Assembly: GCA_021776375.1 (NCBI GenBank)
Contig: JAJFGA010000042.1
Coordinates: forward strand, 1-64,000
DNA length: 64,000 nt
Reading direction: 5' to 3'
Source of the DNA: Hyphococcus sp.
Lineage (GTDB): Bacteria; Pseudomonadota; Alphaproteobacteria; Caulobacterales; Parvularculaceae
Part shown: positions 1-64,000 of the stretch, one piece after another
Position numbering within the stretch: position 1 is the stretch's first letter
Layout: each line of letters opens with the position of its first letter
Made by a program: the position numbers and the translations under genes
The notes under the pieces: generated by a model
What the model saw: the letters and a program-made list of their open reading frames with translations, nothing else
Database searches by the model: none
What the model was told of the DNA's origin: nothing

Positions 1-44
1 AGGCCGATAATCCCGGCGGTTTGAACTTTTGAAAATTGCAACAT
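1..44 (-). CDS. secD: Protein translocase subunit SecD, N-terminal fragment (runs off the left edge)
   Basis: Only the first 14 codons lie in the window, reading MLQFSKVQTAGIIG, which matches the usual alphaproteobacterial SecD start (MLxFS followed by the first membrane segment). A GGGAG ribosome-binding sequence lies about 10 nt upstream of the ATG. The gene follows yajC by 44 nt on the same strand, the standard yajC-secD-secF order. SecD is part of the inner-membrane SecDF complex that uses the proton motive force to help Sec export. Identity rests on the short N-terminus plus position. Confidence 0.7.
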   Translation of the reverse strand, partial: MLQFSKVQTAGIIG

Positions 45-88
45 GGGCGAGACGCTCCCAAGCGAAAATATCGCTCCGCTGGTTTTGG

Positions 89-421
89 TTATTTATCGTT
101 AGCGGCAGGTTCCGGCTTGGTGCGAACATCGCTGAGGGTCGCTTTGACAACTTTGACCGCGACCTTGTCGGCAAGTTCGACCATCACTTCATTGTCGTCG
201 ATAACTTTGGTGATTTTGCCGATCAGGCCCCCGGCGGTGACGACAACGTCGCCACGGCGGACTTTGGAGATCATTTCCGTATGTTTCTTGCGCGCCGTCA
301 TTTGCGGGCGGATCAGCAGGAAGTAAAAAATCACAAATATGAATACCAGCGGGGCCAACTGCATCAACGGGTTGGGCGCGGCGGTCTGGGCGGCCTGCGC
401 ATAAGCGGGCGATATCCACAT
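89..421 (-). CDS. yajC: Preprotein translocase subunit YajC
   Basis: A 110-residue protein with one N-terminal membrane segment (about residues 22-42, ending in the family signature FYFLLIRPQ), followed by a short basic cytoplasmic region and the conserved GDxVVTAGGLIGKI motif near residues 57-70. Length and motif order are those of YajC, a small inner-membrane partner of SecDF-YidC. The secD start lies immediately downstream on the same strand, as expected for the yajC-secDF operon. Confidence 0.95.
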   Translation of the reverse strand: MWISPAYAQAAQTAAPNPLMQLAPLVFIFVIFYFLLIRPQMTARKKHTEMISKVRRGDVVVTAGGLIGKITKVIDDNEVMVELADKVAVKVVKATLSDVRTKPEPAANDK

Positions 422-784
422 CTTGTCGTCTCCTCGGGAATGTTCAGCGATTAGGGCCGCGCAGCATAAACCACGCCGCCGACGCTTGCGTTGGCGGATA
501 TATAACGATCACGTTCCCGGTTGCAATGCGCCATCGTGCGAAGATGCGCCGGCAGGGCTGCAGGGTCACGCTTGTCCGCTCTGAGGGCAGGACGCGAGCC
601 TGAACGGCAAATAGGGCCAAACCGCCTCCAGCGCCCGGAAATCGGCCTATTTCCGGGCTCGTCAGGTGTAAAAGGCCGGCTTAGCAACACACCGTTCAGG
701 CGGCCCTCCCTTGTTAAGCGCCGACGCCAACGCTACCCCGGAGAGGTGGCGGAGGGTCCCTCATGCAGACAAGGACGGTTTCCT
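422..784. other. Long intergenic region between yajC and the MFS gene
   Basis: This 363-nt divergent spacer holds no convincing ORF. It must carry the yajC promoter (leftward) and the MFS promoter (rightward). The only clear structure is a perfect 9-bp hairpin at 634-657. I looked for conserved pieces of SRP RNA, RNase P RNA and tmRNA and saw none. Confidence 0.5.
634..657. repeat. Perfect inverted repeat (9-bp stem, 6-nt loop)
   Basis: CCCGGAAAT (634-642) and ATTTCCGGG (649-657) are exact reverse complements around the loop CGGCCT; the flanking G633/C658 also pair. No T-run follows on either strand, so it is not a typical intrinsic terminator. It could be an operator or part of a structured leader or small RNA. 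Confidence 0.5.
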
Positions 785-2203
785 GTGCGGGTTGAAAAGA
801 TGAAAGAGCACCCGACCGCCTCAGCAGGCAGCCGTTCTTTGCGCGAGGCGGATATCCCCACCATAGCGCCGCAAAGCCGGACGCCGCTGTTCTTCCAGCG
901 GCGCTTCCTGCCGATGTGGACCGCGCTCTCACTCGGCGCCTTTACCGACAATATGCTCAAGCAGGCGCTATCCGTCGCGCTGATTTACGCCCTGATCACC
1001 GCGCCGCTAATTAGCAATGACGACGCGCTGCCAATTGTCGGCTCACTTTTTCCCATTGCGATGCTGATCTTTTCCAGCATCGCCGGTCAGCTCGCCGATA
1101 AATATGAGACCGTGATGATGTTTCGGCGCACCAAATTTATCGAGCTGTTGTTGATGATTATCGCCGCGGTCGGCTTTGCTACCGGCAACGCCCTTATTCT
1201 CATCCTCGCTTTGTTTTTGATGGGCGCACAATCGGCGTTTTTCAGCCCTGTGCGCACCGGCGCGATGCCAAAATATTTTGCGCCGGAAGAACTGGTGCGC
1301 GCCAACGCGTTTTGTAGCGGGGGTCTGTTTGTCTCCGTCATGCTCGGCATCGTCGCCGGCGGGTTTTTAATCATCCTGCCAAACGGACCGCTGATCGTTT
1401 CGGCGCTGCTAGTCGTCGCAGCCCTTGGCGGATGGCTCGCCATTCGCCTCGCGCCGTCAGCCCCTGCCAATGCGCCCGATCTCGCTATCAGCTGGAACGG
1501 CCTGGCGCAGACGCCAATACTGATTGGACACGCCTTTCGCGCGCGCGGTGTTTGGCGGCCCTTGCTCGGCGTTGCCTGGTACTGGTCGGTCGGCGCGCTG
1601 GTGACGGTTGCTGTGCCGTTTTTTGTCCGCGACACGCTTGGCGGCGACGGAACGGTTATTGCGGTGATGATGGGGTTGTTTGCGATCGGCGCGGCTATCG
1701 GCGCGACCATGGCGTCGTTGCTCGCCAAAGGCCGCAGCGGGCTCGGCTTCGCCGCCGTCGGCGCGCTTGCCGCCGGATGCATGATCTTGGCGGTCTATAT
1801 TCTGAGCGCCGGTTTTTCACCGCCTGCTGACGGATCGTTCCTTAGTGCGGGCGAATTCTTTTCCGCCACACATGCCTATGCGCTCGCCGGCGCCTTCATT
1901 CTGGCGTCGATATCGACCAGTGTTTTCGTGGTGCCGTTGCAAGCGGCCGTACAAAGGCGCGCGCCCGTCGATAAGCGCGCGCGCATCCTTGCGGCCAATA
2001 ACATGCTCAACGCCGCCGGCGCGATGATTGGTTCGTTGCTCGTGTTGCTGGTGCCCAGAACATCACTGGAGGCGGTTGATTTGTTCCTGGTCATCGGTTT
2101 TGCGCAAGGCGCGCTGGCGCTCTATATGCTCCGCCGCCGGCAAAGCGTTCAAGACGGGCTTTATGACGAGATGCTCCATGGCGCAGAAAAATCAGCGCCT
2201 TGA
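785..2203 (+). CDS. MFS transporter of the LplT/Aas-associated type
   Basis: About 470 residues with roughly 12 hydrophobic segments. The first loop carries the FTDNMLKQAL motif seen in the MFS group associated with lysophospholipid flipping (LplT and the transporter half of Aas-like proteins), and the loop between segments 2 and 3 has the MFS-type sequence GQLADKYE. I chose GTG at 785 because AAGGA lies 9 nt upstream; ATG at 800 is the alternative. The open frame continues upstream to 521, but that stretch is arginine-rich, low-complexity and not membrane-like. Known LplT proteins move lysophospholipids across the inner membrane; no acyltransferase partner gene is adjacent, so the substrate here is unproven. 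Confidence 0.8.
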   Translation: MRVEKMKEHPTASAGSRSLREADIPTIAPQSRTPLFFQRRFLPMWTALSLGAFTDNMLKQALSVALIYALITAPLISNDDALPIVGSLFPIAMLIFSSIAGQLADKYETVMMFRRTKFIELLLMIIAAVGFATGNALILILALFLMGAQSAFFSPVRTGAMPKYFAPEELVRANAFCSGGLFVSVMLGIVAGGFLIILPNGPLIVSALLVVAALGGWLAIRLAPSAPANAPDLAISWNGLAQTPILIGHAFRARGVWRPLLGVAWYWSVGALVTVAVPFFVRDTLGGDGTVIAVMMGLFAIGAAIGATMASLLAKGRSGLGFAAVGALAAGCMILAVYILSAGFSPPADGSFLSAGEFFSATHAYALAGAFILASISTSVFVVPLQAAVQRRAPVDKRARILAANNMLNAAGAMIGSLLVLLVPRTSLEAVDLFLVIGFAQGALALYMLRRRQSVQDGLYDEMLHGAEKSAP

Positions 2204-2333
2204 AGCACTGATGATAGTCCAAAACGGACCCTGGCGGCAGGCAGAGTGACGGCATAGGAGAGCCGCGCTCGGCCGGTATCTCACTTGTCCGGAGCCGTCT
2301 CACGGCGGCCTTTGGCGTGACCTGCGTCTTCTG

Positions 2334-2349
2334 TTAAGGTCTGGTTAAC
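2334..2349 (+). promoter_or_regulatory. CtrA-type binding site
   Basis: TTAA (2334-2337), seven bases, then TTAAC (2345-2349) fits the full consensus TTAA-N7-TTAAC of the alphaproteobacterial cell-cycle regulator CtrA. It sits in the 259-nt gap between the MFS gene and the small protein at 2463, about 115 nt before that start codon. Further TTAAC half-sites occur at 2402-2406 and 2420-2424, but their spacing is not the consensus one. Confidence 0.55.
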
Positions 2350-2462
2350 CATTCGGCGGCGGCACGGGCCCGCATGGGCTGGGGCAAGCCCTGAAAAAAG
2401 CTTAACTGGCCAGCAACTTGCTTAACCCGGTAGAAAGAACGAAACGGTAAACTAGAGCGGTT

Positions 2463-2972
2463 ATGGGCCTGTCCTTCTTAATCATCGCGATCTGCCTGGT
2501 GTTTGGCTCGATCGCCGCCGTCTTGTCGATACGGCCTAATCTGTTGCCTGAGATTGGCGCTAATCTCAGGCGCGCCGATCCGGTTAAGAAATTCTCGCCA
2601 CGCAACACCCTGTTCATTATCGGCCCGGCGGCAAATCATGCTGCGTGCCGGATGCAACGGCGGCTATTGAAGCCGGCCATCCCCGCCCTCATCCGCGAGG
2701 ATATTGCGGTCATCGAAGTCTATGGGGATGATACGCCACGCAAAAATGGCGATCCGATTGAATGGCTCGACCCCTCGCTGTTGCGCCATGCGCTGGATGC
2801 GGAAAGCGGGTTTTTTCTGATCTATGTCGACCCAGCCGGCAAAGCCCGGTTCCGCAGTGAGGCGCCGATGGTCACCGCCGATATTTTGCAGCGCGCGCAA
2901 CTTGAAATCGACGCACCCAATCGCACGCACGCAAAAAAATCATCCGTTCTAAAAAAATTGCGCGCGGCCTAA
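2463..2972 (+). CDS. Membrane-anchored protein, possibly DUF4174-like
   Basis: A 169-residue protein with one N-terminal hydrophobic segment (about residues 3-22) and a soluble remainder. The region from about residue 48 (TLFIIGPAANHAACRMQ) through IAVIEVYGDD and FFLIYVDPAGKARF has the alternating pattern of the thioredoxin-like DUF4174 family, which lacks a defined function. This assignment comes from pattern memory and is moderate. The gene ends convergently with ugd, their stop codons overlapping. A CtrA-type box lies upstream. Confidence 0.6.
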   Translation: MGLSFLIIAICLVFGSIAAVLSIRPNLLPEIGANLRRADPVKKFSPRNTLFIIGPAANHAACRMQRRLLKPAIPALIREDIAVIEVYGDDTPRKNGDPIEWLDPSLLRHALDAESGFFLIYVDPAGKARFRSEAPMVTADILQRAQLEIDAPNRTHAKKSSVLKKLRAA

Positions 2973-4294
2973 CCCCCATCAAACGTTTCACGCGGGCGTC
3001 CGATGGAGTGGTAATTTATTCCACGCTCGACCATTTCGCGCGGGGGATAGATGTTTCTTAAATCAATCATCACCGGCGCCTTCATAAGCGCCTTGACGCG
3101 ATCAATATCAAGCGCCCGAAATTCGTCCCATTCCGTTATGATGACAACGCCGTCCGCGCCTTCCAGCGCCTGATAGGGGCCTTCGGCATAATCGACATTG
3201 TCCATCAGCAACGCCGCTTCCTTCATTCCGACCGGATCGTAGGCGCGAACCGCAGCGCCAGCCGCCTGAAGTGCGGGCACAATATCCAGCGACGGCGAAT
3301 CTCGCATATCGTCCGTATTCGGCTTAAAAGTCAGCCCTAAAACAGCAATCGTTTTGTTGGTCAGCGATCCGCCGCAAGCGGCAATGACGCGCTCTGCCAT
3401 TTTCTGCTTACGTTCATCATTGATAGCAACAACCGCCTCGACAATGCGCGTTGGCACATCATTGCTTTGCGCGGTGCGCACAAGCGCTATGGTGTCTTTG
3501 GGAAAACACGAGCCGCCATAGCCTGGGCCGGCATGTAGAAACTTTGCGCCGATCCGCCCGTCCAACCCCATGCCGCTGGCGACTTCCTGAACATTGGCGC
3601 CGACCTTCTCGCACAGATCGGCGATCTCGTTGATGAACGTAATTTTTGTCGCAAGGAACGCGTTAGCGGCATATTTGATCAATTCCGAAGTCGCACGATT
3701 GGTGAACACCATCGGCGTCTCGTTGAGATAAAGCGGCCGATAAAGCTCGCGCATAACTTCAATCGCGCGATCATCTTCAAGGCCGACAATGATGCGGTCG
3801 GGGTGTTTGAAATCAGCGATCGCAGCGCCTTCACGTAAAAATTCCGGGTTTGACACCACCGAAAAATCAGCATCCGGACGCGCTTTACGAATGATCTGTT
3901 CAACCTCGGCCCCGGTTCCGACCGGCACGGTCGATTTATTGACGATCACCGTATAACCATTGATGACCGACGCTATTTCCTCCGCCGCGCTATAGACATA
4001 GGACAGATCAGCAAACCCATCACCACGCCGCGACGGCGTGCCAACAGCGATAAAGACGGCGTCAGCGGTCGGTGTTGATGCTACAAAGTCATCGCTGAAG
4101 GACAGGCGCCGGGCTTTAACGTTTTCTGCGACCAGCGCTTCAAGCCCCGGCTCGAAGATCGGCATTTTGCCGGCCTCAAGGCTGCGAATTTTGGCCGCAT
4201 CCTTATCGACGCAGACAACGTCATGGCCAAAATCAGCAAAACAGGCGCCCGATACCAATCCCACATATCCGGCGCCGATGACGGTGACGCGCAT
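2969..4294 (-). CDS. ugd: UDP-glucose 6-dehydrogenase
   Basis: A 441-residue protein that oxidises UDP-glucose to UDP-glucuronate with two NAD+. It has the N-terminal Rossmann motif GAGYVGLVSG (residues 7-16), the NKSTVPVGTG segment, and GGSCFPKDT around residue 260 with the catalytic cysteine. The C-terminal UDP-binding domain includes LGLTFKPNTDDMRDSPS. Full family length. AAGGA lies 7 nt before the ATG. It is the first gene of the polysaccharide region and lies just downstream of the sugar-phosphate transferase gene on the same strand, so the polymer probably contains glucuronic acid or a derived sugar. Confidence 0.95.
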   Translation of the reverse strand: MRVTVIGAGYVGLVSGACFADFGHDVVCVDKDAAKIRSLEAGKMPIFEPGLEALVAENVKARRLSFSDDFVASTPTADAVFIAVGTPSRRGDGFADLSYVYSAAEEIASVINGYTVIVNKSTVPVGTGAEVEQIIRKARPDADFSVVSNPEFLREGAAIADFKHPDRIIVGLEDDRAIEVMRELYRPLYLNETPMVFTNRATSELIKYAANAFLATKITFINEIADLCEKVGANVQEVASGMGLDGRIGAKFLHAGPGYGGSCFPKDTIALVRTAQSNDVPTRIVEAVVAINDERKQKMAERVIAACGGSLTNKTIAVLGLTFKPNTDDMRDSPSLDIVPALQAAGAAVRAYDPVGMKEAALLMDNVDYAEGPYQALEGADGVVIITEWDEFRALDIDRVKALMKAPVMIDLRNIYPPREMVERGINYHSIGRPRETFDGG

Positions 4295-4355
4295 GGTGTT
4301 TCCTTAGCGTTTTGGCCAGCGGAACAACCACGGCCCGAAAGATCATACTGCAGTC

Positions 4356-5813
4356 TTAAACAGCGTTTTTAGGAAAAACCACCGCCAGAATGGTCAACAT
4401 TAAAATTTTAAAATCGAACCACAACGACCAGGCGTCGATATAGCCGAGGTCGTATTTGACCCTTTGTTCCATAAGTTCGTTTTCGGATGTTTCGCCGCGA
4501 TAGCCATTGACCTGCGCCCATCCGGTAATGCCAGGCTTTACCTTGTGCCGGCCGGAATAGTTTTCAATCAGTTGCGCATATTGGTGGTTGTGCGCCAAGG
4601 CGTGGGGGCGCGGGCCGACAAGCGACATCTCACCGCGAATAACGTTGAACAGCTGCGGCAGCTCATCAAGGCTGTAGCGGCGAAGAAATTTCCCCAACGG
4701 GGTGATGCGAACGTCGTTTAATTGCGCTTGTTGGATTTCCTCGCCGTCATCGGCAACCGTCATGGTGCGAAACTTATAGATCCGAAACACCGCATTGTTA
4801 AATCCGTGCCGCTGCTGCGCAAACAGGATCGGTCCCTTACCCTGTAATTTGATCGTAACCGCGACAAGCAGCAATAGCGGGCTCAGCACGACCAGAAGCA
4901 TCGCGCCGAGCACATAATCCTCGATCGTTTTGATAATGCTGCCCCAGCCTTCCAGCGGGCGGCGATAAAGCGACAATACACTTGCCGCGCCGACTTTGGC
5001 GACTGCGCCGCCCGTATGGTCAAGCCAATGCGTGTTCGGACAAATCGAAATCGATACCGGCAGCGAAGAAAGACGCCGCGCTAGGCAATCCATCTCGGTG
5101 CGTGATGCGCGCGGCGTGGCGATCACGATATCATCAATCTCGCCATTGCGCGCGGCAAGTTCCAGCGCGCTGAGGTCACCGGCGATGGTCTCATCATAGT
5201 CATCGCCGTTGTTGGGGAGCCCCGCCTCAAACAGGCCGACAATCGAAATACCATTTTCCGCGGCGCCGACATGCTCGGCAAATCTGGCGCCCAATTTTGT
5301 CGCGCCGACAATGGCAATCCGCCGCGCGAAAACGCCGCCGTCTCTGATCATTGAGCGCAACAGCCTGGCGGCGATAATTCGCGCCAGGACAATAACAACC
5401 AAGGTCGTCACCGACCATGCAACCAGCCAGACACGCGAAAACATGTCGGATATCTTCAGCGCAAATCCGAAGGCGAGCAGACCCAAAATGACCATTCCCC
5501 AGATCGATACAACCGCCCGGATGTTACCGCTTGAGGATAGGAGTTGATCAAAGTCATAATACCCGTCGCGCCGCAAAAGCGCCGTCATGCCGGTCGCCCC
5601 GACAATGCCGGCCGCAGTGTAGGGTTGGAAATCAAACTCCGATTGGAGTGCAAAAATATGGTAGGTGGCGGCGACGCCGACCGAGATTGCGATCACAAAG
5701 ATGAAGTCAAGAAATTGCACGATATCGCCGAACAGCGCCCGCGACGCCGATGATCGGCGGCGACCGTTTTCACCGGAATAATTCTCTGCGTTACTCACAC
5801 TCGTCTCGGCCAT
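4356..5813 (-). CDS. Undecaprenyl-phosphate glycosyl-1-phosphate transferase (WcaJ/PssY-like)
   Basis: A 485-residue initiating transferase that loads the first sugar-1-phosphate on undecaprenyl phosphate at the inner membrane. There are about four N-terminal membrane segments, a CoA-binding-like Rossmann region near residues 160-260 (IVGATKLGARFAEH), a fifth membrane segment, and the bacterial sugar transferase domain from about residue 290. The latter includes YKFRTM, RRYSLDELPQLFNV, GEMSLVGPRPH and KPGITGWAQVNG. The layout is that of WcaJ-type polyisoprenyl-phosphate hexose-1-phosphate transferases. It lies 61 nt upstream of ugd on the same strand, so the two probably form an operon. Glucose-1-phosphate is the likely donor sugar by family, not proven here. 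Confidence 0.93.
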   Translation of the reverse strand: MAETSVSNAENYSGENGRRRSSASRALFGDIVQFLDFIFVIAISVGVAATYHIFALQSEFDFQPYTAAGIVGATGMTALLRRDGYYDFDQLLSSSGNIRAVVSIWGMVILGLLAFGFALKISDMFSRVWLVAWSVTTLVVIVLARIIAARLLRSMIRDGGVFARRIAIVGATKLGARFAEHVGAAENGISIVGLFEAGLPNNGDDYDETIAGDLSALELAARNGEIDDIVIATPRASRTEMDCLARRLSSLPVSISICPNTHWLDHTGGAVAKVGAASVLSLYRRPLEGWGSIIKTIEDYVLGAMLLVVLSPLLLLVAVTIKLQGKGPILFAQQRHGFNNAVFRIYKFRTMTVADDGEEIQQAQLNDVRITPLGKFLRRYSLDELPQLFNVIRGEMSLVGPRPHALAHNHQYAQLIENYSGRHKVKPGITGWAQVNGYRGETSENELMEQRVKYDLGYIDAWSLWFDFKILMLTILAVVFPKNAV

Positions 5814-6006
5814 TGGGCTTGGTACTTCTTGTTTGTGCTAACTGTGTACTATTTTGGCAAATATTCCGTAATCATCGCCAAAATCTGCAATTTTCAGGCG
5901 CTTCCCTTCTCTGACGCCAAATTGCGGCGATGCCCGGTTCGGCCCGCCAATTGCCTGTGTGTTACCCGATACCGGGCTATTATGCGCCAAAAAGGTTACC
6001 TGTGCC

Positions 6007-6231
6007 ATGTCGAAACAATTTTCCGCCTTTCATGTCGCCTGGCGAGACGTCAAGCATCGCCCAATAGGCCTTTTCGCCAATGAGCGCGATTATGGCCGCG
6101 CCGCCGCGGAAGCTTTGCAGGAGAGGCTCAACCAATTGGCCGACGAAGGCTGGATTATCCAGGAAATCATACCGGCCTCAGGGCTGACGCCGCAGCAAAC
6201 GGCGGCGTTTACGGTGGTTGCCTTTCGTTAA
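6007..6231 (+). CDS. Small conserved-looking protein (DUF4177-like)
   Basis: A 74-residue soluble protein starting at an internal ATG (MSKQFSAFHVAW). The core LNQLADEGWIIQEIIPA followed by a short strand (FTVVAFR) resembles the 'LxxLGxEGWELV' pattern of DUF4177-type small proteins; no function is known. AAGG lies about 11 nt before the ATG. It is divergent from the WcaJ-like gene and 61 nt before cysQ, so it may be co-transcribed with cysQ. Confidence 0.6.
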   Translation: MSKQFSAFHVAWRDVKHRPIGLFANERDYGRAAAEALQERLNQLADEGWIIQEIIPASGLTPQQTAAFTVVAFR

Positions 6232-6292
6232 CGCAAGGCATCGACAAACCATCGGGCTTGCATCTCGCCATCGCCTGCGCCATCCCCCCACC

Positions 6293-7096
6293 ATGACCGG
6301 TTATACAAAAGACGACGCGCGGCTCGCAGACGATCTCTGCGCCCTGGCGCTTGCGGCTGGCGCAAAGGCGCTTGAAGTTTACGCCACCGATTTTGTTACC
6401 GAACACAAAGGCGACTCCTCCCCAGTGACCGCCGCCGATCGCCTCGGCGAGGAAATCATTCTGGCCGGGCTCGCGGTCGTCGCGCCGGACATTCCGGTGC
6501 TCGCGGAAGAGAGCGCCTCAGACGGCGATATCCCGCAGCTGGGTGATCTATTTTTTCTCGTCGACCCGCTCGACGGCACGCGGGAATTTGTCAACAAGAC
6601 CGGCGAATTTACCGTCAATATTGCCTTGATCAAAGATGGCCGCCCCGTAATCGGCGTGGTTTACGCGCCAGCGGTCGGCAAACTTTATTGCGGTGTTTTA
6701 AATGATGGCGCGTGGCTGCAGGAGATTGACGACGCCGGCGCGGCGGGCGAGCGCTCAAAGATACGCGCCCGTAAGGCGCCGGACGCTGGCCTCGTCGCCG
6801 TCGCCAGCCGTTCGCATCGCTCACCGGAGACCGATGATTTTCTGGGGGTGATGAATGTCTCTGAGTTTGCCGCCGCCGGGTCTTCGTTGAAGTTCTGTCT
6901 CATCGCAGAAGGCAAGGCGGATATTTATCCGCGGCTCGGCCGCACCATGGAATGGGACACCGGCGCCGGCCAAGCGGTGCTCGAGGCGGCGGGCGGCAAA
7001 GTTGTCGTTCACCCTGGCGGCGAACCATTGGCATACGGAAAAGAAACGCGCGGATATGACAATCCGTATTTTATCGCCTGGGGGAAGACTTCCTAA
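6293..7096 (+). CDS. cysQ: 3'(2'),5'-bisphosphate nucleotidase CysQ
   Basis: A 267-residue inositol-monophosphatase-fold enzyme that hydrolyses 3'-phosphoadenosine 5'-phosphate (PAP), the by-product of PAPS-dependent sulfate transfer. Visible metal-binding motifs are AEES (near residue 70), DPLDGTREFV (near residue 90) and the C-terminal EWDTGAGQAVLEAAGG. I chose ATG at 6293; the frame extends to 6218 but those residues are not family-like. The stop codon overlaps that of the convergent membrane protein gene. CysQ-type genes are often found in polysaccharide regions where sulfation is suspected. Confidence 0.92.
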   Translation: MTGYTKDDARLADDLCALALAAGAKALEVYATDFVTEHKGDSSPVTAADRLGEEIILAGLAVVAPDIPVLAEESASDGDIPQLGDLFFLVDPLDGTREFVNKTGEFTVNIALIKDGRPVIGVVYAPAVGKLYCGVLNDGAWLQEIDDAGAAGERSKIRARKAPDAGLVAVASRSHRSPETDDFLGVMNVSEFAAAGSSLKFCLIAEGKADIYPRLGRTMEWDTGAGQAVLEAAGGKVVVHPGGEPLAYGKETRGYDNPYFIAWGKTS

Positions 7097-8733
7097 CGGT
7101 AGAGAACGGGGCCTGACGTTCGCAGCAGGCTAGCGGGAACTGTCGCCCCGCGCCGCACCCAGATTTCCCAAACCGGGGTTTGCTCCACCATCTTGAATTC
7201 TGTGTAGAGCAGCGCCTCAGCGCGACCGATAGCCTTCGCCGTCGCTGGATCAAGGTCGAGGCGCGGCACGAACACCACACTCGCCGCGCTCGCCGCCGCA
7301 TCGCCGCTGGCCTGGCATTTTCGCCTTTCCGCAAGGACGCAAGCCGTGTCCGCGCCGGTCAAAATCGCAACACCCCACCCTTCAGCCGCCATCGATTTCG
7401 CTCTGCCGGCCGCCTCAAGCAACATCATCGACTGGTCAACCGGCGCCAGCGCAAAGAATTCTCGCGCCTCAACGGTCGAAAAACGACCCTCCTCAATCCA
7501 CTGCGCAATAGTCGGACCACCCGGCTGCACCAGCGCCAACTCGGTGCGGATATTTTCCGGCGCCGCCGCTGCAACCTGATACTGAAGTGCAAATTGTCCG
7601 GCCGCATGAACCACAATCGCAACAGTCCAGAACAGCGTCAGTGCGCCGCCGGTTAAGGCGACCGAAACGCTGGCGCGGTCATGATTGCGAAACAGACCAT
7701 CATAAAACGGCGAGGACACCGAAAACACCGCAATCGCAGCGACTAAAACGAATACCGGAAGCGCATTGGCGCCAGTTAAGCGCGCCGCAATGAAGGCGGT
7801 TATGCCAAGCAACAGCGCCGTCAGCCATGACATGAGATGTTCGCGGCCGCCAAATACAGATGCAGAAAGGAGAATTAAAACCGTGCTGACCACAACGCCG
7901 CTGAGCCCCATGGCGCCGTCGCCGCCAGAAAAAGACGCGCTAACCTGCAAGACACCGCTCGCCGCTGAGGCCCGAGCTATGTTAATGCCCGGCGCCAGCC
8001 ATTCTGCGAGCGCCGCAAGGCTCGCAAACATCGCAAGCGTTGCGGCATAGCGCGACAGGCCGCAGCGCCCGGACAGAAACGGACATGCGGATAGGGCGAT
8101 GAAGCCGGCAAGTGAAAACACTGGATTAAGTTGCCAGAGAGCGAACAGGCCGATCCCGGCTATCAGGCCTTCAAAGCGTGCGCGCGCCGGGGCGTTGTCT
8201 GCCGAAGCGGCGACGAAACAAAAACTCGTGACCAGAAATATCGCGAGCGCAAGCTCGCTCGGGCCCGCGAATGGCGAGGCGACATATGCCCCCAAGGCGC
8301 CCGTCGTTAACGCAGCTGGAATTGTCGGCAATCGCGACGCGGCAAAATACGCCATCGGATAGACTACGAAAAGCGCACTCAAGGCTTTTGCGATGAGGTG
8401 AATGCGTCCCGGCGTTTCGGCGAAAATATCCGCCGCTAAAAGCAGCATCACATAGAAAGGTGATCCATTATCGCTAAGCGCCTCTGCGCCAGCGTTAATT
8501 GCTCGTGCCTCGGCAATCGGCGCAATCATATCGACCGTTGGTGACAGGCTTAACAGGGCCGGCGCCAGAACCGCCGCCAGAATAAACGGCGCCGCTGCCA
8601 GCACTGACCAGAGAAATGACCAGCCAGGTTCCCGCCACGAATAAATCACCATCGCCGCACCACGCGCGACCGGCGCCGGCCGGCGCCAGGCGAAGTCTTC
8701 ATCGTGGTCCCAATTGTCGCTGTTTGCGCTCAT
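7093..8733 (-). CDS. Polytopic membrane protein of unknown function (possible GT-C-like)
   Basis: A 546-residue protein with a short acidic cytoplasmic N-terminus, about ten hydrophobic segments and a soluble C-terminal domain of about 160 residues, probably periplasmic. The first loop (about residues 55-95) contains IAEARAINAG and GSPFYVMLLLAAD, faintly like the first periplasmic loop of GT-C (PMT/ArnT-like) glycosyltransferases, but no decisive motif is visible. ATG 8733 is preferred over TTG 8766 because it follows a short palindrome and begins a typical N-terminus. Its position between EPS genes suggests a role in polymer assembly, which is inference. It lacks the Cys/Arg/His pattern of exosortases. 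Confidence 0.65.
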   Translation of the reverse strand: MSANSDNWDHDEDFAWRRPAPVARGAAMVIYSWREPGWSFLWSVLAAAPFILAAVLAPALLSLSPTVDMIAPIAEARAINAGAEALSDNGSPFYVMLLLAADIFAETPGRIHLIAKALSALFVVYPMAYFAASRLPTIPAALTTGALGAYVASPFAGPSELALAIFLVTSFCFVAASADNAPARARFEGLIAGIGLFALWQLNPVFSLAGFIALSACPFLSGRCGLSRYAATLAMFASLAALAEWLAPGINIARASAASGVLQVSASFSGGDGAMGLSGVVVSTVLILLSASVFGGREHLMSWLTALLLGITAFIAARLTGANALPVFVLVAAIAVFSVSSPFYDGLFRNHDRASVSVALTGGALTLFWTVAIVVHAAGQFALQYQVAAAAPENIRTELALVQPGGPTIAQWIEEGRFSTVEAREFFALAPVDQSMMLLEAAGRAKSMAAEGWGVAILTGADTACVLAERRKCQASGDAAASAASVVFVPRLDLDPATAKAIGRAEALLYTEFKMVEQTPVWEIWVRRGATVPASLLRTSGPVLYR

Positions 8734-8763
8734 TTTGCCCGTTTTCAATCTTGCTTCTTGTCT

Positions 8764-8780
8764 CAAAGCGGCGCGCTTTG
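8764..8780. promoter_or_regulatory. Short palindrome in the divergent promoter region
   Basis: CAAAGCG (8764-8770) and CGCTTTG (8774-8780) are exact inverted repeats separated by GCG, lying just upstream of the membrane protein start at 8733 and about 120 nt from the GST start. It is a possible operator. Confidence 0.3.
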
Positions 8781-8900
8781 AAAATCCTTAACGGCAAAAC
8801 TGCAATTGCTTTGCCGAAGCGCTTTGTCCAATGTTAAAATCTTTCGATATCAGTTGTTTGCGGCTTTGCGCGGCGCGCCGCGCTGCTATGGTTAGGGTTA

Positions 8901-9581
8901 ATGCGCACGCTTTTTCATATGCCCCTCGACCCCGCCTCGCGAATGGTGCGCATCGCGCTTGCCGAAAAGGGACTGCCGGCGCAGCTGATCGAAAAGCGGC
9001 CATGGGACGACGACGGAGCGCTCGTGGCGGCAAACCCTGCGGGCGCGGTTCCGGTGCTCATCGACGAGCCGCCGACCCGCGGCGTCATTAATGCGGCGCC
9101 GGCGACAGTCATTATCGAATATATCGAAGACGCCTACACTGCCGCCCCCTTACTTCCGTCAACTTCCGCCGCACGCGCCGAAGTGCGTCGACTATGCGCA
9201 TGGTTCACCGGCAAATTCGAGGCTGATGTCATCGCACCAATCGTTCGTGAGCGGATTGACAAGCGGTTGATGCGTCTTGGGCAGCCAGACTATGAGTTGT
9301 TAAAACGTGGCGGTGAGGCGCTCGCCTGGCATATGGATTATTTCAACTGGCTACTCGATCAGCGAACTTGGTTTGCGGGAGAGAAATATACCGCCGCCGA
9401 TATTGCTGCGGCCGCTTTTGTCTCCAGCGTCGATTATGTCGATGCGATGCCCTGGGGCGCCTTTCCTCTGGTGAAGGAGTGGTATGCACGGGTCAAATCG
9501 CGTCCCGCCATGCGCCCGATCTTGCGCGACCGCATCGCCGGGCTGCCGCCGCCACGCCATTATGATGATCCGGATTTTTGA
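8901..9581 (+). CDS. Glutathione S-transferase family protein
   Basis: A 226-residue cytoplasmic protein with an N-terminal thioredoxin-like domain (residues 1-80, with [12 protein letters not shown] as the cis-proline glutathione-binding segment) and an all-helical C-terminal domain containing [17 protein letters not shown], the usual hydrophobic-core motif of GSTs. It would conjugate or otherwise use glutathione; the substrate cannot be told. Its stop is 2 nt before the queG ATG, so the two are co-transcribed, an arrangement commonly seen in alphaproteobacteria. Confidence 0.88.
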
Positions 9582-9583
9582 GC

Positions 9584-10699
9584 ATGTCCCCCGCCATCAG
9601 CAATGATGATATCCGAACTGAAGCGCGCGCGCTTGGCTTTGACGCCGTTGGGTTTGCGCCCGCCTCGCTGCCTTCGGAGGCTGGAAAAAACCTGACGCAA
9701 TTTCTAACGCTCGGCCGGCACGGTGGAATGACTTGGATGGAGGGGCGTGCAGAACAACGCAGTTCGCCGCAAGCACTCTGGCCCGAGGCGCGCAGCGTCA
9801 TCATGCTCGGCATGAATTATGGGCCGGACGAAGACCCGCTCGCGACCTTAGCGCAAAAATCATCGGCGGCAATTTCTGTCTATGCAAAAAACAAAGACTA
9901 CCACGAGCTTATAAAAAAACGCCTTAAGCGCCTCGCCCGCTGGCTGATTGAAGAGCATGGCGGCGATGTCAAAGTCTTTGTCGATACCGCGCCAGTAATG
10001 GAAAAGCCGCTGGCGGCGAAAGCCGGCGTCGGCTGGCAGGGCAAGCACACCAATCTGGTATCACGCGAGTTTGGTTCTTGGCTTTTTCTCGGCTCGATTT
10101 TCACAACGCTCGACATTATCGCCGATGCGCCGGAGGCGGATCATTGCGGCTCATGCCAAAACTGTCTCAACATCTGTCCAACCGACGCCTTTCCGGCCCC
10201 TTACCAACTCGATGCCAGGCGGTGCCTATCTTATCTCACCATCGAACATCAAGGCCCGATCCCTATCCAGTTTCGCAAAGCCATGGGCAACCGGATATAC
10301 GGCTGCGACGATTGCCTGGCGGTCTGTCCATGGAACAAATTCGCATCGCTATCACGGGAGACTGCATTCCACGCACGCGAAACATTGCGCACGCCAAGCC
10401 TTTTCGAGCTTGCCGCATTAGATGATCGCGCGTTCAGGAATATGTTTTCCGGCTCGCCGATCAAACGCACGGGCCGCGCCCGCTTTGTCAGGAATGTGCT
10501 GATTGCTATCGGTAATTCGCAAGACCGGGAACTGGCGCCGTCAGCGCAAGCGCTGCTCGACGACGATAACGCACTGATCCGCGGGGCCGCGATTTGGGCG
10601 TTGCGGCAATTGTTGGACGCTAAAGAGATCGCCGACTTACGGCGCCAATTTCTAACACAGGAAAATGATGCAGATGTTATCGCCGAATGGGCGCCTTAA
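9584..10699 (+). CDS. queG: Epoxyqueuosine reductase
   Basis: A 371-residue cobalamin- and iron-sulfur-dependent enzyme that reduces epoxyqueuosine to queuosine in tRNA, the last step of queuosine synthesis. Two 4Fe-4S cysteine clusters are clear: [16 protein letters not shown] (near residue 185) and [14 protein letters not shown] (near residue 240). The substrate-binding region [16 protein letters not shown] lies between them and a HEAT-like helical C-terminus (near 320-360) follows. ATG 9584 is chosen; an in-frame TTG at 9578 overlaps the GST stop. It ends convergently with the G8-domain gene, 3 nt apart. Confidence 0.95.
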
Positions 10700-10702
10700 A
10701 CG

Positions 10703-13700
10703 CTAAATTTCAACGGTAACATAAACCTCGCCCTGGGCGAAGTTGCCATTGTCGTCTTCAACCCAATACCAGAATTGATCCATCCCGGTGAAATTTGGAT
10801 CCGGCGTGTAGGTGACCGTTCCATCATCATTCAAATTCACGCGGCCATTCCTCGGATTAACAAATCCATCCACAGCAATTGGGTCGCCATCAGGATCGAA
10901 GTCATTTGCGAGGACGTCGATGATCACCGAGCTCCCTGAAGTGACGGTCGTGGTCTTATCATCGGTCGCTACCGGCGCCCCGCTGTTGACGTCAAGGACG
11001 CCATGATAAATCGGGTCCGCAAGACCCGATGCTTTCAGCGCCCCGTTAACGCCGCCGGGAATTTCAACAAATTGTGTCTCTTTGATTAATTCGCCCGTAG
11101 CCCTGTCGGCAAAAAGTCGTTCAAAAGCAGTTACGGCCCGCCCATCAGGCAACGTCCAATAGCCTTCCCGCTCGATCGCGTTGCCCAGTGCGTCACCGGC
11201 ATAGACTTGAGGGTCCAGGTCGCCAAGCTCGATAGATCCAATGCTATCGGTTTTGACGCCCGGGAAATTCATACCGAAAAAAGGCGAGCCAACGGGTTCG
11301 AAAAGTGGAAATTCTCCAAGATCGGATTCAAACTCCAAACGACCGGCGACAAGATCAGCGGCGGTCAAAATTTGATCATTTGCATCCAGGTTCGTAAAAT
11401 CAGTGGTGGCGCCGCTAATAGAAACGTCAATGAACGCATACCGATAATCACCGTCAAAGTTCGTGAAGTTGGTTGTTTTATCCATGTCCACGCCGATATC
11501 GAAGCCTTCAATGTTGGCGTTGTTTACAACCAGGTCAAATGTATTCTGCCCCGTGAAAATACCGCTAATGCTGTTGGCGGAGCCAACGAGATCGATATCC
11601 TTCAGCGTGTAACGGCCAGTGTATTCCAGATGAATGCCAAAACGTGTTTCCCAGGCGGTAAAATCTTCGATGAGAGAACGCACATCATGGGCCTGATTGG
11701 GGCCCGGTTTGACAACATAAAACCCTGTGCCCGTGGCAATCGACTCGTTGCCGCTAAACTGAGCGATTGAAGGCCGAAATATTCGCACTTGATCGGAATA
11801 GTTTAAGCTCTCCGGATACGGTGCATTATCAGGATCGACCGGAATTTCATCCCCAAGCGGCGCGCGCGAAAAGTAGATAAATCCCTGTCCGCTAGGTACG
11901 CCGGCGGCGACATTATCTAACGCCTCAACCAACCGTCCCTGGAACCAAAAACCGGAGCCCGTACGGCCAAGGTCAAACTCGGAAACGTCGGGGCCAAATT
12001 TCGGATTGTTATCTAAACCAAACCCAGCCACGCCGATCGATTTTATCGCAATATTGCTAACCCATCGCCCGGTCTCGTTACCGGTCTCAGCCACAAACGC
12101 AGCGCCGAATACATCATAGGCGGCATTATCCGCCAGAATCGCATTTGAATCGTGATGAACCACGCCCCAGCCGGGAGATCCCCAAATGGCGTTGCCGACA
12201 AGTTGGGCAGGGTTGTCCTGATCACTAACACCAGCACGGTGGATATGAAGCGGGTAGCGCGCCTTTATATTGGTGTCAAAATCAACTGAATCCAGTTTAG
12301 CAACATCAAATGCGCGCTCAGACTTATCTGTACGCCCAAGATCTGTAAATTCTGCATAACGAACATCAATATCATCCGAATGCATAAACATCACGTGACC
12401 GCGCTGATGTACGGGCAGGTCATCTGCATTTTCAGTAACAAACCGGACATTGCGCGAGTAGTTGGCGACATAGGCTTTCAGGTCGTCGCGCGGCGTGTCG
12501 TGATCGAACTGCAACGGGCGATCGAATGTTATGACATTGCCATTGATCGCCGTAATGACGAGCTCTTCATCTTCTGTTGTCAGGTCGTTGCGCAGAGTCC
12601 CTGGTGGCAACGGATCAATATCTGCTAACTTCGTTCCGGTTAGAACAAGCCTGTCGCCGACAGCCCAACCATCCGGCGGTGCTTCAAGCGTAAGCGATGT
12701 ATCGCCCGCCATCGCATCTATCGCAACTTTCAGAAAAGTATCTTTTTGATCGCCATAAATTTCAATCGTTCCCTGGCTGATTACGCCGCGAGATAAGAGT
12801 TGCGTGTCCCAAGAAACATCAATCGGACCATTGTCGGCGATCTGAATAATAGCCTCAACGCCAGGCGCCACAGGATTGTCGGCAGTACCTATCGTCAACG
12901 TGCCGATTGGAGAAACGATCAGAGTATCAACTTCCATGAAGGAATTTTGATCTGTGGCGAATTCAAGCACGCCATCGACACGGACGGTAAACAGGGATAC
13001 GGCGCTTTCACCGTCATAGGTGACCTTAACGCCTTCGGAGATCAACACTTTGGCGCCTTCCGGCGGCACTTCGCTATTTGCCCAAGTATTGGGATCAAAC
13101 CAGGAACCATCATTAACGGCGACATGCGTTGCTTCATGTACCGGGACGAGGTTCAAGAGGGCCTCATGCTCAGCCGCCTTGGAGTCTCCGACATGGTGGT
13201 GCCCGCCTGAGCCACCGTGACCGCTTACGGCGGGTTCTTCATGCGGTACGTCGCCAACGATGACTTCAACAGACGCCGAACTAACCGCACCGTTCGCGTC
13301 CCGGACCTCATATGAGAATGTCGCCACCCCCTCAAAGCCGGCATTTGGCACAAATGTCACGCCGGAGCTGTCCAAAAATACGGTTCCATTTACCGCATCA
13401 AAAACACGCACGATTTCCAGTCCGCCAAAACCTGCATTGGAGTCGTTGGCTTGCAATTGCGAGGCAGAAATAAGCAGCGGTTGATCGACCTCAGCATGAA
13501 CGTGGTCATCTACCGCGTTGAGGGCGACATCGACATTGCCGAAGATATTGTCGTCGCCTGTACCGGGAGCCGCTGCGCCGCCGCCCGTAACGGGAGCTGT
13601 AGCGCCATCATCAGCTGCACCGAGTGGAATATCTTCCTTGCCGACACTCAGACAGCCTTCCGCCGCCAGCAAAGGCGCCAACACGCTGACGTTCATCATC

Positions 13701-13846
13701 TTCTTGCGGCTCGCGCGTTTTCTTGCGCGCCGGCCTGTCGCCTGTGGCGCCTTGATGGCGCCAAGCTCACTGGCCATTAACAAATCGTTTATGTTCATTG
13801 AATTAGCGGAAAGGACAGCATCGCCGGAGCGAAATTCTTTGCTCAT
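10703..13846 (-). CDS. Large secreted G8-domain protein, CEMIP/TMEM2-like, with flanking cadherin-like domains
   Basis: About 1047 residues. A basic N-terminus (RRARKRASRKK near 40-50) precedes one hydrophobic stretch ending in AAEGC. Next come a cadherin/Ig-like tandem-repeat domain (about 110-200), a His/Gly-rich linker, and a G8 domain (about 240-360; GSWFDPNTWANSEVPPEGAK, then strand-turn repeats). The following region holds the features of animal CEMIP/PKHD1-type proteins: WAVGDRLVLTGT, SRNVRFVTEN, RGHVMFMHS and RYPLHIHRAG, followed by right-handed parallel beta-helix repeats to about 830. A second cadherin-like domain (about 960-1047, IIDVLANDFDPDGD) ends the protein. Human CEMIP and TMEM2 act on hyaluronan; a polysaccharide substrate here is inference. 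ATG 13846 has a better upstream sequence than GTG 13858. No RTX repeats are visible, so the export route is unclear. Confidence 0.85.
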   Translation of the reverse strand: MSKEFRSGDAVLSANSMNINDLLMASELGAIKAPQATGRRARKRASRKKMMNVSVLAPLLAAEGCLSVGKEDIPLGAADDGATAPVTGGGAAAPGTGDDNIFGNVDVALNAVDDHVHAEVDQPLLISASQLQANDSNAGFGGLEIVRVFDAVNGTVFLDSSGVTFVPNAGFEGVATFSYEVRDANGAVSSASVEVIVGDVPHEEPAVSGHGGSGGHHHVGDSKAAEHEALLNLVPVHEATHVAVNDGSWFDPNTWANSEVPPEGAKVLISEGVKVTYDGESAVSLFTVRVDGVLEFATDQNSFMEVDTLIVSPIGTLTIGTADNPVAPGVEAIIQIADNGPIDVSWDTQLLSRGVISQGTIEIYGDQKDTFLKVAIDAMAGDTSLTLEAPPDGWAVGDRLVLTGTKLADIDPLPPGTLRNDLTTEDEELVITAINGNVITFDRPLQFDHDTPRDDLKAYVANYSRNVRFVTENADDLPVHQRGHVMFMHSDDIDVRYAEFTDLGRTDKSERAFDVAKLDSVDFDTNIKARYPLHIHRAGVSDQDNPAQLVGNAIWGSPGWGVVHHDSNAILADNAAYDVFGAAFVAETGNETGRWVSNIAIKSIGVAGFGLDNNPKFGPDVSEFDLGRTGSGFWFQGRLVEALDNVAAGVPSGQGFIYFSRAPLGDEIPVDPDNAPYPESLNYSDQVRIFRPSIAQFSGNESIATGTGFYVVKPGPNQAHDVRSLIEDFTAWETRFGIHLEYTGRYTLKDIDLVGSANSISGIFTGQNTFDLVVNNANIEGFDIGVDMDKTTNFTNFDGDYRYAFIDVSISGATTDFTNLDANDQILTAADLVAGRLEFESDLGEFPLFEPVGSPFFGMNFPGVKTDSIGSIELGDLDPQVYAGDALGNAIEREGYWTLPDGRAVTAFERLFADRATGELIKETQFVEIPGGVNGALKASGLADPIYHGVLDVNSGAPVATDDKTTTVTSGSSVIIDVLANDFDPDGDPIAVDGFVNPRNGRVNLNDDGTVTYTPDPNFTGMDQFWYWVEDDNGNFAQGEVYVTVEI

Positions 13847-14160
13847 AATCAGGCTCACTCACACATTTGTCTGCAATCGGACAGTAAACAGTATCTTTCT
13901 CGCCACACCGAACAATTTTTCTTGCACGATGCGATTGTGCAACAGGTAAGAAATTAGGAACCTTAGATTTCTTTTGTCTGAAGCTCCTGAAAACAATTTG
14001 ATGAAAATAAGCCGATCACGGATTAAATTTTCACAAGTTTCAAGAGCAGCCGCACGAATCCTCAATCTCGAAGATCAAGTTACTATAGGCGCCTTGAAAA
14101 TGAATCTAAAATTTTATCAACCTAAGCCCGCCGAAGACCGGCAGGCCGGCGCAGCGGCGC
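13847..14160. other. Intergenic region upstream of the G8-domain gene
   Basis: This 314-nt stretch separates two leftward genes and is more AT-rich than its neighbours. No ORF in it looks real. It probably holds a promoter for the G8-domain gene, but I could not fix -35/-10 boxes, and no strong terminator hairpin is visible after the oxygenase gene. Confidence 0.4.
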
Positions 14161-14988
14161 TTAACGGCTAAGCTTTCTTAAGCCCCGCACCAGTATGGGA
14201 GGTAACAAATCGTTAATGATCTCGTCCCGCTTCACTGCCCAGTCAACTTTGTCGCCTGTTTGCGGTCGAGGTTTAAATTGAGTCGTCTTTTCACGAGCCG
14301 TGTCGTCCCAGGTTGCGGTGTAGTAATAAAGCGCAATCGAGCGGCGCGCCTCACCACCCGGATGTGCGACCGGCACCGGATGACCGTGATAGCTCTTACC
14401 GCTGGTTGAAAACACAACACAGCGATTGAACAGCGGAACAATTCTGTGTCGAAGGTGTTTCATATCGCAATCCCAAAGCTCAAGTTCCCCGCCGAAACCT
14501 TCCTCCCAGTCCTTGTTGAGGTAAATCAACAAATTCAGGCGCCGCTCAAGTCCAAGTTTACGATGCATGTTGAAATCGGCATGGACATCAAGATGTCCCC
14601 CCGATTTGGTTTGATGAAATCCGCCGCCGACAAAATAAGGGTCGGGAATAAGACCGGCAATGCCGGTCATGTTTTCTAAAAACTCGATAAACGGCCGCGA
14701 ATTCATTGAATAAAAGAAAGAGCGTAGTTGCGGTGTCAAAAAATCAGGATTGAAGCTAGTTTTATAGCGCTCCTGGTCGCGGTCGAAGCTGCGACTATCA
14801 GGGTCCAGTGTCTGTGGAAACGCGGCAAGACATGCATCGAGAATTTGCGGCGAACAAAAATCATCTATGGCGATATGTGGAAAGGGCTCTGCCGAAACAT
14901 ATTTATCGTGCAGGTCGGCGCCCTTGCCCTGCATCTCCGATACATCAAAAAATCCGAACTGTGTATCCGCGATCTCAAGATAGCTCAT
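14161..14988 (-). CDS. 2OG-Fe(II) oxygenase (prolyl-4-hydroxylase-like)
   Basis: A 275-residue cytoplasmic dioxygenase that would use 2-oxoglutarate, O2 and Fe(II) to hydroxylate a substrate. The iron-binding triad is visible as HAD (H136, D138) and a distal His in SYHGHPV (H201 or H203). The 2-oxoglutarate-binding arginine is in RRSIALYYYT (about R216). The double-stranded beta-helix strands RRLNLLIYLN and FGGELELW fit the family. It lies between a GT2 gene (73 nt upstream) and the G8-domain gene on the same strand, so it may modify a sugar, a lipid or that protein. The substrate is unknown. Confidence 0.85.
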   Translation of the reverse strand: MSYLEIADTQFGFFDVSEMQGKGADLHDKYVSAEPFPHIAIDDFCSPQILDACLAAFPQTLDPDSRSFDRDQERYKTSFNPDFLTPQLRSFFYSMNSRPFIEFLENMTGIAGLIPDPYFVGGGFHQTKSGGHLDVHADFNMHRKLGLERRLNLLIYLNKDWEEGFGGELELWDCDMKHLRHRIVPLFNRCVVFSTSGKSYHGHPVPVAHPGGEARRSIALYYYTATWDDTAREKTTQFKPRPQTGDKVDWAVKRDEIINDLLPPILVRGLRKLSR

Positions 14989-15061
14989 AAGCGCCGCCCT
15001 CTTTCCTGGCGGCGAAGCCCGCCGTCACTGATCCAGCCTATGGGTGAACGCCAACATCGTT

Positions 15062-16258
15062 TTATTTCGTCTTACCGCCATCATTATCGCGCTCGGTGCG
15101 GGTCCAGGTCTTTGCTGAGGCCCGCCCGCGCCGCCCATAGACCTTCAGCTTCTGAAGCATAAATGGCGCCAACGCCCATAATTGTGACGCTGGCAACGCC
15201 GTGCGCCCAAAGCGTAACCACCCGGCGACAAGCGCCAGCACAAATATCGCAATTGAAGTCAATATAGCGACGAGCGGCCCAGGCCCGGTAAATCCGATCA
15301 TTAAGGCTGACAATACTGCGGCAAGACCCAAACCGGCGCCAAGCGCCACAAGCGGCGGTATCATCGCATCCGCAGCCAGCAGTATCAGCTTCACATCGGC
15401 CCGCAACATACCGTGCAACATCGCCGGCGCCGCGTGGCGCGCCATAATCTCCAGCGACCCATACTCCCATCGCGCGCGTTGGGTGACGCTAGCGTCTTGG
15501 GCCGTTGGAAAAAAGCTGGTCACTTGCGCATCTGGCGCGAAGACGGGCGGCGCGCCGGCCGCCGCCATTTTCAGCGTCATTAGCAGATCTTCGGTTATGT
15601 CGCCGGCGGCAAAGTCCAGACGGGAAATCAGCTCCCATGGCGCAGCCAATCCCACCCCGGTAAAACGTGTGACATCAAAGAGATTTGAAAGGCCAGTCAT
15701 GCGTACACGGTTGATCATAATCCATGCAAATGCCGACACGCTTGTTCCGGGCCTGGCGCCGTCTGGAGCATTCATCATATTCAGCGCCTGCGCCGGGCGT
15801 CCGCTTGCGCAAGCGACGCCAGCCAAATGTTGTAGCGCACCCTCACCAACCCGGCAGTCAGCGTCGAAGAAAGCAATACATTCCGGCGGCGCATCACGCA
15901 GGCAATCAATCGCATATTGCAACGCATAACCTTTGCCACGATGATCCGGCGCCGCACGATCAAAAACCTCTGCGCCACAGTCTTCAGCGACCGCGGCGGT
16001 GTCGTCGGTGCAATTATCGGCCACAACAATCAGCCGATCGTCAGGTCGCAACTGCGCGCGAAGGTCGCGCAATGTTGCAACCATATGACGGCCTTCATTA
16101 TGCGCGGGAACAATTACCGCCAGAGACGACGGCTGGGCGCCAGTAGATTGCCGGCGCAGCGGGAAGAACGCCGCCAGCGTTTCGATGATAAGCAAAACAA
16201 CCGGCGCCGCTGCCGTCAGCGCGACACCCCAAAGCAGAACGGTGAAAACCGCATTCAT
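15062..16258 (-). CDS. Glycosyltransferase family 2
   Basis: A 398-residue inner-membrane glycosyltransferase. An N-terminal membrane segment (about 5-30) leads to a GT-A domain with VIVPAHNEG, VVADNCTDDT and the metal-binding FFDADCRVG (DxD-like) motifs. A QRARWEYGS segment (QxxRW type) follows near residue 255, and two or three membrane segments (about 285-355) end the protein. This layout is that of processive or polyprenyl-linked EPS glycosyltransferases. Its ATG overlaps the stop of the upstream GT4 gene by 4 nt, so the two are translationally coupled. The sugar added is not known. Confidence 0.9.
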   Translation of the reverse strand: MNAVFTVLLWGVALTAAAPVVLLIIETLAAFFPLRRQSTGAQPSSLAVIVPAHNEGRHMVATLRDLRAQLRPDDRLIVVADNCTDDTAAVAEDCGAEVFDRAAPDHRGKGYALQYAIDCLRDAPPECIAFFDADCRVGEGALQHLAGVACASGRPAQALNMMNAPDGARPGTSVSAFAWIMINRVRMTGLSNLFDVTRFTGVGLAAPWELISRLDFAAGDITEDLLMTLKMAAAGAPPVFAPDAQVTSFFPTAQDASVTQRARWEYGSLEIMARHAAPAMLHGMLRADVKLILLAADAMIPPLVALGAGLGLAAVLSALMIGFTGPGPLVAILTSIAIFVLALVAGWLRFGRTALPASQLWALAPFMLQKLKVYGRRGRASAKTWTRTERDNDGGKTK

Positions 16259-17469
16259 GAACGCGCCTCTAAAGCGGCTGAAAAATATCCGGCCAAATGC
16301 CCCGCTTCGGTATCAATATCGTGCATCGTTTCGACCCGTTGACGGCCTTCGTCACCCATCTGCGCAATCTTGTCGTCATGGGCGTTTATAGCCGCCAACA
16401 AGGCCGTTGTAATCGCATCAATATCGCCGGCGGGGGTCAGCCAGCCACATAGGCCATCCTTCACCAATTCGGGTATGCCGGCGATATAGGTTGTAATCAC
16501 CGGCCGACGTAACGCCAATGCCTCCATGATTGAAACCGGCAGCCCCTCCGCATAGCTCGGCAAGACAAAGCCGCGCGCGCCAAGCAACGCCTCGCGCACT
16601 TCATCCGGCGTCTTCCACCCTGCAAGCACAACATTGCGGCCAATATCATGGCGACGGATCGCCGCCTCGATTTCATCCCGCATCGGTCCGTCGCCGATTA
16701 ACGTGACTTTCACTTCGGGAACATCTTTTACCACTCGCGCCGTCGCCTCAACCAGATCTATCTGGCCTTTTTCTGCACACAGACGGCCCGTGCAGATAAA
16801 ATGTGGCGCAGAGACAACATTGTTTCCGACGCCCTGATAGAAGGCGCGTTCAATGCCGCAACGAACAATTTTAATTCTCGGCCAGACAGACGGCGAAGAC
16901 AGTTTCTTCAATTGGCTGGCGCCAAATTGTGAAATGGCGACGACAAATGAAGCGTTATCAATTTTGCGCCGCAGTGAAATAAGCGCCGGTTTTTCAAATT
17001 CCTCCGGCCCATGGACCGTAAAGCTAAAACGCGCCCGCGCCAGCGACGCTGCAAGCATCGCAATCGTCGCCGCGTTGGTGCCAAAGTGTGCATGAACATG
17101 GCGCAGACCATCCCGCCTTAGCCAATTGGCAAGGACAAGCGCCTCGCCAAAATAGAACACGTGCCGCAGCAGACCAGCCTCTGAACGCCACCCCATGGAC
17201 AGCGCCGCACCCAGCGCACGCACAACGCCTAGAGGGTTAGTAAAAATTTCACCGAGCACCGACCATATTATTGAGCCCGCACCAGCATTAATGATGTGGC
17301 GGGTCTTGGCGCTCTCTTCGATATCTTCCTGCGCGATCACTTTATCCTTAGGCGGACGGATGGCGAAGCGAATAACCTCAGCGCCGCCGCGCTCCAACGC
17401 CTGGATTTCACGGCGAATGAAACTATGGGAAATTCCAGGATACTGGTTAATAAAATAAGCCAGCTTCAT
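16255..17469 (-). CDS. Glycosyltransferase family 4 (colanic-acid-type)
   Basis: A 404-residue GT-B enzyme. The N-terminus (KLAYFINQYPGISHSFIRREI) is typical of the WcaL/EpsD-like EPS transferases. The C-terminal donor domain has FICTGRLCAEKGQIDLVEA and the EX7E-type segment SYAEGLPVSIMEALALRRPVI near residues 310-330. It transfers a sugar from a nucleotide donor to the lipid-linked EPS unit at the cytoplasmic face. It lies 23 nt downstream of the ATPase-GT fusion and overlaps the GT2 gene by 4 nt, inside a single leftward gene run. Confidence 0.92.
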   Translation of the reverse strand: MKLAYFINQYPGISHSFIRREIQALERGGAEVIRFAIRPPKDKVIAQEDIEESAKTRHIINAGAGSIIWSVLGEIFTNPLGVVRALGAALSMGWRSEAGLLRHVFYFGEALVLANWLRRDGLRHVHAHFGTNAATIAMLAASLARARFSFTVHGPEEFEKPALISLRRKIDNASFVVAISQFGASQLKKLSSPSVWPRIKIVRCGIERAFYQGVGNNVVSAPHFICTGRLCAEKGQIDLVEATARVVKDVPEVKVTLIGDGPMRDEIEAAIRRHDIGRNVVLAGWKTPDEVREALLGARGFVLPSYAEGLPVSIMEALALRRPVITTYIAGIPELVKDGLCGWLTPAGDIDAITTALLAAINAHDDKIAQMGDEGRQRVETMHDIDTEAGHLAGYFSAALEARS

Positions 17470-17492
17470 GATGCGTCGCGCTCAATCACCGC

Positions 17493-19571
17493 TTATCGCT
17501 TTGCCCCGAACCATAATTTGCAGGCGCCCAAAAATTCGGGGAACCGCCCCATGACAGCCGAAAACGCCGCCTTCCAAGACCCGAGTTTGAAGGCGCCCCG
17601 GACCACCACAGAGGCGGCGAGCCGGAAGATAAACACGCCAGCCCCGAAGGCCAAAATCGCGCCTGCAATAAATATCGGCGGCGTCGCCGGCGAAAATTTT
17701 GTCGCCACAAGCGCTCCCAGCAAAGCTGCGATAATGATTGCTGCGGGAAATAAAAATCCCCACAAAACCGCCAACACCGTATCCATCATACCCAGACGTT
17801 CCGGCGGCCCGCCATGCAGCGATGCGCAATAGGCGTTTTCAAACCCTCGCCTGCGAGCTTGCGCCCACCAACCACCGGGCTTTGCTTCAGGTCGGCCCAG
17901 CGCCATCCCTTCGTCCAGGCGCCAGATCCGGGCCCCGCGCCGCCGCAGGCGGACACATAAGTCCTCTGTTTCCGCCGTCAACAGATCACCGCGAAAACCA
18001 CCCGCCGCTTCAAAGCTCTCCACCCGCATCAACGCCGACCCGCCATAGACACACTGGATCTCGCCTTCGTCATCGGCTTGATCGCGCGCGCCCGTCGGCG
18101 CTGCGACCAGTTTCGATCCGCTATGAGACTTTACGGCGCCGGTCACGATCGAGACTTCCGGCCGCCGCGCCATAAATTTTTCCGCAATTGCAATCCAGTC
18201 CGGGTCAAGAGCAATTTCCGCATCGACAAACTGAACATATTGCAGATGTGGCGCGATCTTTTTCAGCTGGCGATAACCGGCATTGCGCGCGCGCCCCGCT
18301 GGGGTGAATGAACGCTCTGGTCCCTCGGCGATAACAGCGCCCGCCCGCTTGGCTATTACCGTTGCATCCGGCGCTCCGCCTACCGCCACAAAAACGATGG
18401 CGCGCCCGTCGCCCGCCGAGCGGATCGCCGCTTCCGGCGAAGTTTTATTGTTGGAGGCAACGACAACCACGCCGGTTATGGATGATTCTTCTTTTACCCC
18501 GGAAAACCGCGGCATCGTCTCACGCGACTGGTCACTGGCGCGCTGCGCAACCTCGACGATGACGTCGTCGGCGCGGTTTTCAATCTCAAAATTGTCATCG
18601 TGTAGCGGCGCTGGCGGCGGGCGCCGATCATCACGCTGCGCGGCTATAGCCTCGTCATTATCTTTGCGGCGGCTTTTTTTTGGATTATCTGCAAACGCAT
18701 CAATGCCAACCTCGCTAGCCGGTCTTAGCGGCGGCGCGGCGGCATCATCAGACGCCAGCCCAAATACGCCAAATTCTGACTTGTCACGAATAACATTGCG
18801 AATCGTCTCCACGCCAACAACTAACTCCTCAGCGGAAAACGCATAGACAAGAGCCGTATCGGTGATGATATTAATGACCCGTGGAACGCCGCGGGAATGC
18901 TCTGCAATTGAGTCTATAGCGCGATCGGTAAACACACGTCGCCGGCAACCGGCGATCGCCAATCGCGTGTCGATATAGGCGTGAACCTCTTCTACATTGA
19001 GCGGCGTAAGATGAAAATCCGAACCGACGCGCTGCGCCAGCTGCAACAGCTCCGGCTTGTTGAGGATCTCTTTCAATTCCGGCTGCCCAACCAATATAAG
19101 CTGCAAAAGCTGATCTTTGCCCGCGTTGATATTGGAAAGCATGCGCAATTCTTCGAGCATGTCGGTGGACAGATTTTGCGCCTCGTCAATGATCAGAACA
19201 ACGCGCCGGCCTTTGGAATATTCACTGATGAAGAAAGACTGCAGCTGAGAGAAAAGCTCAACATGGGTCTTGCCCGCGAACGGCTCACCAAAACCCATCA
19301 GCACCCAGCTTAAAAGGTCGCCCCGACCTTGCTGGATGTTCGACAACAGCGCAACGGTATGAGTGTCGGACAACTGATCGAGCAAACGATGAACAAGGGT
19401 GGTCTTGCCGCACCCGACCTCGCCGGTAATGACCGATATACCGGCATGGTTGAGGACGCCATATTCGAGCATCGCATAGGCAAGCCTGTGGGTCCGGCCC
19501 CAATATAAAAATGCGGGGTCGGGCTGGATCGAAAACGGCTTTTCACTCAGGCCAAAAAATTGTTCGTACAT
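17493..19571 (-). CDS. AAA ATPase (ExeA/XrtA-associated type) fused to a membrane-anchored glycosyltransferase-like domain
   Basis: A 692-residue two-part protein. Residues 1-270 form an ExeA/GspA-like ATPase: the N-terminal MYEQFFGLSEKPF, Walker A GEVGCGKTT (50-58), Walker B VVLIIDEAQNL (124-134) and RGVPRVINI near 230. Residues about 275-370 are a charged low-complexity linker. The rest resembles a GT-A transferase: FVDAEI as the DxD-like site, YGGSALMRVESFEAAGGF, and TEDLCVRLRRRGARIWRL. Two membrane segments follow near 600-650. The ATPase is the kind found in PEP-CTERM/XrtA EPS clusters as a separate protein of about 350 residues. The reading frame is continuous, so the fusion is not a sequencing artefact of stops. 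The GT part lacks an obvious QxxRW motif. Confidence 0.85.
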   Translation of the reverse strand: MYEQFFGLSEKPFSIQPDPAFLYWGRTHRLAYAMLEYGVLNHAGISVITGEVGCGKTTLVHRLLDQLSDTHTVALLSNIQQGRGDLLSWVLMGFGEPFAGKTHVELFSQLQSFFISEYSKGRRVVLIIDEAQNLSTDMLEELRMLSNINAGKDQLLQLILVGQPELKEILNKPELLQLAQRVGSDFHLTPLNVEEVHAYIDTRLAIAGCRRRVFTDRAIDSIAEHSRGVPRVINIITDTALVYAFSAEELVVGVETIRNVIRDKSEFGVFGLASDDAAAPPLRPASEVGIDAFADNPKKSRRKDNDEAIAAQRDDRRPPPAPLHDDNFEIENRADDVIVEVAQRASDQSRETMPRFSGVKEESSITGVVVVASNNKTSPEAAIRSAGDGRAIVFVAVGGAPDATVIAKRAGAVIAEGPERSFTPAGRARNAGYRQLKKIAPHLQYVQFVDAEIALDPDWIAIAEKFMARRPEVSIVTGAVKSHSGSKLVAAPTGARDQADDEGEIQCVYGGSALMRVESFEAAGGFRGDLLTAETEDLCVRLRRRGARIWRLDEGMALGRPEAKPGGWWAQARRRGFENAYCASLHGGPPERLGMMDTVLAVLWGFLFPAAIIIAALLGALVATKFSPATPPIFIAGAILAFGAGVFIFRLAASVVVRGAFKLGSWKAAFSAVMGRFPEFLGACKLWFGAKR

Positions 19572-19633
19572 ATCAGCTTGTCAAATCAGCACGCGCATGG
19601 GCGTCCTCAAGGTAAATGGATTTGCGCCCCTGT

Positions 19634-22078
19634 CTATTCCTGACTGAGAAGAGCGCGCACCTCAGTTTCATATCGAAAATTCTCTCCACCGGCTTCGAGC
19701 GCTTTGTTCAAATTGATTCGACCGAGCGCCGCCTCACCGGCGGCGATTTGCGTGGCGCCCAAATGGTAGAGTATCTCTCCATTATTCGCCGCCGCTGACG
19801 CTTTGGTTAGAAACTCCAGCGCACGGTTATATTGCCCGGCGCGGTAATAGGCCCAGCCTACCGTATCCTGGACCAGCGCACTTTCATCGTTTTCAAGCAC
19901 GCGGGCGACTTCGAGCGCGCGTGCGATGCCCTCTGCATCATTACGCAAATCGCTCGACAGGCTGACAAAATTGTTAGCAACGATGCGATCATTGGGACGC
20001 GTTTCAATCAGGTCACTATAGATAACAAGCGCTTGTTCCAAATTTCCAGCGGTCACCAGATAGTCTGCCTTAAAGAACTGCAGCGCAGCGTTATCCGGCG
20101 CTTTTGAAAGACCGCCCTCAATAAGCGCGGTCGCTTTATCGCGTTCGCCGCGAGCAACATAGTACCGGTAAAGAAGTTCAAACGCCTCGCCACGGGAAGG
20201 CTCGATATCGACAGCCTCAAGTAGAACCGCCTCGCCGGCGGCCGTGTCGTCGCGGGCGCCGTAGGTTCGCGCAAGCAGCACACGGGCGTCGTAATTTTTT
20301 GCATCCGATGTAATAACATTTTTTAAGAACTGTTCCGCTTCATCGGTGCGATCCGCATTTAAGTAAGCAGAGATAAGCATCGCCAATGGCCGGCTTTCCA
20401 AAGGCGCATTTTCATTTTGCACCGACAGCATGTCGATGATCTGGTCATATTCGCCAAGACCGCTCAATGCAACGGTGCGTATTTTACTTGCGAGATCATT
20501 TTCAGCGGCCACATCAAGCGACTCGAGAATAGATGCAATTTCGTCCGCACCCTGCCAGTCTTGAATATTCAAGCGCACAGCGGCGAGTAGTCTCAGGTTT
20601 TCCAAATCCCCGGGGAAAGCCGCAAGCGACTGCACTAATATATCTTCAGCGCGCCTCGAATCGCCGTGCCTGGTCAAGAATTTTGCGTAAACATTTGCAA
20701 TGCGCGCTTTTTTACCGCTTGTATCATATGCTTTTGCAAGTTCGGCGCGGGCAAAGTCTATATTGTTCTGACGCTCGAACGCACTCGACATTAACACCAT
20801 CGCTTCAATCAGGTCGGGACTATTGTTGAGCGCGGTGCGCAAATCAGCGATGCCGCTGTCAAATTTTCCATCGTCAAGCAGAAAACTCGCTCGCCGGACG
20901 AGCGCGTCTGTATTGCTGCCATCGGCGGCAAGAATTTCATCTACAAGCGCCTCAGCTTTGTCGCGATCGCCATCACGCAAATACAAAAGTACGAGCTTAT
21001 TTTTTGCACGCAATACAATTGCAGCGTCATCAGACTTCATCAACGGCGCAAGCGCCGCGATAGATTTATCCAAAGCCCCCCGCTCATAGAGCAGGTCAAC
21101 CAATGCAAACCTCAAATCATGGTTTTCCGGTTGTGCTTCAACAAAAGTGCGAAGCTGGTCTTCGGCGATATCCGCACCATCTTTTGCATTCACAATCCGT
21201 ACGACATCAAGCTTGGCTTCATTATTCTCAGGATTCAGGTCGGCAAAGATTTCCATTTGTTCCTTGGCGGCGGCAAAATCCTTCCGTTTAATGAACTCCA
21301 AAGCATAAGCACGCCTGTAGACCGGTTCTTCAGGGAAAAGCTCAACCAGCCCCTTGAAACCCTCAAGAATACCTTCCGTGCGACCTAGCTGCGACAAAAT
21401 TTGGATGCGCAGGAGCTGAAGCATGGCGATTTTTGGGTCAATGTTAAGCGCGCGATCAAGCTCAGCGATTGCGCCTTCCAAATCATCTTGCATGCCACGC
21501 GCAGTCGCAAGGACGGTAGTCGCTTCGACATGCGTCGGTTCGACGGCTATGACCTGCCTTGCCAGTTTGACGGCGCCTTCGGTATCGCCGAGGCGCAACA
21601 AGACGCCGGATTTTAATCCAATGGCGTTAACTGAAGCCGGGTCAATCGCCAGCGCCTTTTCAGCGGACTCAAGCGCGGCCGTCTCATCACTACCGATCAA
21701 ATAAATTTTTCCGAGCTGAATGTGAGCGAAGATATTGTCTGGCTCGAGCCGCACGATCCGTTGATACAACCCGAACATCGCTTTAAGGTTTTGCTTGCTT
21801 TCGGCAATCTCAGCCATGCCGATCAACGCAGGAACGTAACTCTCGTCAATTTTCAAAACATTTTGGAATTGAACATTGGCTTTTCCGTACTCGCCTTTTT
21901 CAAGAAATTCCTGTCCGCTGGAGTAATATTTCTCAATCTTAGCTTCCGGCGACGAGCAGGCCGAAGAAAACATGCTGAGAGCGGCAATGGCTGCGATCTG
22001 GATCCGGCGCACATTTTTTCCGCGCTGCGCGAAACTGCGTTGCCGGCCGATTAAGTGTTGGTTCATTTTTCTAGACAT
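19634..22078 (-). CDS. PrsT-like TPR-repeat lipoprotein of EPS/PEP-CTERM systems
   Basis: An 814-residue protein with a basic N-terminus, a hydrophobic segment and a lipobox ending SSAC (about residue 41), so a lipoprotein. From about residue 50 it is a continuous array of TPR-type helical repeats (for example SSGQEFLEKGEYGKANVQF and GWAYYRAGQYNRALEFL). Size and start are typical of the PEP-CTERM-system TPR protein PrsT, thought to support assembly or export of EPS. AGGGGG lies 6 nt before ATG 22078. It sits between the WecG-STAS and ATPase-GT genes, 59 and 62 nt apart. Confidence 0.85.
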   Translation of the reverse strand: MSRKMNQHLIGRQRSFAQRGKNVRRIQIAAIAALSMFSSACSSPEAKIEKYYSSGQEFLEKGEYGKANVQFQNVLKIDESYVPALIGMAEIAESKQNLKAMFGLYQRIVRLEPDNIFAHIQLGKIYLIGSDETAALESAEKALAIDPASVNAIGLKSGVLLRLGDTEGAVKLARQVIAVEPTHVEATTVLATARGMQDDLEGAIAELDRALNIDPKIAMLQLLRIQILSQLGRTEGILEGFKGLVELFPEEPVYRRAYALEFIKRKDFAAAKEQMEIFADLNPENNEAKLDVVRIVNAKDGADIAEDQLRTFVEAQPENHDLRFALVDLLYERGALDKSIAALAPLMKSDDAAIVLRAKNKLVLLYLRDGDRDKAEALVDEILAADGSNTDALVRRASFLLDDGKFDSGIADLRTALNNSPDLIEAMVLMSSAFERQNNIDFARAELAKAYDTSGKKARIANVYAKFLTRHGDSRRAEDILVQSLAAFPGDLENLRLLAAVRLNIQDWQGADEIASILESLDVAAENDLASKIRTVALSGLGEYDQIIDMLSVQNENAPLESRPLAMLISAYLNADRTDEAEQFLKNVITSDAKNYDARVLLARTYGARDDTAAGEAVLLEAVDIEPSRGEAFELLYRYYVARGERDKATALIEGGLSKAPDNAALQFFKADYLVTAGNLEQALVIYSDLIETRPNDRIVANNFVSLSSDLRNDAEGIARALEVARVLENDESALVQDTVGWAYYRAGQYNRALEFLTKASAAANNGEILYHLGATQIAAGEAALGRINLNKALEAGGENFRYETEVRALLSQE

Positions 22079-22137
22079 TTACTTCCCCCTCAACAGGTCC
22101 AAAATTTTTCGATCTCACTACTATGCTCTGCCGCTTA

Positions 22138-23406
22138 TTATGCCGTAGCGGCGCGCCCGGTATCCAAAATCTGTTCATCAGCCGGCGCCGACTGGCGATA
22201 ATTCATGGCGTTCGCCCGCAGGACCGCTGATTGAGAAGCGGTCGCTCCGTCTACGTAAAGCTTCCGGCCGCTTCTGGCGACATGTTTTTCCAACATCAAG
22301 ACCAGCCCAAGAAAAGACCGGTCAAATTGGGTCACCGCAGAAACATCAAGCGCAACGTCGCTCCCTGACGAGGCGGCGCTTCGAAACGCCTTGCGCGCTG
22401 CGGAAAGGCTTGCCCTCGTAAAGGCCCCGGAAAGAACGATTGTGCTACACGATGCATCGCGGCGGATATCCGCCGTCGCCGGGTCGTCGCCGCCAGCATG
22501 CCGATGGCGCAGCGCCAGCAGCTGTGGCGCGAAACGACGAACTGCGAGCCCAATCAGCGCAGCGCCATCATTAAGATAACGCCGCCACAAAGCCGGCTCT
22601 TCCTTGATCCGCCAGAGCCATTCCAGGCCCAGTTTTTTGACCATCTCTGGCGCACGGGCGATCTGGCCGGCGGTAAAATCCACCACCGCGCCAAGATGGG
22701 CGATCACCGGCGCTTCCAATTGATCCTTGTTGCGGTCAATCCAGGCCTGACCTTTCGCTGCACCCAGCGCGACAACGACAAAGTCCGGGCGCGCAGCGTT
22801 AATCTCAGCGATTATTTCTGGCGCGCTCATAGTCTCAACGTCCCCAAATCCCGGATTGAGGCAACCAACCGCCTCAACGCCGCCTTGTTCTTTGTTCAAA
22901 GCCGCAACGGCCGCCGCGCCCGCGCCATCGCGTCCGCCGAAGAAAAACACACGCGTCCGGCGCGCGCCGAAACCCGGACGCCGGCGCAAAGCTTCAAATA
23001 TATCAGCGCCCGCCACCCGCGACGGCGCCGGAACGCCCAGCATTTTCGCCATCGCAACCAGCGGCGCACCATCGATAAAACTAAGATCAGCCTCAAGAAC
23101 CTCGCGACGTGCGGCGCCGTCCTTCAAGACCCGCACAAGCCAATTCACATTCGGCGTGACAAAAGAAAGCTTCTGCCCAGTGCGCACCGCCGCATCGATC
23201 TCGGCAACCGCCCGGTCAACAGTAGCGACATCAACGGGAAGGCCCAACAGGCACCAAACATCACGGTCAAAATCATCATGCGGTGAGAGACGTGTCGCCC
23301 GATCAGCAACGCCAACCAGTCCCGGCTGAGGCGGGGATTGCACGGCCGGGTCTAGTTCGGCGGCGTGGTCTTGCGCCGAAGAAGATTTTGCCCGGAATTC
23401 CGCCAT
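22138..23406 (-). CDS. WecG/TagA/CpsF-family glycosyltransferase with a C-terminal STAS domain
   Basis: A 422-residue fusion. Residues about 48-295 form the GT26 domain: FVTPNVNWLVRV (82-93), FIDGAPLV (110-117), VFFFGGRDGAG (153-163), VALGAAKGQ and GLEWLWRIKEEP (260-271). It would add N-acetylmannosaminuronic acid or a similar sugar to a lipid-linked intermediate. Residues about 318-400 match a STAS fold (TIVLSGAFT, VALDVSAVTQFD, SGRKLYVDGA), the fold of anti-sigma-factor antagonists and transporter regulatory domains. The usual phosphorylatable DSSG turn reads FDRSFLG. It is the first gene of the leftward EPS run, divergent from the chain-length determinant gene. Confidence 0.85.
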   Translation of the reverse strand: MAEFRAKSSSAQDHAAELDPAVQSPPQPGLVGVADRATRLSPHDDFDRDVWCLLGLPVDVATVDRAVAEIDAAVRTGQKLSFVTPNVNWLVRVLKDGAARREVLEADLSFIDGAPLVAMAKMLGVPAPSRVAGADIFEALRRRPGFGARRTRVFFFGGRDGAGAAAVAALNKEQGGVEAVGCLNPGFGDVETMSAPEIIAEINAARPDFVVVALGAAKGQAWIDRNKDQLEAPVIAHLGAVVDFTAGQIARAPEMVKKLGLEWLWRIKEEPALWRRYLNDGAALIGLAVRRFAPQLLALRHRHAGGDDPATADIRRDASCSTIVLSGAFTRASLSAARKAFRSAASSGSDVALDVSAVTQFDRSFLGLVLMLEKHVARSGRKLYVDGATASQSAVLRANAMNYRQSAPADEQILDTGRAATA

Positions 23407-23976
23407 ATAAGTGCGCCTTTTACATTCTGGTTAACAAAAACAGCGTTCCAAACTGAACCCTGCGCCGACGTTAACGACCCTGCGACCGCTCATCTGGCCA
23501 GTATTGAGCAAAGCCCGGGCCAGCTTTTCGCCTGCCCGTCTGGGCTCGGGTCCGGGCCAGCGGGCATGGAAAAGAACGCCCGCGCCAAAATCCGCCGCCA
23601 GCATGCTTAACCCATTATACCAGCATTTCAGTCAGTAAATTAACCTAAGGACGGGCTAGCGACAAAGGCCAAACGGCGATCATGTCCCCAAAATCGTCTT
23701 TGGCGGCCGAATTGGCGTCTTGCGCGCGCCAATTGCGGCATTCCGTCAGATATGAGGAGTTGCAGCAGCAGCCTTGTGAAGATTATATTACGCCAAATAT
23801 CGCAGCCAAACGAATAGCTTAGCCGATGGCAGGCGGCGATCTGGCAGCGATTTGTTAACCGGCCTAAAGCTTGCAACCAAAGCTTGCAGTCTAGGGCTTG
23901 CAACCATGGCCTGTAAGACGAATAACGGCCACATTGGCATGATATCTAGCGCTGCGTTGAATCGGGAAGTTCCAGA
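23407..23976. other. 570-nt divergent promoter region of the EPS cluster
   Basis: The region separates the leftward wecG-like run from the rightward chain-length/kinase pair. No ORF in it has a plausible product. It holds three copies of GCTTGCA at 23869-23906, TTAAC half-sites near 23429, 23471, 23609, 23640 and 23854, and a GC-rich inverted stretch near 23513-23575. Control of EPS production is probably exercised here. Confidence 0.55.
23869..23906 (+). repeat. Three phased direct repeats of GCTTGCA
   Basis: Copies begin at 23869, 23882 and 23896; the first and third extend to the identical GCTTGCAACCA. Spacing is 13 and 14 nt, and the block ends about 70 nt before the chain-length gene start. 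Such phased repeats are typical of sites for a response regulator or other activator; the regulator is unknown. Confidence 0.5.
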
Positions 23977-25596
23977 ATGGGCGACGAATTTTCACTTGAA
24001 GATGTGCTGATCATCCTGCAGCGCCGATTTTGGTATTTCCTGATCCCCGTGCTGATAATTGCACCGATCGGCATTTTGACAGTGATGTTGCTGCCGCCAA
24101 AATACACAGCGAGAGGCACTATCCTGGTTGAATCGCAGCAAATTCCAACAGAATTTATCCGCTCAACCGTCAACGCCTATGCCCAGGAGCGCATCCAGAC
24201 CATCCGCCAAAGGGTGATGACCCGTAACCGGCTGCTTCAAGTCGCCGACAAATATACCGTTTTTCCTCGCACCACACGGTTGTCTGAAAGCGAGCGCGTC
24301 GACTTGATGCGAGACGGCCTTGATGTTTCGCTGATTACTATTGACCGCGGGCGGCGCTCAGCCAAGGACGGCACGATTGCCTTCACCATTTCCTATACTG
24401 ACCGGGACCCGGCCAAAGCGTATCTGGTCGCCAATGAATTCATGACGCTTTTTCTCAGTGAAGATGTCAGCACACGAACTGCGGGCGCTTCCAATACGAC
24501 CGAATTTTTTGAACGCGAAGCGGCGAAATTGCGCTCGGAAGTCAGTGCGATTGAAAGCCGCATCTCCAATTTCAAAGTCGAGAATGCGGATGCATTACCG
24601 GAACATCTCAACATGCATCTGGACATGCTGGAACGCACAACACGCGAACTGACCGGTACGCAACGATCAATCGAATCCCTGGAAGAGGAAAAACGGTTTT
24701 TAGAGACACAACTGGTCTCCAATGTCCGTCCTGAAAATGGTTTGTCACAAGAATTATTGCGCCTTGAGGGAGAACTGGCGCGACTGCGCGGAACCTATCT
24801 CGACACTTATCCGGAAATTCAGGCCAAACGCGACGAGATCGCCGCCATAAAACGCCAGATGGCGCCAAGCGCAGATATTCAACGGCTGCGCACAGCCTTA
24901 CGTGACGCCGAGGCGACGTTGTTTTCAACCGAACGAGCCGCCGCCCCTAACGCCGACGACATCGCCGCCGCTGAGGTCGCGGTCGAGACCGCACGCGATG
25001 CGCTCAGCCAAAGAATCTCGCGTGACACCCGCAACGGGGCGACAGACATTTCCGGCGTGCAAATGGAAGGCCGGCTCGCGGTTATTGAAAACCGCATCCG
25101 CATGCTGGATCGCTCCGCGGACGGTCTGCGCGGCCAGATAAAAGAGTATGAGGCGCGCATTGGCAGAACACCGGCGGTTGAGCGTGATCTTGCCGGCCTG
25201 ACGCGCGATTACGAAAACATGTTCCGGGAGTATCAGGAGGTTCGCGGCAAACAGCAGGACGCCCAACTTGCCGAAAATCTTGAGGAAAATCGGCAGGCTG
25301 AAAAATTTTCCATTCTTGAGCCAGCGCTGCGGCCGGATCGCCCGACCAGCCCCGACCGTATAAAACTCAGCATCCTTGCTATTTTTGCCTCTCTTGCCGC
25401 CGGCGGCGGCATTGGCCTTGCCACGGAATTGTTGTTTTCCACCGTCCGCGGCCGCAATCATGTGGCCGGCCTGGTGGACGAGCATCCCATCGCCGTCATT
25501 CCTTATATACCCGGCGACAAAGGTAACAAACCGCCGCTTCTTTCATTGTTCAAACGGCGTAAGAGTGGCGTCGGTAATGTGCCGGAAGCGGCTTAA
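23977..25596 (+). CDS. Polysaccharide chain-length determinant (XrtA-system / GumC-like Wzz)
   Basis: A 539-residue polysaccharide co-polymerase. There are two membrane segments (about residues 18-38 and 465-485) flanking a long periplasmic coiled-coil region (about 170-440). The N-terminal periplasmic part (GTILVESQQIPTEFIRSTV, then RIQTIRQRVMTRNRLL) is the hallmark of chain-length proteins from PEP-CTERM/XrtA EPS loci. It would set polymer length with the tyrosine kinase encoded 23 nt downstream. It is the first gene of the rightward operon. Confidence 0.9.
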   Translation: MGDEFSLEDVLIILQRRFWYFLIPVLIIAPIGILTVMLLPPKYTARGTILVESQQIPTEFIRSTVNAYAQERIQTIRQRVMTRNRLLQVADKYTVFPRTTRLSESERVDLMRDGLDVSLITIDRGRRSAKDGTIAFTISYTDRDPAKAYLVANEFMTLFLSEDVSTRTAGASNTTEFFEREAAKLRSEVSAIESRISNFKVENADALPEHLNMHLDMLERTTRELTGTQRSIESLEEEKRFLETQLVSNVRPENGLSQELLRLEGELARLRGTYLDTYPEIQAKRDEIAAIKRQMAPSADIQRLRTALRDAEATLFSTERAAAPNADDIAAAEVAVETARDALSQRISRDTRNGATDISGVQMEGRLAVIENRIRMLDRSADGLRGQIKEYEARIGRTPAVERDLAGLTRDYENMFREYQEVRGKQQDAQLAENLEENRQAEKFSILEPALRPDRPTSPDRIKLSILAIFASLAAGGGIGLATELLFSTVRGRNHVAGLVDEHPIAVIPYIPGDKGNKPPLLSLFKRRKSGVGNVPEAA

Positions 25597-25619
25597 CCAT
25601 TTCCGATTAGGTTGGTGTC

Positions 25620-26441
25620 ATGGATCGAATAAGACAAGCAGTAACGCGCGCGCGCGGCGGCGAAAAACAAGCCGCCCCGACGGTGGCGAAACACCCGGGC
25701 GCGCCGCATTTAGCTTCCAGAAACGTCGGCGGCGATCATCCGCTATCGGATGATCGTTTTGCACATGTTGCCTGCAATCTTGAGAAATTTGGCGCCCATC
25801 GCATCATTTCCAATGAGCAAGACCCGGTTCTCAACGCATATCGTGTTCTTCGCACTCGTGTTCTACAGAAAATGGACGCCGCAGGCTGGAAGACAATCGC
25901 CGTTGTTTCACCCGGCGCCGGAGCTGGCAAAACCGTTACCGCTATTAATCTGGCGATTGCCATCGGCGCGAAGACCGGCGCCCATCCGGTGCTCGCCGAC
26001 CTCGATTTTTACCGGCCCAGTGTCTCACGGTATCTCGGATTTCGCGAGCCGCCTTCCCTGGTCGACTATTTTGAAGGCAAACGCAGCCTCGACGAAGTCA
26101 CGGTCCGGCCAGATCTGGGCGATTTGCTGGTGATGCCTAATGAGCGCGTGACCCGCAGAGGCGCGGAATTTTTAACCTCCGACCAAGCCGATCAGTTGAT
26201 CCACACCGCGACCAACACTTACCACTCGCGCATCTTAATTTTTGATATGTCACCGCTGCTCGGCTGCGACGACACCCTCGCCTTCCTACCCAAAGTCGAT
26301 TGTGTCCTGCTAGTTGCTGCGAGCGGCCAGACCCGCGTATCGGAATTAAAGGAAGCCAAACGCATCCTCGCCAAAACGAATGTTATCGGTACCGTCTTGA
26401 ATAAATCGCCGCGCGCGCTCATGGCCAACCAATATTATTAA
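25620..26441 (+). CDS. Tyrosine autokinase of EPS biosynthesis (BY-kinase, CpsD/XrtA-associated type)
   Basis: A 273-residue cytoplasmic kinase partner of the chain-length protein. Walker A SPGAGAGKT (97-105), Walker A' ADLDFYRP (126-133) and Walker B ILIFDMSP (about 202-209) are present. BY-kinases phosphorylate a C-terminal tyrosine cluster to control polymerisation. Here the only C-terminal tyrosines are the last two residues (NQYY), so the cluster is minimal. The N-terminal 60 residues are variable, with a conserved-looking NEQDPVLNAYRVLRTR (65-80). It is 23 nt after the chain-length gene and ends the rightward EPS pair. Confidence 0.88.
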   Translation: MDRIRQAVTRARGGEKQAAPTVAKHPGAPHLASRNVGGDHPLSDDRFAHVACNLEKFGAHRIISNEQDPVLNAYRVLRTRVLQKMDAAGWKTIAVVSPGAGAGKTVTAINLAIAIGAKTGAHPVLADLDFYRPSVSRYLGFREPPSLVDYFEGKRSLDEVTVRPDLGDLLVMPNERVTRRGAEFLTSDQADQLIHTATNTYHSRILIFDMSPLLGCDDTLAFLPKVDCVLLVAASGQTRVSELKEAKRILAKTNVIGTVLNKSPRALMANQYY

Positions 26442-26551
26442 CCAAACCTTTCTCAGAAAACGCGATAGCATCAGCGCCAAAATCCGGCCCTAAACGCTGG
26501 TCTCAGAGCTTCAGACCCCAAAACCTTCAATAATTTTGGATTTGACTGGGT

Positions 26552-26589
26552 TGGCCGCTTGATCCGGCCAGTAAACCACCCAGTATAAT
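26552..26589 (+). promoter_or_regulatory. Candidate promoter with overlapping palindrome before the RND operon
   Basis: A perfect -10 hexamer TATAAT (26584-26589) is preceded by TTGATC (26559-26564) at a long 19-nt spacing. TGGCCG (26552-26557) and CGGCCA (26565-26570) form an inverted repeat over the -35 element, a possible repressor site. This placement fits a translation start at 26664 rather than 26592. Confidence 0.4.
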
Positions 26590-26663
26590 GAATGGTGAAG
26601 ATCATATTCACCGAATTGTCAGCGTTTTACCGTAATAGAACCGCTGCTTTACATCGGGCCGAT

Positions 26664-27761
26664 ATGCAAGTTTCACAGTCAGTCAAGTTCGCCGCGCTTA
26701 TTATCGTGGTCACGACCCTCTATTTCCTCTCCCGCGGGCTGTTTGGAGACGGGGGCGACGCCGTCGATTCTGCGCCGCCGGCCCGCTTCACGGTGGTCAC
26801 GCAGACCGTGTCGCCGGAGAACTGGCAGGCGGAAATCGTCGTACGCGGCCGTACGGCTGCAGAACGTAAAGTCGTTGTCCGCGCAGAAATCACCGGCGCT
26901 GTCGCGGCCACGCCGACGCCGGAAGGCGCCGTTGTTCGTAAGGGCGACGTACTGTGCCAGATTGAAGTGAACGCGCGCCAGGCGGAGTTGGCCGAAGCCC
27001 GCGCCGCGCTCGATAAAGCGCGCCTGGACTACAACGCCGCAGTCAAACTCCATGAAGGCGGGTTTCGTTCTGAAACTGCTGTCGCAGCGGCAAAGGCGGC
27101 GCTTGATCTGGCGATCGCCAGCACAGAGCGCACCGGCATTGTCCTGTCAAAAACAAAAATCACCGCGCCGTTTGACGGCGTGTTTGACCGCCGCGACGTC
27201 GAGGTCGGTGATTTTCTAAGTGTCAGGGATCCCTGCGGCACGGTTATCCAGCCCTCGCCGTTTCTGGTGATTGGCGCGGTATCAGAAAAGGATGTTGCGA
27301 AAGTTTCAAAAAACGATCGCGGTGTTGCGCGCCTGGCGACCGGCGAAACCATTGAAGGCGTCGTGCGGTTTGTCGCCGCCGCCGCCGACCCGGCGACACG
27401 CACGTTCACTGTCGAACTCTTGGTGCCGAACGAAGACGGCGCCTTGCGCGATGGCGTCACCGCGGATTTTACAACCTTCGCCAAAGAGCGCGCCGCGCAT
27501 CATATCCCGCGATCGTCGCTTGTCTTGGGCGATGATGGCGGGCTTGGCGTTCGCACGCTTGGCGCCGGAGGCGAAGTTCATTTTACGTCTATCCGCCTCC
27601 TTGGCGAGGATCAAAATGGTATTTGGGTTGCCGGGCTTGATGGCGAAGTCCAGTTGATTGTGCGCGGTCATGGTTTTGTCAGCGCCGGTCAAAAGGTTGA
27701 GGCGGTTGATATTGAGAACGTGAAAGCGGGGCAAAGCCTGGACGTCGGGGCGACGCCATGA
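26664..27761 (+). CDS. RND efflux periplasmic adaptor (membrane fusion protein)
   Basis: A 365-residue HlyD/AcrA-type adaptor with an N-terminal signal/anchor segment (about residues 8-24). The lipoyl-like domain includes VVVRAEITGAVAATPTPEGAVVRKGDVLCQI, quoted here only as its key parts VVVRAEITG and GDVLCQI. A short alpha-hairpin (LAEARAALDKARLDYNAA), a second lipoyl half (TKITAPFDGVFDRRDVEVGD) and beta-barrel domains follow. It links the inner-membrane pump to an outer-membrane channel. ATG 26664 is preferred because a TATAAT box ends at 26589, three nt before the alternative ATG at 26592. Its stop overlaps the pump start by 4 nt. Confidence 0.9.
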   Translation: MQVSQSVKFAALIIVVTTLYFLSRGLFGDGGDAVDSAPPARFTVVTQTVSPENWQAEIVVRGRTAAERKVVVRAEITGAVAATPTPEGAVVRKGDVLCQIEVNARQAELAEARAALDKARLDYNAAVKLHEGGFRSETAVAAAKAALDLAIASTERTGIVLSKTKITAPFDGVFDRRDVEVGDFLSVRDPCGTVIQPSPFLVIGAVSEKDVAKVSKNDRGVARLATGETIEGVVRFVAAAADPATRTFTVELLVPNEDGALRDGVTADFTTFAKERAAHHIPRSSLVLGDDGGLGVRTLGAGGEVHFTSIRLLGEDQNGIWVAGLDGEVQLIVRGHGFVSAGQKVEAVDIENVKAGQSLDVGATP

Positions 27762-30700
27762 ACGGCCTTATAGACGCTGCGTTCTCGCATACGCGGGTCG
27801 TCATGACGGCGCTGATCGTGATGATCATTTTCGGCGTCAACTCGTTCAACACCATACCACGCGAAGCCGAGCCGGATATTCCAGCGCCTTTCATACTGGT
27901 GACGCTGCCGTTGCCGGGGGTTTCTCCGGAAGATGGCGAGCGGCTGCTTATCCGTCCGACTGAGCTGGAATTTCAAAGCCTCGAGGGCCTGAAACAAATG
28001 GACTCGCTCGCCTTTGACGGCGCGGCGCAGATCATCCTCGAATTTCTCACCACCGTTGACGTTGACCAAGCGGCCCTTGACGTACGCGAGGCTGTCGATC
28101 GTGCGAAAGCAGAATATCCTTCGAATGCGGAAGAACCGATTGTCACGGAATTCAATCTGCAAAATGAGTTTCCGATTTTAACGGTCATGCTCTTTGGCGA
28201 CGCGCCTGAACGGGCGATTTATCGGACTGCCAAAGCGCTGCAAGACCAACTCGACAGCATCTCTGGTGTTCTTGATGCGCGCCTGACTGGCGCGCGCGAA
28301 GAGCTACTCGAGGTCATCATTGACCCGAAAGTGCTGGAATCCTTTCATCTCACCGAAGTTGAGGTCATCAACGCCGTCGGCGCCAACAACCAGTTGGTCA
28401 CGGCCGGCTCGATCAACCTTGCTGACGGCCGGTTCACGATTAAAGCACCCGGTCTGATCAAAAACGCCGCCGACCTGATGTCGATCCCGGTTCGCGTCAA
28501 TGGCGATAATGTCGTGACCATCGGTGATCTCGGCGAGGTGCGCCGGACCTTTAAAGATCGCGACGGCTATGCCCTGTTTAATGGCCAACCGGCGATCGGC
28601 GTTGAAATATCAAAACGCGCTGGCGCTAATATCGTCGAGACAATTGAAAAAGCGCGCGAGGTCGTGAAAAGTCAAGCCGCGCTGTGGCCGGCAACCGTCC
28701 GCTATGAGTTTCTCAGCGACCAATCGATCTCCGTGAAAGATAACCTCCAAGGCCTGACATCTTCAATCGTGACTGCGATCCTCCTTGTGATGATCGTTAT
28801 CGTTGCCGCCCTCGGCATGCGCTCGGCGGTCATGGTCGGTGTTGCGATCCCAACCTCATTCTTGATCAGTTTCTTATTGCTGACGGTGTTTGGCTACACG
28901 CTCAACATGATGGTGATGTTTGGACTGATCTTGTCGGTAGGGATGCTGGTCGACGGGGCCATTGTCATTGTTGAATATGCCGACAGGCGTATGGCGGAAG
29001 GCGCGCCGCGCCGCGTCGCCTACGCCGAAGCCTCCAAACGCATGTTCTGGCCTGTCGTCACTTCCACAGCGACCACGCTCGCCGCGTTCGTCCCGTTCTT
29101 GTTCTGGCAATCGCTGCCCGGCGAGTTCATGAAATTCTTGCCGCTGACGCTCATTTTCGTGCTCTTAGCCTCGCTGGTTGTTGCGCTAATCTTTCTACCG
29201 GTGCTGGGCGGCCTGTTGGGACTGCCTGACTGGATGAAGAAGAAATTCCACATTCAGGGAAAATCTGACGCGCCCACCAAGCAACTGCTGGTCGACGAGG
29301 TTGACCCAACCACGCTTGACGGGCCGATCGCAATCTACGCCCGCATCCTGACCGATCTGGTTCGCCGCCCATTGCTGGTGTTGCTGGTGGCGGGCATGCT
29401 GGTGTCGGTCTGCTACGCATTATTCCTCCGCGCATCGCCGGATGTTGAATTTTTTATTCGCAGCGACGATGAGCAGGTCAATCTCTTGGTGCTCGGCCGC
29501 GGCAACATGTCGGAGCCGCAGAAAATTGAAATCGTCAAGGAAGTCTCCGCGCGCATTGAAAACCATCCGGCGATTGAACATCTTTATTTGCAAACCGGTC
29601 CGGCGCTCGGTCGCAGTCGCGACTTTCCTTCAGAAACTATAGGCCGGGTTGGCGTCGATCTGATTGCCTATACCGAGCGCGAACATTCCAACATTATCCT
29701 TAAACAATTACGCGATCTGGTTCAGGATGTGCCCGGCGTAATTGTTGAGGTACGCCAGCGTGAAAGCGGCCCACCGGTTGGTAAGGACGTTCAAGTTGAA
29801 ATCAGCGCTGTCGATTTTGACGCCATGGTGAGCGCGGCGAAAAAGGTGCGCGCCTACGCCGACACGGCGACCCTGACCGTAAACGGACAGGAAGCGCCAC
29901 TCTATATGGATCAGGAAGACACGCTTCCGCTGCCTGGCATCGAGTGGTCGGTTGAGGTCGATCGTGCGCTTGCCGGCCGCTATGGGCTTTCGGTTCAACA
30001 GGCGGGCGGCGTGCTTCAGTTCGTCACCGACGGGCTGTTGCTCGACAAATACCGCCCGGACGACGCCGATGATGAAATCGATATCCGCATCCGGTATCCG
30101 GCAGAGTATCGAAATATTTTCGCACTCGACGCCGTGCGCATTCAAACGCCCGAAGGCTCGGTGCCGCTGTCGAATTTTGTCACCCGCACCGCACGGCCAC
30201 AAGTCGACCGCATCGTTCGGCGTGACGGCCGGCGCATTATCGAGATCAAGGCCAACGGCAATACCCGTATGGAAGGCCATGAAGTGAGCCAGGGTCAGGC
30301 GATCGCCGAGATGAAACAATGGCTCTCCTCCGGCGCGCTGGGAGAAGATGTCACCTGGGTCATGCGCGGCGCAGATGAGGAAACCGTGGACGCGGCAACG
30401 TTTTTCCAAGGCGCGATGGCGGCCGCCCTGTTTATGATTGCAATGATCCTGCTACTTGAATTTAACAGCTTTTACCACGCCGTGCTGACGCTTTCATCGG
30501 TGATATTATCAGTGTTCGGTGTATTGCTGGGTATTGCCCTCTCGGGGCAATATATCAGCATCATCATGACGGGGACCGGGATTGTCGCGCTTGCAGGGAT
30601 TGTTGTGAACAACAACATCGTCCTCATCGACACCTATCAATATCTGCGGCGCAAGGGCCTTGCCGTTGAGAACGCGGTTATCCGCACCGCCGCCCAGCGG

Positions 30701-31051
30701 GTGCGCCCGGTGTTACTGACGACTGTCACCACCATTCTCGGGCTGTTGCCGATGGTGTTTGAGATCACCGTAAACTTCGCCTCCGGCACAATTACGCGCG
30801 GCTCGACTACGTCGGACTGGTGGGTGCTGTTGTCTTCCGCGGTGGTGTTCGGGCTCGCCTTTTCGACCATGCTGACGCTGATTTTAACGCCGGTCTTGCT
30901 CGCAGCGCCAACGGTATTACGCAAACGTCTGCCAGCTGCAGCCAGCATTATCATGCGCATATTCAGCAGGATGACCGGCCGCCGCATCGGGCTGGACCAA
31001 CCCGCCGATACGCCGCCGCTCGATGTCGATTATAAGCGCGCCGCCGAATAA
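27758..31051 (+). CDS. RND (HAE1-type) efflux pump, inner-membrane permease
   Basis: A 1097-residue AcrB-family pump with the two-fold repeated layout: a membrane segment near residue 15, a large periplasmic porter loop, a block of membrane segments near 335-510, then a second loop and a block near 885-1040. Visible motifs are GANIVETIEKAREVV, FGLILSVGMLVDGAIVIVEYADR (the proton-relay segment with D, key part GMLVDGAIVI) and the C-terminal counterpart VALAGIVVNNNIVLIDTY. Substrates are probably drugs or other toxic compounds. It is translationally coupled to the adaptor; no outer-membrane channel gene follows. Confidence 0.94.
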   Translation: MNGLIDAAFSHTRVVMTALIVMIIFGVNSFNTIPREAEPDIPAPFILVTLPLPGVSPEDGERLLIRPTELEFQSLEGLKQMDSLAFDGAAQIILEFLTTVDVDQAALDVREAVDRAKAEYPSNAEEPIVTEFNLQNEFPILTVMLFGDAPERAIYRTAKALQDQLDSISGVLDARLTGAREELLEVIIDPKVLESFHLTEVEVINAVGANNQLVTAGSINLADGRFTIKAPGLIKNAADLMSIPVRVNGDNVVTIGDLGEVRRTFKDRDGYALFNGQPAIGVEISKRAGANIVETIEKAREVVKSQAALWPATVRYEFLSDQSISVKDNLQGLTSSIVTAILLVMIVIVAALGMRSAVMVGVAIPTSFLISFLLLTVFGYTLNMMVMFGLILSVGMLVDGAIVIVEYADRRMAEGAPRRVAYAEASKRMFWPVVTSTATTLAAFVPFLFWQSLPGEFMKFLPLTLIFVLLASLVVALIFLPVLGGLLGLPDWMKKKFHIQGKSDAPTKQLLVDEVDPTTLDGPIAIYARILTDLVRRPLLVLLVAGMLVSVCYALFLRASPDVEFFIRSDDEQVNLLVLGRGNMSEPQKIEIVKEVSARIENHPAIEHLYLQTGPALGRSRDFPSETIGRVGVDLIAYTEREHSNIILKQLRDLVQDVPGVIVEVRQRESGPPVGKDVQVEISAVDFDAMVSAAKKVRAYADTATLTVNGQEAPLYMDQEDTLPLPGIEWSVEVDRALAGRYGLSVQQAGGVLQFVTDGLLLDKYRPDDADDEIDIRIRYPAEYRNIFALDAVRIQTPEGSVPLSNFVTRTARPQVDRIVRRDGRRIIEIKANGNTRMEGHEVSQGQAIAEMKQWLSSGALGEDVTWVMRGADEETVDAATFFQGAMAAALFMIAMILLLEFNSFYHAVLTLSSVILSVFGVLLGIALSGQYISIIMTGTGIVALAGIVVNNNIVLIDTYQYLRRKGLAVENAVIRTAAQRVRPVLLTTVTTILGLLPMVFEITVNFASGTITRGSTTSDWWVLLSSAVVFGLAFSTMLTLILTPVLLAAPTVLRKRLPAAASIIMRIFSRMTGRRIGLDQPADTPPLDVDYKRAAE

Positions 31052-31054
31052 GCC

Positions 31055-32026
31055 CTACTCGTTGGGTTCGCCCTCTTCAGCATCCGGCACTTCAAAAATC
31101 TGGCCCGGATAAATCAGGTCCGGATCGCGGATTTGGTCGGCGTTGGCCTGATAGATGATCGTATATTGAGCACCGCGGCCATAAGCGCGCCGCGCAATGC
31201 GCCACAGACTGTTACCTGGCTGAACCACGACCTTGCCGTCGCGAAGCTGGATCTGATGCGGACTGGCGCGTTCAAACGGCAGCTCAATCGCATAGACTGG
31301 CCGACCGTTCTCATCGAGCTGAATGACCAGTAATTGATAAACGCCGGGCGCAATCTGACCCTCCGGAGCCAGTGTCCAACGCCCCGCTTCTGTAGACGGC
31401 GTCTGCCCCAACATGCGACGATTGATGAACAGCTGCACCATGCGGTTGGGCTCTGCTCGTCCGGAAAAAATCACTGCGCCGCTATCGTCATAGTCGATGA
31501 CGTCAAGGGTGAGCGGGCCGAGGCCTTCCGGCGTGTCACGCGGGTCTTGCAGAACCTCCGTCGCACCGCCGGGCGTTGTGCGCAACACCAGCGGCCGGTC
31601 GCCTTCGCGTTCCGGCACATAAATCAACACCGTCTCATCGGAACGGATGGTTAATCCGTCTGTGGTGGTCATCGACAGGCTAAGCTCGACCGGGCCTGAC
31701 GCCAGCGGCGTGTCGGTCGCCAGCGCCCATGAACCATCTGATTCCGCAATGGTCTCGGCCAGATCCTCACCATTGGCATAGAGGTTGACGGTGGCGCCCG
31801 GCTTTGCACGCCCGGCAATCGTCGCGTAACCGCTGCGGGTGACATAAACAATGTCGAAGCTCGGCAGCGCCGGTTCTTTTGCAGCGGCGCCATCCTCGTC
31901 AGTTGCATCGGCGTCCCGCGCAATCGCGTCCGGCTCGGCATCTTCAATGATCTTGAAACGCTCCACAGCCTTCCAGCCAATGAACCCAAGAACAATCAGT
32001 AAGAGGACAATGATGACGACACGCAT
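31055..32026 (-). CDS. LysM-domain envelope protein
   Basis: A 323-residue protein with an N-terminal membrane anchor (about residues 2-20), an acidic spacer, two Ig-like/Big-type beta domains (about 65-125 and 165-240, with AGRAKPGATVNLYANG and SGRAEPNRMVQLFINR as equivalent turns) and a C-terminal LysM domain (about 268-315, VVVQPGNSLWRIARRAYG to IYPGQIFEVP). LysM binds peptidoglycan, so the protein probably sits on the periplasmic face attached to the wall. It is convergent with the RND pump gene, 3 nt apart. Confidence 0.88.
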   Translation of the reverse strand: MRVVIIVLLLIVLGFIGWKAVERFKIIEDAEPDAIARDADATDEDGAAAKEPALPSFDIVYVTRSGYATIAGRAKPGATVNLYANGEDLAETIAESDGSWALATDTPLASGPVELSLSMTTTDGLTIRSDETVLIYVPEREGDRPLVLRTTPGGATEVLQDPRDTPEGLGPLTLDVIDYDDSGAVIFSGRAEPNRMVQLFINRRMLGQTPSTEAGRWTLAPEGQIAPGVYQLLVIQLDENGRPVYAIELPFERASPHQIQLRDGKVVVQPGNSLWRIARRAYGRGAQYTIIYQANADQIRDPDLIYPGQIFEVPDAEEGEPNE

Positions 32027-32128
32027 AATACGCTACTCCTTCATGAATCTGGCATAACCGCGATTTTACTTTACCCAAAAGAAAATCTGCGTACAATGCC
32101 CAGCCAACAACAAGAAACGTACAAACTT

Positions 32129-32683
32129 ATGAAATCATTATGTGTTTACTGCGGGTCCCGGCCGGGAAAAGATCCCGCCATCGAAGAAGCCGCCATCGCA
32201 ATCGGAAAAGAGGCCGCCAGCCGCGGATGCCGGATCGTCTATGGCGGCGGTAAAATGGGTCTGATGGGCGCAACCGCAGGCGCGGCGCGCGACGCAGGCG
32301 GCGATGTTTTTGGCGTCATTCCAGATTTTCTGGTCGAACTTGAGGGCATCCTGGAGGGCGTCGACCACAAGATCGTCGACACGATGCATGAGCGCAAAAT
32401 GCTTATGTTTGAAGAGTCTGACGCAATTTTGACGCTGCCCGGCGGCATTGGCACGCTGGAAGAGTTGATCGAAGTCCTGTCCTGGGCGCGGCTGGCGCTT
32501 CACCGCAAGCCGATCATCGTCCTTAATCTCAACGGCTTTTGGACACCTCTACAGGAATTGTTTGAACACGTTGTATCGCAGGGATTTGCAGACAAGGAAT
32601 TATTAAACGACACAATCTTCGTTACAACTGTCGATGAAGTGTTCCCCGCCGCCGAGCAACACATGCTGCGCGCACGCGCATAA
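32129..32683 (+). CDS. LOG-family protein (TIGR00730, nucleoside monophosphate phosphoribohydrolase type)
   Basis: A 184-residue Rossmann-like protein. It begins with the family's MKSLCVYCGSRPG and has VYGGGKMGLMGATA, MHERKMLMFEESDAI and the signature PGGIGTLEELIE around residues 110-121. LOG proteins cleave cytokinin riboside 5'-monophosphates or other nucleoside monophosphates; in bacteria the role is often general nucleotide turnover. ATG 32129 fits family starts; ATG 32096 would add 11 unlike residues. Confidence 0.9.
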   Translation: MKSLCVYCGSRPGKDPAIEEAAIAIGKEAASRGCRIVYGGGKMGLMGATAGAARDAGGDVFGVIPDFLVELEGILEGVDHKIVDTMHERKMLMFEESDAILTLPGGIGTLEELIEVLSWARLALHRKPIIVLNLNGFWTPLQELFEHVVSQGFADKELLNDTIFVTTVDEVFPAAEQHMLRARA

Positions 32684-32695
32684 TCACATGAACGC

Positions 32696-34024
32696 TCAGG
32701 CGCGCTCGCCGCGAAAGCGGGCGCGCGCCTTCTCGGCGCCGATAAGTGGAAATAACGCAGCCATTTCCGGACCGCGCGCCTCACCGGTCAGGGCCAGACG
32801 AAGCGGCATGAATAGTTTTCGCCCCTTGGCGCCGGTTTTTTCTTTCAGCGCATTGGTGAGAACTGTCCAGCTCTCCTCATTGAGTTCATTCTCAATTAGA
32901 TTTGCCGCTTCATCCGTAAGCGCTTTATCTTCAATGACGGGATCGATTTCCCCGGTAATGACCGTCATCCAATGGGCGACGTCGCTGATCCGGGTAATAT
33001 TGCCGCGCGCCGCATTCCAGATGGCTTCACTGACGCCCATGTCGCCAAGGCGTTGCTCGACATCGCCAAACGGCATTTCATGCAGGAGTTTGGCGTTGAG
33101 CGCCTCAAGCTCGCTCGTGTCAAACCGCGCCGGCGCCCGGCCGATGCGGTCGAAGTCAAAGCTTTGCGCAAGCGCGGCAAGGTCGCGGGCTGGCTCCACT
33201 GGGTCGGCGGTGCCAAGCTTGGCGAGCAGGCTGGTAATTGCCGCCGGTTCAAGTCCGTCGTCGCGCATCGCTTCAATCGACAAGGAGCCGAGGCGTTTCG
33301 ACAGGTTGCCCCCATCGGCGCCGACCAATAACGAGTGATGGGCAAAAGCCGGCGGCTCGCCGCCAAGCGCTTTGAATATCTCAATTTGCACGCCAGTATT
33401 GGTGACATGGTCCTCGCCGCGCATCACATGGGTGATGCCGAGGTCGATATCGTCAACGCAACTCGGCAAGGTGTAGAGATACATCCCATCTTCACGGATC
33501 AGCACCGGATCAGAAACGCTAGCGGTGTCGACGCTTGTCTCTCCGCGAATTAAATCAGTCCACACCGCTGGCGCGTGCGACAGCTTGAATCGCCAATGCG
33601 GGCGGCGCCCTTCCGCCTCAAAGGCTTGGCGCTCCGCCTCGCTGAGCGATAAAGCGGCGCGATCATAAACCGGCGGCAGACTGCGCGCGCGCTGCAGCTT
33701 GCGCTTGCGGTCAAGCTCGTCGGCGGTCTCATAACAAGGATAAAGCAGGCCCTCAGTGATCAGCCTGTCGCGCGCGGCGTCATAGCGGTCAAACCGGTCG
33801 GACTGGTTCACCGTCTCATCATAGTCGAGCCCAAGCCAGGCAAGGTCGGCCTTGATCGCCTCCTCATAGGCCTTGGTCGAGCGCCCCTGGTCGGTGTCGT
33901 CAATGCGCAGGACAAACCCGCCGCCCTGTTTGCGGGCCAAAAGCCAGTTCCAAAGCGCGGCGCGCACATTACCAACATGAATTTTACCGGTTGGCGACGG
34001 CGCAAAACGAACAGTGACGGTCAT
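32696..34024 (-). CDS. gltX: Glutamyl-tRNA synthetase
   Basis: A 442-residue class I aminoacyl-tRNA synthetase that charges tRNA with glutamate. The HIGH-type motif is HVGN in FAPSPTGKIHVGN (residues 5-17), and the KMSKS counterpart is NLSKRLG near 245. RGEDHVTNTGVQIEIFKALG fits the family core. It is shorter than typical (about 470), as in the alphaproteobacterial GltX2 group, whose members may also charge tRNA-Gln for later amidation. The ATG 34024 starts exactly at MTVTVRFAPSPTG; the open frame runs upstream to 34117 but that part is not conserved-looking. Confidence 0.94.
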   Translation of the reverse strand: MTVTVRFAPSPTGKIHVGNVRAALWNWLLARKQGGGFVLRIDDTDQGRSTKAYEEAIKADLAWLGLDYDETVNQSDRFDRYDAARDRLITEGLLYPCYETADELDRKRKLQRARSLPPVYDRAALSLSEAERQAFEAEGRRPHWRFKLSHAPAVWTDLIRGETSVDTASVSDPVLIREDGMYLYTLPSCVDDIDLGITHVMRGEDHVTNTGVQIEIFKALGGEPPAFAHHSLLVGADGGNLSKRLGSLSIEAMRDDGLEPAAITSLLAKLGTADPVEPARDLAALAQSFDFDRIGRAPARFDTSELEALNAKLLHEMPFGDVEQRLGDMGVSEAIWNAARGNITRISDVAHWMTVITGEIDPVIEDKALTDEAANLIENELNEESWTVLTNALKEKTGAKGRKLFMPLRLALTGEARGPEMAALFPLIGAEKARARFRGERA

Positions 34025-34104
34025 GGAAATCTCGATATCTAAATGGGTCGTGTGGTTGGAAAGTCGTGGCCTAACGCTTTGCCCGGCTGGGGTCAAACCT
34101 AGTC

Positions 34105-35763
34105 CTAGTCGCGCCATCCATGGGTGATCGGGTAGCGCCGGTCGCGACCGAAATTAACCGCAGTGACTTTCGGTCCTGGCGGGGCCTGGCGGCGTTTGTA
34201 TTCGGCGACATAAAGCAGGTGCTCAATGCGCCGCACCACCGCCTCGTCATAACCTTGTGCGACAATCTCCGAGACCGCCATTTCCTTTTCGACCAACATC
34301 TCCAGAATCGGGTCGAGAATGTCATAGGCCGGCAGGCTGTCCTCATCTTTTTGGTCGTCGCGCAACTCCGCCGACGGTGATTTAGTGATGATACGTTCCG
34401 GGATAACGCCGCCGCTCGGACCTTTCAGGTCGATGGCGTGGTTTTCGTTGCGCCAACGACAGAGCGCAAATACATCGGTTTTATAAATGTCCTTGAGCGG
34501 ATTATAGCCGCCATTCATGTCGCCATAGAGCGTTGCATAGCCAACCGACATTTCCGACTTGTTGCCAGTGGTCAACACCATATCGCCAAACTTGTTCGAC
34601 AGCGCCATCAATAGAACGCCGCGCAGGCGCGACTGGATATTTTCTTCCGTGGTGTCTTTGTCGAGATTGCCGAATACCGGCGCCAACATCTCATCGAACG
34701 CGGCGACGCCCGGCTCAATGCTGATCGAGCGATAATCAACGCCCAGCAGCGCCGCGCAAGCTTGCGCATCCTCAAGGCTTTCGCGCGACGTATAGCGCGA
34801 CGCCATCATCACGCAACGCACTCGATCCGCCCCCAGCGCATCAACAGCCATCGCCGCTGTCAACGCTGAATCAACCCCGCCCGACAGGCCGATGATAACG
34901 CCCTTAAACCGGTTCTTGTTGACATAATCGCGTACCGCCATGGTCACCGCGCGATAGGTCATTTCCGCACCGCCCGCCCAGTGCGCGCGCGGGCCATCCT
35001 CACAAATCCAGTGCTCCCCATCGCGGCGCCACCGCGTCAGGAACACGCCTTCGACAAATTGCGGCGCCCGGAAGATAATCTCACCGGTGCGGTCCATGAC
35101 AAAACTGGCGCCCTCAAAAAGCACTTCATCTTGCCCGGCAAGTTGGTTGACGAAAATCAGCGGCAATCCGGTCTGACTAACGCGCTCGTGCGCCGCCTCA
35201 GCGCGTTCGATAAGCGAGGTTTCGCGAAACGGCGATCCGTGTGGAACGATAAAAATTTCCGCGCCGGCTTTTTGCAACGCCTCCCCAGCCCCCGGCAGCC
35301 ACATATCTTCGCAAACCATCAGCCCGAGGCGGACACCGTGAAAGTCAACAGGCTCAGGAAACGCAGGGCCCGGCGTGAACCGGCGCGGTTCATCGAAAAC
35401 ACCGTAATTGGGCAGGCGCACCTTGTAGCGCGTTGCGGCGATCTCGCCGGCATTCAACACAAAAGCTGCGTTATAAAGGCTATCGCCAACACTCCATGGC
35501 GCGCCGACAATCATCGCCGGACCGCCATCGGCAGTGTCTGCGGCAAGCGCCATTACAGCGTCGCGGCAGGCGCGTTGAAAGGACGGCTTTTGCACAAGAT
35601 CTTCCGGCGGATAGCCCGCCACAACCAGCTCACAGAAAACAACAAGGTCAGCACCGGCGGCGGCAGCGTCGCGCCGCGCCGCACGGATGCGCGCAACATT
35701 GCCGTCAATATCGCCGACAACCGGCGCGATCTGCGCTACCGCAATTGAAATCTGGTCCGTCAT
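34105..35763 (-). CDS. nadE: Glutamine-dependent NAD+ synthetase
   Basis: A 552-residue two-domain enzyme that converts deamido-NAD to NAD using glutamine. The N-terminal nitrilase-type glutaminase domain shows the catalytic Glu (FCELVVAGYPPEDL), Lys (RYKVRLPNYGVFDE) and Cys (LGLMVCEDMW). The C-terminal synthetase domain starts near residue 275 and has the PP-loop SGGVDSALTAAMAVD and TTGNKSEMSVGYATLYGDMNGG (key part GNKSEMSVGY). ATG 35763 (MTDQISIAVAQ) is chosen. It lies 80 nt upstream of gltX on the same strand. Confidence 0.95.
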   Translation of the reverse strand: MTDQISIAVAQIAPVVGDIDGNVARIRAARRDAAAAGADLVVFCELVVAGYPPEDLVQKPSFQRACRDAVMALAADTADGGPAMIVGAPWSVGDSLYNAAFVLNAGEIAATRYKVRLPNYGVFDEPRRFTPGPAFPEPVDFHGVRLGLMVCEDMWLPGAGEALQKAGAEIFIVPHGSPFRETSLIERAEAAHERVSQTGLPLIFVNQLAGQDEVLFEGASFVMDRTGEIIFRAPQFVEGVFLTRWRRDGEHWICEDGPRAHWAGGAEMTYRAVTMAVRDYVNKNRFKGVIIGLSGGVDSALTAAMAVDALGADRVRCVMMASRYTSRESLEDAQACAALLGVDYRSISIEPGVAAFDEMLAPVFGNLDKDTTEENIQSRLRGVLLMALSNKFGDMVLTTGNKSEMSVGYATLYGDMNGGYNPLKDIYKTDVFALCRWRNENHAIDLKGPSGGVIPERIITKSPSAELRDDQKDEDSLPAYDILDPILEMLVEKEMAVSEIVAQGYDEAVVRRIEHLLYVAEYKRRQAPPGPKVTAVNFGRDRRYPITHGWRD

Positions 35764-35896
35764 AAACCTAACTGCCAGCAAGCTTAAACATTATGCGCAA
35801 GCCATAACCTCTATGTCAGGGTAGATATGGTCTCGCCAACAGGGAAGCAAATATTAGTTTGCTGCAGCGGCAGTAGCGGGCCGCAGGACACAGTAG

Positions 35897-36868
35897 TTAC
35901 GCGCGCAACCTTTTGTCGACTTCTGCTTCGACGGCGACCTGCTCGACCCCAATCTGGGCGGCCTGCTCAATCTGCTGCGCCCAGGAAACCGTTACCCGGC
36001 CGTCATGGCCTGATACCACAGGCGTTTTAGAATCGCGGATCGCTTCGATAAACAAACCCGCGCCATAGGCCAGCGGATCGCGGATCGCCAGCGGCGCCTT
36101 GTCCGGCGAAATATCAGCGCTTAGCTGCGCCGGCGTCGTGTTGGAAATGGTCCGGCCAATAAAATCAAAATCGATGACGCCGTCATCATAGACCAACGTC
36201 ATGCGGCGCTCTGAAACCTTCGAGCCGCGGGCGGCCTCCAGAACTGCAACCGTTCCGTTCTCAAGTAAAAGTTCAGCGGAAATTTCATCAGCATTCCCGA
36301 CGGCATAAACGGTGCTGACATCACTCCCGGATAGTTGGCGTACAATATCAAGGTCATGAACCATCAAATCAAAAGCAACTGAAACGTCACTACAGCGCCC
36401 GGTATGAGGAACGCGCCGCACGCACTCAATCCTGACCGGCGCGCGCTCACGCGTAAAAAGCCCCACCGCAGCGCAAACATAGCGTTCTTGATGACCAATC
36501 TGCAGCACCAGGTTTTTGGTGTCAGCGAGTGCAATCAACCGATCAACGTCGCCAACCGTCAGGGCAAGTGGTTTTTCTACAAAACAATGACAGTCATTTA
36601 ACAGCGCCGCTTCACAAAGCGCAAAATGATCGCTTGCCGGCGCGGCAATCACTACCGCGTCCACCTCCTGCAGAAATTTATGATATGTTTGATAGGCCTT
36701 GGCATTATATTTCCGCGCCAGCGCATGCGCACGCTCCGCATCGGTGTCGTAGATCCCGGAAAATACAATATTCCTGCCGTCAACAAGGTCGCGGTCAGCA
36801 AGCTTGGCGGCGTGATAGGAGCCAAACACACCGGCCCCGGCAACACCCATTCTCAATGATGGCGGCAC
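35897..36868 (-). CDS. Gfo/Idh/MocA-family NAD(P)-dependent oxidoreductase
   Basis: A protein of about 323 residues with an N-terminal Rossmann fold (GVAGAGVFGSYHAAKL) and the family signature CFVEKPLALT near residue 105. Next come HQERY and DLMVHDLDIVRQL near 190, which carry the usual catalytic region residues. Members oxidise or reduce sugars, inositols or sugar nucleotides; the substrate is unknown. GTG 36868 is preferred because GGGGG lies 7 nt upstream; ATG 36850 is the alternative. No sugar-gene neighbours help to define its role. Confidence 0.85.
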   Translation of the reverse strand: MPPSLRMGVAGAGVFGSYHAAKLADRDLVDGRNIVFSGIYDTDAERAHALARKYNAKAYQTYHKFLQEVDAVVIAAPASDHFALCEAALLNDCHCFVEKPLALTVGDVDRLIALADTKNLVLQIGHQERYVCAAVGLFTRERAPVRIECVRRVPHTGRCSDVSVAFDLMVHDLDIVRQLSGSDVSTVYAVGNADEISAELLLENGTVAVLEAARGSKVSERRMTLVYDDGVIDFDFIGRTISNTTPAQLSADISPDKAPLAIRDPLAYGAGLFIEAIRDSKTPVVSGHDGRVTVSWAQQIEQAAQIGVEQVAVEAEVDKRLRA

Positions 36869-37136
36869 GCACAAACCCCCGTTCGTACTGGTAACAACAC
36901 CGGCTCTCCAACCGATTTCCGCGACACCATACAAGCGGTTACCATCGGAGCAATTGCCTTAGTTCACACAAATGGTCAAACTATGTTTCCGGCTATTTCA
37001 GCGCCTAGCAGTTTGGCTATAATACTTCAAATTACTGAGTTTTATTAATATAAAAACTTACAAACTATTTAAACAGCTTGCATCGTTCACAAACTACTCT
37101 ACAGGGATTTAACTGTTTGAGCTGATCCGCTGGGCG
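36869..37136. other. AT-rich intergenic region between the oxidoreductase and DAHP synthase genes
   Basis: This 268-nt stretch, especially 37010-37100, is much more AT-rich than its surroundings and has an imperfect AT palindrome (AGTTTTA...TAAAAACT near 37037-37058). It should carry the promoter of the leftward oxidoreductase gene and the 3' end of the DAHP synthase transcript. No GC-rich terminator or ORF is visible. Confidence 0.4.
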
Positions 37137-38501
37137 CTACTCCTTGCCGCTGAAGCTGCGATTATCCTTAAAGCTGTCGCCGAGAATAAAGGCCAACTCA
37201 AGCGCCTGGCTGGCGTTTAGCCTGGGGTCGCAATGGGTGTGATAGCGCGAGGAAAGATCGGCCTCGGAAATTTCCTGCGACCCGCCAAGGCACTCGGTCA
37301 CATTTTGGCCGGTCATCTCGATATGAACGCCGCCGGGATGAGCGCCTTCGGCGCGGCAGACATCCACAAAATTGCGTACTTCCGATAAAATTGAATCAAA
37401 GCGTCGGGTTTTGTAGCCGACCTCAGTCTTGATGGTGTTGCCATGCATCGGATCACAAGACCAGACCACATTACGGCCTTCAGCCTTGACCCGCCGCAAC
37501 AGCGGCGGCAAGCCCTCGGCGACATGCTCAGCCCCATACCGGGCGATCAGGACGACGCGGCCAGCTTCATTTTCGGGATCAATCACGTCGAGAATCCGGA
37601 TCAGCTCATCAGGTTCAAGCGTCGGCCCACATTTGACGCCAATCGGGTTTTCAATGCCGCGACAAAACTCAACATGGGCGCCATCCGGTTGGCGCGTGCG
37701 GTCGCCGATCCAGACCATATGGGCGGAGGTGTCGTACCATCTGCCAGTAGTGGAATCGACGCGCGTCATCGCCGCTTCATAACCGAGCAGCAATGCCTCA
37801 TGGCTGGTGTAGAAATTGACCTCGCGAATTGCCCGCACATCGCCGCCATCAACACCGCAGGCCTCCATGAAGTTGATCGCTTCGGAAATCTTGTCGGCGA
37901 GCGCGCGGTAGCGGTGCTCCTGGCTGTTGCCGGAAACGAATTCCAGATTCCAGCGGTGAACATTGCGCAGGTCCGCATAGCCGCCCGTTGCAAAGGCGCG
38001 TATCAGGTTCAGCGTCGCCGCCGATTGTCCGTATGCCTTCAATAGGCGTTGCGGGTCTGGTGCGCGCGTCGCTGCGGCAAAATCCGCGCCGTTGATATTG
38101 TCGCCGCGATAACTCGGCAATGAAGCGCCGTCTTTGGTTTCGGTCGGCGCGCTGCGCGGCTTGGCATATTGCCCGGCGATGCGGCCAACTTTCACCACCG
38201 GCGTCGCCGCGCCGAAGGTCAGCGCGACCGACATTTGCAACAACACCCGGAACGTGTCGCGGATATTGTCGGGATGAAACTCCTTAAAGCTCTCCGCGCA
38301 ATCGCCGCCCTGGAGCAAAAACGCCTTCCCGTGCGCAACTTCGGCAAGGGACGCGCGCAAGGTTCTGACCTCGCCGGCAAAGACCAGCGGCGGATAGGTC
38401 GATAGCTCCCCCTCCACCGCCGCCAGGGCGGCAGGGTCCGGATAATCCTCAGGAATATGCCGCGCCGGCTTTGATCGCCAGCTATCAACCGTCCAGGCCA
38501 T
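37137..38501 (-). CDS. aroG: Class II 3-deoxy-7-phosphoheptulonate (DAHP) synthase
   Basis: A 454-residue plant-type (AroA-II) enzyme that joins phosphoenolpyruvate and erythrose 4-phosphate in the first step of the shikimate pathway. Family motifs: [12 protein letters not shown] (residues 61-72), [46 protein letters not shown] and [12 protein letters not shown]. The metal ligands Cys (GDCAE), His (MHGN), Glu (HIEMTG) and Asp (HCDPRLN) are all present. Full family length. The gene symbol is a family label. Confidence 0.95.
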
Positions 38502-38642
38502 TTCAAAACTCCAACCAACGCATGTCTGTAGCGCGGGGCTCGCCGCACTGCAACAATTTCACGTCCTGTCGTTTTCGTGACTTCGCATCCACGCGTCCGG
38601 CTGCTACCAAACAGCCGCTTGCAATATTCAGGAGCCTGCCCC

Positions 38643-39509
38643 GTGAAATCCATCCTCTACGCCGCCGCCATTGTGATGACTACCGCGCCCGCACTCGCCC
38701 AGAATGATTTCTCCGAGGTTGAAATCAAGACCACCAGTGTCGCCAAGGGCGTTTACATGCTGGCAGGCGCCGGCGGTAATATCGGTCTTTCCGTTGGTGA
38801 AGACGGCGCCTTCCTGATCGACGATCAGTTCGCCCCGCTTAACGAGAAAATCCTGGCGGCGATCGCGGCTGTGACGGACAAGCCGGTGGAGTTTGTCCTT
38901 AACACCCACTACCACGGCGATCACACTGGCGGGAATGAACTGCTCGGCAAGTCCGGCGCCCATATTGTCGCCCATGACAATGTTCGCGCCCGCCTCGCCA
39001 AGGCCAAGCCCACAAAATCCGCCGCCGCTCTGCCGGTGATTACCTTTTCAGACACCACCACATTCCACTGGAACGGCCAGGAGATTTATATCTTCCATCC
39101 CGAAAATGCGCATACGGATGGCGATGCGATTGTCTACTTTCGCAATCTCAACGTCGTGCATATGGGCGATGCGATGTTTTCAGGCCGCTATCCCTATATC
39201 GATATTGACGCCGGCGGCAGTCTCGAAGGCTATATTGCATCGCTTCAAAGCGCTGCGGCGATGATCGATGAGAACGCCACGGTGATCCCGGGACACGGCC
39301 CCATATCTTCAAAGGCCGATATTGAACGCTCGATCACAATGCTCAAAGACGTGCGAACACGCATAGCGGCCCTAATCGCACAAGGGCTTGATGAAGACGC
39401 CGCCGTTGCGGCGGACCCTTTGGCCGACCTCAACGAGGAATGGGCGTGGCGCTTCATCACCAGCGAGAAAATGGTCCGTGCAGCCTATAAATCGCTCACC
39501 GCGAACTAA
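38643..39509 (+). CDS. Secreted MBL-fold metallo-hydrolase
   Basis: A 288-residue periplasmic protein. The start is GTG 38643: AGGAG lies 8 nt upstream and the resulting N-terminus is a clean signal peptide ending APALAQ (about residue 20). The zinc-binding motif THYHGDHTGG is near residue 85, with HMGDAMFSGRYPYID and IPGHGP carrying later ligands. It belongs to the subclass of periplasmic metallo-beta-lactamase-fold proteins of undefined hydrolase activity; antibiotic resistance cannot be claimed. Confidence 0.88.
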   Translation: MKSILYAAAIVMTTAPALAQNDFSEVEIKTTSVAKGVYMLAGAGGNIGLSVGEDGAFLIDDQFAPLNEKILAAIAAVTDKPVEFVLNTHYHGDHTGGNELLGKSGAHIVAHDNVRARLAKAKPTKSAAALPVITFSDTTTFHWNGQEIYIFHPENAHTDGDAIVYFRNLNVVHMGDAMFSGRYPYIDIDAGGSLEGYIASLQSAAAMIDENATVIPGHGPISSKADIERSITMLKDVRTRIAALIAQGLDEDAAVAADPLADLNEEWAWRFITSEKMVRAAYKSLTAN

Positions 39510-39552
39510 AAAACGCGCCCACGAATGCGGACGCGTTAAGTTGCTGGGAAGT

Positions 39553-39640
39553 TAGAGCAGAACCGTCTTTGGTCGAACTTGACCTCTGCTCTAGTTTTTT
39601 ATGACGCGCGATCAGGAAAAGTGGGAATTGCTTTTCTATT
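39553..39640. repeat. Alphaproteobacterial interspersed palindromic element acting as a bidirectional terminator
   Basis: TAGAGCAGA (39553-39561) and TCTGCTCTA (39585-39593) form a perfect 9-bp stem, with a smaller GGTC/GACC stem in the loop and a run of six T from 39595. The following GCGCGATCAGGAAAAGTGGG motif is the one that accompanies this hairpin in many Rhizobiales-like genomes (RIME-type intergenic elements; recalled, not searched). It lies between convergent genes. Confidence 0.55.
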
Positions 39641-39659
39641 TGACCGCGCTTTGGGTAGT

Positions 39660-39944
39660 TCAGGACTGCAGCGCAACTTCGACAACTTTACCGCGACGCA
39701 CTTTGCACTCAGCACGCAGAACTTCACCGTCAGCATGCGGGATAAGTTCAAGGCTAAGCCGTTTGGCGGAACCGCCAGAGGTGCGGATAAATTTGACGCG
39801 ATAATCACTGACAGTCGCTAATTCCTGCGCATCGATTGCCTCCGCACATAAATTGACTTCCTCGCTTATGCTCGCAGCATGGGCTGGGACCGCCGCTAGC
39901 GCGAAAATGCTCACAGCAACACCGGAAAATAACTTCTTAACCAT
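39660..39944 (-). CDS. Small secreted protein of unknown function
   Basis: A 94-residue protein starting at ATG 39944 with a signal peptide (MVKKLFSGVAVSIFALAAV...AHA, cleavage near residue 22). The mature part has two cysteines (NLCAEA and AECKV) that could form a disulfide and a YRVKFIRTSGGSAKRLSLEL strand pair. I do not recognise a family. The longer frame to 40010 adds a proline/asparagine-rich piece and is unlikely. Confidence 0.65.
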   Translation of the reverse strand: MVKKLFSGVAVSIFALAAVPAHAASISEEVNLCAEAIDAQELATVSDYRVKFIRTSGGSAKRLSLELIPHADGEVLRAECKVRRGKVVEVALQS

Positions 39945-40006
39945 GGGATTGGCTCCATTGATGGGGTTTGCGCCCGGCAGCGCAGAATTCAGGGGCGCCG
40001 GTAAGT

Positions 40007-40040
40007 ACACTTTATGGTTTACTATATATTTTTAAAGTGT
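40007..40040. promoter_or_regulatory. Inverted repeat over an AT-rich promoter segment
   Basis: ACACTTTA (40007-40014) and TAAAGTGT (40033-40040) are exact inverted repeats around an 18-nt AT-rich centre (TTTACTATATAT). The site lies 63 nt from the small secreted protein gene and 84 nt from the HxlR regulator gene, so it could be the operator of that regulator. Confidence 0.4.
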
Positions 40041-40123
40041 CAATGGCTATTTAAGGAAGCATATGATATTTTTGCAAGGACGACAGATTCGTCGCAGATA
40101 TAGTAACTATCGGGGGTCATCAG

Positions 40124-40858
40124 ATGGCTAAGCCGCAAAGGACGCCTATGTCGCGCACTTATAATAAGGACTGCATTCTCGCCCACGCCCTCGATCTTCT
40201 GGGCGAACGCTGGACATTCCTGATCTTGCGCGACCTGTTTTTAGGCCCACAGCGCTTTGGCGACTTGCAGGCCGGCTTGCCGGGTATCGGCGCTAATCTT
40301 TTGAGCAAACGCCTGAAGGAACTTGAGCAGGCGGGCATCATTGTCGCCCCAACATCGACCGAGGCCGGAGCCGGCTATCGTCTGGCTCCCTGGGGCGAAG
40401 GCTTGCGGCCGGCAATCCGCGAGATGATGTGCTGGTCAATTGAATATTTCATGGAGCGACCGGAATCATCGCCTGCGCATGAATGTATTTACACAGACCA
40501 CCTTGAGCCGGACAGCGTTGCGCTCGCTATCGAATTGTTTGCACGATATTGCCCGGAACCGGATCTGAGCTACGTTGCACATATCTATATCGATGATTTT
40601 CCGTATACACTTTATTATATGAACGGCGACATGGTGGTGCGGCGCGGCGCCGACACGCCGGCGGTCGCAAATATTTCAACCGATGTCGCCACTATTATGC
40701 AGGCATTTAGAAAAGAGCTTACGCTTGATGAGGTCAAGCCGCGCATGGAGCTGTCCGGCCATGACAAAGTCATCACCCATCTTCTCAGGTGCATCGTCCA
40801 CGCAGAAAAGAACTCTGAAGCAGTATTGGCGCCCGCGGCGCCCATTGCCGTCGCTTAG
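40124..40858 (+). CDS. HxlR-family winged-helix transcriptional regulator with C-terminal extension
   Basis: A 244-residue DNA-binding protein. Residues about 14-105 are an HxlR winged helix: CILAHALDLLGERWTFLILRDLF, RFGDLQAGLPGIGANLLSKRLKELEQAGII (key parts LLGERWTFLIL and LLSKRLKELE). HxlR proteins are usually about 110-150 residues; the extra C-terminal 120 residues include a beta-rich region (YVAHIYIDDFPYTLYYMNGD) resembling an SCP2-like lipid-binding fold, as in some HxlR regulators. GGGGG lies 8 nt before the ATG. It probably responds to a small lipophilic ligand; the target is unknown. Confidence 0.87.
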   Translation: MAKPQRTPMSRTYNKDCILAHALDLLGERWTFLILRDLFLGPQRFGDLQAGLPGIGANLLSKRLKELEQAGIIVAPTSTEAGAGYRLAPWGEGLRPAIREMMCWSIEYFMERPESSPAHECIYTDHLEPDSVALAIELFARYCPEPDLSYVAHIYIDDFPYTLYYMNGDMVVRRGADTPAVANISTDVATIMQAFRKELTLDEVKPRMELSGHDKVITHLLRCIVHAEKNSEAVLAPAAPIAVA

Positions 40859-41499
40859 CTTGAGACCGCGACGTCAAAATCTGCTTGCGTCAATTCCTTG
40901 ACATCGTCGATGCAAACGCCGGAGGCCAGCTCTACGAGCTTCATGCCCTTACCGGTTTCGATTTCAAAAACACCGAGATTGGTAATCACCATGTCGACCA
41001 CCGCACGACCGGTCAGCGGCAAAGAACATTCATGCAATAATTTAGGCGCGCCAGATTTGGAGGCATGATCCATCACCACGACAACGCGCTTGACGCCGGC
41101 GACCAGGTCCATCGCCCCGCCCATGCCTTTGACCATCTTGCCGGGGATCATCCAGTTAGCGAGATCGCCTTTCTCGGACACCTCCATCGCGCCAAGCACG
41201 GACAGATCGATATGCCCGCCGCGGATCATCGCGAAGCTTTCCGCTGATGAAAAATAAGACGTCCGCCGCAATTCGGTGATCGTCTGCTTGCCGGCGTTAA
41301 TAAGGTCGGCGTCAACCTCGTCGTCATAGGGAAAAGGCCCCATGCCGAGCATGCCATTTTCCGATTGCAGCGTCACGTCGATGCCCTCATCAATATGATT
41401 GGCGACCAGCGTCGGTATGCCGATGCCGAGATTGACATAGAAGCCGTCTTTGAGTTCGCGCGCCGCGCGCGCGGCCATTTGGTTTCTATCCCAGGCCAT
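40855..41499 (-). CDS. 3-oxoacid CoA-transferase subunit B
   Basis: A 214-residue beta subunit of a SCOT-type CoA-transferase that moves CoA from succinyl-CoA to acetoacetate or a related 3-oxoacid. Family features are YVNLGIGIPTLVANHI near residue 20, LQSENGMLGMGPFP with the catalytic glutamate (SENG, about E47) and GAMDLVAGVKRVVVVMDH. Its ATG overlaps the subunit A stop by one base (TAATG), so the two are translationally coupled. The stop overlaps the HxlR gene stop region. Confidence 0.93.
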   Translation of the reverse strand: MAWDRNQMAARAARELKDGFYVNLGIGIPTLVANHIDEGIDVTLQSENGMLGMGPFPYDDEVDADLINAGKQTITELRRTSYFSSAESFAMIRGGHIDLSVLGAMEVSEKGDLANWMIPGKMVKGMGGAMDLVAGVKRVVVVMDHASKSGAPKLLHECSLPLTGRAVVDMVITNLGVFEIETGKGMKLVELASGVCIDDVKELTQADFDVAVSS

Positions 41500-42203
41500 T
41501 ATGCGCTCTCCCTTTCGCGAACCGTACGTTGTTCGATACGCTTTTCGTGTTCGGCCTGAATGATGCGCTGGACATAAATGCCCGGCGTATGAATGCAGTC
41601 AGGGTTAAGACTGCCAAGCGGTACAATCTCCTCAACCTCAGCCACCGTCACCTTGCCGGCGGCGGCCATCATCGGATTAAAATTGCGCGCAGTTTTGCGG
41701 AAGACGAGATTGCCCTGCTCGTCGCCCTTCCAGGCTTTAACAATAGACAGATCCGACACCAGGCCGGTCTCGAGAATATACGTCTCGCCGCCGAAGTCTT
41801 TTTGCTCCTTGCCGTCGGCGATGATCGTGCCGACGCCGGTCTTGGTGTAAAAACCGGGAATGCCCGCGCCGCCAGCGCGGCAGCGCTCGGCCAGCGTTCC
41901 TTGCGGATTGAATTCCAGCTCCAGTTCACCGGCGAGATATTGGCGTTCAAATTCTTTGTTCTCGCCGACATAAGAGGAAATCATCTTTTTGATCTGGCGC
42001 GTCTGGAGCAAATAGCCGAGCCCAAAATCATCAATCCCGGCATTGTTCGAAACAACCGTAAGGTCTGTGACGCCGGTATCTCTTAGCGCGATGATGAGGT
42101 TTTCCGCTATGCCGCAAAGGCCGAAGCCGCCGGACATAACCATCATGCCGTCGAACACCAGGCCGTCAAGGGCGGCTTTCGCGTCGGGAAAGATTTTCTT
42201 CAT
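41499..42203 (-). CDS. 3-oxoacid CoA-transferase subunit A
   Basis: A 234-residue alpha subunit. Typical motifs: [20 protein letters not shown] near residue 18-37 (quoted part GGFGLCG), [43 protein letters not shown] and [10 protein letters not shown]. The chosen ATG 42203 has GGAGG 7 nt upstream; the longer frame to 42515 runs into a region covered by the divergent gene and is not family-like. Together with subunit B it makes a complete heteromeric enzyme. Confidence 0.93.
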
Positions 42204-42270
42204 CGAAAAGCCTCCGGTAAATTTGCCCTTCGAGTAGCGCAAAAGAAACAATGCGTCTACTAAGGCGGCA

Positions 42271-43314
42271 ATGACGAGCCTTTCCAAAACTGCTCTCGAC
42301 GATATCGTCGCTGATCCAACCTGGCTGCCCCACAGATTAGACTTGGGACGGCGTACCATTACTTTCGGTCGGTTCGATCGCGACACTTTGTCTAAAACAA
42401 CATTCCTGGACAACCGCATTGACGGAACGGTCTCGGCATGGACGGAAGCGCCCATCGACGCCCTTCTCGACGCGAAGATCCCGGCGCGGCCGGCCCCGGC
42501 CTTTCTACTGCACACCTCCTATTGTTGTTCGACCTTAATGATGCGTGCGCTTGACGTTCCCGGCCGCACTTTGGCGCTCAGAGAACCCGAGATCATTATG
42601 GGCTTGTCGAACGCGTATCGAATGGCGGGCGATCAGAACGCGTTAAACCTCGCCGAAAGACTGCGCGGTGTCATTTTAAATTTACTGGCGCGGCCGCATC
42701 TGGAAAACGAACGGGTACTGATCAAACCGACAAACGCGGCCAACAACCTCGCACCAATCCTATCCACGCATGGAGTTCCAATCCTATTTCTATATGGCGA
42801 TCTGAGAGGGTTCCTCGCTTCCGTCATCAAGAAGGGTGAGTCGTGCAGAACGATTGTGCGACAAATCTATCGGGTCTTCGCCATGGATAAGATCGGCGTC
42901 AGCGTGATCCCGCAACGGGACGCGCTCGCACTGACTGACCTGCAAATCGCCGCTCTGTCTTGGCGCCACCAAATTGAAATGTTCAATGCGCTGCTGTTAA
43001 ACCCCGACAGCGCGCATTTACGCTCGCTGAATTTCCAAACGCTATTGAACCGCCCAGCAGAAACGTTGCAGGCCGCAAGTGATCACTTAAAACTAAACAT
43101 CGACGTTGAAACACTCAACACGACTGCCAACGGTCCGGTGTTTCAAACCGACTCCAAGGAGGAAGGTCGTCGCTACGACGCCACTCAACGCGCCAGAGAA
43201 GAAGCTGCGCTGATGGAGCAAAACAGTGAAGTCCTGGATTTGATCGAACAATGGGCGCGCAAAATCTCGCTCGGCGGAGACGCGCCCGCGAATTTACCGA
43301 AACCTTTGATTTAA
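42271..43314 (+). CDS. Sulfotransferase-like P-loop protein
   Basis: A 347-residue protein. [18 protein letters not shown] (residues 78-95) occupies the place of the 5'-phosphosulfate loop of PAPS-dependent sulfotransferases, though the usual basic/glycine residues are replaced by Cys-Cys. A later [19 protein letters not shown] (about 170-188) resembles the 3'-phosphate-binding segment. Similar uncharacterised proteins exist in alphaproteobacteria; catalytic activity is not assured. AAGG lies 5 nt before ATG. It is divergent from the CoA-transferase operon. Confidence 0.6.
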
Positions 43315-43437
43315 AATAGAATGTTAAGCCGCGATCGCGATCTTCCTGCTAGGCGCTCCACGCGCGCGCCGTGATCGGATATTGTCGCTGCAAAAAATTT
43401 CCCCGGGGCCACCAATTGCGGTTAGGTTACGCCTGAT

Positions 43438-44859
43438 ATGAACTTGAAAACACACCATAAGATTTTATTGCTGGGCGTCGGCGCGATAGCGCTGGGCCTG
43501 ACATTTGCGGGCATCCAGCTGAATGGCGTCGCCCATACTGGCGCCGCCTATAAAGCCAAAGTCGCCTGCTCGGAGATATTTCTCGCCGGACGAACGCGCG
43601 AGGCCGTGCTCACATCCGACTTTGAAAATATTGATCCATTTCTGGATCGCATGACCGTTGTGGTGGATGACGCCAAACGCGAAACCATCGCCGCCGGCCC
43701 ACTCGGTCTTGGCCGCGCCAAAGCGGTCTATCGCGACGGTTATGGGTGTACGCTTGAAAACCGCAAGCCGCTCGCGGCTTTGCCCACGCTCGCGCCGGTC
43801 GCGCCTGAGCCCTGGATCGACGCGACCATAAACTCCGAACACACAGTCGATCGTACCGATACAACAAAACTCAACGCGCTAATCGAGGCCGCCTTTGCCG
43901 ACAGCGCCGCCGGCAACCGGGCTTTGTTGGTCGCTGTTGACGGCAAGATCGTCGCTGAGGGCTATGCGGACGGGTTTTCCAAAACGACGCGGCTCGCCTC
44001 CTGGTCGATGGCCAAAAGCGTCACCGCGACGGTGCTTGGCGCTGCGGTATTGCAGGGGCTGGTTGATCTGAGTGACCCGGCCCCGGTTCCCGAATGGCAG
44101 GGGGATGCGGCGCGATCCAAAATTACCTGGAACGACTTGCTGCATATGCAGAGCGGACTTGCGTTTGACGAGAATTATGGCGGCATGCGGTCCGACGTTA
44201 ATCTGATGTTGTTCCACGAGGCGGACGCCGGCGGTTATGCAGCTGACAAATCGGCGATTTATCCGCCGGGGGAGCATTGGGCCTATTCCAGCGGTACGGT
44301 TAACTTGCTTGCGCGGACTTTGCGACACGTGCTGGAAGACACCGGCGCAGACTATCATGCATTTGCCCGCGACGCAGTCTATGCGCCGATCGGTGCTGCC
44401 AGCGTCGTCATGGAACCGGACGCGTCGGGAACATCGATTGGGTCTTCCTATGTCTATGCAACCGCACGCGACTGGGCGCGGTTGGGAGAGCTTTATCTTC
44501 GCGGCGGCGCCTGGGAGACGAAGCGCATCCTGCCCGAAGGCTGGTCTGACGATGTCGCCGTCCCGGCAACGGCGTCGGACAATCAGTACGGCGCCTATTT
44601 CTGGCTCAACCGCGACGGGGTTAACGGCGGCGAAGGCGGGCAAGATAAAACAACCCGCGCACGGTTTGTCCCCGGCCTGCCGGAAGACGCCTATTTCATG
44701 TCCGGTCATGAAGGGCAGTTCGTATTTATCATCCCTTCTAAAAATATGGTGATCGTCCGCACAGGCATAACCAGGGGAACACCCGCAGTAGCGGCGTCGG
44801 CGCCGCTGATCACCGCACTCTATGACGCCGTTGACACGCCTGTAGCGACGCCTGAATAA
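43438..44859 (+). CDS. Membrane-anchored serine hydrolase of the beta-lactamase/NylB fold
   Basis: A 473-residue protein with an N-terminal anchor or signal segment (about residues 8-27) and a class C beta-lactamase-like domain from about residue 140. The SxxK motif is SMAK (S190, K193), the second motif is Y283 in AYSSGTVN, and the third is SGHEGQ near 420, where the usual K/H-x-G is HEG. This pattern is closest to 6-aminohexanoate-dimer hydrolase (NylB) and esterases rather than true beta-lactamases. The substrate is unknown. Confidence 0.87.
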   Translation: MNLKTHHKILLLGVGAIALGLTFAGIQLNGVAHTGAAYKAKVACSEIFLAGRTREAVLTSDFENIDPFLDRMTVVVDDAKRETIAAGPLGLGRAKAVYRDGYGCTLENRKPLAALPTLAPVAPEPWIDATINSEHTVDRTDTTKLNALIEAAFADSAAGNRALLVAVDGKIVAEGYADGFSKTTRLASWSMAKSVTATVLGAAVLQGLVDLSDPAPVPEWQGDAARSKITWNDLLHMQSGLAFDENYGGMRSDVNLMLFHEADAGGYAADKSAIYPPGEHWAYSSGTVNLLARTLRHVLEDTGADYHAFARDAVYAPIGAASVVMEPDASGTSIGSSYVYATARDWARLGELYLRGGAWETKRILPEGWSDDVAVPATASDNQYGAYFWLNRDGVNGGEGGQDKTTRARFVPGLPEDAYFMSGHEGQFVFIIPSKNMVIVRTGITRGTPAVAASAPLITALYDAVDTPVATPE

Positions 44860-44896
44860 AAATTTGCGTGGTTGAGAGTATCAAAGCGCCGGTATC

Positions 44897-46675
44897 TTAT
44901 GAAGATCCGCCAGAAGGTTTTTCCGGCCGCATAAAAGGCTGGTGCAGGAGTTCCTTGCCCGCCTCCGGTCCATAATCGCGCTGCGCCAGAAGGCGCTCGC
45001 GGTCGACCTTTCTGAACTGCCCGACATAATCGTCAATCGCGTCTTGATCATGCCCCATGCGCGCCAGCGCCTCGCGCGCCATCAAAACGCTGGATTCAAG
45101 CGTCTCGCGAATAATCACGTCCGGCCCCAGTTGCGCCAACTCGATTTCATGAGCGCGGTCATGGGCGCAGGCAATGATCGTCAGATTCGAAACCGCCGCC
45201 CGCAACGCCTCAACGGCATGATTGACCGATTGCGTATCATCCATGCATAACATCACCGCGCGCGCATCCATCGCCCCCGCCGTCATCAACACGTCAAGCC
45301 TTGAGGCGTCGCCAAAGTAAACTTTAAAACCGAAACGCTGCGCATTGCGAATATGCTCAGGGGCGCGGTCAATCGCGGTGACGCTGACGCCGGAATTGCG
45401 CAACACTTGCGAGACAATTTGCCCGACCCGGCCAAAGCCTGCGACAATCACATGATCGCTGCCGCCTTGCGGGCCTTCCAGGTCTTCGCCGCTATCGGCG
45501 CCGGACCTCGCGATGCGATGCGCCGCCATCACCAAGAGCGGTGTTGACGCCATCGAGACGGTGACAATGGCCGACAGTAATGTTGCCGCGCCATTGGTGA
45601 ACAATAAGGCGTCAACACCGAGGCTGATGACGACAAACGCAAACTCGCCACCTTGCGAAAGCACGGCTGCCGTTTTGAGTGCGTTATTGTGCGTGGATTT
45701 AGACGCCCGCGCCAAGCCATAAAGCAAGGCCCCCTTGATCGTGACTAGCCCCGCCGCGCCGCCAAGAACGATCCACCATGACGACGCAATAACGGCAAGG
45801 TCGAGGCGCATGCCAATAGAGATAAAGAACAGCCCGAGCAACAGACCCCGAAACGGTTCGATGTCGGTTTCGATCTGATGGCGGTAGGATGAATCCGCGA
45901 GCAAGGCGCCAGCGAGAAAAGCGCCGAGCGCCATCGACAATCCGGCCCAGGAAACCGCAAGCGCGGTTAGCGCAACCACGAAAAGCGCCGTTGCCGCAAA
46001 GGCTTCGCGCGAGCCCGAACCGGCGACAATTTGGAACGCGCGATCAAGACCGTATCTGCCGATAACGACCAACGCAATTAAAACCCCAACCGGTTTGGCG
46101 ACCGCCGCCCATTGGATGCCGCCGCCCGCAGCGCCATCAACGCCAATACTGGCAATGAACGGAACGGCCGCCAGAAGCGGAATGACGGCGAGATCCTGAA
46201 ACAACAAGATTGAAAAGGATTGCTTGCCGTAATGAGTATTCAGCTCACCGCGATCTTTTAGAAGTTGCAGCGCAAACGCAGTTGAAGAAAACGCCAGCGA
46301 CAGACCGGCGATCACTGCCGCCGGCGCGGGCATGACGTCGGCGATGATAAACAGCCCCGCGATCAGCGCCCCCGTAACGGCGACTTGCGTCGCGCCGAGG
46401 CCGAAAATCTGCTGGCGCATGGACCACAAACGCGTCAGCGACAGCTCCAGGCCAATGACGAATAAAAACAGCACCACGCCAAGTTCGGCAATGTGGAAGA
46501 CGCCTTCTTGCATGTGCAGAAGATTGAAACCGAACGGCCCGACCGCGACCCCGGCGGCGAGATAGCCGAGGATTGAACCCAGCTTGAAACGATTGAATAT
46601 GGGCACTGCAATCACCGCAGCGCCGAGATAGGTCGCCGCTTGAATGAGAAAATCGCTTTCGCCGCCGGCTGCCAT
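44897..46675 (-). CDS. CPA2-family K+/H+ antiporter (KefB/KefC-like) with C-terminal TrkA-N domain
   Basis: A 592-residue inner-membrane protein. About 12 membrane segments make up residues 1-390, including FVIGLELSLTRLW and the transport-site region ILLFQDLAVIPLLAA. The cytoplasmic RCK/TrkA-N domain begins with HVIVAGFGRVGQIVSQVL (about 405). Kef proteins export potassium in exchange for protons and are gated by glutathione adducts. The gene starts 2 nt after argC, so it may be transcribed with the arginine genes, which is unusual but not functionally informative. Confidence 0.92.
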   Translation of the reverse strand: MAAGGESDFLIQAATYLGAAVIAVPIFNRFKLGSILGYLAAGVAVGPFGFNLLHMQEGVFHIAELGVVLFLFVIGLELSLTRLWSMRQQIFGLGATQVAVTGALIAGLFIIADVMPAPAAVIAGLSLAFSSTAFALQLLKDRGELNTHYGKQSFSILLFQDLAVIPLLAAVPFIASIGVDGAAGGGIQWAAVAKPVGVLIALVVIGRYGLDRAFQIVAGSGSREAFAATALFVVALTALAVSWAGLSMALGAFLAGALLADSSYRHQIETDIEPFRGLLLGLFFISIGMRLDLAVIASSWWIVLGGAAGLVTIKGALLYGLARASKSTHNNALKTAAVLSQGGEFAFVVISLGVDALLFTNGAATLLSAIVTVSMASTPLLVMAAHRIARSGADSGEDLEGPQGGSDHVIVAGFGRVGQIVSQVLRNSGVSVTAIDRAPEHIRNAQRFGFKVYFGDASRLDVLMTAGAMDARAVMLCMDDTQSVNHAVEALRAAVSNLTIIACAHDRAHEIELAQLGPDVIIRETLESSVLMAREALARMGHDQDAIDDYVGQFRKVDRERLLAQRDYGPEAGKELLHQPFMRPEKPSGGSS

Positions 46676-46677
46676 TG

Positions 46678-47628
46678 CTATTGCACGATCCCGGTTAATT
46701 CCTTGAGGCCAAGCGCCAAATTGACATTCTGGATCGCCTGCACCGCTGCGCCTTTAAGAAGATTGTCTTCCACTGCCACAACCACCGCATTCTTGCCGTC
46801 GTCACTGACATCAAAACCGCCGATCATCACGCCAATGCGCCCGGCGCCGTCCTTCAACTCCGGCGGCATATTTCGCAGCGTCACCAAAGGCTCGTTGGAA
46901 TAGTGTTCCTCAAAAATTTCTGCAAGCACGCTCGCCGTAAGAGTTTCTTTGAGCGGAATATGCGCGGTGACAATCAGCCCGCGAAACGCCGGATGTACAT
47001 GCGGCATGAAGCGGATGCGCACGCCAAGGTGATGCGCGGCCTCTCGCTCATGCTTGTGCCCGGTAAGCGCATAAGGCATCAGATTGTCATTAAGGCGTTC
47101 GGGGTCGTTGCGCGGTGATGGTTTAGTCCCGGCTCCGGAATAACCCGAGACGCCAAACACGGCCGGAACGCCGTCAAGGCGGCCAACCAACGGCGCCAGC
47201 GCGAGCTGCATTGCTGTCGCGTAACAGCCGGGATTGGCGATGCGCTTGGCGCGTTCGATTTTTTTGCGGCCAAGCTCCGGCAGGCCATAGACCCAGCCAT
47301 CGTCAAAGCGATAATCCGCTGACAGATCGATAATAATCCGGTGTGGCGCCTCACGCTCTAACGCATCGACATAAGGCTTCGCCGCACCGTCGGGAACTGC
47401 GAGAATAACCACATCAGCACGTCGCCGCGCCGCCTCGTCCGGGCCGAGCGCTTCAAAGATACATTCATCCTGATCCTCCGGCGCGATCTCGGCGACCGCA
47501 CGGCCAGCCCATTCGCGGCTCACCGCATAAGCGAGCATTAACTCCGGATGACCGGCAATCAGGCGGATCAACTCGCGGCCAGTATGGCCGCGGGCGCCGA
47601 TTAACCCGACCAGAAAAGGCTCGCTCAT
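46678..47628 (-). CDS. argC: N-acetyl-gamma-glutamyl-phosphate reductase
   Basis: A 316-residue NADPH-dependent enzyme of arginine synthesis that reduces acetylglutamyl phosphate to the semialdehyde. It has the Rossmann motif GARGHTGRELIRLI (residues 10-23), the catalytic cysteine in ANPGCYATAMQLAL (near residue 133) and the HVHPAFRGLI segment with the catalytic histidine near 210. Its ATG overlaps the stop of the argBA fusion gene by 4 nt. Arrangement argBA-argC matches Maricaulis/Xanthomonas-type arginine genes. Confidence 0.95.
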   Translation of the reverse strand: MSEPFLVGLIGARGHTGRELIRLIAGHPELMLAYAVSREWAGRAVAEIAPEDQDECIFEALGPDEAARRRADVVILAVPDGAAKPYVDALEREAPHRIIIDLSADYRFDDGWVYGLPELGRKKIERAKRIANPGCYATAMQLALAPLVGRLDGVPAVFGVSGYSGAGTKPSPRNDPERLNDNLMPYALTGHKHEREAAHHLGVRIRFMPHVHPAFRGLIVTAHIPLKETLTASVLAEIFEEHYSNEPLVTLRNMPPELKDGAGRIGVMIGGFDVSDDGKNAVVVAVEDNLLKGAAVQAIQNVNLALGLKELTGIVQ

Positions 47629-48950
47629 GACGCCTCGCCTTCAAACGACGCCGGAAGTGCGGCGATGCGTTCAATGATAGGCGCAATTTGCTCAAAATCC
47701 GACGCGCCAACCCAGAAAATTGTCCACGGGCCTTTTCTGACCGACCCATCAGCGGTTTCGTGGTAGACGGCGTTAAACCCGTTGGCGGTCCGGGAACGCC
47801 AGTAGAAGACCGGGTTCTTCTCCGCGAATTGCCGCCAGACCGTGCGCGCAAGCCCTTCGCCGCGCGCGTCGCCAAGAACGGCGAACTTGTCGAGGTAAAT
47901 AACGTCGTCAAGCTTCGTTAAAATCGCCCCGGCGCGATAGCTCTCGGACATATGGACCTCATGGATATCGAGCCCCGCCCACCATCCGTCTTTCAGTTTC
48001 GCACCAAATGCATCTTCGACCAGCGCCTCGGTCTTGGCGCGGTCGAGCGCGTCTTTGGACGCGACCTCATTGATGCGCTCGCCCATCCGCACCAGCGTGC
48101 CCGAGCCGCCATGGGTGAACAATTCGCGCACCAGACCTGACGGCGTAGTGATCGACACCGACGAGGAGAGCGGCGCGTCATCCAGCAAGCGCTTGATCTC
48201 TTCGATCTTCAGTAACATGCCGTCCTTCACCCAGCCCTGGGCAATCAGCTCGTCAAAGTCCGAGGCAAGGTTGATCGAGTGAATGATCTCGCCGGCGCCA
48301 TCGAGCAAACCGCCGACGCTGGAAAGAAAAATGATCTTCATCGGCTGCAGCGCATGCACCAGCGCACGCGTCGCCGTATCGCCATTGACGTTTAACAGCT
48401 GCCCGCCGGGCGCAATGCCGAGGCAGGTGAGGATCGGGATCGCGCCCGATTGCGCCACTGAGCGAATAAGCTCCAGATGAACTTTGGTGGGCTTGCCGAC
48501 AAAGCCGAATTTATCCTTATCAAGGTAGTCCGCTTCAATCGCGCCGGCAGTGAGCGAATGCGCCTCGACGCCTTGGGCACGCACCGCTTCCACCAAAGCT
48601 ATATTGACGCTGGTAAAAACATCGCGCGCCGCATCAAGTGCAGCGGCCGAGGTGACGCGCAGTCCATCGATTTTCGGCGTTGTAACTCCGCGCTGCTTTA
48701 AAGCTTCATCAAGCTGCGGCCCGCCGCCATGCAACACGATCGGGGTCAGCCCGACAGTGTGCAAAAAGGCCAGCGCCGCAGCGGTTTCTTCCAACTGGTC
48801 AGCGAGAATTGCGCCGCCAATTTTGATCACCGCAAAGCGCGTCTGATCGACCTCAGCAAACCGGTTGAGGTAGGAACGAATTTCCTTGCCGTCGCTCATA
48901 TTGGAGAGCAACTGGACAATGGTCTGGCGGATATTGCGGCTGGCGGTCAT
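47625..48950 (-). CDS. Bifunctional N-acetylglutamate synthase/kinase (vertebrate-like NAGS-K)
   Basis: A 441-residue fusion. Residues about 30-280 are an amino acid kinase domain (acetylglutamate kinase: VIKIGGAILADQLE, VLHGGGPQLDEAL, GVEAHSLTAG, NVNGDTATRALVHAL). Residues about 290-440 are a GNAT-like domain of the DUF619/NAT type (YLDKFAVLGDARGEGLARTVW, PVFYWRSRTANGFNAVYHET). Such proteins from Maricaulis maris and Xanthomonas carry out both the first and second steps of arginine synthesis. An insertion-free kinase and complete acetyltransferase suggest both activities here. It heads the argBA-argC pair. Confidence 0.93.
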   Translation of the reverse strand: MTASRNIRQTIVQLLSNMSDGKEIRSYLNRFAEVDQTRFAVIKIGGAILADQLEETAAALAFLHTVGLTPIVLHGGGPQLDEALKQRGVTTPKIDGLRVTSAAALDAARDVFTSVNIALVEAVRAQGVEAHSLTAGAIEADYLDKDKFGFVGKPTKVHLELIRSVAQSGAIPILTCLGIAPGGQLLNVNGDTATRALVHALQPMKIIFLSSVGGLLDGAGEIIHSINLASDFDELIAQGWVKDGMLLKIEEIKRLLDDAPLSSSVSITTPSGLVRELFTHGGSGTLVRMGERINEVASKDALDRAKTEALVEDAFGAKLKDGWWAGLDIHEVHMSESYRAGAILTKLDDVIYLDKFAVLGDARGEGLARTVWRQFAEKNPVFYWRSRTANGFNAVYHETADGSVRKGPWTIFWVGASDFEQIAPIIERIAALPASFEGEAS

Positions 48951-49004
48951 GGGTTCATTTTATACATTTACTGGCGATTGATTCGCGGACGTGAATTGGG
49001 CGGG

Positions 49005-49385
49005 CTAACTCATAGCATCGCGAAACAGCGCCGTATCCGTGTACTGCACAAATTTCACCAGCTTTTGATCTCTAACCGTAAAAACATGGGCGAAGGCGGC
49101 ATCGAGTTGCTTGCCGGTTTTCTTATAGACGCCAGTATAGCGGCCAAGCACCACCACGACACCATCGCCGGACGGACAATAATCTTGCGGATGTGCGGTA
49201 AAATCGTCCCACTCGCCCTGCAGGCGCGCAAACACCCCCGCGCGGATCGCCTCCGGGCCAGTAAATACTCCGCCATAGGGACCGCCCTCAGTTTCGGTCC
49301 AGGTCGTCTCCGGCATAATCGCTGCAAACAAGCGCGGCTTGTCCGTGTAAGCGGCTTTAGCGAGTTCAAGAGCGCTGTTTGGCAT
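49005..49385 (-). CDS. SnoaL/NTF2-like protein
   Basis: A 126-residue cone-shaped-fold protein. The N-terminal helices (NSALELAKAAYTDKPRLFAAIM), GGVFTGPEAIRAGVFARL and C-terminal strands VVVLGRYTGVYKKTGKQLDAAFAHVFTVRDQKLV follow the SnoaL-like nuclear transport factor 2 family pattern (quoted only to show its key parts VVVLGRYTG and FAHVFTV). Members are often small-molecule binding or enzymes of unclear function. It lies 54 nt upstream of the argBA gene on the same strand, downstream of a repeat element. Confidence 0.83.
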   Translation of the reverse strand: MPNSALELAKAAYTDKPRLFAAIMPETTWTETEGGPYGGVFTGPEAIRAGVFARLQGEWDDFTAHPQDYCPSGDGVVVVLGRYTGVYKKTGKQLDAAFAHVFTVRDQKLVKFVQYTDTALFRDAMS

Positions 49386-49414
49386 GGGATTGGTTCCTAA
49401 TGTTGGGCGGACGG

Positions 49415-49560
49415 CTTTTCGCTATCCTTCGCGACGCGATGCTGCGCATCGCTCCTCAGGATGAGGGTTGTATATTTGGCAAATTTGGTCAGCAGAGAAA
49501 AAACCTTCCTCATCCTGAGGAGCGGCCCGGAGGGACGCGTCGCGAAGGATAGCGGAAAAG
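49415..49560. repeat. MITE-like element: two inverted copies of an alphaproteobacterial palindromic repeat
   Basis: The left arm (49415-49466) contains TATCCTTCGCGACGCG, a variable tip and GCTCCTCAGGATGAGG; the right arm (49508-49560) is its near-exact inverse complement with a different tip. The core CCTCATCCTGAGGAGC is a widely dispersed intergenic repeat in alphaproteobacteria (recalled). The 41-nt centre is AT-rich and has no ORF of note. No transposase is near. Confidence 0.65.
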
Positions 49561-49607
49561 CACTGAGCTGTCGGGTGGAGGTTGGGGATGTCATAGCCAA
49601 CATTCAA

Positions 49608-50408
49608 TCAATAAACAGTTTCAGCGAGCGTTGTCATGAGATCGTCGACGCGGCGTTCTATCTCGGTCAGAATTTCGTCGTTATCCTCAGCGTGACAAGC
49701 CTCTTTCATGAGGTTTGTAATAGAGACGAATTGGCCGGTATTCGATTCCGGGCGCGGGCTCCAAATATTCCCGGCCAAGACTATGCCAGGATAGTCAAAA
49801 GAAAAATGATAGCGAACCCCATCTATGCCGATATTAATCATTCGCGCTTTCGATTTCGGATCTACCGGGCGCAGATCGGGGTAACGAGTCCGGAATAGCA
49901 TCTCGCCCCACAGGGTGTATAATTTTGCACCGGCCTCCTCTGAAATTTTGCGTTCGCAGCGCTCTACAGCAACGTCTTCGCGACTAGGGGGCAAATGGTC
50001 CTCCATTTCACGAATGCTGGCGGCATGTTTGCTACCATCTGGATCGTCCATTGGTTTGTAACCGCCGGCCTTCATTATTTCCAAGGCCTCAAATTGATAA
50101 AGCTGAGCGGAGGGCTCCAGATGCAGCAATCCATATTTTTTGTCACTTAGTACGAGACCAACCACATATTCCGGTTGAAAGGAGGGGTACACAACAACAC
50201 GCGCGACTACAGTATCATCAAATGCATCAAACAAGACCCGAACAACATTTTCTTCATAGTCTTTATAAAAATCATAATAAGGACCAGCTGCACGGAGGCC
50301 GACATCTGTGTATACAGAGTCCTCCGGCAAGAGATGCTCGTCATAACGGGGGCGTGCCGTAGCGCTTTGAACGAATAGTAGCGATATCAAAAATACTCTA
50401 AGCACCAC
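49608..50408 (-). CDS. Secreted protein of unknown function
   Basis: A 266-residue protein with a short hydrophobic signal peptide ending TARPRYDEH (cleavage near residue 19) and no membrane segment afterwards. The mature part mixes acidic helices and strands (ENVVRVLFDAFDDTVVARVVVY), with two cysteines (ERCERK and EACHAE). No family recognised. It starts with GTG directly after the argF' stop. Its sequence is more AT-rich, with AGA/ATA/TTA codons, than neighbouring genes, and it lies between argF' and a MITE-like repeat, suggesting a later insertion. Confidence 0.65.
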   Translation of the reverse strand: MVLRVFLISLLFVQSATARPRYDEHLLPEDSVYTDVGLRAAGPYYDFYKDYEENVVRVLFDAFDDTVVARVVVYPSFQPEYVVGLVLSDKKYGLLHLEPSAQLYQFEALEIMKAGGYKPMDDPDGSKHAASIREMEDHLPPSREDVAVERCERKISEEAGAKLYTLWGEMLFRTRYPDLRPVDPKSKARMINIGIDGVRYHFSFDYPGIVLAGNIWSPRPESNTGQFVSITNLMKEACHAEDNDEILTEIERRVDDLMTTLAETVY

Positions 50409-51422
50409 TCACCCCACCAAAGCCTTCATAATCGCCTTCTGCACATGCAGTCTGTTCTCCGCTTCGTCGTAAGCGATGCAGTTCGCGCTATCGAACACCG
50501 CGTCGGTCATTTTCACATTGCGGCGCATGGGCAGGCAGTGGGAGACCAGCGCGTTGTTTGTCATCGCCATTTTTCCTTCATCGACGATGAAATGCTTAAA
50601 GCGGTCGCGGATCGGTTTTTCCGGTTCCCAATTGCCGAAATAGGGCAGCGCGCCCCAGCTTTTGGCGTAGACGACGTCGGCGCCGTCATAGGCTTCGTCA
50701 ATTGAATGAGAAATCGTCAGCGCATGGCCGCTCTCGCCCGCGTCTTTCGTCGCCTGCGAAATGTAGCGCTCATCGAGAATGTAATCTTCGCTCGGACAGA
50801 GCAGCGTCGGCTGCATGCCAAATTTCGCGGCGATCATTAAGGCGGAATTGGCGACCGCCGTATTCAAGGGCTTGGGATGGTAGGTCCAGGTGAGGACGAA
50901 TTTCTTGCCCTGAAGGTCGCCTAATCTCTCCTGCAGCGCCATCACATGAGCCATCTCCTGACAGGGATGGGTGATGGTCTCCATATTGACCACCGGCACG
51001 TCGGCGTATTTCGCGAAGCTTCGCAAAATTTTGTCCTTGCGGTCCTCTTGCCAGTCGGCAAATTTCGGGAAGGCGCGGATGCCGATCATGTCGCAATAGC
51101 GCGACAGGACCTTCGCGGCTTCCTTCACATGCTCCTCCGCCTCGCCGTCCATGACGACGCCGTCCTCAAATTCCAGCGGCCACATGCCGCCGGAGGGCGA
51201 CAGCACCACCGCATGGCCGCCAAGCTGGCGGGCGCCGACATCGAACGATGTCCGGGTCCGCAGCGAATTGTTAAGAAATAACAACGCAACCGTTTTGCCC
51301 CTCAAAGCATCGCTAAAGTCTGCTCCAGGAGGCGCTGATTTCATCGCCCTGGCATCGGTAATCATCGCCTGTAATTCCGGCAGCGACCAATCTGCGGTGT
51401 TCAAAAAATGTCTCATCGCCAT
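50409..51422 (-). CDS. argF': N-acetylornithine carbamoyltransferase
   Basis: A 337-residue transcarbamylase that uses N-acetylornithine rather than ornithine. It matches the Xanthomonas enzyme closely: LNNSLRTRTSF (carbamoyl phosphate site), the WPLEFEDGVVMDG loop, GIRAFPKFADW, METITHPCQE, TWTYHPKPLNTAVANSA and SHCLPMRRNVK near the C-terminus. The lysine of the EGKMAMTNN segment corresponds to the carboxylated lysine of the Xanthomonas enzyme. Plain ornithine carbamoyltransferases lack the WPLEF loop. It lies upstream of the argBA/argC genes with two unrelated genes between. The leader contains alternative hairpins (51459-51509). Confidence 0.9.
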   Translation of the reverse strand: MAMRHFLNTADWSLPELQAMITDARAMKSAPPGADFSDALRGKTVALLFLNNSLRTRTSFDVGARQLGGHAVVLSPSGGMWPLEFEDGVVMDGEAEEHVKEAAKVLSRYCDMIGIRAFPKFADWQEDRKDKILRSFAKYADVPVVNMETITHPCQEMAHVMALQERLGDLQGKKFVLTWTYHPKPLNTAVANSALMIAAKFGMQPTLLCPSEDYILDERYISQATKDAGESGHALTISHSIDEAYDGADVVYAKSWGALPYFGNWEPEKPIRDRFKHFIVDEGKMAMTNNALVSHCLPMRRNVKMTDAVFDSANCIAYDEAENRLHVQKAIMKALVG

Positions 51423-51458
51423 TGGTTAGACGGGCGGCGGTGAAAATCCAAGGAAAAG

Positions 51459-51509
51459 AACACCCTGCGGCGCAGGGCGACACTGGAAAACTTAAGCTCT
51501 CAGGGTGTT
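51459..51509 (-). promoter_or_regulatory. Candidate attenuator-like hairpins in the argF' leader
   Basis: Read leftward, the 5' segment AACACCCTG can pair with CAGGGTGTT (51459-51467 with 51501-51509, 9 bp). The inner hairpin CCCTGC-GCC-GCAGGG (51463-51477) uses the same second strand and is followed by TGTTCTTTT, a weak terminator-like tail. The two foldings are mutually exclusive, as in transcription attenuation. No leader peptide was identified. Confidence 0.4.
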
Positions 51510-51544
51510 GATTCGCGGGTGACAGGGCGAGGCGAAGCAGAATA

Positions 51545-51561
51545 GTTTACAAAAGGTAAAC
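51545..51561. promoter_or_regulatory. Inverted repeat GTTTAC-N5-GTAAAC before the histidine kinase gene
   Basis: GTTTAC (51545-51550) and GTAAAC (51556-51561) flank AAAAG, a perfect 6-bp dyad 34 nt before the histidine kinase start. It could be an operator. The regulator is unknown. Confidence 0.35.
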
Positions 51562-51595
51562 ATGGGGCGCATGGCGTCGGCGCGGGCCGTTTGCT

Positions 51596-53878
51596 ATGGA
51601 TCGCGGTTTATTGGGAAAAGGTTCAGCAGCGCGCTCAATGACGAAAAACCCGAAAGATAATAGCGGCTTGGACTTGGCGGCGCGTATCGACGCGCTCTCG
51701 CCTCGGCGCCTGTCTTATCTCACCGGCGGGTTCATCCTCGTGCTCGCGGTTCTGTTGGTGTTTGAAATCAACGACAAAGCCGCCTCGCGCCGGATCGAAA
51801 CCGAGTTGCGGCTGGAACAGGCCGCCAGCGATAGCGCCGCGGCGATGAATATCGCGCTTATGACCGGCGCACCGGCGCGCGAGGTGCTGACCGGCATGTG
51901 GCCAGGCGGCTATAGCGCGCTCTATCATCTCTCGCCGGCGGGCGATGTCCTGACCACATCGGGCCGCACCGATATTGTGCAAATCCCGGCGCCAGCATTG
52001 CAGACTTTGGAGCTCCACGCCCGCGGCAAGGGGGTGCTTGATCTTGACGGCGGAAAAATCGCGGCGGTGTGGCGACCGCTCGACAATGGTGAAATCCTGC
52101 TGGCGGCGGCGCCGGCGCGCGATATCTATGACCGCTCACAGATCTGGATTGTCTACGCGGTTATTCTGATCGCTCTCAGCGTTGTCATTATCTCGTTGAT
52201 GGCCGCGTTCATCCGTCAGAGCCGGGCGGCGGCGAATGCGGCTTTCGCGCTAACGACGTTGACCGATTTTCAGGCCGCCCTCGCAGGCGGTCGCTGCGCG
52301 CCGTGGTTTTACAAAAAAAATGACCGGATGATTGCGTTCTCACGCGCCTTCCTTGAACCGCTCGGGCTGGGCGCGCGCGACCGCTCCTTCACCTTGCGGG
52401 AAATATCGGCGATTGTTCACCCAGCGGATTTGCGCACCGCGATTGCGGTTCTCTGCGGCGAGCCTTCCGGCGTCAATGAGGGGCTGGTGCGGTTTCGCGA
52501 TCCCGGCGGGCGCTGGCTAAAGACCTATCTGCGCACCGCAACCGACGCAACGCGGTTTGAGCGCGCGGGCGTCGCCTTTGACCTTTCCGGCGCCAAGGCG
52601 ATTTCACCAGGCGCTGCGATTGCCGAGACCCGGCTGCGCGATGCGATTGAAGCGATCCCCGAGGCGTTTGTGTTGTGGGATGCAAACGGGCGTCTGGCGA
52701 TTTGGAACAAACGCTTCGCCTCAACCTTCCGGCTGCCGGCGAAAGTTTTAAAGCCCGGCTTCACCATTGACGAAGTCTCAACCTGCGCGGCGGCCGGCGG
52801 CGATGTCCTCAACCAGCATTTCGGACCGCTCGACAGCGATGAGCCGGAAACGATCGAGGTTGCATTACCGGGCGACAGGTGGGCGCATGTCTCGCGCCGG
52901 CGCACGGCCGAAGGCGGCTGGGTCTGCGTTGCATCTAACGTTACCGACTTAAAACGCCGCGCCAGCGCACAGAAGAAAAAGGAACGCGAGTTACAACAAA
53001 CCGTCGAAGATCTGGAAGCCTCGCGCCGCGACCTGTCCGAGACCATGCTGAAATATCAGTATGAAAAATACCGCGCCGAAGACGCCAACCGGTCAAAGAG
53101 CGAATTCCTCGCCAATATGAGCCACGAGCTTAGAACGCCGCTCAACGCAATTAACGGATTTTCTGAAGTTATGCAGTCGGAACTTTACGGGCCGCTCGGC
53201 GATGCGAAGTACAAGGAGTATATCGGCGACATTCTCGCCAGCGGCAAACATCTGCTTGAGCTTATTGACGACATTCTCGACATGTCGAAAATCGAGGCCG
53301 GGCGTCTCAAGCTGGAGCCAAAGAAAGTCGAGCTTGAAAAACTACTCAATGAGGCGACACGGCTTGTGGCGCCGCGGGCAACGGATGCCGGGGTTACACT
53401 AACGACATCGGTAGGTCACGCGCCGCCCGTCTGGGCGGATGCGCGCGCTGTCAAACAGGTTACGCTTAACCTGTTATCGAACGCCTTGAAATTCACCCCG
53501 CAAGGCGGCGAGGTCACACTCACCGCCGAGGCCGATCTTGACGGCGTCACCATCATCGTCGCCGATTCCGGCGCCGGTATTGAGCGCGTGCGATTGAAAA
53601 AACTTGGCGCGCCGTTTGAGCTGGCGGAAAATCATTTTTCCAAAAGCAATACCGGCTCCGGTCTTGGCCTGGCGTTGTCCAAGTCACTGATGAAAATGCA
53701 AGGCGGCATTCTCGCCATCGCCAGTCAGCCCGGCAAAGGCACCGTCGCCTGCGCCACATTCCCGCGCCGCAAAGACGCAAAAGTCCGCCTGCCGCAATTC
53801 ATCCGCAAGGAAGCCCATCTGCTCACCGGCGATGAAGCCGCCGCGCCAAGCTTTAAAGTTACGCAAGCGGCGGAATAG
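51596..53878 (+). CDS. PAS-domain sensor histidine kinase, PleC-like
   Basis: A 760-residue inner-membrane kinase. Two membrane segments (about 40-60 and 185-205) flank a periplasmic sensor of about 120 residues. A PAS region follows (about 340-460, with AIEAIPEAFVLWDANGRLAIWN), then a coiled coil, then the HisKA motif FLANMSHELRTPLNAINGFSE with the phospho-accepting His near 509. The HATPase domain has NLLSNALKFTP, VADSGAGI and FSKSNTGSGLGLALSKSLM. This C-terminal part is close to Caulobacter PleC, which acts on DivK/PleD in cell-cycle control; equivalence is inference. ATG 51638 is an alternative start. Confidence 0.87.
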   Translation: MDRGLLGKGSAARSMTKNPKDNSGLDLAARIDALSPRRLSYLTGGFILVLAVLLVFEINDKAASRRIETELRLEQAASDSAAAMNIALMTGAPAREVLTGMWPGGYSALYHLSPAGDVLTTSGRTDIVQIPAPALQTLELHARGKGVLDLDGGKIAAVWRPLDNGEILLAAAPARDIYDRSQIWIVYAVILIALSVVIISLMAAFIRQSRAAANAAFALTTLTDFQAALAGGRCAPWFYKKNDRMIAFSRAFLEPLGLGARDRSFTLREISAIVHPADLRTAIAVLCGEPSGVNEGLVRFRDPGGRWLKTYLRTATDATRFERAGVAFDLSGAKAISPGAAIAETRLRDAIEAIPEAFVLWDANGRLAIWNKRFASTFRLPAKVLKPGFTIDEVSTCAAAGGDVLNQHFGPLDSDEPETIEVALPGDRWAHVSRRRTAEGGWVCVASNVTDLKRRASAQKKKERELQQTVEDLEASRRDLSETMLKYQYEKYRAEDANRSKSEFLANMSHELRTPLNAINGFSEVMQSELYGPLGDAKYKEYIGDILASGKHLLELIDDILDMSKIEAGRLKLEPKKVELEKLLNEATRLVAPRATDAGVTLTTSVGHAPPVWADARAVKQVTLNLLSNALKFTPQGGEVTLTAEADLDGVTIIVADSGAGIERVRLKKLGAPFELAENHFSKSNTGSGLGLALSKSLMKMQGGILAIASQPGKGTVACATFPRRKDAKVRLPQFIRKEAHLLTGDEAAAPSFKVTQAAE

Positions 53879-53889
53879 GGACCGGCCCT

Positions 53890-54339
53890 CTAGTGGCCCG
53901 AACGCACGAGGCTCCATAATCCCCACGCGCCCCAAAGGGCGATTAGCGGCAAGACGATCCAGTAGGCAGCTTCAGCTTCTCCGGTCAGGTTCCAGCCCTC
54001 AGCGTCGCGCGCTGCGGCCACCGTCGCGAGGGATACGATTGGCCAATAGACAGTAATCCCGAGCGCGGCCGCGAGTATGATACGCGCCCATGCTTTGCCG
54101 ACAATATGTCCTGCCAAGCCGGCTGCGAGCAATGGAATATATGTCAGGAGATCTCCGACGGCAAAGCCGGTCCAAAACGCAACACCAACCTCCGTTATGC
54201 GTTCGGCCGATTCCTGCACGCCCATGGCAACGCCGAGTTCATAATCAAAAGCTGGAACGCCTTGCGCAATAAGAAGATATAACAACAACAACCATCCCGG
54301 CGCCTGAAGAAGCCAAAAGCTCGGTGTTTTTTGCTGCAT
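53890..54339 (-). CDS. Small polytopic membrane protein of unknown function
   Basis: A 149-residue protein with about four hydrophobic segments: WLLLLYLLIAQGVPAF, TYIPLLAAGLAGHIVG, IILAAALGITVYW and YWIVLPLIALWGAWGLW. The start is ATG 54339, with GGAG 8 nt upstream; the longer frame to 54444 is unlikely. No family recognised. It ends convergently with the histidine kinase gene, 11 nt apart. Confidence 0.65.
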   Translation of the reverse strand: MQQKTPSFWLLQAPGWLLLLYLLIAQGVPAFDYELGVAMGVQESAERITEVGVAFWTGFAVGDLLTYIPLLAAGLAGHIVGKAWARIILAAALGITVYWPIVSLATVAAARDAEGWNLTGEAEAAYWIVLPLIALWGAWGLWSLVRSGH

Positions 54340-54530
54340 AACAATTTCTCCTGCGTCTAAGCTTCGTAAAAGTATCGTGACGGCTTCGCTGACCCATTGA
54401 CGCAACGCAATGCGTTCAGTCTGGTTTTGAGCCACCCGGCACATATGATAACAGTATTCTCACCGAGTTCATTCCTGTATATTTGCGTGTGTATTTAAAG
54501 ACTTCCTAGTCAACTATGGAGGATCAATAA

Positions 54531-55334
54531 ATGTCTCATTTCGACCATACGTCGGCAAAGATTGCCGCATGGAACCTGGCCGGCTTCAACACCATTTCTC
54601 CCGAACGGCTTAAGCATCAGGTTGAAGGCCTGGCTATTCTCGATGCGGAGGTTGTAACGCTGGTGGAGGTTAAACCTTTTAGCCACATGCAAGATCTGGT
54701 CGACGGTCTCGCAGCGAAGGGATGCGAATATGAATTCGCCATGCTGCCGCAAACCAGCGATTTGAATATTGGCGTCCTGTTCAAGAGTGGCGTCGAGGCG
54801 ACGAATGCACGCTTTATCGACAATTCCGATCTTGGCGATCCGGGCAAACGCAAAGCGATGGTCGTTGATATGAAAGTCGGAAAATTCGACTTCACCCTCA
54901 TCACCGTTCATCTAAAATCTGGCAGAGGCGGCGACGAACAAAGAACCCGCGACGAACAGTGCAACATTATCGGACAGTTCATAACCGATCAGCGCGCCAA
55001 TTCTCGCGAGGACATCCTCTTAATGGGCGACTTCAATATGATCCCAGGCGAGGATGTGAGTAATTTCCATCACCTTGGCGGCGATGATCTTATGAATTTT
55101 CTGTCGTCCTGGGATTTGCAGGCGCGGTTTTCTCATATCCTTCCCGCCGGCCGCGCAAACCTTCTCGACGGGTTTGCGATCTCGCGCACCTATTCCACGG
55201 AATATATTCGCGGCAGCCTGCGGCTGTTTCCGATGCATTGGACGATGGATATGGGCCGGGAGAAATTTCGCACCGAAGTCTCGGATCACTTGCCGTTCGT
55301 GGCCTCGTTTAGAATTGATCGGTCCCGGGATTGA
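54531..55334 (+). CDS. Endonuclease/exonuclease/phosphatase-fold protein
   Basis: A 267-residue protein of the DNase I-like EEP superfamily. The N-terminal strand IAAWNLAGF (Asn-bearing) and TLVEVK glutamate site fit the metal-binding core. Further matches are TVHLKSGRGGDE, LLMGDFNMIPGED (the GDFN motif near residue 167) and the C-terminal SDHLPFVASF with the catalytic His near 258. It acts on phosphodiesters or sugar phosphates; the substrate cannot be told. GGAGG lies 7 nt before ATG. No signal peptide is visible. Confidence 0.88.
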   Translation: MSHFDHTSAKIAAWNLAGFNTISPERLKHQVEGLAILDAEVVTLVEVKPFSHMQDLVDGLAAKGCEYEFAMLPQTSDLNIGVLFKSGVEATNARFIDNSDLGDPGKRKAMVVDMKVGKFDFTLITVHLKSGRGGDEQRTRDEQCNIIGQFITDQRANSREDILLMGDFNMIPGEDVSNFHHLGGDDLMNFLSSWDLQARFSHILPAGRANLLDGFAISRTYSTEYIRGSLRLFPMHWTMDMGREKFRTEVSDHLPFVASFRIDRSRD

Positions 55335-55354
55335 TTAGCGCTTATTAAGTCGCC

Positions 55355-56509
55355 TCAAGGTTTCATCGCATCTTGCGCTGCACGAAACGCGGTCGCGAGC
55401 GCGCTTTCAGGCGTCTCATAGAGCTTGGCGGCAACCCTTCCCTCGCCTGGCGCCGGTACAGCAATTTCATATTCCTTCGCCCCCACCGGCCGCGCAACAT
55501 CAGCAAACGCGACCACCCGTTTGATCGCCGGCGACCAGGCGCAACTGGTGACGCGCCCGACCGGCTTGCCGCCGGCATAAACCGCCGCGCCCGGCATTGA
55601 GCGTTCATCATCAACCGACAGGGTGACCAAGCGTCGTTCAGGCTGGCTCGCGACATAGCGCAAACCTCGGCGACCATTGTACCAACCGCGATCAAGCGGC
55701 GCCAAATGCGGCAGTCCGATCTCCGCCGGCGTGCGCCGCGTCGCCGTACCCGGATGATCGGCGGCGACAAAATCCACACCTGGTCGCGGCGCGCCGCTTT
55801 CAATGCGCAAAATTTCCATTGCATCAAGCCCGATCGGCCCGGCCTTGCCGCGTCGCACCAGCCGTTCCCAGATGGTCAATGCATCAGCGGCGGGAAAGAT
55901 TAACTCAACGCCCGCAAGCGCGCCAAACTGGATCGGCCTCGCCGCAGTTTCAACACCGCGCACCACCGCCGAAGCGGCGACATCTTCGCCTGGCATTTTC
56001 ATGCCCGCTGCGCCCAAAACTTCGCTCGCGCGCGGACCGAACACGCCGATCGCCGCAACCGCCTCGCAAATATCCTCACCCAGCGCATCAACACCGCGCG
56101 CGCCAAGCTGCAACCGTCGCGCATGCGCTGTCGGGGTGGTGAGCAAAAACAAGTCGTCAGACAGGCGCGAGACCTCCGCAAGATCGAGAACGCCGCCGTC
56201 GCCATCAAGAATTAACCCACGCGCGCTTTCGCCAACGCCAAGCCGCGGCGCCGGTGCGGTGGTGATGCGCGACAAAAACTGCGCCGCTTCGGGCCCGCGC
56301 ACGGCCCAGCGCGACAAGGCGCCAAGGTCTGCAATCGCGGCTGAGTTTTTCGCCGCGTGATATTCCTTTTCCACCGAAGTAAAGACCCGCGCCAGCGACC
56401 AGCCATTGACCGAAGTCCAAATATTGGCCTCGCTCGCGGACGCGGCCGCTGCATAGAGTGGGGTTGCGCGCGGGCTATCGACGATCACATCTTCAGCGGG
56501 GAAAATCAT
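55355..56509 (-). CDS. GcvT/aminomethyltransferase-like folate-dependent protein
   Basis: A 384-residue protein of the glycine-cleavage T-protein family. The N-terminal AIADLGALSRWAVRGPEAAQFLSRI, ARGLILDGDGGVLDL (the place of the usual catalytic aspartate loop) and EDICEAVAAIGVFGPRASEVL match its first domain. GLDAMEILRIESGAPRPGVDF is the classical Gly-Leu-x-x-x-x-x-LRxExG signature. The C-terminal barrel has GKPVGRVTSCAWSPAIK. It would transfer a one-carbon unit to tetrahydrofolate. It is the last gene of a four-gene operon, overlapping the second flavoprotein by 4 nt. ATG 56509 is chosen. Confidence 0.85.
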   Translation of the reverse strand: MIFPAEDVIVDSPRATPLYAAAASASEANIWTSVNGWSLARVFTSVEKEYHAAKNSAAIADLGALSRWAVRGPEAAQFLSRITTAPAPRLGVGESARGLILDGDGGVLDLAEVSRLSDDLFLLTTPTAHARRLQLGARGVDALGEDICEAVAAIGVFGPRASEVLGAAGMKMPGEDVAASAVVRGVETAARPIQFGALAGVELIFPAADALTIWERLVRRGKAGPIGLDAMEILRIESGAPRPGVDFVAADHPGTATRRTPAEIGLPHLAPLDRGWYNGRRGLRYVASQPERRLVTLSVDDERSMPGAAVYAGGKPVGRVTSCAWSPAIKRVVAFADVARPVGAKEYEIAVPAPGEGRVAAKLYETPESALATAFRAAQDAMKP

Positions 56510-58077
56510 GCCGCGCGGCCTCCGCGCTTGGCCTCGAAGAGCGCCGCTTTCGCGGCCATGCGGCCGGCGGCGCAGGAAAGCCCGGCGCCAATGCGCGCCT
56601 CGCGCCCGCAAAAATATAGCCCGCCGACATAACCGGCCGAGCCGGCGACCCGCGCCAGCGCGACTTGCTCTATGATGCTCGGCGGGGCGGTGTAATCTTG
56701 CGCCGGCGTGCCGGTTGATTTTGCAATGTCGCTCGCCAACCGCAATGCGCGCGCCTTGATCCGGTCTTCGATGTCGGGCGCAAATTTTTCAATATTGGCG
56801 AGAATGTTTTTTTCAATCTCCGCGCGGCGATCAGCGCCTGGATTTTCATCAAACGGCAAGGGATGCGCAATCGCCGACAGAAGTTGCGTCTTATCACCGC
56901 CGGCCTCTTCATCAAGGACATCCGGGAACACCGCTTCAATCATCAAATCGCTCGGCACGCGGCCTGCGCGGGCATCAGCAAACGCCCGGCGCAAGGCTTC
57001 AGGCGGCGGCGCATAAACCAGGCGCCGGTTCATATGACCCCGGGTTTTCTCATCGCGCGCTACGCCTTTCAGGGCAAGATGCAGATGCCCGCTCGAAAGC
57101 TGTGGCGTGGGCGCCATGATTGCACGCTGAAATCCTATATCGATATTGGCGGCGCCGATCATCTCCATAAAGACCCGTCGCGCGGCGCCAGCAGCGACAA
57201 TAATCGGCGCACGAATTTGTCCGCCACCCTCAAGCTCCACTCCGGCGGCGTGGTCTTGCTCAATCAATATGGAGGCGACGCCGGTCGCTGCGCGAATATC
57301 GACCTTGGCCGCTTGCGCCGCGCGGCGCAGCGCCGTCACCACCGCAACCGCGCCCCCCTGAGGGTAAGCGCAAGCGCCCTGAAGCCCGGCGATTTCTCCC
57401 GACCAGCGGCGTATTAGCGTCATGAAACTGAACGGCTCATGCGGCGCAGCGGCGGAGCGAAACCCCGCTTCAGACAACAGCGCCGTCTTTAAGGGGCCGT
57501 CAGGCAGATAGGCATCGAGCACCTCTTGCGCCGGGGCGAGGGAAAAGAAATTTAACCGCGCCGCCAAAGCGCGCGGGGCCGCGCGCATCGCCTTTTCAAT
57601 ATCGCTTGCCGGCGCCGCCGCGGCCTCAAACCCCGGTCGACAGAACGCGGCCGCCTCAAACACTTCGGTGATAAATTTCTGAAACGCCGGGCCCGCCTCT
57701 TCGTCGTCAAACGCCGCCGCCGCCATTTGTAAATCGCCGCCAAGCTGCAAGGTCTCGCCGTCTTCAAAGAAATAGGCCGTATCAAGACAACGCGCAGCGT
57801 AGGACACGCCATGGCGGTATAGATCGAGATCGGCGATGACGGCGGGGTCGAGAATGGAAATCAGATGTTCACCGTCAACATAGCTTTGCCCCGGACTTAA
57901 CTCACGCGCACACACCGCGCCGCCGATCTCAACGCCAGCCTCCAGCAAAATCGTGTTGTAGCCAGCGCGGCCAAGATAGGCGGCGGCCGTCAGTCCTTCC
58001 GCATCAGCGCCGATGACAATCGCGTCAATCCCGCCCTCGATGCGTCCGGCGCCAGGTTTATTTTCAACGTCACTCAC
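56506..58077 (-). CDS. FAD-dependent oxidoreductase, phytoene desaturase-like (second of a tandem pair)
   Basis: A 523-residue flavoprotein. The dinucleotide-binding loop reads VIGADAEGLTAAAYLGRAGY instead of GxGxxG, followed by LLEAGVEIGGAV. The FAD C-terminal motif GLYFCGREARIGAGLSCAAGRMAA fits the phytoene dehydrogenase/carotenoid isomerase superfamily (key part CGREARIGAGLS). Start GTG 58077 overlaps the stop of the upstream flavoprotein by 8 nt; the longer frame to 58182 is within that gene. Substrate unknown. It lies in the glnE-FAD-FAD-GcvT gene run. Confidence 0.85.
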   Translation of the reverse strand: MSDVENKPGAGRIEGGIDAIVIGADAEGLTAAAYLGRAGYNTILLEAGVEIGGAVCARELSPGQSYVDGEHLISILDPAVIADLDLYRHGVSYAARCLDTAYFFEDGETLQLGGDLQMAAAAFDDEEAGPAFQKFITEVFEAAAFCRPGFEAAAAPASDIEKAMRAAPRALAARLNFFSLAPAQEVLDAYLPDGPLKTALLSEAGFRSAAAPHEPFSFMTLIRRWSGEIAGLQGACAYPQGGAVAVVTALRRAAQAAKVDIRAATGVASILIEQDHAAGVELEGGGQIRAPIIVAAGAARRVFMEMIGAANIDIGFQRAIMAPTPQLSSGHLHLALKGVARDEKTRGHMNRRLVYAPPPEALRRAFADARAGRVPSDLMIEAVFPDVLDEEAGGDKTQLLSAIAHPLPFDENPGADRRAEIEKNILANIEKFAPDIEDRIKARALRLASDIAKSTGTPAQDYTAPPSIIEQVALARVAGSAGYVGGLYFCGREARIGAGLSCAAGRMAAKAALFEAKRGGRAA

Positions 58078-59413
58078 CGGCAAGCACCCTGTCGACCAGC
58101 CGCACCGCCGCCGCGACAGCATTGTGTCGGTTCGGCTGTACAATGACGTTCTCATTATCTGCAAAGCCCGATCCCGCAACAATTGGCGGCCGGTCTGGCG
58201 AGATTGCGCCGATCACTTCTATTTTTGTTTTGCGGACATTGGCGGAAAATTCCGGAATGCGGCGCGCCAGCTGATCGATCATACGCCGCGCCGTCGCCTG
58301 ACGATCCTGCCCGGTCCATTCACGCCAGCCATCGTCATCGCGAAACGCCGCCGGGCAATAGGCCGTTCGGACAAGGACGTCGCCGTTGGCCGCATATTCA
58401 AATTCAACCGGCAAGTTCTCGGGCAGGCGCCCGTCCAGCGCAGCCTCGCGCGCAACTTGTAAATCGCCGACGCCATCAAGAACTTGAAACACCGCCTTGT
58501 CGTTCTGCGCTGCCGGCGGCATTGGTCTTTTGAGGGCGATGCGCAACACCGCCGTCGCCGCGCCATGTCCCGCCAATGGACAGACCGAGGCGCGCATGCC
58601 GGCTTTTTGCGCCGCGCCAGGCGATGCGAACAACACATAGCGAGTTTTTATCTTCTCGCCATCGGCAAGGCTGACGACGACATGCCGGGCGCCATCGCGC
58701 GCAATCTCAGTGAGGTCTTTGGTGAAAAATTCAACGCCGCTATCCTTGCAAGCCGTCTCCAGCGTCGACAGTAGAGACGGCCCATCCTCATCAGGGCGCA
58801 CCCGCCAGGCATGGTCGTCAAAGAATTCAGACAAGGCCAGCGCAGAACCGGGCTCGCCGCCGCCAAGACCCGTTGGGCCGAGCGCATGGGCGGCGATGTG
58901 GGTTTTTAACGCATCATCGCCGAGATAATCATTAAGCGCTGCGGCGCAGGAACCGGTTGCCTGGCCAAGCGCGGCGCAGTCGCGCACGCCGCCGCTGAAC
59001 AGGGAAAATCCGGCGGCGCCATTTTTAGGGGCCATGGTCGCGGCATCGCGCAGCTTTCGTCCGGCCTCAAGCGCCTTCATCTCATCAACAAAATCCGCCC
59101 ACAGAAGATGATCCGCCTTATCGTTTTGAGCCAGCAGCGCTTTGGTCTCGCGCACGCCCTCATAGGTGGTCACCGTCGCGCCATCCGGACCCAGCGTCAC
59201 CCGGGCGCTGACCCGTTCAAGGGACAATCCATATTCATGGAGGTCAAGCCGGCGCCAGACAAAATTCGGCATGTCGCAATAGGTCGCCGCCATGTTCTTT
59301 CGTTTTCGAGGGCGAATGATCGCGACCGATGCGCCCGAGCGCGCGGCGACCGCCGCCGCCGAGAAGCTTGCCTCGTCAGCGCCGATCACCGTTAAATCAA
59401 ATATCGCTGTCAT
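58070..59413 (-). CDS. FAD-dependent oxidoreductase, phytoene desaturase-like (first of a tandem pair)
   Basis: A 447-residue protein related to the next gene. Its dinucleotide-binding loop VIGADEASFSAAAVAARSG has lost all but the first of the usual glycines (GADEAS), more degenerate than its partner. The AIIRPRKRK turn and the C-terminal PPIVAGSGFADNENVIVQPNRHNAVAAAVRLVDRVL keep the fold (key part GSGFADNENVI). FAD binding may be weak or provided with the partner; a heterodimer is plausible. It begins 17 nt after glnE ends. Substrate unknown. Confidence 0.78.
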   Translation of the reverse strand: MTAIFDLTVIGADEASFSAAAVAARSGASVAIIRPRKRKNMAATYCDMPNFVWRRLDLHEYGLSLERVSARVTLGPDGATVTTYEGVRETKALLAQNDKADHLLWADFVDEMKALEAGRKLRDAATMAPKNGAAGFSLFSGGVRDCAALGQATGSCAAALNDYLGDDALKTHIAAHALGPTGLGGGEPGSALALSEFFDDHAWRVRPDEDGPSLLSTLETACKDSGVEFFTKDLTEIARDGARHVVVSLADGEKIKTRYVLFASPGAAQKAGMRASVCPLAGHGAATAVLRIALKRPMPPAAQNDKAVFQVLDGVGDLQVAREAALDGRLPENLPVEFEYAANGDVLVRTAYCPAAFRDDDGWREWTGQDRQATARRMIDQLARRIPEFSANVRKTKIEVIGAISPDRPPIVAGSGFADNENVIVQPNRHNAVAAAVRLVDRVLAGE

Positions 59414-59430
59414 CAGTGCTCGGTTCGCCG

Positions 59431-62334
59431 CTAAGGGCTCGGGTTCAATTTAATCACGCTACGATAGATTTCCGCCACCGCCGACTGCCGCCGGATTAAA
59501 TTACGCTCAGCATCTTCAATCACCGCCGCGCCGCAAAGCGAGGCCATGTGCGCAGTCAGCATCTCACCAGCTCCGTCGGGTGCAAAAATTCCGCCCGTCG
59601 CCGCCCGGGCGCCATGCAGCACCGCATCGAACAAGCCTTGCGCGTCGCTGAGAGCGCTTGCATCTTTATCATTCAGCTCTCCCCTCTCCGCAAACCATTT
59701 CACCGCATCCGCAGTCGCGCGTGGCGGCGGGCCAAAATCCTCGCCCGTCGCGAGCGCCAGATATTGGCAGATAAAGGCAATATCGGTGAGCCCGCCTAAG
59801 ATATTCTTTACATCCCATGGGCTTTTGCCCGGCTTAGCGTCAAGCAAACGCCGGCGCATGTCGTTAACATCTTCGGCGATCCTGGCGCGCTCGCGGGGGC
59901 GGCGCAGAATGTGCTCAATTTCCGTATCGATGCTGGCGGCGAGCGCATCCGGCGCGGTGATGATCCGGGCCCGGGTCAGCGCCATCTGCTCCCACGTCCA
60001 GGCGTCTTTTTCGTAATATTGGCGGAACGCCGACAGGCTGACCGCGGCGGGGCCGGCGCGACCGGACGGGCGCAACTGCATATCAACGTCGTAAAGCGCG
60101 CCTTCCGGGGTCGCGGCCGAGAGCGCGGTGATGATGCGGCGGACGAGACGGGTGAAATAGTCGCTCGCCTGTAAAGCTCGGCGACCATCCGAGACGGCCT
60201 CCGCCGGCGCGTCATAGATGAACATCAAATCAATATCCGACGTCGCCGTCATCTGCCGGCTGCCGAGCCTGCCGAGACAGACAATGGCCAGCGCGCCGTC
60301 GATGCTTCCGTGCGCGGTGCACATTTCCTGTTGCGCTACTGGCGCCAGCGCAACGATGCAGGCCTCGGCGATGGCGCTGAAATGCGCGGCCGCCTGTTGC
60401 GGCGGGCAGAGCCCCGTTGCGAGTTGAGCGGCGATGGGGAATTTGTGCTCACCCGCCCAGCGACGGGTCAGATTAAGCGCGTCTTCAAAACCGTCGGCGG
60501 TGCGCAAAACCTCTTCCAGTGCAGATGCATAATTCCCCAGCGATGGCGGCGGCGCGGCCAGTCCGGTCTCAATAAAGCCTTCTACGATGTTGATGCGCTG
60601 CGACAGTTGACGCCCGAGAAACGGAGAAGTCGTCATGATCCGGATTAACACGTCGAACAAAGCCAGATTATTGACCAGCAGCGAAAATACCTGAACACCC
60701 GATGGCAGATTGGCGAGAAAATCGGCAAACGCAAAAAACGCATCGTCAGGATTGCCAGCCTTCGACAACGCTTCCAAGAGCGGGTTCATCAGCTTGGTAA
60801 GGAGAAGCCGTGCGCGTTCTGTTCGCGTGGCGCGCATGCCGCCGGCATGCCAACGGCGGATCGCCGTGCAGACTTCGCCCGCGCGTTGAAAGCCAAGCCC
60901 TTCAAGCGTCGCTATCGTCGCCGGATCGTTCTCCACCCCGGTGAACATCAGGGGGCCGATGGCTTGCCTCTCAGAAGTCTTGTCGCGGAACAACTCATCA
61001 TAGCGCCGCTCTACGCGGGCGAGCGTTTCTACAAGCTTTCGCCTCAAGGCGGCAGCGTCTGCCTCACCGGTGAAGCATGCAAGCCGTTCAATTGCGGCTG
61101 CGTCCGCCGGGATGCGATGGGTCTGCTCGTCATTGATCATTTGCAGGCGGTGTTCAACCATGCGCAGATAGCGATAGGCGGCAGATAATTCATCGCGCAC
61201 CGCATTACTGATATGACCTTTCGCGGCGAGCCCGGCCAGCGCTTCCAGCGTCCGGCGACTGCGCAGCGCCGGGTTCTTGCCGCCTAGGATTAATTGTTGG
61301 GTTTGAACATAGAATTCAATCTCGCGGATGCCGCCGCGGCCGAGCTTGATGTCATGGCCTTCAAATTCAATCCTCGCACCACCTTTGGCCGACTGGATTT
61401 GCCGCTTGACCGCATGGACGTCCTCGATGGTCGCGAAGTCGAGATGCTTGCGCCACACAAACGGGCGCAATGATTTTAAAAACCGGGCCCCGACGGCGAT
61501 ATCGCCAGCCGCTGCGCGCGCCTTGATATAGGCCATGCGTTCCCAGTTCTGGCCATAGGCCTCATAGTAGGCCTCCGCCGCCTGCATGGAAATCGCCAGT
61601 GCGGAAACGCCGGGATCGGGCCGCAGCCGTAAGTCCGTACGGAAAACATATCCGTCCGGCGTTTGTGTTTGCAGTAAATGAACCATTTCACGCGCCGCTT
61701 TGACCGCGCCGGTCTGGGCTTCGCTGCTGGTCGCATATCCCATCGCCTGATGGTCGAACACCAAAACCAGATCAATGTCGCTGGAATAATTTAACTCCTC
61801 GCCGCCATGCTTGCCCATCGCCAGGACTGCTATGCCGCGGGGCCCGTGTTCAAGCGTTGCGTGGGCGGCGGCGGCGCAAAGCGCGGCGTTGACGGCGGCG
61901 TCGGCGAAGGTCGAGACCGCGCCGGCCGCCTCCATCACCGTCCAGACGCCAGCAATATCGGCCAGTGCAATCGTTAGCGCGGCTTCATCTTTCGCCCGGC
62001 GCAAAATTTTGATCTGCTCGGCTTGGCTATCAGTGGCGCCCGCTTTAGCCGCCGTCTCACAAGCGCGCTCCAGCATACGGCGCGGCGTCGCGTGCAAAAT
62101 TTCGATCACCAGCGCGAAGTCGCGCGCCATCAGCCGGAAGATATAGGGCGAGCAACCAGCAACGCCTTCTACCAGCGCACGCTCGCGCGGCTTCAGCCGA
62201 TCGAATACCGCGCCAACCCCGTCGCGCAAGCGTTGCCCCGCATCCGGATCATGCGGGCTCGGCGTAGACTTAATCGCCTCGCCCAGCATCGCTTCACCCG
62301 GAGTTTTTTCACGCGTCATCAATCCGGATTTCAT
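59431..62334 (-). CDS. glnE: Bifunctional glutamine synthetase adenylyltransferase/deadenylyltransferase
   Basis: A 967-residue enzyme that adenylylates and deadenylylates glutamine synthetase in response to nitrogen status. It has two nucleotidyltransferase domains: GKHGGEELNYSSDIDLVLVFD near residue 170 (deadenylylation half) and LGRLGSRQMTATSDIDLMFIYD near 700 (adenylylation half), each with the paired aspartates (quoted key parts GGEELNYSSDIDL and TATSDIDLMF). GIREIEFYVQTQQLILGG and DVKNILGGLTDIAFICQYL are the domain-specific segments. ATG 62334 is preferred over GTG 62337. An intrinsic terminator separates it from HU upstream. Confidence 0.96.
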   Translation of the reverse strand: MKSGLMTREKTPGEAMLGEAIKSTPSPHDPDAGQRLRDGVGAVFDRLKPRERALVEGVAGCSPYIFRLMARDFALVIEILHATPRRMLERACETAAKAGATDSQAEQIKILRRAKDEAALTIALADIAGVWTVMEAAGAVSTFADAAVNAALCAAAAHATLEHGPRGIAVLAMGKHGGEELNYSSDIDLVLVFDHQAMGYATSSEAQTGAVKAAREMVHLLQTQTPDGYVFRTDLRLRPDPGVSALAISMQAAEAYYEAYGQNWERMAYIKARAAAGDIAVGARFLKSLRPFVWRKHLDFATIEDVHAVKRQIQSAKGGARIEFEGHDIKLGRGGIREIEFYVQTQQLILGGKNPALRSRRTLEALAGLAAKGHISNAVRDELSAAYRYLRMVEHRLQMINDEQTHRIPADAAAIERLACFTGEADAAALRRKLVETLARVERRYDELFRDKTSERQAIGPLMFTGVENDPATIATLEGLGFQRAGEVCTAIRRWHAGGMRATRTERARLLLTKLMNPLLEALSKAGNPDDAFFAFADFLANLPSGVQVFSLLVNNLALFDVLIRIMTTSPFLGRQLSQRINIVEGFIETGLAAPPPSLGNYASALEEVLRTADGFEDALNLTRRWAGEHKFPIAAQLATGLCPPQQAAAHFSAIAEACIVALAPVAQQEMCTAHGSIDGALAIVCLGRLGSRQMTATSDIDLMFIYDAPAEAVSDGRRALQASDYFTRLVRRIITALSAATPEGALYDVDMQLRPSGRAGPAAVSLSAFRQYYEKDAWTWEQMALTRARIITAPDALAASIDTEIEHILRRPRERARIAEDVNDMRRRLLDAKPGKSPWDVKNILGGLTDIAFICQYLALATGEDFGPPPRATADAVKWFAERGELNDKDASALSDAQGLFDAVLHGARAATGGIFAPDGAGEMLTAHMASLCGAAVIEDAERNLIRRQSAVAEIYRSVIKLNPSP

Positions 62335-62371
62335 CACGCTCCGGCAAAGAAGGCTAGAGAGGCGTACATAA

Positions 62372-62408
62372 AAAAACCGCCGCTCGGCGAAAACCGGCGG
62401 CGGTTTTT
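62372..62408 (-). terminator. Bidirectional intrinsic terminator after HU
   Basis: AAAAACCGCCG (62372-62382) and CGGCGGTTTTT (62398-62408) form a perfect 11-bp stem with a 15-nt loop. On the minus strand it is followed by a run of T. It lies between hup and glnE and ends the hup transcript, 73 nt after the hup stop. Confidence 0.85.
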
Positions 62409-62480
62409 AGTCAGCCCAACAGGGCGACCATGTTCATGGGTTGAGGGCAAAGGCCCCGCGACCCAAACCCTAGGCTTGTG

Positions 62481-62765
62481 CTAGCAACCCGCAGCGCCTT
62501 TCAGGTAAGACGACGGACGGAAGCGCAGGCTCTTGGAGGCTTTGATTTTGATCTCTTCGCCCGTACGCGGGTTGCGGCCCTTGCGTGCGGAGCGTTTTGA
62601 AATCATGAAAGTACCAAACGTACCGATGGTGTATTTGCCATCTTTCTTGGCGCGTTTCAGGCCGCTTTCGATTTCACCGAAAACAAGTTCGACAACGCGT
62701 TTTGCTTCGGCGTTGCTCATGTCGCCGGTTTTCGCAACATTGGCGATAAATTCAGCTTTGCTCAT
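62481..62765 (-). CDS. hup: HU-family DNA-binding protein
   Basis: A 94-residue histone-like protein. MSKAEFIANVAK, the FGEIESGLKRAKKDGKYTIGTFGTF core (key part GTFGTF), ARKGRNPRTGEEIKIKAS (the DNA-wrapping beta arm with the conserved RNPxTGE) and LRFRPSSYLKGA are the HU features. It bends and compacts DNA and acts as a dimer. The AAGGA sequence 7 nt before the ATG is strong. A clear terminator follows. Confidence 0.95.
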   Translation of the reverse strand: MSKAEFIANVAKTGDMSNAEAKRVVELVFGEIESGLKRAKKDGKYTIGTFGTFMISKRSARKGRNPRTGEEIKIKASKSLRFRPSSYLKGAAGC

Positions 62766-62935
62766 GACAGGTTCCTTAAGTTTAAGTCGCAGAAAAAATG
62801 ATGCACCCGGTTACCAAATAGATGGCCATCGTGGCCGACGGCGCGAAATCACCAAGAACTGATTTCCTGTTCTCCGCAAGGGCAAATCTTCTATGAAAGC
62901 CTGTTTTTTGTTGGCGAATTTGAAAGGCTGCAACG

Positions 62936-64000
62936 TTATTTTGCATCCGCCGACGGAAAAATCATGGTGATCCGCAAGCCGCGCCGGGCGTCGTTCTTGG
63001 CCGATGGGTTTGCATCTTGAAGGGTGATTTTCGCACCATGAGCCTGGGCGATCGCCGCCACCAGGCTGAGCCCAAGGCCGCTGCCCGGCGTGGTGCGACT
63101 TTTTTCAAGCCGGACATAGCGTTCCAACACGCGCGGGCGATCATCGGGATCTATCCCCGGCCCGTCATCGGTAACGCTTAGCTCCGCCTTGCCGCGAGCG
63201 CCGGGCGCAACTTTTAATTCAATGCGTGTTCCGCCCTCGGCGTATTTCAATGCGTTGTCGAGAAAGTTCGCAATCGCTTGCGACACCAGCTCGCGCGAGC
63301 CGTTGACCGGCGGCGTCGGCGCGGCGGTGAGGGCAAGCTCAAAGCCCGCATCTTGCGCGGCCGGCTCATAAAGTTCGGCCATTTCCTCGGCAATCGCAAC
63401 AAGGTCAATCGGCTGCATCACGCCGGCGCTTTCACCGGAGCGAATGCGCGCAATCGACAACAGCGCGTTGAACGTCACCAGCATGCGCTCAGTGTCGTCC
63501 AGCGTTGCTCGCAAAGCATCTTCCTTATCGTTCGCATCCCCCTTCATCGCATCGGTGAGGCGGTTGCGAATACGCGTTAGCGGCGAGCGCAAATCATGAG
63601 CGATGTTGTCGCTAATATCGCGCATGCCAGTCATCAATCGTTCGATCTGGTCGAGCATAGCGTTCAGATTACCGCTTAAGTGATCAAGCTCATCGCCGGC
63701 GCCGGTGCGGGGAATGCGCCGGGTGAGATCCCCGCCGCGGATCGCCCGCGCGGTGCGGCTGACGGCTTCAACCTGGCTCAAGAGCGAGCGCGAAAATAAA
63801 ATCCCGATGATCACGCCGAGCGCCACGGTCGCGGCAAGCATGCGCACAAGAACATTGACCAGACTGGCGCGTAGCTCATCGCGCGCAGCAATATCGCGGG
63901 CGACCACCACCAAGAAAGACTGCTGGACGTCTGGCGCGGAGCGAAACCGCATCACCTTACCGCGCGCATTGCGTTGCTGAATGCCAACCTCGCGGCCGGC
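62936..64000 (-). CDS. Two-component sensor histidine kinase, C-terminal part (runs off the right edge)
   Basis: The frame is open from 62936 to the window end, so the N-terminus is missing; at least 354 residues are present. A membrane segment (VLVRMLAATVALGVIIGILF) is followed by a HAMP domain (SRSLLSQVEAVSRTARAIRGGDLTRRI), a dimerisation/His motif DIAHDLRSPLTRI, then HATPase motifs NFLDNALKYAEGG, VTDDGPGID and GSGLGLSLVAAI. This is the layout of OmpR-partner kinases such as the EnvZ/QseC type. The cognate regulator gene should lie just right of the window. Confidence 0.92.
   Translation of the reverse strand, partial: AGREVGIQQRNARGKVMRFRSAPDVQQSFLVVVARDIAARDELRASLVNVLVRMLAATVALGVIIGILFSRSLLSQVEAVSRTARAIRGGDLTRRIPRTGAGDELDHLSGNLNAMLDQIERLMTGMRDISDNIAHDLRSPLTRIRNRLTDAMKGDANDKEDALRATLDDTERMLVTFNALLSIARIRSGESAGVMQPIDLVAIAEEMAELYEPAAQDAGFELALTAAPTPPVNGSRELVSQAIANFLDNALKYAEGGTRIELKVAPGARGKAELSVTDDGPGIDPDDRPRVLERYVRLEKSRTTPGSGLGLSLVAAIAQAHGAKITLQDANPSAKNDARRGLRITMIFPSADAK

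Follow-up and report, generated by a model that had tools for sequence, protein, structure and literature searches.

The closest described animal proteins, CEMIP (KIAA1199/HYBID) and TMEM2/CEMIP2, combine a G8 domain with a long beta-helix and are discussed in relation to hyaluronan (HA). The enzyme status of TMEM2 is disputed among three 2023 papers, two against and one for. No HA degradation was seen for the TMEM2 ectodomain (PMC10206443) or for human TMEM2, whereas degradation was observed with mouse TMEM2 and human HYBID (PMC10276149); an intrinsic TMEM2 activity has also been claimed (PMC10474455). The TMEM2 crystal structure offers no assignable active site. The lectin-like GG domain of TMEM2 (220-387) carries R265, D273 and D286, with R187 as counterpart in CEMIP, and the published loss-of-function mutations in HA degradation that we found all lie within this domain. 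Among bacterial beta-helix proteins, the mannuronan C5-epimerases AlgG and AlgE4 act on finished polysaccharide. RbmB of Vibrio cholerae is reported to be a beta-helix enzyme acting on its own exopolysaccharide (EPS), namely a lyase of the same cell's biofilm polysaccharide (PMC11637428).

Gene and domain architecture

The window, i.e., the whole stretch of 64,000 nucleotides analyzed here, encodes a G8/beta-helix protein (hereafter the G8 protein) whose residues are counted from GTG 13858. The likelier start is an ATG in the same frame at 13846, because most relatives begin with 'MS..' at that place. The protein shows 48-81% identity (best segment) across 21 loci (L032-L052), and the ORF is therefore not a chance one. 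Its features are the following:

10703-13858, minus strand: G8/beta-helix protein ORF, 1051 amino acids; likely start ATG 13846
13652-13696, minus strand: lipoprotein-like signal, residues 55-69 (MNVSVLAPLLAAEGC), with putative lipobox
13244-13525, minus strand: N-terminal cadherin/Big_9-like domain, about residues 112-205 (Pfam)
12731-13087, minus strand: G8 domain, residues 258-376 (Pfam)
12449-12706, minus strand: putative small inserted beta-sandwich, assigned from the TMEM2 description; W398, D402, H453, R469 and N470 near-invariant
12074-12397, minus strand: stretch with the conserved polar set H488, R534, H538, H540, H569, E591 and E595, candidate active or binding site (alignments)
11846-12271, minus strand: CEMIP_beta-hel match, residues 530-671 (Pfam)
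10976-11419, minus strand: small C-terminal domain, residues 814-961, without clear structural match
10715-10978, minus strand: C-terminal Big_9/cadherin-like domain, residues 961-1048 (Pfam)

A sequence-only reading of this DNA had proposed a G8 domain, a beta-helix with conserved CEMIP-type blocks and two framing cadherin-like domains, and this architecture holds. The G8 domain scores 60.2 bits (PF10162; curated cut-off 22.9) and the beta-helix 41.3 bits (CEMIP_beta-hel, PF24606; curated cut-off 27.3); both profiles are matched by all 26 members of alignment A1 at E <= 0.01. The cadherin-like domains near both ends are matched by Big_9 (109 bits) and Cadherin_5 (101.6 bits), both likewise exceeding their curated cut-offs, in two stretches each, the best being 961-1048, and the N-terminal one (residues about 109-209) matches tandem-95 and other proteins. 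The blocks WAVGDRLVL (W398, D402), RGHVMF (H488) and RYPLHIH (534-540) are present and belong to the most conserved stretches of the 47 aligned bacterial rows. By analogy with TMEM2, we count the G8 domain as the opening part of the beta-helix. For the small domain at 814-961, no solved structure was found at Foldseek E 0.001 (best Z 3.6); RbmA and other rows matching it were discarded as too weak.

The G8 protein is probably exported and lipid-anchored, as suggested by its N-terminus. Its sole cysteine, Cys69, lies within a lipobox-like motif that is preceded by a long basic N-region and carries Glu at position -2, a departure from the usual lipobox. Gly-Cys is kept in 17 of the 21 rows having this end (16/16 of A2, window included, plus L046); the Cys is absent in the other four (L045, L048, L051 and L052). 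A general sorting signal shared with other proteins was considered and rejected: across 62 family genomes, a search with the 75 conserved positions of the N-terminus gave, below E 0.001, nothing other than G8 proteins or a fragment (a 184-aa frame in G027). A single-sequence search of the protein's own genome returned itself and one weak match (E 0.48).

Fold and relation to CEMIP and TMEM2

The best solved match to the AlphaFold core (pLDDT 87.4, pTM 0.89) is the human TMEM2 ectodomain (Foldseek E 8.3e-16), with Z 26.7, rmsd 2.8 and 18% identity over 496 aligned residues. The mannuronan epimerases AlgE4 and AlgG follow and, lower, a K1 capsule lyase and the EPS lyase RbmB, which aligns over only 300 residues (Z 20.5) and in which we know of no G8 domain. 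Judged by their titles, the best 50 fold matches are mostly carbohydrate-acting beta-helix enzymes or tailspikes.

With TMEM2 as the first structural match, the resemblance to CEMIP/TMEM2 noted earlier stands as a relation, but its closeness does not. The G8 phylogeny speaks against close kinship: in a quick 47-row tree built without animal rows, the group of the window protein is split from the CEMIP-type group at SH-aLRT 99. Likewise, the window-family profile reaches TMEM2 at E 0.023, weak by itself, whereas a CEMIP-type protein of another alphaproteobacterium does so as a single sequence at E 2.6e-93. CEMIP orthology is ruled out by the tree and by this far closer TMEM2 relative, and the protein is, on sequence grounds, a distant cousin of CEMIP/TMEM2. 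It shares with them G8, the long beta-helix and seven polar residues, but has a GRTD(K) motif and cadherin-like domains and lacks the GG domain (lectin-like domain 1): in two separate local matches, profile positions 164-186 face TMEM2 chain 158-344. Because this domain, with the published loss-of-function residues, is missing, the label 'hyaluronidase' cannot be transferred by homology. Bacterial CEMIP-type proteins (three in G305 and two in Croceibacterium atlanticum, with a distant Planctomyces row joining the group) also have G8, the beta-helix and the same seven residues, and the one compared with TMEM2 lacks the GG domain, like the window protein. They are, however, much closer to TMEM2, and no EPS genes were recognised at the loci examined.

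The seven polar residues (H488, R534, H538, H540, H569, E591 and E595) are kept in 43-47 of the 47 bacterial rows and make a candidate active or binding site. Their TMEM2 equivalents, in the same order, are H519, R546, H550, H552, H585, E608 and E612, counted by eye on alignments with a numbering offset of 82, for which Cys554, Cys750 and Cys940 of PMC10206443 served as a check. In one relative (G016), which adjoins an ABC/HlyD exporter and not recognised EPS genes, five of the seven are lost together, as expected if the seven work as a unit. They may form one site, perhaps lining a groove, which is our guess, and a part of the conserved residues may do no more than stabilise the helix.

Linkage to exopolysaccharide loci

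Polysaccharide-related genes of the window and the neighbor of the G8 gene are as follows:

2969-4294, minus strand: nucleotide-sugar (probably UDP-glucose) dehydrogenase, TuaD/AglM-like, beside the WcaJ-type transferase
4356-5813, minus strand: WcaJ-type undecaprenyl-phosphate glucose phosphotransferase, over its own cut-off
14161-14988, minus strand: 2OG-Fe(II) oxygenase, adjoining the G8 gene in 12/19 loci with enough flank
15062-16258, minus strand: GT2 glycosyltransferase, EpsU-like (profile matches)
16255-17469, minus strand: GT4 glycosyltransferase, EpsE-like (profile matches)
17493-19571, minus strand: XrtA/PEP-CTERM-type ATPase fused to a glycosyltransferase-like part (profile matches)
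19634-22078, minus strand: TPR protein, PrsT-like (profile match)
22138-23406, minus strand: WecG/TagA/CpsF glycosyltransferase with STAS domain (profile matches)
23977-25596, plus strand: Wzz-type chain-length protein (profile matches)
25620-26441, plus strand: EPS tyrosine-autokinase-like protein (profile match)

The EPS glycosyltransferases that had been noticed upstream of the G8 gene are real, most of them being named from NCBIfam models below cut-off (hence '-like'). The placement of the G8 gene at the end of this run is likewise borne out, by synteny and co-occurrence in the family and by polysaccharide clusters that appear again in Rhodobacterales. With the XrtA/PEP-CTERM-type ATPase gene (17493-19571) as marker of the locus, the EPS locus ends with a linked G8 gene in 30 of the 35 family genomes having it, and none of the 27 genomes without the locus has such a linked gene. 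The gene adjoins QueG in 30/30 loci (L002-L031), and EPS genes lie upstream in all 18 of the loci L032-L052 with at least 5 kb of upstream flank; the latter set comprises the same contigs as 21 of the 30, so the two counts are not independent. Four genomes carry the EPS locus without a G8 gene, which is therefore accessory. In Rhodobacterales, 8/8 G8 loci examined (seven plasmid loci and one MAG locus) lie within polysaccharide clusters, and on five Rhodobacterales plasmids 52 of 84 neighboring features are polysaccharide-related, compared to 6 of 122 in control stretches. The EPS linkage is real and far stronger than visible from the window alone. Nine other loci of the same clade showed no recognised EPS genes, as judged for unlinked loci from ORF starts by eye, a few Pfam scans, the Croceibacterium/Planctomyces annotation and weak BLAST. 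BLAST with the EPS genes of the window detects other EPS clusters poorly: it found nothing at three loci that carry an EPS annotation. In the literature on bacterial G8 proteins, titles and abstract starts named no EPS-linked member, with subscription papers outside this coverage.

The UDP-glucose dehydrogenase of the sequence-only reading, from which a uronate-containing polymer had been derived, is in part confirmed. The gene at 2969-4294 exceeds the cut-off of a general nucleotide-sugar dehydrogenase model, but TuaD, its best model, stays below its own cut-off. The uronate argument itself is only circumstantial. A neighboring dehydrogenase gene is kept in 12/13 loci with enough flank, but several Rhodobacterales G8 clusters hold sulfotransferases.

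Possible function

The most likely reading, to which we give an even chance, is that the protein is held at the cell surface as an enzyme and cuts or edits EPS made by the same cell; its activity and substrate we infer beside the observed domains, fold match, linkage, accessory status and conservation. As a right-handed beta-helix member of the G8 superfamily, exported and probably lipid-anchored, the protein would act on the exopolysaccharide of the neighboring locus, during or after export. The helix with the seven residues H488/R534/H538/H540/H569/E591/E595 would cut the chain (as a lyase or hydrolase) or otherwise edit it, and the cadherin-like domains may be spacers or matrix contacts. 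The protein would thus be an accessory polymer editor with a role comparable to that of RbmB, and not part of synthesis.

There is a lesser but real possibility that the protein has no catalytic role and binds EPS as a matrix protein or adhesin. Its beta-helix and cadherin-like domains would then fasten the polymer to the cell, and the conserved residues would serve only to bind sugar or metal. Cadherin/Big_9 domains are typical of adhesins, the surface adhesin PfbA is among the fold matches, the presence of the gene is accessory, and one study saw no HA degradation by the TMEM2 ectodomain (PMC10206443). Yet the His/Arg/Glu-rich set is nearly invariant in 47 rows despite different flanking domains, and the nearest folds are mostly enzymes by title. 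Some of these folds, AlgE4 (Z 23.5) and AlgG (Z 21.5), come close behind TMEM2 and would agree with a polymer-level uronate epimerase that converts the sugar in the completed polymer but leaves the chain uncut, as would the probable UDP-glucose dehydrogenase near the locus. Moreover, AlgG does its work in an EPS pathway at the stage of export. We nevertheless consider an epimerase unlikely: DPHD, the motif of mannuronan epimerases, is absent from the 1051 residues, identity to these enzymes is 11-13%, and there is no sign that the EPS of this locus holds uronate. It is highly improbable that the protein is a hyaluronidase-like or scavenging enzyme that serves nutrition from foreign polysaccharides and has its EPS neighborhood by accident. 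The distant CEMIP/TMEM2 relation and EPS-unlinked paralogues within the same family would fit such a role, but in 30 genomes the gene has a fixed place beside QueG, as the last one of the EPS locus, EPS clusters again surround the Rhodobacterales relatives, the GG domain is missing, and uptake or degradation genes were not recognised among the neighboring genes scanned.

As a surface-held enzyme for the cell's own EPS, the G8 protein would be a likely matrix-editing protein added to EPS loci of marine alphaproteobacteria. A broader and rather doubtful extension is that the G8/beta-helix superfamily consists, at root, of enzymes acting on acidic polysaccharides outside the cell. The GRTD-type bacterial branch would cut or edit the cell's own EPS, and animals would have reused this site of the helix (TMEM2 H519/R546/H550/H552/H585/E608/E612) to act on hyaluronan and gained the GG domain to capture the substrate. 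If true, CEMIP would have its so far missing active site in the seven residues. A bacterial relative without GG, beside the genes making its presumed substrate, offers a simple test case for the TMEM2 enzyme dispute.

Upstream inverted repeat

One further feature precedes the G8 gene:

13922-13942: TTGC-N13-GCAA inverted repeat, 96-76 bases before the ATG, conserved; operator-like, with a putative function

A regulatory site common to EPS operons was considered and rejected: no regulon was found, and near-match counts are at chance or control level. In the genome (84% complete), TTGCAC-N9-GTGCAA with up to one mismatch occurs 8 times versus 5 in the control, which is near equal, and looser repeat matches in the window number 30 versus 35.6 expected by chance. 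The palindrome alone is not rarer than in shuffles (34 of 100 single-base shuffles). The exact TTGCAC-N9-GTGCAA has a single occurrence in the window and a single site in the genome. The only notable aspect of the repeat is its conservation, TTGC-N13-GCAA being found in 9 of 21 upstream stretches.

Linkage of the G8 gene to exopolysaccharide genes

The features of the window considered here are the following:

7093-8766, minus strand: conserved membrane-like protein of 557 amino acids, between the FzlA and CysQ genes
10703-13858, minus strand: G8/beta-helix gene, an uninterrupted frame of 1051 amino acids (likelier start, ATG at 13846)
13922-13942, in the gap upstream of the G8 gene: repeat TTGCAC-N9-GTGCAA

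The G8 gene adjoins QueG in 30/30 related loci (L002-L031) of a family taken to be Parvularculaceae; 21 of them make up the overlapping set L032-L052. Within the latter, an ATPase/glycosyltransferase gene and a GT2 gene lie upstream in all 18 loci with at least 5 kb of upstream sequence. WcaJ and a dehydrogenase follow downstream in 12 of the 13 loci with enough flank (exception: L048), and a 2OG oxygenase gene occurs at most about 2 kb upstream of G8 in 12/19. When the exopolysaccharide (EPS) locus is scored by an ATPase/glycosyltransferase protein of at least 460 bits (next-best genome: 224), it is present in 35 of 62 family genomes. A linked G8 gene occurs in 30 of these 35 genomes against none of the 27 without the locus (Fisher 7e-13, kinship ignored), which bears out the sequence-only reading that the gene belongs with an EPS gene run. 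Two genomes without the locus (G050, G058) carry a G8 protein at another site, as does G016 among the five EPS-locus genomes without a linked G8 gene. In the other four (G006, G021, G047, G048) no G8 protein was found and QueG immediately follows the EPS genes (in G006, after the 2OG gene). Not all of the loci of G047, G048 and G021 are complete copies, since the GT4 and GT2 genes of the window have no match in G047 and G048, nor GT4 in G021. The EPS locus can thus persist without the G8 protein, which is accessory.

The looser TTGC-N13-GCAA form of the repeat is kept upstream of the G8 gene in 9/21 rows and extends to some more distant relatives, and the exact six-base form occurs at only one place in the genome; separate control of the G8 gene is therefore plausible. 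The 557-amino-acid protein, which adjoins the locus in relatives (46-94% identity) and has no Pfam match up to E 1, could belong to the EPS system.

Outside Parvularculaceae, a tblastn search of plasmids gave nine of 106 records matching at least 47% of the query (next listed: 14%). All seven Rhodobacterales loci among them belong to polysaccharide clusters that contain glycosyltransferases throughout, joined in different combinations by Wzz, export genes, GH16 and sulfotransferases; the other two, from Croceibacterium and Planctomyces, belong to the CEMIP-type group and lie outside such clusters. At a Rhodobacteraceae MAG locus, G8 likewise stands among WecG, flippase and GT4 genes. A keyword count on five plasmids classed 52 of 84 neighbouring features as polysaccharide-related; control stretches far away on these plasmids gave 6 of 122 (compared by Fisher, the features not being independent). 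By BLAST, the Ruegeria conchae cluster has four gene types in common with the window's EPS locus; the other seven Rhodobacterales clusters have one or none and so differ in their make-up. The clusters of Leisingera and Salipiger appear to be homologous, which leaves perhaps three or four independent cases of linkage.

EPS genes were not recognised at nine loci of the same clade (L061, L062, L066, two of cyanobacterial RI_101, and those of G016, G050, G027 and G198), while L053 and L063 are too short to judge. L061, L062 and L066 hold a second paralogue (41-43% core identity) that has ATP synthase genes nearby and is followed by a PriA-like gene (neighbours by eye); in L062 it is present as two copies flanking a peptidase-like gene. 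The link is strong, not universal. Such an EPS-linked branch was not found in the non-subscription literature searched.

Domain architecture, fold and place in the G8 superfamily

Bacterial G8 proteins are already annotated in public records, so this kind of protein is known; the closest named records come from Marinicaulis (now Hyphococcus) and other Parvularculaceae. Pfam matches above cut-off to G8 (258-376), CEMIP_beta-hel (530-671) and two Big_9/Cadherin_5 stretches agree with the architecture first read from the sequence, and 26/26 members of the family alignment match both G8 and CEMIP_beta-hel. The only cysteine, C69, closes a lipobox-like stretch preceded by a long basic N-region. Gly-Cys at this site is found in all 16 rows of the alignment of relatives (window included) and in L046, and is absent from L045, L048, L051 and L052 (L040, truncated there, is uncounted). 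The protein may be anchored at the cell surface. In a myxococcal relative, a short signal resembling that of a lipoprotein was read by eye.

An AlphaFold2 model of residues 225-1051, made with 25 relatives (pLDDT 87.4, pTM 0.89), has the TMEM2 ectodomain as its first PDB match (Foldseek E 8.3e-16; second alignment Z 26.7, rmsd 2.8 across 496 residues, 18% identity). AlgE4 (Z 23.5), NosD (21.9), AlgG (21.5), phage tailspikes, RbmB (20.5) and K1 capsule lyase (18.7) come next. Loop 512-533, with the GRTD motif at its start (LGRTDK, 507-512), has low model confidence. The core alignment holds 47 rows, window included; L086 was excluded for the split frames of its genes. A quick-method tree of these rows, without animal rows and with a tool warning of several long branches, sets six CEMIP-type rows (SH-aLRT 99) apart from 41 rows with the GRTD motif, the window protein lying inside a Parvularculaceae group of 22 (support 97). 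One CEMIP-type protein, from the alphaproteobacterium G305, reaches E 2.6e-93 against human TMEM2, versus only E 0.023 (rank four in the match list) for the window family profile. On this split and this difference, we place the window protein in the G8 superfamily but outside the CEMIP group. Of the proposed CEMIP/TMEM2 resemblance, the shared fold stands, and particular closeness to these animal proteins is not supported.

In the comparison with TMEM2, no counterpart of its lectin-like GG domain was found in the window family (two local matches, profile 164-186 facing chain 158-344) or in the G305 protein (177-186 facing 167-341). Every loss-of-function change given in excerpts of PMC10276149 (CEMIP R187; TMEM2 R265, D273, D286, and H248 with A303) falls within GG. 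Since they lack a counterpart here, the hyaluronan link cannot be transferred to the window protein through these residues.

Conserved residues and proposed role

Seven polar residues are conserved across the 47 rows, with TMEM2 equivalents from alignments (numbering offset verified with three cysteines named in PMC10206443): H488 and R534 in 47/47 (H519, R546), H538, E591 and E595 in 46/47 (H550, E608, E612), H569 in 45/47 (H585) and H540 in 43/47 (H552). They may form one site; a conserved site common to bacterial G8 proteins and TMEM2 outside GG was not found in the same non-subscription literature. Further near-invariant positions include W398, D402, H453, R469, N470 and several W, N, D, T and E elsewhere, part of which are surely structural. 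The exceptions are L091 (540, 569), L055/L056 (540) and, with a joint loss of 538, 540, 569, 591 and 595, L065. The L065 gene (7862-9667, genome G016; n = 1, contig cut) adjoins an ABC transporter and an HlyD-type gene, on a different contig from the EPS-locus marker of G016, and may encode a binding-only form.

The data show the fold, linkage, accessory status and conservation of the window protein. We propose that it is held at the surface and edits the EPS that the cell itself makes. That it is an enzyme cutting or editing this polymer we hold to be an evenly balanced proposition, catalysis and the cell's own EPS as substrate both being presumed; cutting appears more likely than epimerising or binding alone. 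RbmB, a lyase of the Vibrio polysaccharide according to excerpts of PMC11637428, is the best working analogue.

G8 proteins are rare in the class: in a sample of 385 genomes, three have one, and one of the three is the genome of the window. Genome G305 encodes three CEMIP-type proteins (L088-L090; 274-287 bits to CEMIP_beta-hel), which are candidates for the best bacterial model of CEMIP itself. On the 6 kb contig of L067 (G027:C171), a divergent G8 protein adjoins what by eye is a beta-helix-like frame; it may stem from a phage or from a different organism binned with G027. Finally, the Leisingera sp. NJS201 plasmid (L086) carries a tandem pair of G8 gene copies (6179-7746 and 9893-12912), both broken near the same place into two overlapping frames, a G8 half and a beta-helix half; this could reflect a frameshift that a duplication then copied, an error in sequencing or a genuine gene in two parts.
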